From an uncultured Bacteroidales bacterium (GTDB taxonomy: Bacteria > Bacteroidota > Bacteroidia > Bacteroidales > Bacteroidaceae): 38,589 bases of DNA. Each line of letters starts with the position of its first letter. The first letter of the stretch is position 1. Below, one piece after another: positions 1 through 38,589 of the stretch. The DNA lies in contig CACWIN010000012.1 in assembly GCA_902760965.1 (NCBI GenBank), forward strand, positions 1 through 38,589. The letters are read 5' to 3'. Made by a program: the position numbers and the translations under genes. The notes below the pieces were generated by a model. That model saw only the letters and a program-made list of their open reading frames with translations. It did no database searches and was not told where the DNA came from.

Positions 1-722
1 TCATTCTTAGCCATGAACTTCTGCAGGGCTGTAACCACCTCACTGCAGTAGCTGGGGTTACCCGGACCGTCCGATATCACCAGACCGTCCATCTTTATCT
101 TTGAGTAGTTATAGTTCCAGGGCACACGAACCACCTTGAGGTCCTCATTTATGAGACAGCGCACCACACCTGCCTTGACACCGCAATCTACCAGAACCAC
201 TGTCTTGGAACCGCCCTCATTATATGTTACAGGCTCCTTGACCGATACCTCCGGGAGCAGATTTGTATATGCATACTCCTCAGGTTTCTGCTTACCGTCA
301 AAAAGTATCTTGGCGGTCATGCTGCCGTGGTTGCGGATGTGCTTGGTAAGCTCACGGGTATCAACGCCCTCTATGCCAACCACCTTTTCACGCTTCATCC
401 AATCCTCAAGTGACTCCTTGGCGTTCCAGTGGCTGTAGAAATCACTCTTGTCACTTACAATCAGGGCGCGGGCCTGTGCGTGCTCGCTCTCGGCGTTGGT
501 AGGAAGCCCGTTCTCATCGGCACTCATGGGCTGAATGCCGTAGTTTCCTATCACCGGATAGGTCATAACAATGAGCTGTCCGCGTGATGCGGGCTCAGTC
601 AGGATCTCAGGATAACCGGCCATTGCGGTATTGAACACAAGCTCGCCGCTGACCGGCTGCCCGTATCCGAATGATTCACCCTTAAAAGAGGTGCCATCGG
701 CCAAAATCAGTGATACTGTCAT
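1..722 (-). CDS. carA: Carbamoyl-phosphate synthase small subunit, 5' part (truncated by window edge)
   Basis: The small subunit hydrolyses glutamine and passes ammonia to CarB for carbamoyl phosphate synthesis, which feeds pyrimidines and arginine in the cytoplasm. The first 240 codons are visible. The N-terminal domain shows the family motifs FNTAMAGYPEILTEP, MTYPVIGNYG and GVDTRELTKHIRNHG. The class I glutamine amidotransferase domain begins around residue 190 (VVLVDCGVKAGVVRCL), followed by GLVISDGPGNPS. The catalytic Cys and the His/Glu residues lie outside the window. The ATG at 722-720 opens directly on the conserved N-terminus, so the start is secure. A promoter lies about 170 bases upstream, giving a long leader with a terminator-like hairpin. 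carB is probably next, beyond the left edge. Confidence 0.95.
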   Translation of the reverse strand, partial: MTVSLILADGTSFKGESFGYGQPVSGELVFNTAMAGYPEILTEPASRGQLIVMTYPVIGNYGIQPMSADENGLPTNAESEHAQARALIVSDKSDFYSHWNAKESLEDWMKREKVVGIEGVDTRELTKHIRNHGSMTAKILFDGKQKPEEYAYTNLLPEVSVKEPVTYNEGGSKTVVLVDCGVKAGVVRCLINEDLKVVRVPWNYNYSKIKMDGLVISDGPGNPSYCSEVVTALQKFMAKN

Positions 723-769
723 TTTCTCTATTATTGTTGTTAAACTCTTCTCTAACCTACTGTAAAAAA

Positions 770-800
770 AAGGAGAAACTGTAAAAAACAATTCCTCCTT
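770..800 (-). terminator. Terminator-like hairpin in the carA leader (possible attenuator)
   Basis: On the minus strand AAGGAG (800-795) can pair with CTCCTT (775-770) across a 19-base loop, and the stem runs straight into eight T residues. It lies between the carA promoter and the carA start, so it would act on carA itself. The stem is short, so this could be chance. Confidence 0.3.
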
Positions 801-891
801 CTAAAAAATATATCTCTTGGAAACATTATCTCCACCGGTATGCTTATGCTTTGGTGAACAGTCAATATTTCCTTTTTTTCTTAACATGCCG

Positions 892-924
892 CAAAGGTAC
901 TGCTTTTTCCTCAATCACCGAAAA
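892..924 (-). promoter_or_regulatory. Bacteroidales-type promoter for carA
   Basis: The minus strand shows TACCTTTG (899-892), an exact match to the TAnnTTTG -7 element. A weaker TTTTC at the -33 position lies about 20 bases further upstream. The predicted transcript starts near 886, leaving a leader of about 165 bases before carA. Confidence 0.6.
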
Positions 925-988
925 CATAATGAATAAGTTTTCAACAATCGCAGTATTAAATATTGTTATGCTGTATATTCATGCACCG

Positions 989-1181
989 CCGGACTATCCC
1001 CTTTGGGGACACACCGTTACGTGGCTACTCCGCCCTCCTACGGACCCTAAACGTCGAACTCGGCATTTTTAGTCCCCTACGGGGCCTAACATGCCTCAAA
1101 CATGCGCCGTTCTTTACGGGATCCTCCAGAGGGCTACGCTTAACGCCACTTCACTAATGGTCCCCAAAGGGGATAGTCCGG
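989..1181. repeat. MITE-like or cruciform element bounded by a perfect 22-bp inverted repeat
   Basis: The bases at 989-1010 and 1160-1181 are perfect reverse complements (core GGACTATCCCCTTTGGGGAC). Inside, GTGGC near 1021 and GCCAC near 1145 extend the symmetry imperfectly, and a CCCC-TAC-GGGG hairpin sits near 1074-1084 in the centre. No convincing gene is encoded. It fills much of the 517-base gap between carA and the next gene. It may be a non-autonomous mobile repeat, a REP-type element or a structured RNA; target-site duplications are not evident. Confidence 0.6.
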
Positions 1182-1197
1182 CTCCTGCAAAGGGGAA

Positions 1198-1231
1198 CAG
1201 CCCCACCGTTTCATGAATTGTGGTGGAGCTG
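1198..1231 (-). terminator. Hairpin terminator after the secreted protein at 1240-2310
   Basis: On the minus strand CAGCTCCACC (1231-1222) pairs with GGTGGGGCTG (1207-1198) over ten base pairs, with one G-U wobble and a 14-base loop. It is followed by TTCCCCTTTG rather than a clean U-tract. It begins 8 bases beyond the stop codon. Confidence 0.45.
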
Positions 1232-1239
1232 CCAGTCAA

Positions 1240-2310
1240 TTATTGTTTGTATTCAAATGAATATACTATATCATTAGTGCCCACAATCCTGCCGGTGGAT
1301 TCATCCTTTTCTGTACCTCTTATGACATTTGAATGCGGACGTAATTGATAATTCTCCTCTTTACCTTTAGTACCCGGACCATCAAAAAATACCGTGTCGA
1401 TATCGAAAACATAGTCATAGGAAAAAACATATTCTTCTATTTCCATTGAATATGTGAGTCTTGAAGGATAACCGTTCTTGTCATTAACGACAGACATGTT
1501 GCTCACGTTTCCTGTATAATGGTTGTATTTCTCCTCATAGTGATATGTACCTTCGGCATCATGGTTTATCGGTGGAGATATCATTCTACTACTATATGAA
1601 TATGTGAATGATGGATCTTCCAATAGCTTGTCGCTCAGTTTTCCGCAGTACCCGAGCCACATGGGAGCACATGATTCGTACCCCATGAATGCAAACCAGT
1701 TAAGGTCAAAATTAATAGCCGGAGTGTCATAGTTAAAACGGTATGTCATTTCAATATCTCCCACTCCACTTTGAGTCATAGAGGTAAGTACACCGTTCTC
1801 ATGAGAAAAAACCAGCATCGGATTCATTGCGGAAATGTAGTCTCCATCACGTTCAAATGTAAGCGACACATCGTTTTGTCCCAAACCTGTTACGGCGCTC
1901 ACATAACCGTTTGTATCCAGATTATATGTTGCAGTATCGTGTGGCGTTCTTACAATGATTGAACCATTAACAGAATAATCCAGTTTGATTACTCCATCAT
2001 CTGTAGTCATTGAAATGACCCTGTTCCTATTGTCATAATTGAAATTGAGGTCAAATGGTGATATTTTCCTATCAGAAGAATAGAATTCAATGTATCTGAC
2101 ACTGATTTTCGATACATCCTTTTTGATTACCGGAGTAACACTGGCAGTGAAGGTTACGCTATCCAGGTCTGAAACCAGATACTCCACTTTTGCTCCGTTC
2201 TTCTTAAATACGTTCAAATAATACTGGGCATTAGCCGGAACAGTTCCGACAAAAAGCAACAAGGTTGCTGAGAAAGACATCAACGCTGTTCTTAATGCAA
2301 TGTGTTTCAT
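1240..2310 (-). CDS. Secreted protein with N-terminal NVFKKNG module (DUF4595-like)
   Basis: The function is not known. The 356-aa product has a signal peptide (MKHIALRTALMSFSATLLLF, cleavage near ANA-QYY). Next comes a short beta module, YYLNVFKKNGAKVEYLVSD, and then a long run of short beta strands with YD-like phrases (FNYDNRNRVISM, FSYDYVF) of the kind seen in Bacteroidales DUF4595 proteins. It ends in IVYSFEYKQ. A paralogue of nearly the same length lies at 5092-6192. An in-frame TTG exists at 2328, but ATG 2310 is preferred because it overlaps the upstream stop codon as ATGA, the usual coupling arrangement. The DUF4595 assignment rests on remembered pattern only. Confidence 0.75.
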   Translation of the reverse strand: MKHIALRTALMSFSATLLLFVGTVPANAQYYLNVFKKNGAKVEYLVSDLDSVTFTASVTPVIKKDVSKISVRYIEFYSSDRKISPFDLNFNYDNRNRVISMTTDDGVIKLDYSVNGSIIVRTPHDTATYNLDTNGYVSAVTGLGQNDVSLTFERDGDYISAMNPMLVFSHENGVLTSMTQSGVGDIEMTYRFNYDTPAINFDLNWFAFMGYESCAPMWLGYCGKLSDKLLEDPSFTYSYSSRMISPPINHDAEGTYHYEEKYNHYTGNVSNMSVVNDKNGYPSRLTYSMEIEEYVFSYDYVFDIDTVFFDGPGTKGKEENYQLRPHSNVIRGTEKDESTGRIVGTNDIVYSFEYKQ

Positions 2311-2774
2311 TTCTTTATTATTTTGCAACTTAATGATTCAGTGGTGATAATATATGTGCCTTGTGGCAATTCGGCTATACTGAACGTAACCGAACCGGCT
2401 TCATCGGCTTTGTAGGATTGCAAAAGCTTGCCATCAGATGTAATGAGGCGGATTGCGGCATCGGCTTCTAAACCTGATATGCTTACTTCGTATTCATCAA
2501 GAGTGATGCTGGCTTTGGAGGTATCAGACTTTATGTTTATTACAGCGTCCTCAACATCATCAAATGTAAACTTATTTACATTAGCCAATTCATAACGTAA
2601 CTCTGTCTTGGTAGATGTTACTATCAGTTCAGTGTCGGTAAACGTAACAACAGGTTTGTCTTCAAACCCGAAACTGAACTGTTCTCCGTTCTTTTGGTGA
2701 ACGGTAAGAGTGTTCTGAGCAAATATGGAGCATACTAACAGAGCACCCAATAAACAAAGCGATAGCCTTCTCAT
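2307..2774 (-). CDS. Small secreted protein with N-terminal beta module and C-terminal sorting-type domain
   Basis: This 155-aa protein has a signal peptide (MRRLSLCLLGALLVCSIFAQ). A short module, LTVHQKNGEQFSFGFEDKP followed by VVTFTDTELIV, resembles the NVFKKNG module of its neighbours. The C-terminal 75 residues look like a type-IX-secretion or gliding-motility style tag (GLEADAAIRLITSDGKLLQS, LPQGTYIITT, ending CKIIKK). There is almost nothing between the two, so it has no obvious catalytic cargo. The stop codon overlaps the ATG of the next gene (ATGA), so the two are probably translated together. Its own promoter lies at 2823-2852. Confidence 0.75.
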   Translation of the reverse strand: MRRLSLCLLGALLVCSIFAQNTLTVHQKNGEQFSFGFEDKPVVTFTDTELIVTSTKTELRYELANVNKFTFDDVEDAVINIKSDTSKASITLDEYEVSISGLEADAAIRLITSDGKLLQSYKADEAGSVTFSIAELPQGTYIITTESLSCKIIKK

Positions 2775-2822
2775 AAATACCTTATTTATATTTTTCCTTT
2801 TCCTGCTATAATAACACTTCTA

Positions 2823-2852
2823 CAAATATACAGCATCTTTCAGAAAAACAAA
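2823..2852 (-). promoter_or_regulatory. Promoter of the 2774-1240 operon
   Basis: On the minus strand, TTTG (2852-2849), 18 bases of spacing and TATATTTG (2830-2823) match the Bacteroidales primary sigma factor consensus. The start codon lies 48 bases beyond the -7 box. Confidence 0.65.
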
Positions 2853-2920
2853 ATGAGTCTCTTTTTTATTCCCATGTAAGCAGTTTAAAATTACACTTGT
2901 CGACACAAGAAATCCCATAG

Positions 2921-3079
2921 TTAATAGATTTGTGCCGTTGACATAATCTTATTGAAATCCTCACGCGACATTTCAAGTTCTACTGTGTGCGGATTTCGCT
3001 CCGCAGCCTCGGCTGCTTCTACAAAGCGTGCCGCATCGTCACCTGTCACTACAGGTATAGGTCTAATTGGTGTTGCCAT
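2921..3079 (-). CDS. Small 52-aa antitoxin-like protein, no toxin alongside
   Basis: The ORF begins MATPIRPIPVVTGDDAARF and continues VEAAEAAERNPHTVELEMS, ending in Q-I-Y. The MxTPIRPIP start followed by an acidic helix resembles small antitoxin-like proteins usually found next to GNAT, PIN or Fic-type toxins in many bacteria; this is recalled family knowledge, not a search. No toxin partner is adjacent: downstream is the secreted pair and upstream is a divergent M15 peptidase. A well-formed promoter at 3107-3138 places its -7 box 27 bases before the ATG, which supports it as a real gene despite its length. Confidence 0.7.
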   Translation of the reverse strand: MATPIRPIPVVTGDDAARFVEAAEAAERNPHTVELEMSREDFNKIMSTAQIY

Positions 3080-3106
3080 AATATTAAATTATAACTGATT
3101 ATGAGG

Positions 3107-3138
3107 CAAAGATATACAAATAATTTGCAATAATCAAA
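3107..3138 (-). promoter_or_regulatory. Promoter of the 52-aa gene
   Basis: On the minus strand TTTG (3138-3135), 20 bases of spacing and TATCTTTG (3114-3107) form an almost ideal Bacteroidales promoter. It overlaps, head to head, the divergent promoter at 3124-3155. Confidence 0.7.
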
Positions 3139-3155
3139 TAAGCCATTTATATTTG
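3124..3155 (+). promoter_or_regulatory. Promoter of the M15 peptidase gene
   Basis: TTTG (3124-3127), 20 bases of spacing and TATATTTG (3148-3155) match the consensus. Transcription would start near 3161, leaving a leader of about 110 bases that contains a terminator-like hairpin. Confidence 0.65.
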
Positions 3156-3180
3156 CAGTGTTAATTCCTGGTAGTCCCTG

Positions 3181-3211
3181 ACGCCTGTCAAACTATCAGG
3201 TGTTATTTTTT
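3181..3211 (+). terminator. Terminator-like hairpin in the M15 leader
   Basis: ACGCCTG (3181-3187) pairs with CAGGTGT (3197-3203) over seven base pairs with one G-U wobble, and is followed by TATTTTTTATAT. It sits between the predicted promoter and the start codon of the M15 gene and could act as an attenuator. Confidence 0.4.
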
Positions 3212-3270
3212 ATATAACCTGAGTATTTGTATATTAGCTAAACTAACTAATCATTGCTATTCTTATTGAA

Positions 3271-4035
3271 ATGAGTATCAAACAGTTGCTTTCCTTCACG
3301 CTAGCTTGCGTTGCATTCATTTTGACAACATTATACTGTGTAGCCAAAAGCAATCAGAATATCGTTGATACTACGGTGCTCAGCGAGTGGCAGGCGGGAA
3401 AGACTGTAACGGCCGATGTCGTGGAGGCTTTTGGAGGTATTGACAAGTGTTTTGCCGCAGAATCCATACCTGATGGAGTTTGGCAACGCATGCAGGGCAA
3501 GAGCTATAAAGATAACCCGTATATCGGCCGTAATGACTTGCGCCACATATGCGCTCTGCATTGGGACTATGATGAGCAGATGCATGTAGGTGAAATGATT
3601 TGCAACGTTCGGATTGCCGACACGGTAGTCTGCATACTGCGCCAACTTTTTGATGCCCGCTACCCTATCCAGCGCATGCTCCTTCCCGATGTATATGATG
3701 CCGATGACGAGGCTCAGATGCGTGACAACAACTCATCATGTTTCTGTTACCGCGCCATTGCCGGCGGTACCAAGCTCTCCAAGCACGCCCGCGGTCTAGC
3801 TATTGACATCAACCCGCTGTATAATCCCTATTACAAGAATCGCGCTGACGGCACACGCCTTATCCAGCCCGCCACATCTGCCCAATACTGCGACCGCACC
3901 AAGACCTTCCCCTACAAGATAGACCACAATGACCTCTGCTACCGCCTCTTTACCCAAGCCGGATTTGAATGGGGCGGCGACTGGACATCATGCAAGGACT
4001 TCCAGCACTTTGAACTTATTGAGCAGACAGAGTGA
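3271..4035 (+). CDS. M15 family metallopeptidase (D-alanyl-D-alanine carboxypeptidase-like)
   Basis: Members of M15 are zinc peptidases that trim peptidoglycan stem peptides outside the inner membrane. The 254-aa product has an N-terminal hydrophobic segment (LLSFTLACVAFILTTLY) that acts as a signal peptide or anchor. The zinc and catalytic motifs are present: SKHARGLAIDINPLYNPY supplies the first His and Asp, and FEWGGDWTSCKDFQHFEL supplies the WGGDW block and the last His. The sequence and length fit the M15C-like group. It is followed after 56 bases by the oxidoreductase gene on the same strand. It could alternatively be an endopeptidase rather than a carboxypeptidase. Confidence 0.88.
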   Translation: MSIKQLLSFTLACVAFILTTLYCVAKSNQNIVDTTVLSEWQAGKTVTADVVEAFGGIDKCFAAESIPDGVWQRMQGKSYKDNPYIGRNDLRHICALHWDYDEQMHVGEMICNVRIADTVVCILRQLFDARYPIQRMLLPDVYDADDEAQMRDNNSSCFCYRAIAGGTKLSKHARGLAIDINPLYNPYYKNRADGTRLIQPATSAQYCDRTKTFPYKIDHNDLCYRLFTQAGFEWGGDWTSCKDFQHFELIEQTE

Positions 4036-4091
4036 CATATCGGGCTCAATTTTGTATATTCGCACTACAATAATTACTAACCTTACCGGAT

Positions 4092-5060
4092 ATGAAAATT
4101 GGAATTATCGGAGCCGGCTGGATAGCCGACAAGATGGGTGAGACCCTTACCGGACTGGACCCGTCGATGAAGTATGCAATTGCTGCACGTGACCTGGGCC
4201 GCGCTCAGGAGTTTGCACATCACTGGGGATTTGAGAAAGCTTACGGCTCCTACAAGGAGATGGTTGAGGACCCTGATGTGGACCTGGTTTATGTGGCTAC
4301 GCCCCACTCCCACCATTTTGAGCATGCCAGCCTGGCCATAAATGCGGGCAAGCCGGTACTGTGCGAGAAGGCTTTCACCGCCAATGCACGTGAGGCCGAT
4401 GCCCTGCTCAACCTGGCTCACAAGAAAGGTATATTCATAACCGAGGCTATCTGGACCCGCTATATGCCGCTTTCCATGAAAGTCAAAGAGTTGCTTGACA
4501 GCGGAGCCATAGGTAAACCGCGTCTGCTCAATGCAAGCCTCTGCTATATGATGGAGTTCAAGGAGCGCATACTCAGGCCCGACCTTTGCGGCGGCGCACT
4601 TTTGGACCTGGGTGTCTATAGCATCAATTTCTGCCGCATGTATTTTGGGGCTGACATCATAAACGAGACTTCCAACTGCATCAAGAGCAGCACCGGAATG
4701 GATATGCACAACTCCATAAGCTGGTCATACAGTGATGGCCGCATAGCCAACATCCAGTCCAGCGCCATGTGCCTGTGCGGCAGGTTGGGCCAGATTTGCG
4801 GCACCGAGGGCTATCTGATTGTAGATAACATTAACTGCCCCGAGCGCATAACAGTTTATAATGACTACAAGCCCGTGGCAGTGTTTGACAAGCCCGCCGG
4901 TCAGATTACCGGATATGAGTATCAGGTGATTGCCTGCAGGCAGGCCCTTGAGAACGGATGGCTTGAGTCGCCCTACATGCCCCATCAGGAGACGCTAGAC
5001 ATCATGAAAGTGATGGATAGCCTGCGCCAAAAGTGGGGTGTGGTCTATCCGATGGATTGA
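4092..5060 (+). CDS. Gfo/Idh/MocA family NAD(P)-dependent oxidoreductase
   Basis: These enzymes oxidise or reduce sugars and related alcohols in the cytoplasm; the substrate here cannot be read from sequence. The 322-aa protein opens with a Rossmann motif (MKIGIIGAGWIADKMGETL). The family motifs DLVYVATPHSHH and KPVLCEKAF follow, where the Lys of the EK(P/A) motif is the expected catalytic residue, and then GALLDLGVYSIN. The sequence resembles the dihydrodiol dehydrogenase-like branch. A weak TATATTCG box at 4055-4062 could give it a promoter of its own. The gene converges with the secreted protein ending at 5092. Confidence 0.88.
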   Translation: MKIGIIGAGWIADKMGETLTGLDPSMKYAIAARDLGRAQEFAHHWGFEKAYGSYKEMVEDPDVDLVYVATPHSHHFEHASLAINAGKPVLCEKAFTANAREADALLNLAHKKGIFITEAIWTRYMPLSMKVKELLDSGAIGKPRLLNASLCYMMEFKERILRPDLCGGALLDLGVYSINFCRMYFGADIINETSNCIKSSTGMDMHNSISWSYSDGRIANIQSSAMCLCGRLGQICGTEGYLIVDNINCPERITVYNDYKPVAVFDKPAGQITGYEYQVIACRQALENGWLESPYMPHQETLDIMKVMDSLRQKWGVVYPMD

Positions 5061-5091
5061 GAATAGCACAAAAGTAACAATTTTAGCATTA

Positions 5092-6192
5092 TTATTCCTT
5101 GTACTCAAAGGAATAGATGATATCATTGAGGCCGATAGTGGTGCCGGTTGGTTCGCGTTTCTCCGTTTCCGGCAGCCTATGCCATTTTTTGTCAGTTATT
5201 ACTGAATCCTCTTTTATTGAAATTGTATCAACCTCAACTACGTAATCACAGGAATAGACAAATTCTTCAACCGGCACAGAATAGATTATTGAAACAGGGC
5301 GACCATACTCATCCTTTTCTATAATCATGTTCTCCAATTTACTTGTATTCAATTCATTGTATTTCTTTTCATAATGATACGTTCCGGATTGCGTTTCATT
5401 CGGGTTATAATCAAATACATCTGTCATGGCATGAGGTCCGACTGATTCCATTAACTTATCACTCAATTTGCCGCCATAGCCAAAACACAGGGGAGCAAAA
5501 TCACTAAATCCCGCATACATAAACCAATTATAATCAAAACTGATTTGGGGATTCTGATAACCATATTTGTAGATTATCTCTGATGGAAATTCATTATTTG
5601 TGACAAATTTTGTAAGGACTCCGTCTTCACGAATAAAATCAACAGTAGTAGAATAATAATAACCTAATTCAGAATCTTTCGGTTCAAACTTCAATTTTGA
5701 AACATATTCACCATCATATTCTATTTTAACCATTCTGATATCATATTCAACAGCGTTTACAAAACCGCTATTATCCAGATAATAGAATATTGAATCATTT
5801 TCACCCTTTGTTAAAACAATCATGCCCGGCTTGGAATAATCCATATTGTAATTATCTGTTCCGTAACTTGAAGATAATGAGAATGAGGTAATCCTATTCT
5901 GATTATCATATCTGATCAATATACTGAAAGGGTCTATTCTTGTATAGCTTTCAAAGTTTTCAATATATGTCATACCGAATTTGGATACATACCTCTTGTT
6001 CTCCGGAATAATCGGTGAAACGTATGATGAAAAAGTGATACTGTCCAAATCAGAGATTAAATACTCCACTTTGGTTCCATTCTTCTTGAAAACGTTAAGA
6101 TAATACTGAGCCGATACCGAAACAGTTTCCATAAGCAGCATAAATACTGCTGCAAGGCGTAAATACGCCAGTTTTGATATTATTTGTTTCAT
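5092..6192 (-). CDS. Secreted protein with N-terminal NVFKKNG module, paralogue of 1240-2310
   Basis: The function is unknown. The 366-aa protein has a signal peptide (MKQIISKLAYLRLAAVFMLL, cleavage near SVSA-QYY) and then YYLNVFKKNGTKVEYLISDL, nearly identical to the paralogue at 1240-2310. The rest is beta-rich with YD-like repeats and ends IIYSFEYKE. The reading frame stays open upstream to 6312, but that part overlaps the GH43 gene and lacks secretion features. ATG 6192 lies 7 bases after the GH43 stop and directly precedes the signal peptide. It is the last gene of the CotH-GH43 operon. Like its paralogue it may belong to DUF4595. Confidence 0.75.
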   Translation of the reverse strand: MKQIISKLAYLRLAAVFMLLMETVSVSAQYYLNVFKKNGTKVEYLISDLDSITFSSYVSPIIPENKRYVSKFGMTYIENFESYTRIDPFSILIRYDNQNRITSFSLSSSYGTDNYNMDYSKPGMIVLTKGENDSIFYYLDNSGFVNAVEYDIRMVKIEYDGEYVSKLKFEPKDSELGYYYSTTVDFIREDGVLTKFVTNNEFPSEIIYKYGYQNPQISFDYNWFMYAGFSDFAPLCFGYGGKLSDKLMESVGPHAMTDVFDYNPNETQSGTYHYEKKYNELNTSKLENMIIEKDEYGRPVSIIYSVPVEEFVYSCDYVVEVDTISIKEDSVITDKKWHRLPETEKREPTGTTIGLNDIIYSFEYKE

Positions 6193-6199
6193 TACTTTA

Positions 6200-7546
6200 T
6201 TACAAAGGTTTGTAGATGAAGGATTCGAGTCTGGCGGTGCCGGCCAGGAAGTAGGCGGGACGAAGGGCAAAGAAGCCTTTATAGACGTTGTGGTGGTAGG
6301 TGGATACGTCAACGTCTTTCTGGACTGTAGTCCAGTTGCTGCCGTCTGTGCTCTTCAATATTGTAGCCTTGTTACGTTCATTCCTGATCTTGACATAGAA
6401 GGTACCGCTTTCATTCCCTTGAACGCCGATGTAAGCTTCCTCATTATAGAAGAGGTAGAGGCCGGCACGGGCATTATCGCCGATGCTAAACTTAGCGGTT
6501 ATCTCGTACGATGCATCTACAGCGGTGGTGGTCATAAGGGTGCCGTTATCAAATCCGGGCTCCCACTTGGCCCACATGAGAGGATTCTCATAGTGGCGCA
6601 GGTAGTCATAATCCTGCAAACCGCCGTTCTCCCATTTGGCGCCGTCTTTCTCGGCCAGTACTGGCCAACCGTCCTTGGTCCAATTAACACTCTCAATGAT
6701 GGTGCTGCGGCCCAGGGTGTGGAATCCGTTGCGATATGCATGATATACTATGTACCAGTTACCTTCAGGGTCATCTATCAGTGTACCATGACCTTTTGAC
6801 CACCATGCTTCATCGGCCGAATACGTATGTACGAGCGGATTGTGAGGGCTATTCTCCCATGGGCCGGTTACTGATTTACTGCGAGCTACAACGCACATGT
6901 GGCTGGTTGCGGGGCCTGCTGTTCCGCCCTCGGCACTTACCAGATAGTACCAGCCTCCGCGCTTGAGTATCTTGGGTGATTCAAGCCACATTCCCTCGGT
7001 CTCCCAATCCTCAGGATACTGCCAAGGATCATAGACCTTCTTGTTCTGTCCGATAATGCTAAGGCCATCGGCCGATAACGGAGCCACGTGACCGTTATTG
7101 GTATAGAGATAGCGGTTACCGTCAGCATCAATGGCGTGACCAGGATCGATACCGCTTACACGCAGCTTGATGGGTTCACTCCATGGACCTTCCATTTTAT
7201 CGGCAGTGACAACAAAGTTCTCGCCGCTGCTGGTAGGATAATAGATGTAGTATTTGCCGTTAACCTTACACAGGTCAGGTGCGTAGATTGAATAGTCATG
7301 CCCCTGTACCGCACGTGCTATAGGCTCCCAATGCAGAAGGTCTGTGGAGTGCCAGATAAGCAGTCCGGGATAATAGGTAAAGTTTGAATGCGTCATGTAA
7401 AAATCCTTTCCGTCACGCATTATGGTGGGGTCTGGATAGTCACCCGGAAATATGCACACCTTTATGGGAGCAGCCTGTTCCTTGCAACCTGTAATAAGTA
7501 AGGATGCTGCCATTGCTGCCATTACAATGATGGAATTGGTTCTCAT
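6200..7546 (-). CDS. Glycoside hydrolase family 43 lipoprotein (xylosidase or arabinofuranosidase type)
   Basis: GH43 enzymes cleave arabinose or xylose units from plant polysaccharides. The 448-aa product has a lipoprotein signal (MRTNSIIVMAAMAASLLITG then Cys21), so it is probably anchored in the outer membrane or periplasm. The five-bladed propeller region shows GDYPDPTIMRDG with the likely catalytic base Asp39, YAPDLCKVNGKYYIYYPT with the Asp91 modulator, and GMWLESPKILKRGGWYYL with the likely acid Glu. The last 150 residues look like a beta-sandwich domain (ARAGLYLFYNEEAYIGVQ) found behind many GH43 modules. It lies 12 bases after the CotH gene. The subfamily and exact substrate are not determined. 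Confidence 0.9.
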   Translation of the reverse strand: MRTNSIIVMAAMAASLLITGCKEQAAPIKVCIFPGDYPDPTIMRDGKDFYMTHSNFTYYPGLLIWHSTDLLHWEPIARAVQGHDYSIYAPDLCKVNGKYYIYYPTSSGENFVVTADKMEGPWSEPIKLRVSGIDPGHAIDADGNRYLYTNNGHVAPLSADGLSIIGQNKKVYDPWQYPEDWETEGMWLESPKILKRGGWYYLVSAEGGTAGPATSHMCVVARSKSVTGPWENSPHNPLVHTYSADEAWWSKGHGTLIDDPEGNWYIVYHAYRNGFHTLGRSTIIESVNWTKDGWPVLAEKDGAKWENGGLQDYDYLRHYENPLMWAKWEPGFDNGTLMTTTAVDASYEITAKFSIGDNARAGLYLFYNEEAYIGVQGNESGTFYVKIRNERNKATILKSTDGSNWTTVQKDVDVSTYHHNVYKGFFALRPAYFLAGTARLESFIYKPL

Positions 7547-7558
7547 ATCAAAAATCAG

Positions 7559-9682
7559 TTATAAGTTAGGTAGGTTTTCATCAATCCACTGCCAACGTTT
7601 AAGGAAAGCCTCCTTAATATTATCGACAGCCTGTTGGAACGACAGGTTCTCATCGCCGTTCTGGTTTCCGTTGGGATTATTCAGGCCCCAAATAGTCCAG
7701 TTGTACGATTCAGACAATCGGATCTTTTCGGCAACCTCATCAACATAAGCAGGAAATCCTTCTTTCCAGACATTCTTATACTGGTTCCAACGTTCAACAA
7801 GACGGGCTTTGAATTCCGGATCGTATTTTACAAGGTCCGAAAAATAATATTTATTGTTTTCCTTGTTGTCCATCTTTAACAGTTCCCATTGCTTGAGACG
7901 AGGGCTATCACTACTTCCTCCCCTACCTTCTTTAAGAGTAAATGTATGATAATCATAGTCCCAGCAAGGCCCAAAGCAGATTGGTCCGGCCGAATCCTTA
8001 TAAATCAATCCGCTGTGAGGACCAGCTACAGGCCAGGTGTTATAACAGTCGTGGTTCATGGTAATCTCCTGAATAAGAGCATAGTCAACCGCCCTGTCCA
8101 TATCCAGATACTCACGCCATCTTTTGTCGTTAGGTTTTGTCTTTAATGAATAAATGGCAGTCTCCATCTTATTCACATAATCCACCATATACTTGTACGT
8201 TGCCGAATTCTGGTCAATTTCGGACTCATCGGGATCCTTGAATATGTAAGGCAGGTTATATCGGCGATTGGAACCGCTGCTCCAAAAACCAATATCTTTG
8301 CCTTTATCCTCTCTTTCGGACGAAGTATAATCAAGGAATGCATCAATCTCCATAAAGATACCACCCTTAGCTGGCTCATCCAGGTTGGGGTCATGGATAT
8401 CTATCCTGTGTTTATCTATTCTGGCTTGCTCACACAAATAGTAGTTTCCTCTATGTTCCCCATTCCAGACAAGTTCCACAAACTGTCCGCTAACGGTATA
8501 GGGCATCTCGGTCTGACGAGACAGCCACAATGCCACATCGTTACGCATAAGAGTGCGGTCCTTGTAGTTGGCCAACAGGATCCAGCGCTTATTCTTATGC
8601 ATACCCAGAATCTTGGACTTTTCGTCCAGTTTTATTGCATAAGGTTTTTTGTCTGTTTCGGTCCAGGTACCGTTTCCACGTCCCTTAAGACTGAGTCCGC
8701 CCTCAAAATCAACTGTACCATCGGGCAACTCAATACGCATCGTTGCGCCTTCGACCCATGTGTCACGTCGGGTTACGGACTTACCCTTTGTATCAATCCT
8801 TACAACAGGAAGACCCGTGTTTGAAAACGTTACATAGTAATTCTTACATATGCCTTGTGCCCAGACAGACACTGTCATGGTGTCTCTTGCATCCAAAGAG
8901 TTGTACTTGCCGTCTGTAACACGTTTACCGGCAACAGTAACGCTATCGCCCGTATAGGTAAACATCATTCTCTGAGCCGAAAAATCAGTAGTAGTTGGAA
9001 GACAAGCACTGTATATATGACTCTTGCTGTCATATTTCATTGTTCCCCCGCCGGTAATCCTTATGGACTTCATCTTGATTGTCACTTTCTTAAGAGTGAA
9101 AGTGTTGGATATTGCAATGATGTCATTACACGTCAGAGTAACGGCACCGGTGCATTCACTTAAAGCTGCGCTGTTTATCCTGACTTTAAGCTGCCATGAG
9201 CTGTCGGCAGGACAAAACTCCTTTTCACCAACCGTAAATATGCTACTGGATGATCCCGATGTATCAAAAATCCTCAGTCTTACATTTTCATTATTCAGCA
9301 GCAAATTGCGGGGAGTAGTCACGAATCTTACAATAGCCCAACCTTCAGAATCATACAGCAAGGTATTGTCCGATATAGTATTGATTGAGTAAAAAGCCGC
9401 CTCACTTTCCTGGTCGATTGTCCTGTATGATATACTGTCAATCAGGTTTGTATTGAAATATGTGGTACGGCGACTGTAATCGGCATATATTACCAGTTGA
9501 TATTTTGCACTTACATTCTGTAACCGGACGCTGTCAACAGCGGCCACATCAAACAAGACTCTGGCGCCGTCATTACGGAATACGTTCATGTAATATTGCG
9601 CTCTTGCCAATGCCGGACACAGCATTGACAAGACAACAGCAATGACGCCAATGACTATATGTGATGACAAAAAACGTTTCAT
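7559..9682 (-). CDS. Secreted CotH-kinase family protein with N-terminal NVF module
   Basis: CotH proteins are atypical protein kinases, known from Bacillus spore coats and widespread in secreted bacterial proteins, although activity in Bacteroidales is unproven. The 707-aa product has a signal peptide (MKRFLSSHIVIGVIAVVLSM). Next is QYYMNVFRNDGARVLFDVAA, a variant of the module in the two secreted paralogues. Beta-sandwich-like domains span about residues 90-300. The CotH domain follows at about 300-700: SLKGRGNGTWTETDKKPYAI, NKRWILLANYKDRTLMRNDV, GNYYLCEQARID, and CFGPCWDYDYHTFT. It leads the operon CotH-GH43-secreted protein. No clear promoter is seen in the short upstream gap. Confidence 0.87.
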   Translation of the reverse strand: MKRFLSSHIVIGVIAVVLSMLCPALARAQYYMNVFRNDGARVLFDVAAVDSVRLQNVSAKYQLVIYADYSRRTTYFNTNLIDSISYRTIDQESEAAFYSINTISDNTLLYDSEGWAIVRFVTTPRNLLLNNENVRLRIFDTSGSSSSIFTVGEKEFCPADSSWQLKVRINSAALSECTGAVTLTCNDIIAISNTFTLKKVTIKMKSIRITGGGTMKYDSKSHIYSACLPTTTDFSAQRMMFTYTGDSVTVAGKRVTDGKYNSLDARDTMTVSVWAQGICKNYYVTFSNTGLPVVRIDTKGKSVTRRDTWVEGATMRIELPDGTVDFEGGLSLKGRGNGTWTETDKKPYAIKLDEKSKILGMHKNKRWILLANYKDRTLMRNDVALWLSRQTEMPYTVSGQFVELVWNGEHRGNYYLCEQARIDKHRIDIHDPNLDEPAKGGIFMEIDAFLDYTSSEREDKGKDIGFWSSGSNRRYNLPYIFKDPDESEIDQNSATYKYMVDYVNKMETAIYSLKTKPNDKRWREYLDMDRAVDYALIQEITMNHDCYNTWPVAGPHSGLIYKDSAGPICFGPCWDYDYHTFTLKEGRGGSSDSPRLKQWELLKMDNKENNKYYFSDLVKYDPEFKARLVERWNQYKNVWKEGFPAYVDEVAEKIRLSESYNWTIWGLNNPNGNQNGDENLSFQQAVDNIKEAFLKRWQWIDENLPNL

Positions 9683-9724
9683 TAAAGGAACATAAAGTAT
9701 TTAGGATCAAAACAGGTGGAAATA

Positions 9725-9757
9725 AACCCCGAAAGTCAGACAAGAACTTTCGGGGTT
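9725..9757 (-). terminator. Strong terminator after the 146-aa outer-membrane protein
   Basis: AACCCCGAAAGT (9725-9736) and ACTTTCGGGGTT (9746-9757) form a perfect 12-bp stem with a 9-base loop. On the minus strand it is followed by TATTT. It starts 47 bases after the stop codon at 9804. Confidence 0.8.
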
Positions 9758-9803
9758 CAGTTCAATGATAATATGCTATATAAAGCAATTTGTCAGCATT
9801 AAA

Positions 9804-10244
9804 TCAGAAAGCGTAACGGATACCAAAAGCTGGCCACAAACCACTGATAAAGTCCAGACCGCCACTGGTGATTGTCAGAACATTTGGACGCATATCCAAT
9901 GAAAGCTGCAAAGGAATGCTTCCAAAAGTATACTCAAGACCAATCTGAGCTCCAACGCCAATAACAACGCCGTCACCAATGGCCAGACCTGCACCGGGAC
10001 CGCAATATACGTTCCATGTTCCGGCTGTCCACTGAGGTGATGCAACAATGATATCATATACGCCGTTTACAGCTAAACCACCATCCCACCAACCAAGGTC
10101 GGCCTCAAGGAAATTGGATCCAAGACTGTGCTGATACGAAATCTCAGCTCCATATGAACCTCTAACACCAATGGCACGGGGCTGTGCAACAGCTGCTGCA
10201 GAAATACCTAAAGCAAGGGAAAGAACAACTAATAGCTTTTTCAT
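9804..10244 (-). CDS. Small outer-membrane beta-barrel-like protein
   Basis: This 146-aa protein has a clear signal peptide (MKKLLVVLSLALGISAAAVA-QP). It consists of alternating, glycine-rich amphipathic strands (GVRGSYGAEISYQHSLG, GPGAGLAIGDGVVIGVGAQI) and ends in a terminal Phe (GIRYAF), as expected of a Bam-inserted barrel. It is shorter than typical 8-strand barrels of 170-200 residues. No specific function is recognisable. A near-consensus promoter lies at 10271-10302 and a strong terminator at 9725-9757, so it is transcribed alone. Confidence 0.8.
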   Translation of the reverse strand: MKKLLVVLSLALGISAAAVAQPRAIGVRGSYGAEISYQHSLGSNFLEADLGWWDGGLAVNGVYDIIVASPQWTAGTWNVYCGPGAGLAIGDGVVIGVGAQIGLEYTFGSIPLQLSLDMRPNVLTITSGGLDFISGLWPAFGIRYAF

Positions 10245-10270
10245 ATTTTTAAAAATTAATTATTGATATG

Positions 10271-10302
10271 CAAAAGTATGACAAAAACCATACATAACCA
10301 AA
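10271..10302 (-). promoter_or_regulatory. Promoter of the 146-aa outer-membrane protein
   Basis: On the minus strand TTTG (10302-10299), 20 bases of spacing and TACTTTTG (10278-10271) match the consensus. The start codon lies 26 bases downstream of the -7 box. Confidence 0.7.
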
Positions 10303-10349
10303 TTTCACCAAATATTATCCCAATTCTGTTATCTTTAATAGAAAAAGAG

Positions 10350-10357
10350 TACCTTTG
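10350..10357 (+). promoter_or_regulatory. -7 element of the tRNA-Thr promoter
   Basis: TACCTTTG ends 16 bases before the tRNA 5' end. A clear TTTG at the -33 position is not seen. Confidence 0.5.
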
Positions 10358-10371
10358 TGGCCGCTTTAAGC

Positions 10372-10446
<75 letters not shown>

Positions 10447-10454
10447 CAAAATAA

Positions 10455-10490
10455 TAATGGCGCCCTTTTTGGACGCCATTAATATTTTAA
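10455..10490 (+). terminator. Hairpin terminator after tRNA-Thr
   Basis: TAATGGCG (10455-10462) and CGCCATTA (10474-10481) form a perfect 8-bp stem, followed by ATATTTTAA. It begins 9 bases after the tRNA. Because it is palindromic it may also serve the convergent gene ending at 10517. Confidence 0.65.
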
Positions 10491-10516
10491 ACCATGTAGG
10501 ATATATCCCGACCCTA

Positions 10517-11083
10517 TCAGAAAATATAGCCTAACGAAATAGAGAATATGTTATTCTTTACAGTAAAGTTATCAGTCTTGGATGTATTCAGCAAACCTGC
10601 CTTGTAACCTATCTGCAAACGATACTGATCCTGGAAAGTAAGCCATGCACCACCGCCCAGAAGTATATCAAAACGGCTCATGTTACCCTCTTCCTTCTTA
10701 TAAAAATCGTAGTCTTTTGTATTGTAAATAAGACCTAAGTCAAAAGTGGGGCCTGCAAATACAGACAGCTTGATATCGGAACTCAAATTAAAACCATAAT
10801 TGAAATCAACCGGAACATAAAGACCGAATTTCTTTAATGTCTCACCATTCATCTTTCTAAAAGACAAATCTATACCTATTCCGGGAGCAACATAAAAGTC
10901 ACCGGTCAGATTAATATTGTCATCCACACCTATTGTAATACCGTTCATTGTTTCAGTGTTTGATGTAGCACCTTTAGCCTGAGCTTTTGAACTGGTGCTT
11001 AAGTAACCTATTGAATAAGTAATCTGAGCACTGATTGAACCTACTGTAAGCAGAGCAACTGCAAGAACCAATAATTTTTTCAT
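10517..11083 (-). CDS. Outer-membrane beta-barrel protein (PorT/OMP_b-brl-like)
   Basis: The 188-aa protein has a signal peptide (MKKLLVLAVALLTVGSISA-Q). It is built of alternating strands with aromatic caps (GDFYVAPGIGIDLSF, FGLYVPVDFNYGFNL, DILLGGGAWLTFQDQYRLQI) and ends with Phe (ISLGYIF). Its length and pattern fit an 8-stranded barrel of the Bacteroidetes outer-membrane type. No ligand can be named. A TATATTTG box lies 28 bases upstream, so it has its own promoter and is not part of the tRNA or GH67 units. Confidence 0.82.
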   Translation of the reverse strand: MKKLLVLAVALLTVGSISAQITYSIGYLSTSSKAQAKGATSNTETMNGITIGVDDNINLTGDFYVAPGIGIDLSFRKMNGETLKKFGLYVPVDFNYGFNLSSDIKLSVFAGPTFDLGLIYNTKDYDFYKKEEGNMSRFDILLGGGAWLTFQDQYRLQIGYKAGLLNTSKTDNFTVKNNIFSISLGYIF

Positions 11084-11111
11084 AATCCTTTTGTTTTGTT
11101 TAATTTGATAG

Positions 11112-11119
11112 CAAATATA
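11112..11119 (-). promoter_or_regulatory. -7 element for the 188-aa barrel gene
   Basis: TATATTTG on the minus strand lies 28 bases before the ATG at 11083. No good TTTG is found at the expected -33 distance. Confidence 0.45.
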
Positions 11120-11172
11120 GGTAGTTTATATCAATCTTTATAATTATTGACCTTTTTTTATATTTCCAGCGT

Positions 11173-13266
11173 TTAGTTCAAAGTATACTCCGGAAGTTTG
11201 TCAAGAGCCGGAGTCTCATAGTTGGATATACGCAGACGGAAACTGCGCAACTCATCAAGAGTATGCTGAGGCTGCGTGCAGTCTGACGGGATATCCATCT
11301 TTGAGTACTGCTGGAAATAGAGCATCAGGGCGTCACGCCACCAGATGGCGTCCTTGGCCTGACGTATCAGTTTCTCATGAACCTGTCCGTAACGGTACGG
11401 GTCAACATATTTCTCTACGCTTTCCCAGGTCTTTATGAAGCCGCGTGCCTCCTGAATGCCTTCCTCAAAGGTGTAGCAGAGTTCGTTCCACAAGGTACGG
11501 CCGCTCTTCATCTTATAATCCCAAGGCAGATGGTGGAACCACAGGATAAGTTCCTTGGGACAGGTCTCAACATTGTCATAGAGTGAGCGCAACGGCTCAT
11601 GATACTGCGATACGGCATCGGTTCCTGTCTTGGATGTACGGTCAAATCCTATGCCGTCGGCTGCTGCCTTGTGATAGTATGCAGGCTCCCAGTCCGGGCG
11701 TGACGAGCGGTCCCAAGGTCCGGGGCCGTAGTGTCCGGCACCTGAGAAACAGTGGTGCAAGCCCATTGGCATCTCGTATTTGACGCATGCCTCACGTGAC
11801 TCCAGCAGCATCTTGGCCACAGGCTCCACAAACTTCTTATCGGCGGTAAAGGTCTGCTTTATCCACTCATCAATGATCTGCTCCGAGCTCAGGTCCGGAT
11901 TCCATGCCATACGGCCGAATGCATACCAGTTGGCCTGAGCCATGTGGTGTCCGCACCAGTTTATACTGTCACCAATATTGGTCACTCCGGCAATTGCGCT
12001 GTATTTTGTATTACCATGCACCTTGCCTAGAGTCTCAGCTGCCACGGTGCTACCCTTTCCATTCTGATATGTATCGCTGTCCAGGCACTCCTTCCACATG
12101 GGGTGCAGATAGACCATGTGGTTGCTGTGGCCAAGATACTCCTGAGTAATCTGCATCTCGGCCATCACATTGGTCTTTTCCATCTGACCGAACAGCGGGC
12201 TGAAAGGCTCACGCGGCTGGAAATCAACCGGACCGTTCTTGATCTGGATGATTACGTTGTCACGGAACTGTCCGTCCAGCGGCTTGAACTCCTCAACTGC
12301 CTGCTTGGCGCGGTCGGGTGACTCCGGAGCATAGACAAACGCCCTCCACATCACGATTCCGCCATAGGGTTTCAGGGCATCAGCAATCATATTGGCACCG
12401 TCGGCATGGGTGCGGCCGTAGTCCTGCGGACCCGACTGACCTTCGGAATTGGCCTTTACCAGGAATCCTCCAAAGTCAGGTATTATGCTGTAAATCTCGG
12501 CCACCTTATCGTTCCACCACTTGATTACATCCTTATCCAAAGGATCGCTGGTCTTGAGACCGGCCAGATGCTTGGGAGCGGCAAAGTTGAGTGACAGATA
12601 TACCTTGAGATTATACGGACGGAATATATCAGCCAGCACTTTAACCTTGTCAAGATACTCACGTGACAGCATACGCGCATCGGCATTGACATTGTTCAGA
12701 ACTGTTCCGTTTATACCGATTGATGCATTGGCACGTGCATACTCCTCATACTCAGGACGAATCTTACCTGGCAGCTCCTCCCACTTCCAGAGAGACTTAC
12801 CGGCATATCCGCGCTCAACAGTAAGATTGGGATTATCCCAGTGATTCAGGACACGATATCGGAACGCAGGTTTTTCTGTAACCAGGAACTTGTCCGCAAT
12901 TTTTATACCACAGTCAGCCAGTCTCTTAAGATAGAACACGGCATACAGTTTGGCTGCATCGGTATTGGCAGTAACTGCCACATGATTTCCGATACAGTTG
13001 ATGCTGAATCCCTCATCACCTAAGGAATTGTTATATATTCCGCTTGCATCAAAGCCTATGTCATTAACCCCAAGGGCATTAAGATCTATCCGCTTACTCT
13101 CTATCTTCCAAACGGCCACATCAGCAGGTCCGGATTTAACTGTTATATCACCCAGCCAAAGGTTATGGCCATCATTGTTCTCCGGCCTTGTCTGGCCCCC
13201 ACAGGACTGAATTCCCATAGCCAACAGGGCTACGGCCAGTCCAAGCATAAGTTTTCTTGTCTTCAT
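11173..13266 (-). CDS. GH67 alpha-glucuronidase, lipoprotein
   Basis: GH67 enzymes remove (4-O-methyl-)glucuronic acid from the end of xylo-oligosaccharides, completing glucuronoxylan breakdown. The 697-aa protein starts with a lipoprotein signal ending GIQSC-GGQ, so it is likely periplasmic or outer-membrane anchored. Family signatures are strong: RYRVLNHWDNPN, ANASIGINGTVLNNVNA, and GFLVKANSEGQSGP followed by YGRTHADGANM, where the catalytic acidic residues of the family cluster. WGGH-like CGHHMAQANWYAFGR and FHHLPWDY follow. The length agrees with the family at about 700. The gene sits 29 bases after the YigZ-family gene, separated by a heptad repeat, and has no promoter of its own that I can see. 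Confidence 0.94.
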   Translation of the reverse strand: MKTRKLMLGLAVALLAMGIQSCGGQTRPENNDGHNLWLGDITVKSGPADVAVWKIESKRIDLNALGVNDIGFDASGIYNNSLGDEGFSINCIGNHVAVTANTDAAKLYAVFYLKRLADCGIKIADKFLVTEKPAFRYRVLNHWDNPNLTVERGYAGKSLWKWEELPGKIRPEYEEYARANASIGINGTVLNNVNADARMLSREYLDKVKVLADIFRPYNLKVYLSLNFAAPKHLAGLKTSDPLDKDVIKWWNDKVAEIYSIIPDFGGFLVKANSEGQSGPQDYGRTHADGANMIADALKPYGGIVMWRAFVYAPESPDRAKQAVEEFKPLDGQFRDNVIIQIKNGPVDFQPREPFSPLFGQMEKTNVMAEMQITQEYLGHSNHMVYLHPMWKECLDSDTYQNGKGSTVAAETLGKVHGNTKYSAIAGVTNIGDSINWCGHHMAQANWYAFGRMAWNPDLSSEQIIDEWIKQTFTADKKFVEPVAKMLLESREACVKYEMPMGLHHCFSGAGHYGPGPWDRSSRPDWEPAYYHKAAADGIGFDRTSKTGTDAVSQYHEPLRSLYDNVETCPKELILWFHHLPWDYKMKSGRTLWNELCYTFEEGIQEARGFIKTWESVEKYVDPYRYGQVHEKLIRQAKDAIWWRDALMLYFQQYSKMDIPSDCTQPQHTLDELRSFRLRISNYETPALDKLPEYTLN

Positions 13267-13283
13267 ATAGTTAGTATTATTTT

Positions 13284-13316
13284 AATTTTCAATTCTCAAT
13301 TTTCAATTATCAATTC
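13284..13316. repeat. Heptanucleotide tandem repeat (NAATTGA), yigZ-GH67 junction
   Basis: On the minus strand the units GAATTGA, TAATTGA, AAATTGA, GAATTGA and AAATT run in tandem. The repeat fills the 29-base intergenic gap and runs into the last codons of the yigZ-family gene, encoding its ELIIEN tail. The same heptad family recurs at 22830-22863. Confidence 0.8.
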
Positions 13317-13949
13317 TTTTTTTGCCTGTGTCTCGGCAACAGCATTAAGCTTCGCTTCCAACTCATCAGCCACAGACAGCCTGGCCCTAAACGTCATCCT
13401 GCAGTCAAAACTGCCCTGCACTTTGTCACTGGAAAAACTGCCCCAATCCTGCGTACCCATTTGGACATCCATCTCCTTAGCCGCCTTCATGACAACATTC
13501 ATCATGTTGTATGTAAAAAGGACTGTGACATCACGTTCCACATAAGACGTAATAACCTCTGCTTTCTCTATCACCTGTGCAGCAGCCAAACGGTACGCCT
13601 CTGTAAGGCCCGATGTACCCAGCTTTACGCCTCCAAAATATCGGACCACAGCAATCAGTACATCACTAAGACCGGCACTGTTTATCTGCCCCAGGATGGG
13701 TTTACCGGCTGTCCCTGACGGTTCACCGTTATCATTGGCACGCCAGTCAGTACGCTCTGCACCAAGCATATATGCATAACAGATATGCCGTGCATCATAA
13801 TACTCTTTCTGGAGAGAGGCAATACGTTCCTTGACCTCATCGGCATTTGTAACATGCCAGATAAAAGAGATGAATCTGCTGCGCTGTTCTACGAACTGCG
13901 CCTGCGCTTCACCCCTTACGGTCAAGTATGAATCAATAGCCGTTTCCAT
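13296..13949 (-). CDS. yigZ: YigZ/IMPACT (UPF0029) family protein
   Basis: The YigZ and IMPACT families are linked to translation control, but the exact bacterial role is unsettled. The 217-aa protein shows the signature ARHICYAYMLG, NDNGEPSGTAGKPIL and VRYFGGVKLGTSGLTEAYR in the N-terminal half. A C-terminal ferredoxin-like domain (DUF1949-like) follows at about residues 140-205. ATG 13949 is chosen over an in-frame TTG two codons earlier because a TACCTTTG box ends only 10 bases upstream of the ATG. The message would then have a very short leader. The C-terminal residues are encoded by a tandem repeat. Confidence 0.92.
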   Translation of the reverse strand: METAIDSYLTVRGEAQAQFVEQRSRFISFIWHVTNADEVKERIASLQKEYYDARHICYAYMLGAERTDWRANDNGEPSGTAGKPILGQINSAGLSDVLIAVVRYFGGVKLGTSGLTEAYRLAAAQVIEKAEVITSYVERDVTVLFTYNMMNVVMKAAKEMDVQMGTQDWGSFSSDKVQGSFDCRMTFRARLSVADELEAKLNAVAETQAKKELIIEN

Positions 13950-13959
13950 GTTCAAAGTT

Positions 13960-13967
13960 CAAAGGTA
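13960..13967 (-). promoter_or_regulatory. -7 element of a nearly leaderless yigZ transcript
   Basis: TACCTTTG on the minus strand ends 10 bases before the ATG, so the transcript would begin about 3-6 bases before the start codon. The -33 region is poor. Confidence 0.5.
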
Positions 13968-14012
13968 ACTAAAAACAACGGAAACGGCTATAATACTGTT
14001 GATAGTTTGCTG

Positions 14013-15686
14013 TTAATTCAGCCTGAAATTAAGCGGAATAGTATATCTTACACGTACAGGTTTGCCACGTTGCTGACCTGGGGTCCATTTGGGCATAATT
14101 GAGATTAATCGTAAAGCCTCCTGATCAAGCGCAGGGTGAACTTTACTTACAACCTCAACATCAGCTATTGAGCCATTCTTTTCAACAGTAAATTGTACAA
14201 GAACTCGCCCCTGAATTCCATTATCTTGGCATATTCTTGGATATTTCAAATTACTTCTAATAAATTCAAGCAAAGCAGACGGTCCACCTGGGAATTCAGG
14301 TGCTTCTTCAACAACAAGGAAAGGAGCATCATTTCCATTCTCTTTTGCCCACTTTTCCCAATCAACATTTGTATTGTCAAATTCAACTGGTATTATCTGG
14401 CTCTTTTTAAATGGCTCTCCGTTACGTTTTCCGGGAATCCATTTTGGCATCCCTTGTACCAGACGTATAGCCTCCGCATCAAGAATAGAATCCACACTGC
14501 TTATTTTCTTGACATCACTAATAGAGCCATCGGTATCTATCATACAATGAACGTTAACATATACAGACTTTCCTCGTCCTGGAGACGGATACTTGTTATT
14601 TGCCTTAAGATATTCCTTGATAGCTGCTACACCTCCCGGAAACTCAGGGTTATCCACTCTTAAATGATGAATCTCAACTTTCATGTCATCAAAAAAGCAG
14701 ACATTACTTGAGCCCTTATCGGCCAAGTTAAGTACAATGGTCTGAGTCCTGGCGATTGAATTGTCCATTACATATTTGAATGAGAATTCTTGCCAATCCT
14801 TAGTTATTTCAAAAGCCTCAAAAGGATCAACCTTTAAACGGCTACCGGGTGTAGTATGGAACTCGGTAGATATCTTTTGCTTAGACACGCCCTTGGCTTT
14901 AAGACTAAAGTAAAGAGTGTCTCCAAGAGTGAATGGCTTTTCCAAATAAAGCATCAACTGTGTATCGCCGACCGACCTTGGGCTGCGGGTGGTAGTAATT
15001 GAAATACATTTATTGTTAACATCGGCAGGATCATCGGACACAAGCGGTGAAGCTACTTCCTTGTTTCCGCCTGTATATCTGGATACCAACGATGTAAATG
15101 ATGCAACCTGAATGTGCTTTCTGGCATCAGTAATGGCCGATTCCGATGAGCTTTCATTCTTATTAAGCCTGAAATTGATAGGAAGATTGTATAAAACTCT
15201 GACAGGCTTGCCAGCCTGGATTCCAGGTTTCCATTGTGGCATTTGTGAAATAATCCCCCTAGCCACTTCGTCCATCAACATCTCCAAGGACTTGGTAACC
15301 TTTACATCACTCAACGATCCGTCTGTCTCAACAATAAACGATACCATTACACGTCCCTCTATTCCATACTCCTCAGACAGATCGGGATAAGTCAAATGCT
15401 TGTTTATAAACTGCATCAAAGCGGCATCACCTCCGGGAAACTCCGGCATTTGGTCAACAACCTCATAAACGGTATCTTGAGTAACAACCACTTTATCTCT
15501 GATGTCCATATCAACCCAATCGCCATCAAGTACATCTTCTACTATATCATTATCATCTTCTATTATCTCAATGATTTCAACCTTATTAGCATTCTGATTG
15601 TTACTATCCTGCGCATTGGCAGACAAACCCAAAAACAGTGTTGACATAAGTGTCACACCACAAACAATGATGGAATTCCTAAGCAT
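14013..15686 (-). CDS. Exported protein with three TonB C-terminal domains and a jelly-roll-like insert
   Basis: TonB C-terminal domains bind the TonB box of outer-membrane transporters. This 557-aa protein carries three: residues about 80-174 (MPEFPGGDAALMQFINKHL, GIEGRVMVSFIVETDGSL, WKPGIQAGKPV), about 345-435 (NPEFPGGVAAIKEYL, WIPGKRNGEPF), and about 459-557 (APEFPGGPSALLEFIRSNL, WTPGQQRGKPVRVRY). Between the first and second copies a region of about 130 residues reads like a carbohydrate-binding jelly roll (TLGDTLYFSLKAKG, VCFFDDMKVEI). The N-terminus looks like a cleavable signal peptide (LFLGLSANA-QD) rather than the retained TonB anchor, and no proline-rich span or ExbB-contacting helix is seen. 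It is probably not an ordinary energy transducer. Its promoter is at 15782-15813. Confidence 0.85.
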   Translation of the reverse strand: MLRNSIIVCGVTLMSTLFLGLSANAQDSNNQNANKVEIIEIIEDDNDIVEDVLDGDWVDMDIRDKVVVTQDTVYEVVDQMPEFPGGDAALMQFINKHLTYPDLSEEYGIEGRVMVSFIVETDGSLSDVKVTKSLEMLMDEVARGIISQMPQWKPGIQAGKPVRVLYNLPINFRLNKNESSSESAITDARKHIQVASFTSLVSRYTGGNKEVASPLVSDDPADVNNKCISITTTRSPRSVGDTQLMLYLEKPFTLGDTLYFSLKAKGVSKQKISTEFHTTPGSRLKVDPFEAFEITKDWQEFSFKYVMDNSIARTQTIVLNLADKGSSNVCFFDDMKVEIHHLRVDNPEFPGGVAAIKEYLKANNKYPSPGRGKSVYVNVHCMIDTDGSISDVKKISSVDSILDAEAIRLVQGMPKWIPGKRNGEPFKKSQIIPVEFDNTNVDWEKWAKENGNDAPFLVVEEAPEFPGGPSALLEFIRSNLKYPRICQDNGIQGRVLVQFTVEKNGSIADVEVVSKVHPALDQEALRLISIMPKWTPGQQRGKPVRVRYTIPLNFRLN

Positions 15687-15781
15687 TATTCAGTTACGTT
15701 TTTGTAGTACCAGCCCCAAGTACCGTTGCAAAACAAAGAAAGTGTGGAGCCTGTTCAACACGTGAAACACTTTCATTTTCA

Positions 15782-15813
15782 CAAATATAAACACTTAATT
15801 ATCAAAAAACAAG
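15782..15813 (-). promoter_or_regulatory. Promoter of the triple TonB_C gene
   Basis: On the minus strand CTTG (15813-15810), 20 bases of spacing and TATATTTG (15789-15782) fit the consensus. It is located just after the C10 peptidase stop codon and leaves a leader of about 90 bases. Confidence 0.55.
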
Positions 15814-15828
15814 CGCTATGACAGATAA

Positions 15829-17808
15829 TTATTTTACACCGCTGTTCTGGAATGACGTCTTACTTACATTGGCAGGTCTGTTTATGACTGTTTTCAAGGC
15901 CGTGCAGTTGTGAAAGGCATAACCGCCTATCTTACTGGCGTTTTTTGGAAGTATAATGTTTGTCAGATTCTCGCAATCAGAGAACATATGGTCACCAATA
16001 ACATTGTCGGCAGTCAGATAAGATGCATAAAAACATCCGTCTGCACCTTTCAGCAAAAGCATGTTTTCAAGTTTATTCAATCCTCTGCTGATTATTACAT
16101 CCCAATCTTGATCAGTTATTTCGGACATATTATAATTGTAAGAGAAATGGCCCGATGCATCGCTCTGATATCCTTTCAATACTATTCCGTTTGCTTTTCG
16201 GACCAGATATTCGGTACCACCTTTTATTGTTGCGCCCGACAGGTCAAGCTCCATTAACGATCCGTACCATTTATCGGCCTGCATTTCGGATCCGGCACCA
16301 GCCATATTTCGCAAAAACTTAATGTCATCACCATCCAGTTGTCCTGTAACGGTTAACGATGTTACTTTTTGTCTGGCAGACTCATCAAGTATCGTTGAAA
16401 GAGTTCCATGTTCACTCACATCAACACTCATCTTGACCTCCTTTTCCAAAGGACGTATACCAGACAATATAGAGCCGAAAGGCAGTTGATTTCCGCTCAT
16501 GGATGGCACTATCAATGTCCTGTAATAGCCATTGCAATGCCCACCCCATCCTAAATTGAAATGCAGATAATCACCGTCATATCCATCACAAATAAAGATA
16601 TGTGATTCATCCGATACAACAACAGGGCGGGAACTGTCTATCTCAGAGTAGACTATAGCAAGAACATCAACATTTTTACTGTCTTTTATCATCCTGCATC
16701 CGGGACTGTAACCCCAATAATTAATCAAGGCCGATTTAAAAGAGCTCAAAGAACTGGCCGTACCGTAAGGACTTATTTCGGCCCCTAGACATCCTGCACA
16801 ATCCAGCATAAGTGATGCAATATCACGCTCGCTGCCAATCCACCTGACCGGATAATCGCTCAATTCAATCTCATAGCGTTTACCGGATTTGGTTGTAAGC
16901 ACTGTACTACCTTTTAACTCAACATCATTCTGATATAGACTTAAAATCTGGGCCAATGCCACAGGACCGCATCCTGCAATGCAACTGGAATCTTTGCCAT
17001 TGTATTTTTCCTTAGGAAACAGCATGTTATAAGGATAATCCTGATCATATGCAATGGAACCCAGTAGGGGCTTTACGCCATCAGCATTCATGGTAATATT
17101 TGACAACAGTTTAGAGGAATAAACCTCATTATGGTCACGCAAATGTTTTATCTGACGATTGTATTGTGCAAGAATTGCATAAATGGTATTGTCTCCATTG
17201 GTCTGATCACCATTCCACATGGAATTCCCCACTCCATATGCAAGAACCGGATTGTCCAGATATTTGCCACAACTTTCTGAAACTGTTATTACAAAGCACT
17301 TGTTCTTGTCATCCGAAAAAGCACATAGTGTCTCTGTGCTGTACTTGTGGGCAAGTTGGGGCGCCACCACCCCTTTTCCTGCAAGAAAATTGCGCGCAAT
17401 AATCCATTGGGAACCATATCTGGGATGTGGAGTAACATTTATTACCGCACTGTCCGATACCACCTTCTTTCCATCCACCAACAGGCTCATGGGATTGACT
17501 CTCAACTGTCCGGCGCCATTAATCCTGTAAACTACATTAATTCTTATATAGCTTTCACTCCCGTCCAGCTTACCCTTATCATAATCCAGCTTTTCAATTT
17601 CGCCACACTCCAAACTACCATCAAACGATCTGATAGACCAGTTTGTAGCTCTAAGCTCATATACCACCTGAATGCGGTTACCCTGAATGATCTCCCCCTC
17701 AGGAACAAACACCTTGAACGAGCGCAATCCCGATTGCTGATCCTTTTGCTGTGCCGATAATGAAATGCACAACAACACAAACAACATATTCAATACAATA
17801 CGTTTCAT
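15829..17808 (-). CDS. C10 family cysteine peptidase (streptopain-like) with BspA-type leucine-rich repeat
   Basis: C10 peptidases are secreted papain-fold proteases. The 659-aa product has a signal peptide (MKRIVLNMLFVLLCISLSA-QQ). The first 130 residues resemble a BatD-like beta domain (VFVPEGEIIQGNRIQVVYEL). The protease region begins with an RYGSQW/FLAGKG pro-region. CIAGCGPVALAQIL carries the likely catalytic Cys280 and SHIFICDGYDGDYLHFNLGW the His403, followed by GWGGHCNGYYR. The usual C-V-A-T-A after Cys is here C-G-P-V-A. Residues about 590-659 form a BspA/LRR_5 repeat (DCENLTNIILPKNASKIGGY). An in-frame ATG at 17823 overlaps the DUF5131 stop and is a possible alternative start. Confidence 0.87.
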   Translation of the reverse strand: MKRIVLNMLFVLLCISLSAQQKDQQSGLRSFKVFVPEGEIIQGNRIQVVYELRATNWSIRSFDGSLECGEIEKLDYDKGKLDGSESYIRINVVYRINGAGQLRVNPMSLLVDGKKVVSDSAVINVTPHPRYGSQWIIARNFLAGKGVVAPQLAHKYSTETLCAFSDDKNKCFVITVSESCGKYLDNPVLAYGVGNSMWNGDQTNGDNTIYAILAQYNRQIKHLRDHNEVYSSKLLSNITMNADGVKPLLGSIAYDQDYPYNMLFPKEKYNGKDSSCIAGCGPVALAQILSLYQNDVELKGSTVLTTKSGKRYEIELSDYPVRWIGSERDIASLMLDCAGCLGAEISPYGTASSLSSFKSALINYWGYSPGCRMIKDSKNVDVLAIVYSEIDSSRPVVVSDESHIFICDGYDGDYLHFNLGWGGHCNGYYRTLIVPSMSGNQLPFGSILSGIRPLEKEVKMSVDVSEHGTLSTILDESARQKVTSLTVTGQLDGDDIKFLRNMAGAGSEMQADKWYGSLMELDLSGATIKGGTEYLVRKANGIVLKGYQSDASGHFSYNYNMSEITDQDWDVIISRGLNKLENMLLLKGADGCFYASYLTADNVIGDHMFSDCENLTNIILPKNASKIGGYAFHNCTALKTVINRPANVSKTSFQNSGVK

Positions 17809-17812
17809 AGAG

Positions 17813-18637
17813 TCATATTTCATCAAACAGTTCTTCCTGACGATAGTCACTGTCCTTCCACTCAAACTTGACTTTTTCAGGCACATAGAACTGGTCTATT
17901 TTATAATCAATATTAGCCTTATGAGCTTGACTGAGTTGGAACGGACGTCGTACATAGTACTGTTTTCCGTCCTTTATGAACTTAGCGCCGGTCTGATGAA
18001 ACCTGAACGGCACATCCTTCTCAACGCATTGGCGGCGCAGGTCCAATATCCAGTCATAATTGCATGGACGTGCATCAACACCTGATTCACCGCCCACCGA
18101 TACCTCTTCAATGCTACTGTCCAGATATTGTGATATATCCACAGCCGATATCAACGGCGATACGATAATCGATTTGTGTTTAATAGGAAGTTCCTTAAAT
18201 ATGGGCAGACGGTAATCAGCCATCTGCTGATTCTCTACCGTACAGCCAACCAGCACGTTGTCATAGCCATCGGCCCAGTCATCAGGGATACACTCCATAA
18301 AACGGTCTATGCGCTTGGTAAAGAAATAGAACCACAGGTCACTGCGCACGCGCATCATCTGCCAGCACTCACGGCGCCACTCATCGGCATCCTTTAAAAG
18401 GAAATCCGATGTAAAGCAGGTAAACACCATCTTGCCCGGCTCAATTTTCCAACTGCGGTCACGCTTACGCTTTACCGGCAGGTTGAAAGCGGCGGTTTTA
18501 CGTGCCAGGTTACTGCCTATCTCACTCCCGTACATCTCATCCTGCCTGTAAACATAGCAATACTTGCACCCCGGACTGATTTTTGTACATCCGTGCCAAG
18601 GGTTCCAGTCTGCGTATATGCTCCAATGCTCTGCCAT
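17813..18637 (-). CDS. DUF5131 (phage Gp37/Gp68-like) radical-SAM-like protein
   Basis: Members share a Cys cluster and fold with radical SAM enzymes, but the reaction is unknown. The 274-aa protein shows WNPWHGCTKISPGCKYCY, with Cys17, Cys24 and Cys27 in CX6CX2C spacing. It continues with MVFTCFTSDFLLKDADEWR, FYFFTKRIDRF, VLVGCTVENQ, EEVSVGGESG and FRFHQTGAKF, all typical of the family. ATG 18637 is preferred over GTG 18643 because a TATCTTTG box at 18650-18643 overlaps that GTG. The message would be essentially leaderless. It is followed within 4 bases by the C10 peptidase gene, an unexpected operon partner. Confidence 0.85.
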   Translation of the reverse strand: MAEHWSIYADWNPWHGCTKISPGCKYCYVYRQDEMYGSEIGSNLARKTAAFNLPVKRKRDRSWKIEPGKMVFTCFTSDFLLKDADEWRRECWQMMRVRSDLWFYFFTKRIDRFMECIPDDWADGYDNVLVGCTVENQQMADYRLPIFKELPIKHKSIIVSPLISAVDISQYLDSSIEEVSVGGESGVDARPCNYDWILDLRRQCVEKDVPFRFHQTGAKFIKDGKQYYVRRPFQLSQAHKANIDYKIDQFYVPEKVKFEWKDSDYRQEELFDEI

Positions 18638-18642
18638 AAACA

Positions 18643-18650
18643 CAAAGATA
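18643..18650 (-). promoter_or_regulatory. -7 element of a leaderless DUF5131 transcript
   Basis: TATCTTTG on the minus strand ends only five bases before ATG 18637, so the transcript should start at or next to the start codon. No good -33 box is seen. Confidence 0.5.
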
Positions 18651-18676
18651 ATAATTGAAAACTGAAAAAGGCATAT

Positions 18677-18709
18677 TTTGATGGCAGCAGAAAATAATTA
18701 GTATATTTG
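18677..18709 (+). promoter_or_regulatory. Promoter of the 457-aa secreted protein gene
   Basis: TTTG (18677-18680), 21 bases of spacing and TATATTTG (18702-18709) match the consensus. It diverges from the DUF5131 promoter 27 bases away. AAAGGA, a possible ribosome binding site, lies at 18717-18722. Confidence 0.7.
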
Positions 18710-18732
18710 GATTTTTAAAGGACCATAATACA

Positions 18733-20106
18733 ATGATCGTTATGAGAAAAGCATTACTATCAATTGTTGCGTTGCTGACAGTATCGGCAACAACACTTAC
18801 TGCACAGACCGTGCAGATGGAGGCCCGCATGGGTAGCGAATCAACCATCAGCCCCCTTCCTAAGGAACTCACCAAAGACGGGAATGCATATATGGCAGTT
18901 GTTGATTTTGACCACAACGGAAAGAAATCAGAGATAGGCATATATGACAGTCCCGGACCACAGGGTATCAAGCTGTCAATTCCCATTCCGCTGCAGGAGT
19001 CATCGGACACCTATTACGAAAAAGCTGATGGTGTAATTGAGAATGTCAGGTTTAGCAAAAAATTCTATGACAAGTTTACAGACAAGGATACAGCTTACAC
19101 AATATCCATGATTCCTGAGATAGAGGCATTTATCCGAAAATTCTGGGGATACGGTGAGTCTTTCAGTCTAATAGAGTTTTTTGATGCCGACAGCATGAAG
19201 GCTTTGATGGGCAACAACCTAAGGGATGACCAGTTCTATCAGTTTGAGAGGTACGGCCGAAAGTATCCTTACGAATTTTGGGGCGTAAGCGATGACAGTT
19301 GCGTATGCCTGTACCATTACTTTAGTTATTATACCGAACTTGATTCCACAAATGCCATATGGACCAAAGACCTTGATTATTCTGTAAATAACGGTTATTA
19401 CAAGTATGAGTTGAATCTTGAAGGATTCTTATATCAGGACATTGACAACTCTTTCTACCCAACAACCCCCATCTATGCCAGCCAGAACATATTCAACGAT
19501 GATGACAATTGGGAATACCTGATTGCAGACATTGAACTTACACCCAGATATAGTGATGGCTGGATATGCGATGATTGGAAAATCCGAAGAAGAGTCGATC
19601 AGTCCCGCACATTCAAAGGCATTAAGATCATGAATGACAAAGGATCACAGTTGGCATATGTCACCTTACCTGATGAAGATAAAGAAAAGACCACTTATCT
19701 CAGGGTAAACTCTGTATCTGCACTGAATGGAAAGATATATATACTCACATCCGAGGATGTACAGAAAGGTGACGGCGATAGCTACAATTGGAAAACATAT
19801 GAAGGAATTTATGTCATCGAGCCCACGACAACTAAGGTACTATCCATATCACGTGCTCCATCAAGAATGGGAATAAGCCCGACTGTAATAGAGCAAGGAA
19901 GCCGATTGGATATTCATGTTTCAGAACCTACCGACAATGACAACGTAACTATCTCAAGCATGTCGGGCCAAATAATGGAATCATCACAGATTAACAATGA
20001 CAACAAGGCGTCATTCAATACCGGAGCAATGCCTAAAGGTGTATATAACGTCACTCTTCGTGGTGATGGAAATCCCACTGAAAACCAACGAATTATAATA
20101 AAATGA
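18733..20106 (+). CDS. Secreted protein of unknown function with type-IX-style C-terminal tag
   Basis: The 457-aa protein has a signal peptide (MRKALLSIVALLTVSATTLT-AQ). The body of about 350 residues is rich in Asp, Tyr and Trp (DDNWEYLIADIEL, DGWICDDWKIRR) and matches no family I recognise. The C-terminal 80 residues form a sorting-type beta domain (ITISSMSG-like VTISSMSGQIMESSQ, MPKGVYNVTLRGDG, ending RIIIK). AAAGGA at 18717 is suitably spaced for ATG 18733; ATG 18742 would also fit and gives a shorter n-region. The stop overlaps the next start as ATGA, so the MmcQ gene is coupled. Confidence 0.75.
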   Translation: MIVMRKALLSIVALLTVSATTLTAQTVQMEARMGSESTISPLPKELTKDGNAYMAVVDFDHNGKKSEIGIYDSPGPQGIKLSIPIPLQESSDTYYEKADGVIENVRFSKKFYDKFTDKDTAYTISMIPEIEAFIRKFWGYGESFSLIEFFDADSMKALMGNNLRDDQFYQFERYGRKYPYEFWGVSDDSCVCLYHYFSYYTELDSTNAIWTKDLDYSVNNGYYKYELNLEGFLYQDIDNSFYPTTPIYASQNIFNDDDNWEYLIADIELTPRYSDGWICDDWKIRRRVDQSRTFKGIKIMNDKGSQLAYVTLPDEDKEKTTYLRVNSVSALNGKIYILTSEDVQKGDGDSYNWKTYEGIYVIEPTTTKVLSISRAPSRMGISPTVIEQGSRLDIHVSEPTDNDNVTISSMSGQIMESSQINNDNKASFNTGAMPKGVYNVTLRGDGNPTENQRIIIK

Positions 20107-20450
20107 ATATAGAAGAGATCCGGGAATACTGTCTGAGCCTGCCGCTTGTAACAGAGGATATGCCGTTTGATGAAACGGTTGTGGTGTTCCGTTTAAAGGG
20201 AAAGATATTTGCCTGCATCACGCTCGATAAACCCGATATTGTTGTGCTCAAGTGTGACCCGGACAAGGCGCTTGAACTGCGTGAACGCTACACCGCAATA
20301 GAGGGCGCATTCCACTGGAACAAAAAATACTGGAACCAGATCCGCCTTGACGCCGATGTGGACCGTCCGCTCATAGAGGAACTGACCCGCCACGCCTACA
20401 ACGAAGTCAACGCCAAACTCCCCAAAAAAGATCGCGTAACCCCCGCATAA
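20103..20450 (+). CDS. MmcQ/YjbR family protein
   Basis: MmcQ/YjbR proteins have a CyaY-like fold and are often annotated as DNA-binding, with little functional proof. The 115-aa protein shows the family's layout: an N-terminal helix (IEEIREYCLSLPLVTED), MPFDETVVVFRLKGKIFACI, LKCDPDKALELRERY, HWNKKYWNQIRLD and the end VNAKLPKK. The length is typical. The start codon overlaps the stop of the secreted protein gene (ATGA). The gene ends against a perfect inverted-repeat pair at a convergent junction. Confidence 0.87.
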   Translation: MNIEEIREYCLSLPLVTEDMPFDETVVVFRLKGKIFACITLDKPDIVVLKCDPDKALELRERYTAIEGAFHWNKKYWNQIRLDADVDRPLIEELTRHAYNEVNAKLPKKDRVTPA

Positions 20451-20454
20451 AGTG

Positions 20455-20552
20455 AGGGGCACAAAGGGGACGGTTCTTTTTGTGCCCCTAATTAACGCTG
20501 TTGGAGGTGTTAAAAAGAGGGGCACAAAAAGAACCGTCCCCTTTGTGCCCCT
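20455..20552. repeat. Perfect 35-bp inverted-repeat pair, REP/BIME-like
   Basis: The bases at 20455-20489 and 20518-20552 are exact reverse complements, with a 28-base spacer. Each arm is also a hairpin on its own, because AGGGGCACAAA and TTTTGTGCCCCT flank a GGGGACGGTTCT core. It fills the gap between convergent genes ending at 20450 and 20562 and may serve as a two-way terminator. The core resembles REP sequences mobilised by RAYT (TnpA-REP) transposases; this is recalled, not searched. Confidence 0.85.
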
Positions 20553-20561
20553 ATTGAATCT

Positions 20562-21809
20562 TTAATCGAGTGAGTGGATAATCAATCCGGAGCGGAGTTT
20601 GGGCTCAAACCAAGTGGTCTTGGGAGGCATAATGTTGCCAGTATCCGCAATATCCATGAGTTGTTTCATAGAAACGGGATAGAGCGCCAGAGCCATTTTC
20701 ATCTCACCGCTGTCAACACGACGCTTAAGTTCACCCAGACCGCGTATGCCGCCCACAAAGTCAATCCTCTTGTCACGGCGCAGGTCCTTAATGCCCAGCA
20801 ACTGGTCCAGAATAAGATTTGATGAGATTGTTACATCCAGAACACCGATAGGATCGCTGTCGTCGAATGTACCCTTCTTGGCTGTCAGCTTATACCATTC
20901 GCCATCCAGATAGAGCGAGAAGGTATGCAGTTCTGACGGCTTGAATATCTCCTTACCCTTTTTCTCTACAACGAAGTTCTGGGTTAGTGCCTTGAGGAAC
21001 TGGTCCGATGACATACCGTTAAGGTCCTTAACCACGCGGTTGTAGTCAATGATGGTGAGCTGTGAAGCGGGGAAGCAAACAGCCATAAAGTAGTTGTACT
21101 CCTCATCGCCACGATGGTTGGGATTAAGACGGGCCTTCTCGGCACCCACCAGGGCAGCTGCTGCTGAGCGGTGGTGACCATCGGCAATATAGAGTGAAGG
21201 AATACCTGCGAACCTCTCAGTTACAGTCTTTATATCCTCATCCTTATCTATTATCCAGAGCTGATGACGGAAACCGTCACCCTGTGCTACGTAATCATAC
21301 TCAGGAGCACCCTTTACGTACTTGGCTACGAGCTCGTCAAGAACCTTATCATCGGGGTATGCAAAGAACACCGGCTCAATGTTGGCATTGTTAACGCGAA
21401 CATGTTTCATGCGGTCCTCCTCCTTATCGGCACGGGTCAGCTCATGCTTCTTGATGTTACCCTTAAGGTAATCCTCAACGTATGCGCAAACAACCAGACC
21501 GTATTGGGTCTTGCCGTTCATGGTCTGAGCGTAAATGTAGTACTGCTCCTTGCTGTCACGCTTAAGCCAGCCGTTATCCTGGAACTTCTTGAAGTTCTCG
21601 GCAGCCTTGGCATATACTCTGGGGTCTGTCTCCTCTGCTATGGGATCAAAGTCAATCTCGGGCTTAATGATGTGATAAAGAGACATCTCATTGCCTGCAG
21701 CCTCGGCACGTGCCTCCTCTGAGTTTAACACATCATAAGGACGGCTCTGAACCTTCTCAACAAGATCCTTAGGTGGACGTATTCCCTGAAATGGTTTTAC
21801 TATGGCCAT
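20562..21809 (-). CDS. DUF1015 family protein
   Basis: The reaction is unknown. The 415-aa protein opens with the family hallmark MAIVKPFQGIRPPKDLVEKV and RPYDVLNSEEARAEA, followed by MSLYHIIKPE. It also has HRSAAAALVGAEKARLNPNH (with SLYIADGHH before it), FMAVCFPASQLTIIDYNRVV, and a C-terminal GIRGLGELKRRVDSGEMKMA region. In Bacteroidales genomes it commonly follows serC-serA, which suggests a link to serine or phosphoserine metabolism. Here it lies 85 bases after serA, across a heptad tandem repeat. Its length is normal for the family. Confidence 0.92.
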   Translation of the reverse strand: MAIVKPFQGIRPPKDLVEKVQSRPYDVLNSEEARAEAAGNEMSLYHIIKPEIDFDPIAEETDPRVYAKAAENFKKFQDNGWLKRDSKEQYYIYAQTMNGKTQYGLVVCAYVEDYLKGNIKKHELTRADKEEDRMKHVRVNNANIEPVFFAYPDDKVLDELVAKYVKGAPEYDYVAQGDGFRHQLWIIDKDEDIKTVTERFAGIPSLYIADGHHRSAAAALVGAEKARLNPNHRGDEEYNYFMAVCFPASQLTIIDYNRVVKDLNGMSSDQFLKALTQNFVVEKKGKEIFKPSELHTFSLYLDGEWYKLTAKKGTFDDSDPIGVLDVTISSNLILDQLLGIKDLRRDKRIDFVGGIRGLGELKRRVDSGEMKMALALYPVSMKQLMDIADTGNIMPPKTTWFEPKLRSGLIIHSLD

Positions 21810-21818
21810 ATTATTACT

Positions 21819-21881
21819 TTGGCTATTGGCTGTTGGCTTTTGGCTAATAGCTAATAGCTAATGGCCAATGGCTAACAGCGA
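21819..21881. repeat. Nine-unit heptanucleotide tandem repeat between serA and the DUF1015 gene
   Basis: In the plus direction the units are TTGGCTA, TTGGCTG, TTGGCTT, TTGGCTA, ATAGCTA twice, ATGGCCA, ATGGCTA and ACAGCGA. The repeat occupies most of the 85-base gap within the serC-serA-DUF1015 operon and ends 9 bases before the DUF1015 start codon. Period 7 is the same as in the two AATTGA repeats of this window, but the sequence differs. Confidence 0.8.
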
Positions 21882-21894
21882 CGGCGCAGCCGTC

Positions 21895-22815
21895 TTATCT
21901 ATTTACCATAAACTTGGTGCAACCATCCTTGATGAAGCCCACAATCTGGTTAGCAGCTGCAATACCGGCGTTGATGTTAGCCTCGGCAGTCTGGGCACCC
22001 ATCTTTTTGGGAGTTGCAAAGTAACGACCTACAAACAGCTCCTCAAACTTGGTAGCTGCAGCAGGTGCTATATCTGATACAAACTTAAGGTCCTCACGCT
22101 CCTGCATAAGCTGGATGAGCTCATCCTCGTTGATGATCTCCTTACGGGCCGAGTTAACCAGAACACCACCCTTAGGCATCAGGCTTACAAGTTTCTTACC
22201 GATTGAGTTCTTGGTCTCATCGGTTGCAGGCAAGTGCAGTGAAATAAACTGGCAGGTCTTGTACATCTCTTCAACATTGTCAACGGCATGTACACCGGCA
22301 GCCTCGATAACCTCCTTGGGGCAGTAAGCATCAAAAGCATAAACCTCCATGCCAAAGCCCTTGGCTATGCGTGCTACATTGCGGCCTACGTTACCAAAAG
22401 CGTGGATACCCAGCTTCTTGCCCAGCAGTTCAATACCTGATGTACCATTGTAGAAATTACGTACGGCATAAACCATCAGACCGGCAACCAGCTCAGCAAC
22501 TGCATTGGCGTTCTGACCCGGAGTATTCATAACACATACTCCGTGTGCGGTGGCCGATGCCAGGTCAACATTGTCATAACCTGCACCTGCACGAACCACA
22601 ATCTTAAGCTGCTTGGCAGCATCGAACACCTCGGCGTCTATGATATCACTGCGAATGATGATAGCATCAACATCGGCAACAGCCTTAAGAAGAGCAGCCT
22701 TCTCTGTATATTTCTCAAGCAGAGCCAGTTCAAAACCAGCACCCTCAATTACCTCACGGATACCGTCAACAGCAACCTTAGCAAAAGGCTTTGACGTAGC
22801 AACTAAAACTTTCAT
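21895..22815 (-). CDS. serA: D-3-phosphoglycerate dehydrogenase, short type with catalytic Lys
   Basis: This enzyme oxidises 3-phosphoglycerate to 3-phosphohydroxypyruvate, the first step of serine synthesis. The 306-aa protein has the substrate domain (VVRAGAGYDNVDLASA) and a Rossmann motif (GKKLGIHAFGNVGRNVARIA). VNSARKEIINEDEL carries the active-site Arg. The catalytic His of the usual TPHxGAxT motif is replaced by Lys in FATPKKMGAQTAEA, which fits the short type IIIK enzymes described from Entamoeba and Bacteroides relatives. No ACT or ASB regulatory domain is present, so feedback by serine through such a domain is not expected. It lies 51 bases after serC. Confidence 0.94.
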   Translation of the reverse strand: MKVLVATSKPFAKVAVDGIREVIEGAGFELALLEKYTEKAALLKAVADVDAIIIRSDIIDAEVFDAAKQLKIVVRAGAGYDNVDLASATAHGVCVMNTPGQNANAVAELVAGLMVYAVRNFYNGTSGIELLGKKLGIHAFGNVGRNVARIAKGFGMEVYAFDAYCPKEVIEAAGVHAVDNVEEMYKTCQFISLHLPATDETKNSIGKKLVSLMPKGGVLVNSARKEIINEDELIQLMQEREDLKFVSDIAPAAATKFEELFVGRYFATPKKMGAQTAEANINAGIAAANQIVGFIKDGCTKFMVNR

Positions 22816-22829
22816 ATCTTGAATTTTTT

Positions 22830-22863
22830 AATTCTCAATTCTCAATTCTCAATTCTCAATTTT
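22830..22863. repeat. Heptanucleotide tandem repeat (ATTCTCA), serC-serA junction
   Basis: Four perfect ATTCTCA units (22831-22858) are flanked by partial units. On the minus strand this reads AATTGAG repeated. It fills most of the 51-base gap between serC and serA and ends 14 bases before the serA start. Confidence 0.85.
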
Positions 22864-22866
22864 AGT

Positions 22867-23931
22867 TTAATGTTTTGCCTCAAACTCCTTCATGCAAGCA
22901 ATCAGAGCATCAACACTCTCCATAGGCAGAGCGTTGTAGCAAGAAGCGCGGAAACCGCCAACTGAACGGTGGCCCTTGATACCAACCATACCCTTGCTCT
23001 TTGCAAAGCTCATGAACTCGTCCTCAAGCTCCTTGTACTCGGGCTGCATAACCCAGCAAATGTTCATATAAGAACGATCCTCATCCTTAGCGGTACCTAC
23101 AAACAGCTTGTTGCGGTCAATCTCACCATACAGCTTGGCTGCACGAGCCTCAGCACGCTTAGCCATCTCCTTTACACCACCCTGAGCCTTGAGCCAACGG
23201 AGTGACTCCAGAGCTGAGTAGATTGTGAATGTAGGAGGTGTATTGAACATAGAACCGTTGTCAATATGAGTCTGATAGTTCAGCATTGTGGGGATATAAC
23301 GGTCAACCTTGCCAAGAGCATCGTTCTTTACGATAACGAAAGCCATACCTGAGGGAGCCAGGTTTTTCTGGGCACCACCATAAATGCAGTTATACTTGCT
23401 AACATCGATAGGACGTGAGAAAATATCTGATGACATATCAGAGATCAATGGAACAGGGCTGTCCAGGTCCTTGCGGATCTCAGTACCGTAGATGGTATTG
23501 TTTGTAGTAAAGTGGAAATAATCTGCATCGGCAGGGATTACATAATCCTTGGGGATGTAGGTATAAGTTGACTCGGCCGATGAAGCAACCTCAACAACCT
23601 CACCAAAAGCCTTGGCCTCCTTCATGGCCTTCTTGGCCCATACACCGGTGTTCAGATAAGCGGCCTTCTTATTAAGGAAGTTATAAGGAACGCGGCAGAA
23701 CTCCATGCTGGCACCACCGGCCAGGAAAAGTACTGAATAACCCTCAGGAATATCCAGAATCTCCTTGAAGAGAGCCTCAGCCTCATCAACAACGGGCTTG
23801 AACTCACTTGAACGGTGACTGATAGAGAGAATAGAAATGCCTGTACCGGCAAAATCATAGACAGCCTGAGCTGATTTCTCAATTACCTCCTGCGGAAGAA
23901 CAGCAGGACCTGCGCAAAAATTATGCTTCAT
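22867..23931 (-). CDS. serC: Phosphoserine aminotransferase
   Basis: This PLP enzyme converts 3-phosphohydroxypyruvate and glutamate to phosphoserine, and also serves pyridoxine synthesis. The 354-aa product has the classical start [48 protein letters not shown], and [19 protein letters not shown] with the PLP-binding Lys. It ends with [17 protein letters not shown], as expected for SerC. The length is normal. It is the first gene of the serC-serA-DUF1015 operon, with a well-formed promoter 36 bases upstream. Confidence 0.97.
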
Positions 23932-23967
23932 GACGATATAAAATTGTTAATGTTTTGATTCGTGGCG

Positions 23968-23999
23968 CAAAGGTACTCCCTTAATTCGGTCAAAACAAA
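23968..23999 (-). promoter_or_regulatory. Promoter of the serC-serA-DUF1015 operon
   Basis: On the minus strand TTTG (23999-23996), 20 bases of spacing and TACCTTTG (23975-23968) match the Bacteroidales consensus closely. Confidence 0.75.
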
Positions 24000-24141
24000 T
24001 ATTTTCAATAAAAAAGTGATAAACTTTTAAACAATATACAAATATTTTGCAACCCCAAAAGGCTATATCTTTTACACATTGCTATTAATATCGCTAAAAA
24101 AATTGCAGAATGCAACATTTAATCAAAAACCGGCTCAAAAC

Positions 24142-24174
24142 CTTGACAAAATGTTAGAATACAAACTATCTTTG
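24142..24174 (+). promoter_or_regulatory. Promoter of the glycosyltransferase gene
   Basis: CTTG (24142-24145), 21 bases of spacing and TATCTTTG (24167-24174) match the consensus. The start codon lies 32 bases downstream. Confidence 0.7.
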
Positions 24175-24206
24175 TACTGCATTAAAAAGCACCATATAGT
24201 TTCTGA

Positions 24207-25139
24207 ATGGAAAAAAAAAGTGTCTCAATAATCATTCCCACATATAACGGGATTCATCTGCTTAAAGACTATCTTCCTCATACTGTTGATGTAATACAGC
24301 AGAGCAGCTCCATTTCAGAATATGAAATCATTATCATTGACGATGCATCAACCGATGAAACACAGCAGTATCTGCAGAATCTTACAACACCCAATCTGAC
24401 GGTTATCGTCAATGAATGTAATTCAGGTTTCTCAAAGACAATTAATAAAGGTATAAGAAAAGCCAGCATGGACCTGTCCCTGTTACTCAACAATGACATG
24501 GACATTCCGCTTGATTTCTTTGATAAAACCATCCCCTATTTTACTGACAACACCGTATTCGGCGTCTCCACTGAAATACGTGACAGGGCTGGTGAAAAGA
24601 TTATCGAAAGCCGCAAGCAGCCCGTATTCAAGCACCACACATTTCATTATAAAGAGACAACTGATTCATCAAACAACTACACCCTTTATCTCTGTGGAGG
24701 AAACGCCATTGTAGATACAAAAAAGATAAAGGAACTGCACGGTTTCAATGAACTGTTCTCTCCTTTCTATTTTGAGGACTTTGACCTTTCACTTCGTGCC
24801 TGGAGAAAAGGATGGAAATCAATCTACATAAACAGCACATTCTGCAAGCACACTCCCTCAACAACAATAAGAAAAGAGAACAGGAACAGTTTTGTTGAAT
24901 CAATATTCATAAGGAACAGACTGTTGCTGAATTACCTGCATAACACCGCAGCCAACAATAGATTGCTGTGTTTCAGGACATATTGCAAGATATTCTTATA
25001 CTCATTCTCAAAAAAAGAGAACAAGAGAATATTCATCAAACCCGCCAAGGATTTCCTGGCATTAAGGAGAGAAGCAGACAAGCAAAGAAAAAACGAGTAC
25101 AGCAATCTAAATCCTATAGATTGGTCATTATTTCAATGA
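24207..25139 (+). CDS. Family 2 glycosyltransferase
   Basis: GT2 enzymes transfer sugars from nucleotide donors at the cytoplasmic face of the membrane. The 310-aa protein shows the GT-A start KKSVSIIIPTYNGIHLLKDY, EIIIIDDASTDETQQYL, and LLLNNDMDIP as the metal-binding DxD-like site. LCGGNAIVDTKKI and FYFEDFDLSLRAWRKGW, with the catalytic ED motif, follow. There is no transmembrane segment, so it is probably peripheral. No other glycan genes lie nearby; the acceptor cannot be predicted. The stop codon lies inside the following terminator-like hairpin. Confidence 0.92.
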   Translation: MEKKSVSIIIPTYNGIHLLKDYLPHTVDVIQQSSSISEYEIIIIDDASTDETQQYLQNLTTPNLTVIVNECNSGFSKTINKGIRKASMDLSLLLNNDMDIPLDFFDKTIPYFTDNTVFGVSTEIRDRAGEKIIESRKQPVFKHHTFHYKETTDSSNNYTLYLCGGNAIVDTKKIKELHGFNELFSPFYFEDFDLSLRAWRKGWKSIYINSTFCKHTPSTTIRKENRNSFVESIFIRNRLLLNYLHNTAANNRLLCFRTYCKIFLYSFSKKENKRIFIKPAKDFLALRREADKQRKNEYSNLNPIDWSLFQ

Positions 25140-25171
25140 CACAGGGATACGCTCCTGTTGTGTCATTTTTT
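25135..25171 (+). terminator. REP-like hairpin terminator containing the GT2 stop codon
   Basis: AATGACACA (25135-25143) and TGTGTCATT (25159-25167) form a 9-bp stem, extended inside by GG/CC, and run into a T-rich tract. The TGA stop (25137-25139) is inside the left arm. The layout is closely similar to the hairpin at 26366-26400. Confidence 0.75.
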
Positions 25172-25234
25172 CTTCCCTATTGGAACATTTTTCCGATAAT
25201 TTTTGAAATTTCGCACTGACAAATTGCCCGAACT

Positions 25235-26371
25235 ATGTTTTTACAAGATATATCTGCTCAGTTTATACTCTTTTTCATCCTATACGGCATAACGGGAATA
25301 GTGCCACTCATTGCTTCAGTTTACCTATTGCTGCGCCGGGGAAATGCGTTCGCACCCCTGGTCACACCGCCCATCCGGCTGCGCCGTTGGGCTGCATCAT
25401 TCTATGCCGTATCAGCGCTGGGACATGTCTGGTGGTATCTTTTCTACATCTATTCAAATGACATCCATTCCATAGCCTATGTAGTAATAGTCATTTTTGA
25501 TTGCGTGGCGTTGATTTCCACCATAGCCGGCACACTGCTAGCCATGCTCCAGGACCGTAAACGGCCCATCTGGCCAGTATTTGCCGCCATAATACCATTC
25601 GCAGCATTGGGAGTATTACATATAATCTTTCCTCAAACTCACTTAATAAGTATTGCCACCATATATATTCTGACGCTCTATGTGCTGTTCTCTGTGTATT
25701 TGGTATTTGCCGTGCGGCAATACGGGCGTTGGCTGAACGATAACTATGCTGACCTGGAGAATAAAAAAGTATGGCTGAGCCAAGTGGTTTTACTTGTCTG
25801 CATGCTGTTATTCATCCTCTATGCGCTAGTTGATATAGATACAATCCTGATTTACATCTTACATTTCGTTGAACTGCTACTTTTTGGCCTCCTGCTGTGG
25901 CGTGTAGAGACATTGCAGCAGTTGGACAGCTTACCGGCCGAACAACCCGATAGCATGCCTCAACCTGATACGGTTATGGAACCTGAGGCCCCAGCCCAGG
26001 CGCAGCAAGTAGCGGTCGTTCCCGTCAATATTGACCTCTCTCATATAGAGAAACTGCTTGAAGAGCGCTGCGTTGCCACCCGCCTGTACCTGCAGCATGA
26101 CCTGAGCCTTTTGCAGCTGGCGCAGGCCATAGGTACCAACCGCTACTATCTCAGTCAGTACTTCTCAGCTCAGGGTATTAACTACAACGCTTACATAAAC
26201 GGCCTGCGCATCAGCCATTTCATAAACCGCTACCATGAGGTTTCGGGCAACGGGCAGCCCTTTACCGTACAGCAACTAGCCAGTGAAAGCGGTTACCACA
26301 GTTACAGCACCTTCAGTCTGGCATTCAAGCAGCGCATGGGTGAGAGCGTAACTGCATGGATGCGTAAGTGA
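25235..26371 (+). CDS. Membrane-anchored AraC-family transcriptional regulator
   Basis: The 378-aa protein joins a membrane sensor part to a DNA-binding domain. The first 225 residues contain about seven hydrophobic segments (QFILFFILYGITGIVPLIAS, VVIVIFDCVALISTIAGTLL, VVLLVCMLLFILYALVDIDT, LLLFGLLLW). A polar linker rich in Pro and Gln follows (about 225-265). The C-terminal AraC domain (about 270-378) has DLSLLQLAQAIGTNRYYLSQ and FTVQQLASESGYHSYSTFSL, both helix-turn-helix units. It lies immediately upstream of the giant surface protein and is a plausible local regulator of it. The stop codon is inside a REP-like hairpin. Confidence 0.88.
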   Translation: MFLQDISAQFILFFILYGITGIVPLIASVYLLLRRGNAFAPLVTPPIRLRRWAASFYAVSALGHVWWYLFYIYSNDIHSIAYVVIVIFDCVALISTIAGTLLAMLQDRKRPIWPVFAAIIPFAALGVLHIIFPQTHLISIATIYILTLYVLFSVYLVFAVRQYGRWLNDNYADLENKKVWLSQVVLLVCMLLFILYALVDIDTILIYILHFVELLLFGLLLWRVETLQQLDSLPAEQPDSMPQPDTVMEPEAPAQAQQVAVVPVNIDLSHIEKLLEERCVATRLYLQHDLSLLQLAQAIGTNRYYLSQYFSAQGINYNAYINGLRISHFINRYHEVSGNGQPFTVQQLASESGYHSYSTFSLAFKQRMGESVTAWMRK

Positions 26372-26400
26372 CACAGGCATGCGGTCCTTTTGTGTCATTT
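26366..26400 (+). terminator. REP-like hairpin containing the AraC-type gene stop codon
   Basis: AAGTGACACA (26366-26375) pairs with TGTGTCATTT (26391-26400) over ten positions, with one G-U. The TGA stop (26369-26371) is in the left arm. The loop AGG...CCT is similar to that of the GT2 hairpin and of the 20455-20552 repeats. The U-tract is short, so terminator strength is uncertain. Confidence 0.55.
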
Positions 26401-26411
26401 GGGGTCACAGT

Positions 26412-26453
26412 CTCAAAATCTGCAAAATCTCTTTCAAAATCTGCAAAATCTTT
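26412..26453. repeat. 21-bp direct repeat upstream of the giant gene
   Basis: Two nearly identical 21-bp units lie side by side (26412-26432 and 26433-26453), both containing TCAAAATCTGCAAAATCT. Each unit contains the submotif CAAAATCT twice. It is located between the AraC-type gene and the start region of the giant gene and could be a regulator binding site or a simple repeat. Confidence 0.7.
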
Positions 26454-26612
26454 TGTGGCGGCCGTTTTTGAAAAAATCACATTAAAGTTTTTTTTAAATC
26501 TTCGCGTATAGTAATAACATTATATGAGAGGACTATTCTATGGGGGTTGACCGCCACCCTAATTTTTGTCATGATGTTGGCATCATCATGTACCAAGAGC
26601 GGTGATATTAAT

Positions 26613-29600
26613 ATGAAACAAACTACTGACATTTTGCGAGGGCGGCCGTGGCTATGGCTACTGGTAGTGCTTTTCGTGTGGCTGTTGCCTCAGCAGGCGA
26701 CAGCAAGGGAAAGGTATCCTGAGATGACCAGTCTCTATCAGGTTATGCTCAACGGTTCCAACAAAGTCCGTATTCAAGCACCAGCCTACGACAAAAAAGA
26801 CAACGACTACTTTGTATACCATGGCTATCTGAAGGCCAAATGGAAGGACGAAAAAAAGGTAGACCATGAGGCTACTGTGTTATATTGGTCGATGGACGAA
26901 GGATATGACGCAGATAATGGTGGAAGTAAATACGACAACGACAATACTGCCGTACACTTCAAGTTCAAGACTGAAATTGGCGGCAGCGTCGACGTCAAGC
27001 AAGGCAATTCGTCGAGTACCTTCAAGATAACCAAAGACGACGGTGAGAAGCGCGAACTGCTCTATGAGAATTCTGACGACTATAGCTACGAATTCTCTGC
27101 CGTTTGGACCTTCCCTTACGAAATGTATGGTTGCGATGTTACCTTTGTTTGGGACGTAGAGGTTGAATATACTCATATATTTGTCTTTAACAAAGCGTTC
27201 AAGTTAGGCTTAAAAGACGTGAACATCTCTTTGCCAGAAGCACCGATTGTCGTAAATCCACAGATGTCGCTGGGAATGATGTCTTTTACAAAGCCCGGCA
27301 TGTTGGAAGTGCCCTGGTTTGTGGCCTCCGACAGAGTGACTTCAGCAAAGTATGAGTATGTTGATCACAACGATAATACGGTAAGTGTACCATTGCAGTC
27401 AGGCATCAGCAACGGCACCATCTATCTGGATGCCAGCGTGCCTCACAAGAATTTGCACGTCATTGTAGATTACATTGACAGAGACAATAATCCGATTACG
27501 GCAGTCACGTCAGATGGGCAGACGCAACCGGTCATTCACATACCCATGAGTCTTACTGCCAAGCCGTTGGGCGACCGCAAGGCATCGGTGCAGTTGGACT
27601 GGCACATCGCTTATACCGAATATGAAGATATCTCCAGTTCCGACTTCTTTGAGATACAACGCTCACTGACGGGTAAGGAGGCAGACTTTGAGACAATTTT
27701 TTCTGAGCCTTTCAGTCTGAGTCAGAGTAACTACACCTTTATTGACAGTACTCTGATTGATGCCATTGGTGATAAACTACTGAAAGACGGCACCCTCGAC
27801 AGCCTGACCTACCGTGTGCGCCGCACGATGACGCAGGCATGGGGCTGGGGCCACAGCGGTGCACCGAGTGTCCGTTGCGTTGTCGACGGCATCCACTTGA
27901 TGCATATTGCCACCTATTCTGCCGAATGGGAAGACACGCTTGCCTACACCGCTCGTGTCTCTTGGAAGTATGCCGATGAGTACAACATGGTATGGGACAA
28001 TCGTGCCAATATGATGATGCGCGTCACGATGCTTAATCAAAGCGGGGATACCGTGAACATCCAGAACATAGAAATCTCTCCAGAGGAACGTGAGCAGCGC
28101 TACAAGGTGATTGATCTCTCCCGCACGTGCGTTAGCTATAAAGTAGATTTGTATATCGATCGCCGTACTTCCCCCATCCCGACATTCGATGAAATAAAGC
28201 CCTACTGGTTTCCCATCCGCAACGCTAATGACTGGAAAAACTTCCTTAACAAGGTGAAAGCCGCCGAGGGTAAGTACGACGTGAACGCCCGTCTATATGC
28301 CGACATCAGTATTGAAAACAGCGTTGGATTGTACGAGAGTTATCCATACCGTGGTACATTCGACGGCAACGGTCATACGTTGAATGTTAACATTTCTGGT
28401 GGTAACTTGAATAATCTTGGCATATTCCGCTTTGTTGATAATGCCACATTCCGCAACCTGCATACAACAGGAACCATCAACACCAGCCAAAAGTATGCAG
28501 GAAGCCTTATTGGCCGTATCAGAAACGGCCATTCGGTTGTCATTGAGGGCTGCCGCTCTTCAGTCACGCTCAACAACTCCATTAATGGCGATGCCACTAT
28601 GGGCGGCTTTTTGGGAATTGTAGGAGATAATGCCAGTGTTATGTTCCGTAACTGTAAGTTTGACGGCAGTTTTAAGGGAGATAATTGTAGTCACGTCAGC
28701 GGTTTCATTGGCTGTTGCTTAGGTAACTCTTCGGCAACCATCGATAACTGTCTATTCGCTCCCGACCATATCACAACAAGTAGCGAAAACTGCTCAACGT
28801 GGGCACGCAAATACGACAGTGCTACACTGACCGTCATCAACAGCTATGCCACCCGGGAATATACGCAGGGCGACGGCACTGCGGAAAACCCCTACCGCAT
28901 CAATTCTGCAGGTGACTGGAATGCGCTCAGGGATGCTGTGGAAGCAGCCAAGAACAACAGTTATTTGTATGCTCGCCTTGAGGCCGACATCACCGTCAGC
29001 GATTATGTAGGAAGAGGTCATGCTGCTGTATTCCGTGGCACGTTCGACGGCAACGGCCATACGCTGAATGTCGATATCAATAGAACCACCGATACTGGCG
29101 CTGCAGCCCCCTTCGCTTATGCAGGCGATTGTACCATCAAGAACCTGCGCGTGACGGGCAAAGTAAATGGCAATGGCAATCATGCCGCAGGACTGATTGG
29201 CGGTGCTCAACCTGGCACCCCCCACATCAACCTTGACCGTGTGTGGGTATCTACAGATGTGACTACGGCGGGTACCCATGTCGGCGGTATCATCGGATAT
29301 TCCAATAATGGAATCATCAAAATGACCGACTGCCTTTATGACGGCAAGCCGAGCACTCGCCCAGATAACGAAGCACATGATACGTTTATGGGAACCATGA
29401 TTGGCTGGGGCAACGAAAACACCCAATGGACGCTCGTCCGTACATACGACCATGGTAACTTGGGCAATGCTTATTGGCGCTTCTATGGTATATGGTGGAA
29501 CAGTCCTGACTGGCATTCTTGGGGAACCAATGATCGTAGTTTTACCGTTACCCAGCACGGTTGGGACAACGTGAATTATTACAACAAGACCGACCAGACC

Positions 29601-32600
29601 GAGGTGGTGAACCTGATGAATGGCAATCAGGCTGGCACTTGGCAGCTTGTCGATGGCAAGGCTGTTCCTGTGCTGACCACCACGGATACCACAACTGGCG
29701 AGACCAACTTCCTGAGCAATCTCGGCTACGCCTGGATGAAGGAAGGCTCGACCATCAATCCCACCGTGACGACGACGGCAGAATGCGAAGTCGTTACCTA
29801 TCCTGAACCTACGCTTCCCACATTCTACCATGAGGGTAACGGCAAGATTGGTAAGACGCTGATGACGGAGACCCGCCAAAGTAGCGTCGTGGTGACATGG
29901 GATGTTGAGGGCGTAGTAGACTTCTTCCGGGTGTACCGTCGCACCGAAGGCAGTGGCGACGATGCCTGGGAACTCATTGCCGATCAGCTCGACAACACGG
30001 GCTATGAAGACAAGAGCGTATCGCCATTGCTGCGCTATGAATATAAGGTGCGTGCCGTGACCGACTGTGAAGGTCTGCACTACTCTGAGACTCAGGTGAA
30101 GGCTGGTGCCTGCAAGAACACAGGCCGTGTATCAGGCTATGTACGCCTGAACGACGGCACGGGCGTACCGGGCATCACGGTAACTGTGAAGCACGATAAA
30201 GATGCCAACTTTGACACCGACAAGTCATACAAGGTAGAAGTGATAACTGATGAAACAGGATACTTCGTTGCCGACGGTCTGCCTTACAATGGTCTGTCCG
30301 ACATAGAGTATGTCGTTTCTGTTACCAGCGCTGGCAATGTGAAGTTCGAAACTGGAAAGACCTTATATTCCGTCACCTTCGACAATGAGACGAACGACGA
30401 ATCGATACCAGAGTTCACCATCATCAACAGTCACCGTTTCTCAGGTTTCGTGATGTACGACGGCACGAGCATTCCCGTGAAGGGTGCCCACTTCAAGGTT
30501 GGCAACCATCATGTCTATAACGCTTCGGGCAAACTCGTGGAGACCGACTACGATGGTAGCTTCTCGTTCCGTGTGCTCGATGGTCAGGACAGCATTCAGG
30601 TCTGGATGGACAAGCACACCTTTACAGAGGATGGCTATTATTTGGACACAAAGAAGAACAAGGCTGTCATCACTGATGACGAAGCAGGCATCTACTTCTA
30701 CGATGCTACCAAGGTGAAGCTGATAGGCCGCGTGGTCGGTGGTGACGACCAGGGCAGCAAGCCTATGGACAACAACCTCTCTAAGAACAACCTGGGCCGC
30801 AACCTGACCATGGTGATGACCCTGGAAGGCGACAACACGTCGTGGCTGGTTTACGACAACCTGAACCCAGAGCTGAAGACGCGCGAGCTGACCTTCACGC
30901 ACGCCGGCGGTAACGGCCACCAGACCACCGCTGTCGTAGAGCGCAAACGCATGACCGTCAAGCCCGACTCCCTGACGGGTGAGTACACACTGCTGCTGCC
31001 GCCCGTCCGCTGGAAGGTGGAGCAGGTCTACTGCGATGGCTATCCCACGCTGTTCCAGGAAGGACAGGCCAGTGAAGTTATTGACCTGACTGACTGCCTC
31101 ACACCCATTGACACCACCTACGTGGGCAGTTACAAGGATTATGAGGGCTACGTTTCTGAGCGCTCGGCAACCTACAATGCCATTTATAACCGCATTTACC
31201 ACGCTCCCGTGGAGATTACCTATCGCCAGATAGGCTATGACACGTTCGATTACTTCGGTGACAGGACCTACATGTCTACGAATATCGGAAGCAAAAAGGT
31301 GGAAGTACCTTTGGTCTCTTTGGATAGTATCACCAACACAGTACACTACACCTTCGGCTATCCTGTGTTCAGCCTGAACCGCCGCTATCCCATCCAGGTG
31401 CAGGTGGCTGAGCGTTATCCATTCAATAATGACACCCGCACAGGTATCGTCGATATCGTGCCTGTTGGTGGCGGCAAGGTAACGGTTCACAATGGCTTGA
31501 AATATAATGCATCACCGGAAACTGTCGAGCTGGACAGCCTGGGTCAGGGCCACTTCTACATCACTGCCGACCAAACGGCACGTCTGCTCACTGGCGAGAA
31601 TGCACTGATGACGGTCACGATGACCTTGGAGCAGGACGGTACAACCTATGAGGCTGAACCGCTGAAGGCTTACACACTGAATATGTTCGCTCTAGGCGGG
31701 GCCAAGGACGTGCTGGTAAAGGGAAAGCCCATATTGATTGACATCCTGCGCGACCCGCCCGGTGGCGGTAGTTCTGCTACGCTGTCAAAAGGTTCAACAC
31801 TGAAATACAGTTACACGCTGGATATGACCATCAAAGGTGGTGTATCTATCGGATTGACGTATGGTACCAAGTATGAAACGTTTACGGGCTTTGTGAACGC
31901 TCCTGAGGGTTCCGGCGGCACAAACGGCTACATGAGCAATTCTGACATCGCAAAACTCTTTGAGTTTGAATACGCCTATAATGCAGATGGGCGTCGCTCT
32001 TTCACTTACACGATGAATGTGAATGAAGACATCACGACCAGTAGCGACCCGAACATGGTGGGTGCCGAAGCCGACCTCTTTATCGGTATGACGCAGAACA
32101 TCGTCATTCAGCCTTTGAGCACCATCCGTGCCATCCCCGACAGCATCTTCCAACAGATGAAGGGCAGACTGAACGGTGGTAATACGGCAGGCTTCAGCAC
32201 CTACGGCACACTGGTCGATATAGCTGAGGGTAAGGATCTGGATGGCAACAAGTTCCATTTGGTTCGCGACGAGTCCATTGGCTATGGCCCTGAGGTGACT
32301 TCTCATTTTATCCATTCGCAGAAACACATTCTGACACAGATTATTCCTCAGATGGTGGAAGAATTGCGTGCTCTGATGTTCACAGGTACGGCAGCTGATG
32401 CCCAAAAGAAGGCTGATGCCACGGGCAAGCCCGTCTATCGTTCACTGGTAACTGAGGATGATGAGAACTTCGGTCTCCTCAATATGAAGGATGGTGAGGT
32501 CTACTACTATACCAGCAAGATGAAGGAAGAACCTGGTATGAACTATGTCATTCATCTGCCAAGCACAACCACCACACCTCCTACTGATGAGGTGGCAGAA

Positions 32601-35600
32601 AAGTGCCAGAATATCTTGGCATGGGCTGAGATGATTGGTCAGAACGAACGTGAGAAACTGGCTGCCATCTGGGGCAGCTCACCTATGGCTAACTATGACG
32701 TAGATGGTGGTACGAATGTCAATTATAGTGAGCAGTTCATAAGTGAATACTCCATCTCTAATCACCAAACCCTGCCGGGTGTCTTTGGCGACAACTGGTT
32801 CGACAATATCGGTTCTGACATGGGCTTAGCTTCCAGTGCAGCGGTTGGTGTCAAGATATTGGCTAAACTTGTCGATATGCTTTGGGCAAAGTCAGACAAA
32901 ATAACAGAAGCCAGCGGGAAGGAGACCACTACAAATACTGACGATGAAGATAATCCCGTTCAAACAACCACGGAAGTATCATTTGCCGGAAAGACTGTCA
33001 AGTTTAGGATTCTACCTGTTTTGAATTATGTGACTAAGGGGGTAAGTACTGATTCAAAGGTGTTCAGTCGTAAGGAAAGTTTCAACATTGTGATGGACAA
33101 GAAGAGCCATCTGAACTTTGACGTCTATCGTGTACAGACGGATACGACTTTCTTGAAAGCAAGTAGTTTGCTCGATGTATACTCGAACCAGAACTACGAT
33201 GAGATGACCAAATATGTGGATGTGTTCTTGAGACGCAAATTCGACATGTCAAAGGTCGTCTATTCACGCAGCTTTGTGTATCGTACACGTGGCGGTGCTA
33301 CTGTAAACTCGTGGGAGGACCAGCGCAAGACGATGTTCTATAGTCCTGGTGTTGTTCTCGACGAGCGTACAAAGAAAATCCAGAACCCGAAGATTACGCT
33401 GGACCGTCAGAGTATCAGCGGTGTGGCCATGGGCGAACCCGCCCGCTTCAAAGTATATATGACCAATGACAGCGAACAACCAGAGGCTGCTACGGGTAGT
33501 ATCTCTCTCTACGTACTCTATTTGAAACCAAAATCGAACCCCAATGGTGCCAAGATAATGGTCGACGGTATCGCACTGACCACTACGGGTTGGGAACTCT
33601 ATCTGAAACCAGGTGAGGTGGTAGAGAGGACCCTTGAGGTCTATGCCGGCACTGAGTTCGACTATGAGGGCCTGAAGATAGGCTTGTGCTCAAAATCCGA
33701 CCCCGACCATATCAGCGAAGAAGTGGCCTTCGACGTACACTACTTGCATCAGGCCGGACCGGTGAACATCTCGTCGCCAGGCGACAAGTGGGTGATGAAT
33801 ACCTATGCCAGCAAGGACGACAAGCGTGGCTGGTTTATTCCTGTCACCATCGATGGTTTCGACCGTCACCAGCACAACTTCGACCACATTGAGTTCCAGT
33901 ATAAGGAGTCACAGCGTGGCGAAGACAGTTGGACCAACCTCTGCTCGTTCTATGCCGACTCACTGCTGATGGCCAAGGCCAGCGGCGAGCGCGAGATGAT
34001 TCCAGAGAACGGCAACATCGTCACAAACTTCTATGGTGAAGGTACGGTGATGGAGAAAGCCTATGACCTGCGTGCCGTGCTCTACTGCCGCAACGGTAAC
34101 TCATTCCTCACCACATCGTCGAAAATCATCAGCGGTGTGAAGGATACGCGCCGTCCGCAACTGTTTGGCACTCCCGAACCCGTGAACGGTATCCTGACGA
34201 CAGGCGACAATATCGTATTCAACTTCTCAGAAGACATAGAATACAACTATCTGAGCGCCATCACCAACTTTGAGGTGAAGGGCGAGACGAACACCGACCA
34301 TATCTCTGAGAACGTGAGCGTGCAGTTCACGGGCCAGTCCAGCATGGAGACCGAGGCTATGCGTAACTTCAGCGGTAAGGATCTGACCATCGATCTGATG
34401 ATTAAGCCTGACACGCTGGCTGGACGCGACATGCCGCTGTTCTCACACGGCAGCAATGGTCAAAAGCTGCAGTTGTGGCTGACCGAGAACTTCAAACTGA
34501 AGGCTGTGATCAATAATCATGAGTACGTTTCTGACTCTGTCATCAAGAAGAACACCTTCACGCAGGTAGCCATGTGCATGGATCTGAATGATGACTCGCT
34601 ACGACTCTTCAATGGCGGCAAGGTCATTGGCAGGTTCCCGATTATTGAACATTACAACGGTACGGGCAACCTCATCTTCGGTCGTACCAACGAGAGCGAC
34701 CGCTCAGACAGCAAGTACTATGAGGGCCGCATGATGGAGGCTCGCCTGTGGTATGCTGCCATGGACGGCGCTCTCATCGGCTCAACCTACGGAGGCCGTC
34801 GCCTGACGGGCTACGAAGTGGGACTGGTCGATTACTACCCGATGAATGAGGGTTCCGGCAACTATGCCTTAGACAAGACGCAGGGTGCAAACGCCCAACT
34901 TATAGGTACCAACTGGGCTATGCCACGCGGCTTTTCGCTCCGCATAGAGAATGACGACCACGGCATCAAACTGACGAAGAACGCCCTGAACCGTACAAAG
35001 GAGCAGGACTACACGCTGATGTTCTGGTTCAAGACCGACAGCAACGGTCGCGGCGTACTGCTCAGCAACGGTGCTGGTAAGAAAGATGAGATCGGTGCGA
35101 AGAACATCTTCAACATCGCCTTTGAAGCCAATAAACTGATGTACCGCTCGAATGGGCAGGCTATAGAGGTACCAGGCGACTGGAGCGACAACGAGTGGCA
35201 CCACTTCGCTATGACGATGAACCGCGGACTTAACATAGCTAACATCTATGTTGACCAGGTGCTTCGCTCATCCTTTGAAGCCGATTCTATCGGTGGTATC
35301 AGTGGCGGACACCCGCTGATTGGTGCGGCACTGTATGACAGCTACGATGCCGATGGTAAGGTAATTACCACCGACACCCGCAACTGGCTGATAGGTCATA
35401 TTGACGAACTCTGCTTCTTTGCACAGGCACTGCCTGAAACGCTTATCAATACATACTCCAAGAAGAGCCCGAACGGTGACGAGGTGGGTCTGCTGACTTA
35501 CCTGAGCTTCGACCGCCAGGAGCGCCAGAAGAACAATGAGATTGTGATGGTACCTTATGAATACAGCAAGAAGATCTATCTGGATGCCGATGGCAACATG

Positions 35601-37592
35601 CGTTACGAACTCGATCCGCAGACAAAGCAGCCTACCAGCACGCCGATGCGCGACTACGTATTCGTGGATTCTATCGACGTCATCAAGCAGCATATCACCG
35701 ACAACACGGCAGCTCCCGTGATACCTTACGAGGAACTGAAGAACCTGAACTTCAGTTTCGTGGGCGAGGGACATAAACTGTTGGTGAACCTGAACGAAAA
35801 GAATTCTAAGTTGAACCGTCGTAATATCTATGTCACCATACGTGACGTAGAGGACAAGAACGGTAATGCCATGGCTTCACCGCAGACGGCATGCTATCTG
35901 GTTACCAACAGCAACTTACACTGGATTGTGAACCGTTATGACTACACGACCAAGTATGGTGCCGGCGAGACTGGTGAACTGTCGTTCTATAACAACGGTG
36001 CTACAAGCCACACCTACACCATCGAGAACTGTCCCAAGTGGCTCAAGCTCAGCAAGTATAGCGACGTTATAGCACCGCAGAATATGGAGTATGTTGAAGC
36101 AACGATCAGCAAAGACCTGAACGTAGGTACATATAATGAAATTCTCTATCTGACGGATGAGCAGGGCGTCTCCGAGCCATTCTACCTGAACCTGACGGTT
36201 GAGGGTGAGCAGCCTGGATGGGCAGAGAGCATCAACAGCGACCTACTGAAGTACTCGATGAGCATATCCGGTCAGGTTTATCTCTTTGATGAGCTTGACA
36301 CCGATGAACGCGACATCGTGGGTGTCTTTGACAAGGAGAATGTTTGCCACGGCTTCGCCAACATCAGCCACAATGCCCAGACGGGTGAGACCGGTCTCTA
36401 CCTGACTGTCTATGACAATCAGACAAGCGGACGCCCACTGAACTTCCGCATGTGGCAGTACAGTACCGGACGCGAGATTGTTCTGAGCACGAAACCGGCC
36501 ATCACCTTCTCGAAAGATGCCATTCTGGGCACCGATAAGCCTGTACGCTTTGACGGCGGCGAGGCCTTCGTGCAGTACTTCGACCTGAAGGCTGGCTGGA
36601 ACTGGATTTCGTTCAACGTGGCAAGCGAGCAACTCTTCAACCTGAACACCCTGCTTGACGGACTGCCCTGGAAGGAGGGCGACGTTCTGACCGACCTGAA
36701 CAGCGACGCCACGCTCGTCTTCCGCAACGGCCACTGGCTGATATCAGGCGATGCCAATGTGTCCATGCTCTCGCAGAAGAAAGCCTATGCCATCATGGTG
36801 CAGGATGACATCCGGTTCCCCATAGCAGGTACCATCATCAAGCAGGCAGACATGCGTACCATCGAAGTGAAGCAAGGCTGGAACGGCATAGGCTACACGC
36901 CGGCGCTGAACCTCACGGTAGAGACGGCACTGAGCGACTACTTCGACAAGGCTGAGCCGGGCGACGTGATTAAGAGTCACGACCAGTTTGCCTACTTCAG
37001 TAAGTCTGGTAATGTAGGCCGCTGGCGTGGCAACCTGCAGTACATGAAGCCTGGCGAGGGCTATATGCTACTGCGCAAGGCTGCCAGCACGACAACCTTC
37101 ACCTATCCGTTCTACGAGCCGGGATCGACGTTCCTTGACGAGTGGTTGTATAGTGGAACTACGCGCTCTGCTGCTCCAGTAAGAGCCATGAATACAATGT
37201 GCGTAAGTGCTGTTGTTGACGGCTTTGAAGTTGAAGAAGGCGACATTCTGGAAGCATATGCTAACGGCGAAATCATTGGCAAAACTACTGTGAACAGCGC
37301 TTCTGCTGATGAAACCCGCGAGCCGATCTACCTCAGTATTGAGGGCGACAAGGAGCATGGCATCTGGTTCGCTATTGAGCGTGGTGGCGAGATTGTTGCC
37401 TTTACCAACGAGCAGATGACGTTCATAGCCAACGCCGTTATCGGTAGTCCCGATGAGCCGACATCAATCAACTTCATCAAGGCTGAGAACGAGAACGACC
37501 AGTGGTACAGCATCAGCGGCATTAAGCTGCAGAAGAAGCCGACGCAAAGCGGTATGTATATCTTCAATGGACGTAAGATACTGATTAAATAA
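26613..37592 (+). CDS. Giant multidomain surface protein (adhesin-like), 3,659 aa
   Basis: The exact function is unknown; the architecture points to a cell-surface adhesin or carbohydrate-contacting protein. ATG 26613 gives a signal peptide (WLWLLVVLFVWLLPQQATA). The order, approximately, is: fibronectin-like parts to residue 500; two GLUG/beta-helix copies (528-749 and 749-1022, each with GTFDGNGHTLNV); FnIII (1089-1166); carboxypeptidase-regulatory-like repeats (about 1169-1480); a long region without recognised family (about 1480-2580); two LamG-like domains (2586-2766, 2772-2962); a BACON-like domain (3095-3202); a surface module (3209-3309); a GWNWIS/GWNGIG pair (3322-3502); a second surface module (3524-3622); and a type-IX-style tag (WYSISGIKLQKK, GMYIFNGRKILIK). 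The frame is open upstream to TTG 26547. A lipoprotein gene follows 3 bases later. Confidence 0.88.
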   Translation: MKQTTDILRGRPWLWLLVVLFVWLLPQQATARERYPEMTSLYQVMLNGSNKVRIQAPAYDKKDNDYFVYHGYLKAKWKDEKKVDHEATVLYWSMDEGYDADNGGSKYDNDNTAVHFKFKTEIGGSVDVKQGNSSSTFKITKDDGEKRELLYENSDDYSYEFSAVWTFPYEMYGCDVTFVWDVEVEYTHIFVFNKAFKLGLKDVNISLPEAPIVVNPQMSLGMMSFTKPGMLEVPWFVASDRVTSAKYEYVDHNDNTVSVPLQSGISNGTIYLDASVPHKNLHVIVDYIDRDNNPITAVTSDGQTQPVIHIPMSLTAKPLGDRKASVQLDWHIAYTEYEDISSSDFFEIQRSLTGKEADFETIFSEPFSLSQSNYTFIDSTLIDAIGDKLLKDGTLDSLTYRVRRTMTQAWGWGHSGAPSVRCVVDGIHLMHIATYSAEWEDTLAYTARVSWKYADEYNMVWDNRANMMMRVTMLNQSGDTVNIQNIEISPEEREQRYKVIDLSRTCVSYKVDLYIDRRTSPIPTFDEIKPYWFPIRNANDWKNFLNKVKAAEGKYDVNARLYADISIENSVGLYESYPYRGTFDGNGHTLNVNISGGNLNNLGIFRFVDNATFRNLHTTGTINTSQKYAGSLIGRIRNGHSVVIEGCRSSVTLNNSINGDATMGGFLGIVGDNASVMFRNCKFDGSFKGDNCSHVSGFIGCCLGNSSATIDNCLFAPDHITTSSENCSTWARKYDSATLTVINSYATREYTQGDGTAENPYRINSAGDWNALRDAVEAAKNNSYLYARLEADITVSDYVGRGHAAVFRGTFDGNGHTLNVDINRTTDTGAAAPFAYAGDCTIKNLRVTGKVNGNGNHAAGLIGGAQPGTPHINLDRVWVSTDVTTAGTHVGGIIGYSNNGIIKMTDCLYDGKPSTRPDNEAHDTFMGTMIGWGNENTQWTLVRTYDHGNLGNAYWRFYGIWWNSPDWHSWGTNDRSFTVTQHGWDNVNYYNKTDQTEVVNLMNGNQAGTWQLVDGKAVPVLTTTDTTTGETNFLSNLGYAWMKEGSTINPTVTTTAECEVVTYPEPTLPTFYHEGNGKIGKTLMTETRQSSVVVTWDVEGVVDFFRVYRRTEGSGDDAWELIADQLDNTGYEDKSVSPLLRYEYKVRAVTDCEGLHYSETQVKAGACKNTGRVSGYVRLNDGTGVPGITVTVKHDKDANFDTDKSYKVEVITDETGYFVADGLPYNGLSDIEYVVSVTSAGNVKFETGKTLYSVTFDNETNDESIPEFTIINSHRFSGFVMYDGTSIPVKGAHFKVGNHHVYNASGKLVETDYDGSFSFRVLDGQDSIQVWMDKHTFTEDGYYLDTKKNKAVITDDEAGIYFYDATKVKLIGRVVGGDDQGSKPMDNNLSKNNLGRNLTMVMTLEGDNTSWLVYDNLNPELKTRELTFTHAGGNGHQTTAVVERKRMTVKPDSLTGEYTLLLPPVRWKVEQVYCDGYPTLFQEGQASEVIDLTDCLTPIDTTYVGSYKDYEGYVSERSATYNAIYNRIYHAPVEITYRQIGYDTFDYFGDRTYMSTNIGSKKVEVPLVSLDSITNTVHYTFGYPVFSLNRRYPIQVQVAERYPFNNDTRTGIVDIVPVGGGKVTVHNGLKYNASPETVELDSLGQGHFYITADQTARLLTGENALMTVTMTLEQDGTTYEAEPLKAYTLNMFALGGAKDVLVKGKPILIDILRDPPGGGSSATLSKGSTLKYSYTLDMTIKGGVSIGLTYGTKYETFTGFVNAPEGSGGTNGYMSNSDIAKLFEFEYAYNADGRRSFTYTMNVNEDITTSSDPNMVGAEADLFIGMTQNIVIQPLSTIRAIPDSIFQQMKGRLNGGNTAGFSTYGTLVDIAEGKDLDGNKFHLVRDESIGYGPEVTSHFIHSQKHILTQIIPQMVEELRALMFTGTAADAQKKADATGKPVYRSLVTEDDENFGLLNMKDGEVYYYTSKMKEEPGMNYVIHLPSTTTTPPTDEVAEKCQNILAWAEMIGQNEREKLAAIWGSSPMANYDVDGGTNVNYSEQFISEYSISNHQTLPGVFGDNWFDNIGSDMGLASSAAVGVKILAKLVDMLWAKSDKITEASGKETTTNTDDEDNPVQTTTEVSFAGKTVKFRILPVLNYVTKGVSTDSKVFSRKESFNIVMDKKSHLNFDVYRVQTDTTFLKASSLLDVYSNQNYDEMTKYVDVFLRRKFDMSKVVYSRSFVYRTRGGATVNSWEDQRKTMFYSPGVVLDERTKKIQNPKITLDRQSISGVAMGEPARFKVYMTNDSEQPEAATGSISLYVLYLKPKSNPNGAKIMVDGIALTTTGWELYLKPGEVVERTLEVYAGTEFDYEGLKIGLCSKSDPDHISEEVAFDVHYLHQAGPVNISSPGDKWVMNTYASKDDKRGWFIPVTIDGFDRHQHNFDHIEFQYKESQRGEDSWTNLCSFYADSLLMAKASGEREMIPENGNIVTNFYGEGTVMEKAYDLRAVLYCRNGNSFLTTSSKIISGVKDTRRPQLFGTPEPVNGILTTGDNIVFNFSEDIEYNYLSAITNFEVKGETNTDHISENVSVQFTGQSSMETEAMRNFSGKDLTIDLMIKPDTLAGRDMPLFSHGSNGQKLQLWLTENFKLKAVINNHEYVSDSVIKKNTFTQVAMCMDLNDDSLRLFNGGKVIGRFPIIEHYNGTGNLIFGRTNESDRSDSKYYEGRMMEARLWYAAMDGALIGSTYGGRRLTGYEVGLVDYYPMNEGSGNYALDKTQGANAQLIGTNWAMPRGFSLRIENDDHGIKLTKNALNRTKEQDYTLMFWFKTDSNGRGVLLSNGAGKKDEIGAKNIFNIAFEANKLMYRSNGQAIEVPGDWSDNEWHHFAMTMNRGLNIANIYVDQVLRSSFEADSIGGISGGHPLIGAALYDSYDADGKVITTDTRNWLIGHIDELCFFAQALPETLINTYSKKSPNGDEVGLLTYLSFDRQERQKNNEIVMVPYEYSKKIYLDADGNMRYELDPQTKQPTSTPMRDYVFVDSIDVIKQHITDNTAAPVIPYEELKNLNFSFVGEGHKLLVNLNEKNSKLNRRNIYVTIRDVEDKNGNAMASPQTACYLVTNSNLHWIVNRYDYTTKYGAGETGELSFYNNGATSHTYTIENCPKWLKLSKYSDVIAPQNMEYVEATISKDLNVGTYNEILYLTDEQGVSEPFYLNLTVEGEQPGWAESINSDLLKYSMSISGQVYLFDELDTDERDIVGVFDKENVCHGFANISHNAQTGETGLYLTVYDNQTSGRPLNFRMWQYSTGREIVLSTKPAITFSKDAILGTDKPVRFDGGEAFVQYFDLKAGWNWISFNVASEQLFNLNTLLDGLPWKEGDVLTDLNSDATLVFRNGHWLISGDANVSMLSQKKAYAIMVQDDIRFPIAGTIIKQADMRTIEVKQGWNGIGYTPALNLTVETALSDYFDKAEPGDVIKSHDQFAYFSKSGNVGRWRGNLQYMKPGEGYMLLRKAASTTTFTYPFYEPGSTFLDEWLYSGTTRSAAPVRAMNTMCVSAVVDGFEVEEGDILEAYANGEIIGKTTVNSASADETREPIYLSIEGDKEHGIWFAIERGGEIVAFTNEQMTFIANAVIGSPDEPTSINFIKAENENDQWYSISGIKLQKKPTQSGMYIFNGRKILIK

Positions 37593-37595
37593 AAT

Positions 37596-38363
37596 ATGAA
37601 TAAGAACATTTTGTATTCAATAGCCATCTTGCTGGCAAGCCTCACACTGGGGGCTTGCGGCAGCGATGATGATGACAATAACGATGGCAAAGGCTACAGC
37701 GAAACCACTGTAGCCGAGACCCCGACTTGGCAAGTGGATTACAGTGGCAACGATAACCGCCCCGACTGGCAGGAACCTAACCCTTCTGCCTTCGAGAACT
37801 GGACGATTATGCTGGTGGAGTTGGAGGATGAGCTGAAACCCTACACATCAAACTATGACCTCTTGGCTCTCTTTGTGGGCGGTGAGTTGCGCGGACTGAC
37901 TACACCCGCACTTTCAACTGACGTGAATGACAAGGGAACATTCGTGATGAAAGCCTACGGCAACGAGGTGGACCAGAACATGGTGAACCTGACGCTGAAA
38001 TATTATTGCAACCAGTTGAAGCAGACTTTTTCGCGTACCGTACAGATGAGATATGAAATGGGAAAGGTCTATGGACTGGAAGAAAACCTCGTGCCGCCGT
38101 TCACCCTCGGATCAGCCAAGTATCCCGTGTTTATGATGCTTGACGTCAATACCATCATTGCCAAGGCTGCTATTCAACCGGCATTGGGCGACTACTTCGC
38201 TACTTTCGTCGGTGAAGAGTGCCGAGGCGTGTCATCTGCCATAGATAATCTTTCATTGATCGTTCTCGGTCGTGAGGAAGGTGAGATTATCACTCTAAAA
38301 TACTATCAAGCTGCTACAGGAAAGATTTTCACCTTCTCCGATGTAGCCAAAATAAATCAGTAA
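37596..38363 (+). CDS. Surface lipoprotein sharing modules with the giant protein
   Basis: The 255-aa protein has a lipoprotein signal (LLASLTLGA-Cys21) followed by GSDDDDNND, an acidic run of the type that sends Bacteroidetes lipoproteins to the surface. Two copies of one module are visible: LLALFVGGELRGLTTPAL with VNLTLKYYCNQLKQTF, and YFATFVGEECRGVSSAI with IITLKYYQAATGKIFTF. Similar phrases occur near the end of the giant protein. It starts 3 bases after the giant gene's stop codon, so the two are likely co-translated and probably act together. No enzyme motif is seen. Confidence 0.85.
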   Translation: MNKNILYSIAILLASLTLGACGSDDDDNNDGKGYSETTVAETPTWQVDYSGNDNRPDWQEPNPSAFENWTIMLVELEDELKPYTSNYDLLALFVGGELRGLTTPALSTDVNDKGTFVMKAYGNEVDQNMVNLTLKYYCNQLKQTFSRTVQMRYEMGKVYGLEENLVPPFTLGSAKYPVFMMLDVNTIIAKAAIQPALGDYFATFVGEECRGVSSAIDNLSLIVLGREEGEIITLKYYQAATGKIFTFSDVAKINQ

Positions 38364-38372
38364 TACCACAGG

Positions 38373-38410
38373 CTGGTGCGGTTCCACTCCCGCGCCAGTC
38401 ACAACACTGG
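38373..38410 (+). other. Two mutually exclusive hairpins after the lipoprotein gene
   Basis: CTGGTGCGG (38373-38381) pairs with CCGCGCCAG (38390-38398), nine base pairs with one G-U. Alternatively CCAGT (38395-38399) pairs with ACTGG (38406-38410). No U-tract follows, so it may be a processing or 3'-stability structure rather than an intrinsic terminator. Confidence 0.4.
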
Positions 38411-38478
38411 ATGCGGTCCATTTATGTCCGAGATTATGCATTAGGTGCTTGCCGCCACCAGGGACACAGGGAACTGAT

Positions 38479-38495
38479 ACTTTTGTGCCAAAAGT
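38479..38495 (-). terminator. Short hairpin after the edge gene
   Basis: ACTTTTG (38479-38485) and CAAAAGT (38489-38495) form a 7-bp stem with a 3-base loop, 17 bases after the minus-strand stop at 38513. On the plus strand it overlaps a degenerate REP-like stretch at 38461-38489. Confidence 0.4.
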
Positions 38496-38512
38496 TACAA
38501 AAAAGAGATAAA

Positions 38513-38589
38513 CTAATTGCAGACGGGACGTACAGATAAGCCCAAGTATCGGAAGACACAGCCATATGGCACGAATCTTGTCTTAGTAA
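38513..38589 (-). CDS. C-terminal end of a protein with an SVRPV ending (truncated by window edge)
   Basis: Only 24 codons and a TAG stop are visible. They end RYLGLSVRPVCN. Endings of the form G-x-SVRPV are common in Bacteroidales secreted proteins with FISUMP/DUF1566-type C-type-lectin-like domains, so that family is a guess. The frame is open to the window edge. The orientation is opposite to the giant gene, so the two converge. Confidence 0.45.
   Translation of the reverse strand, partial: TKTRFVPYGCVFRYLGLSVRPVCN

Follow-up and report, generated by a model that had tools for sequence, protein, structure and literature searches.

Tandem heptamer repeats have long been noted in bacteria, and their origin is not agreed upon. 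Cyanobacterial STRR are heptamers found in intergenic regions with a variable number of units, and the arrays described here resemble them. Neither anchoring at stop codons nor a core with a terminator is known to us from cyanobacterial STRR. Rickettsia palindromic elements, as short dispersed non-coding elements, belong to another comparison group, the REP/MITE-like elements.

According to the available part of the account of the TAACTGA repeats (PMC4679880), these repeats share several features with the present arrays: they are mostly intergenic heptamers giving stop codons in the forward direction and an open frame in reverse, the copies within open reading frames (ORFs) are mostly in the reverse direction, the overlap with ORF ends is limited to 18 nt, and related strains differ mostly in steps of 7 nt. 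The units differ, being TAACTGA there and AATTGAN or TTRGCTN/AGCYAAN here. The same part of that account reports anchoring to the next start codon in the main genome, whereas our family A (see below) is anchored at stop codons, and composite elements with inverted arrays around a terminator, which are present in family A, are not seen in it. REP/MITE-like elements (PMC3733652) are, like the present ones, short, dispersed and non-coding, are often located near gene ends and sometimes within genes, and differ in number between related genomes. RU elements (PMC2759123) are grouped with these REP/MITE-like elements. Unlike REP/MITE-like elements, the present elements end in tandem heptamer arrays, and no linked transposase was found in a search with PF01797. 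A literature search returned the TAACTGA paper and general work on REP and other repeats; none of the papers that it found dealt with AATTGAG or TAGCCAA arrays. Here, we describe arrays that, like STRR or long simple sequence repeats, consist of tandem heptamers varying in number between relatives, and that also display MITE-like features, namely, inverted ends, dispersed copies and relatives' sites without the element. We propose, with moderate confidence, that they are the ends, or remnants standing alone, of short MITE-like interspersed elements that are non-coding and lodge behind stop codons.

Two families of arrays in the window

The window, that is, the whole stretch of 38,589 nucleotides analyzed, contained the following features.

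11173..13266, minus strand, GH67 gene (Pfam), downstream of array 1
13280..13315, minus strand, array 1, family A (AATTGAN, about 5 units), overlapping the yigZ 3' end
13296..13949, minus strand, yigZ-type gene, UPF0029 (Pfam), upstream of array 1
20562..21809, minus strand, DUF1015 gene (Pfam), downstream of array 2
21819..21881, minus strand, array 2, family B (on the coding strand, TTRGCTN and then AGCYAAN), inverted heptamer arrays with a predicted hairpin (end at 21875 by scan, 21881 by eye)
21880..21894, minus strand, small hairpin GACGGCTGCGCCGTC, immediately past the serA stop and opening the inserted stretch
21895..22815, minus strand, serA-type gene, 2-hydroxyacid dehydrogenase (Pfam), between arrays 2 and 3
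22830..22861, minus strand, array 3, family A (AATTGAG, 4.6 units), beginning 5 nt past the serC stop
22867..23931, minus strand, serC-type gene, class-V aminotransferase (Pfam), upstream of array 3

An earlier note on this DNA had described three period-7 arrays in short gaps within operons, ending shortly before the next start codon and reminiscent of cyanobacterial STRR. All three arrays are present and exceed chance: the lag-7 scores of arrays 1, 2 and 3 were 17, 26 and 25, versus a best score of 12 when the window was randomized 200 times with an order-2 Markov model. Pfam upheld the gene names given there (yigZ, GH67, serA, DUF1015 and serC), the arrays ended 13 to 17, 9 and 14 bases ahead of the next start codon, respectively, and the likeness to heptamer repeats described in other bacteria was borne out. 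Unit number, which that note had proposed to compare between strains, differed between species for array 1, which had one unit more in the sister species than in the window. The location in short gaps held for arrays 2 and 3 and only in part for array 1, of which about 20 nt lay inside yigZ and which provided the yigZ stop codon (13296-13298). Instead of a single common origin for all three arrays, as had been suggested, we found two families. Arrays 1 and 3 had one common unit, AATTGAN on the coding strand (family A). Array 2 (family B) consisted, on the coding strand, of TTAGCYA-type units followed by AGCYAAN-type units, thus forming an inverted pair. The predicted fold of the whole serA-DUF1015 gap had an energy of -32.7 kcal/mol (z, -6.2), and array 3, in the serC-serA gap, was unstructured by prediction. 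When positions 12900-23400 and nine element loci were searched for known RNA families, nothing reached the gathering score except a tRNA.

Dispersal and placement at stop codons

A genome-wide scan, proposed in the earlier note, showed that period-7 arrays were dispersed and that their placement was non-random. Within 838 kb of the own genome, 49 of the 51 period-7 arrays were A or B, and 46 of the 51 were intergenic. Family A, for which more sites were sampled than for B, is tightly placed in sense at stop codons. When A arrays with at least three exact units in three genomes were assigned to their nearest boundary, 35 of 52 lay in sense at a stop, 4 were antisense to a stop, 4 lay before a start, 5 were antisense to a start, and 4 were in genes in the antisense direction. 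In gaps of at least 80 nt, 26 of 28 sense A arrays (5.4 expected) lay -22 to +6 nt from the upstream stop, and none of 20,000 uniform placements was as extreme. What is fixed for family A is the upstream gene's stop codon. Anchoring at the start codon, the position pointed out in the earlier note, was rejected for this family: the distance to the next start in codirectional gaps ranged from -1 to 360 nt, and 14 of the 15 arrays in such gaps were stop-anchored. In a sample mostly picked for arrays, 26 of the 51 listed A-bearing gaps were flanked by convergent genes and had no following start codon.

Exact AATTGAG arrays were found in 13 named phyla, and the stop-codon bias was weaker outside the genus, where it was seen for 22 of 60 arrays from Bacteroidota loci and for 21 of 44 from loci elsewhere. 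Within the genus, matches to the A pattern ranged from none to 327 per genome, with 14 of the 37 genomes having none. That AATTGAG is unique in forming arrays was not supported; arrays of the reversed control heptamer were found in at least 22 of the 393 genomes of the order, by hand count.

Sense orientation and placement at stops would also suit a functional RNA site, at the 3' end or between cistrons, in which a protein reads one AATTGAN unit per 7 bases. Transcript ends or translation would be affected, and the reader could be ribosomal protein S1 or a protein of the cold-shock or RRM type. We consider such a site unlikely. In its favor, the hexamer was nearly fixed and the seventh base varied: among 284 inner units from the genus, 65 had A instead of G at position 7, and none had this change at position 5, although TAA would still be a stop. 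However, the collection of units, which allowed at most one mismatch to AATTGA, was biased toward a fixed hexamer. The predicted lack of structure in array 3 is consistent with an RNA site, and MacGregor (2015) suggested binding of S1, Csp or Csr to TAACTGA repeats (PMC4679880). Against it, few gaps carried A arrays, the 14 genomes mentioned above had no A match, and relatives lacked arrays at the same sites. For RbpB, considered as a possible reader of the repeats, passages of PMC11697453 describe a 41-nt motif and mention no heptamer.

Composite elements and filled and empty sites

In array-rich species, A arrays occurred in inverted pairs flanking a core with a predicted terminator. The layout of 22 aligned elements was (AATTGAN)n, a variable hairpin with a T run, AATGTCGCGGG, ACGCAGGT and (NTCAATT)n, and the hairpin stem displayed compensatory changes. 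With one composite element as the query, many more copies were found at other loci in the genus. All 16 A pairs from the genus, and 15 of 16 from outside it, faced inward, and B pairs in codirectional gaps had a single order (13 of 13). At one convergent gap, the composite cassette stood, as judged by sequence, where most relatives have another hairpin (5 of 30 loci). This other hairpin was absent altogether rather than interrupted, which fits an exchange better than a simple insertion.

The arrays may have the role in translation or mRNA processing suggested in the earlier note; several relatives had none at sites filled in the window. In 17 of the 29 relatives examined, including the closest ones, serA and DUF1015 simply overlapped as TAATG, the window's sister row lacked B there (99/95), and four other relatives had B-type elements of a different kind past this serA stop. 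The fewest changes on the tree were 4 for A and 4 for B. In 5 of the 28 relatives with the gene, the yigZ-GH67 junction was TGATATG, in which a single base separates stop and start. Against the interspersed-element reading, an array-like segment at one site in a receptor-like protein of the own genome had the same length as in array-free relatives. Inspection by eye of the serA-DUF1015 and serC-serA sites and the convergent gap revealed no clean case of target-site duplication.

A rival reading is that the arrays are pure slippage repeats, akin to STRR or long simple sequence repeats, which grew where they stand out of chance units at stops, TAATTGA being an example. The one-unit difference between sister species at yigZ is consistent with this, as is serC-serA, where the unit number varied among relatives and two of them (L120 and L121) had a single unit at the serC stop. 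The C-terminal residues of yigZ in relatives resembled those encoded by the array, so growth of array 1 in place is possible, and the reversed control indicates that other heptamers form arrays in other genera. However, one unit dominated a genome, the composite element recurred at many loci, inward pairing was fixed, and the B-type elements found past one and the same stop differed between separate lineages. Pure slippage is quite improbable as the origin of the arrays.

Proposed origin and possible effects

In the interspersed-element reading that we favor, family A elements would have (AATTGAN)n ends, and family B elements would consist of inverted TTRGCTN/AGCYAAN arrays. A process of copying, insertion or exchange would deposit elements at stops, slippage would afterwards alter the unit number, and arrays would be tolerated at gene ends. 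Such tolerance could follow from the TGA in the 7-base unit, since a sense array closes all three frames within 21 bases and an antisense array is open and codes for NSQFSIL. Tolerance alone leaves the sense bias behind stops unexplained. Within an operon, as between serC and serA, the array would then be a mostly neutral spacer separating the two genes, and the composite form would supply a likely two-way terminator, as judged by prediction. No mobilizing enzyme was found with PF01797, the only profile searched, and PF01797 does not track A; it was not seen in the A-rich genomes G002, G028 and G034, which are incomplete.

More tentatively, the elements might constitute a stop-targeted non-autonomous family, present in at least 13 phyla, that exchanges terminator cassettes between genes and seeds in-frame NSQFSIL protein inserts through an undescribed mobilization or exchange mechanism recognizing AATTGAN arrays, although we regard this as doubtful. 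If terminator cassettes are exchanged, they offer a route to the rewiring of gene ends, and antisense arrays, if they enter genes in frame, are a source of new protein segments. A genus with 0 to 327 A matches per genome, in which occupied and empty sites coexist, makes origin and effect testable.

REP elements moved by RAYT-type transposases of the own genome are a very improbable source, unsupported by the three loci inspected and by counts over 37 genomes: the genome has three Y1_Tnp genes, and a palindrome with a GTAG tag, the mark of one REP superfamily (PMC3733652), was frequent in B elements and occurred at 22 places with at most 3 mismatches, but the three genes were flanked by another palindrome, of the GGGGACGGTTC type, period-7 arrays were absent from all three RAYT-type loci, and Y1_Tnp numbers did not follow A numbers. 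The GTAG-tagged palindrome was not seen in the 22 aligned family A elements.

As a separate observation, a hexamer-type B-like stretch was located behind a neighboring gene at one of the RAYT-type loci.

Two families of period-7 arrays

The assembly to which the window belongs, as contig C12, comprises 2.32 Mb in 93 contigs and is 81 percent complete. Three arrays were delimited in the window:

13280-13315, yigZ-GH67 junction: array 1, period 7, family A
21819-21881, serA-DUF1015 gap: array 2, period 7, family B
22830-22861, serC-serA gap: array 3, period 7, family A

When the window was simulated 200 times with an order-2 Markov model, no version scored as high as the weakest of the three, and the period-7 arrays noticed earlier are therefore real. 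In 20 stretches of the same genome (400 kb), picked without regard to arrays, those scoring at least 14 numbered 13 at period 7, 6 at period 6 and 4 at period 12, with 0 to 2 at each remaining period from 4 to 11. When the window was added, 13 arrays also appeared in the real sequence at period 14, which is twice 7, and a single Markov replicate contained no array at any period from 2 to 15.

With a score of at least 10, 51 period-7 arrays were found in 838 kb of this genome (the window plus 40 stretches). Forty-six were intergenic according to an in-house ORF script, whose individual boundaries may be off. All but two of the 51 (49) belonged to family A (AATTGAN on the coding strand) or family B (AGCYAAN and its complement). 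In the window, array 2 is a B array, and arrays 1 and 3 belong to A, so the single common origin suggested in the earlier note finds no support.

Position relative to gene boundaries

We examined A arrays with at least three exact units in genomes G000, G029 and G033. The nearest boundary was a stop codon in the sense direction for 35 of the 52. Offsets of -2 and -1 correspond to an overlapped stop codon, as in TAATTGA. At -6, -13 and -20 the gene is ended by the array's own TGA, an automatic outcome for any array that runs over the end of a gene. In gaps of at least 80 nt, taken as allowing free placement, 26 of 28 sense A arrays lay at -22 to +6 of the stop and 21 at -3 to +6. In codirectional gaps, 14 of 15 sense arrays sat at the stop, and the distance to the next start spread from -1 to 360 nt; for family A, an anchor at the start codon, as initially suggested, is thus not borne out. 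A arrays were present in 6/15 convergent, 5/63 codirectional and 1/18 divergent gaps of G029, and in 7/15, 8/58 and 1/17 such gaps of G033; 14 of the 20 stretches from these two genomes were picked for a listed array, so that densities are biased, and within-gap positions should be much less so. The corresponding counts in G000 were 3/58, 7/274 and 0/71. Placement of B was looser, a stop being the nearest boundary with TTRGCT in sense for 14 of 34 arrays and in the opposite direction for 10. The B elements of G000 (e.g., L079, L081, L084 and L096) are mosaics in which a GTAG-tagged palindrome occurs together with a CAATACGATT...GGGCC/GGCCC module and a CCATCCGGTGCG box.

A serC-serA-DUF1015 query matched all 37 genomes of the genus, and loci were obtained from 29 relatives. 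Of their serA-DUF1015 junctions, 17 read TAATG, 3 had a different short gap, 4 held a B-type element (with hexamer units in L105 and L106), 4 had a longer gap of another kind and 1 was unresolved. In the tree, the window adjoined L107 (support 99/95), which has TAATG. At serC-serA, at least two A units were present in 7 of 30 rows, every one within a single clade of 15, and L115, L116 and L118 had 11 nt from stop to start without an array. The yigZ-GH67 junction was TGATATG in 5 of the 28 relatives with the gene (L314, L323, L325, L327 and L329), and sister locus L312 carried the window's array plus one extra unit. These comparisons showed that each window array occupies a site where genes overlap or are closely spaced in some relatives.

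In their behavior, the arrays resemble the termini, or what is left, of small interspersed elements that lodge just after stop codons. They may also have a role in RNA, in favor of which the seventh base of the A unit varies far more than the hexamer does.

Composite elements

In array-rich species, A arrays frequently formed inward-facing pairs. We collected 24 such elements, all picked for a GTCGCG-like core, and 22 of them, two rows being near-identical, could be aligned after two odd ones were left out: (AATTGAN)n, then a hairpin with a T run, AATGTCGCGGG, ACGCAGGT and (NTCAATT)n. The two boxes were near-invariant, and the hairpin stem was variable with compensatory changes. In the predicted consensus fold, the two arrays base-pair together. 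The core carries a predicted terminator.

One convergent gap was compared across 30 loci, its query having matched in 36 of 37 genomes. It was shorter than 100 nt in 18 of the 30 loci, mostly with a single hairpin as judged by eye. A composite element stood in place of the hairpin in G030, G034, G003, G033 and G028. A GGGGACGG palindrome was found in G029, a B element next to the hairpin in G000 and a short A array next to it in G036; two loci had longer inserts, and two more could not be anchored. In G034, the core between the inverted arrays was flipped at the orthologous convergent gap (L342 versus L341, L343, L344 and L345), as if the arrays had recombined. In the window, a strong GGGGACGGTTC-type palindrome (20452-20556) lies downstream of the DUF1015 gene, in a gap between convergent genes; palindromes of this kind also flank the RAYT-type genes of this genome.

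Spread across taxa and arrays inside genes

Family A was detected in 23 of the 37 genus genomes (two mismatches allowed; 1 to 327 overlapping matches apiece) and family B in 16 (three mismatches allowed), by far the most in G000; the reversed control for B gave one match apiece in a few genomes. Order-wide, A was present in 42 of 393 genomes, which represent 36 of the 207 genera, and it was absent from the five sampled genomes of other genera in the same family. The reversed control heptamer matched in at least 22 of the 393 genomes. Such GAGTTAA-type arrays are abundant in other genera (e.g., G403 and G180), and lineages therefore favor different heptamers.

An exact 25-base A array matched at least 117 stretches in a named collection. 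The 80 named loci examined cover 13 named phyla, including the complete genome of Desulfonema magnum, most of the others being metagenome bins in which wrong binning is possible. By simple ORF calls, a sense position behind a stop applied to 22 of the 60 arrays from Bacteroidota loci and to 21 of the 44 from the other loci. Among viral contigs, A was found in 26 stretches, TAACTGA in 52 and one scrambled heptamer in 4. The TAACTGA repeat (PMC4679880) is the nearest described case; it has the orientation logic of the present arrays in common, differs from them in unit and anchor, and is not known to have a composite form.

Within genes, A arrays ran antisense, that is, in the stop-free direction. 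NSQFSIL-type segments occurred at several places in a receptor-like protein of the window's genome and in the adjacent dicarboxylate symporter (PF00375). The former is of the TonB-receptor type by eye, with no Pfam match at 1e-5. Length differed by 2 to 11 residues among relatives at two receptor sites, and at another it was equal with or without array-like sequence, barring one row whose insert is unrelated. A further 16 open frames with such segments came from the 80 named loci. Of 10 searched against Pfam, 8 matched a family and 2 did not. The segment lay inside or between domains in 7 of the 8 (aminomethyltransferase, AcrB type, radical-SAM protein, TPP oxidoreductase, carbamoyl-phosphate synthase, phosphatidylserine decarboxylase and glycosyltransferase), and beyond the matched part in a WbqC frame. 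These frames belong to Bacteroidota, Chloroflexota and Fibrobacterota. Elsewhere in the window, a single + strand open frame (26571-37592, about 3,670 codons) matched Laminin_G_3 and, weakly, a carboxypeptidase-regulatory-like domain; it probably encodes a large surface protein.
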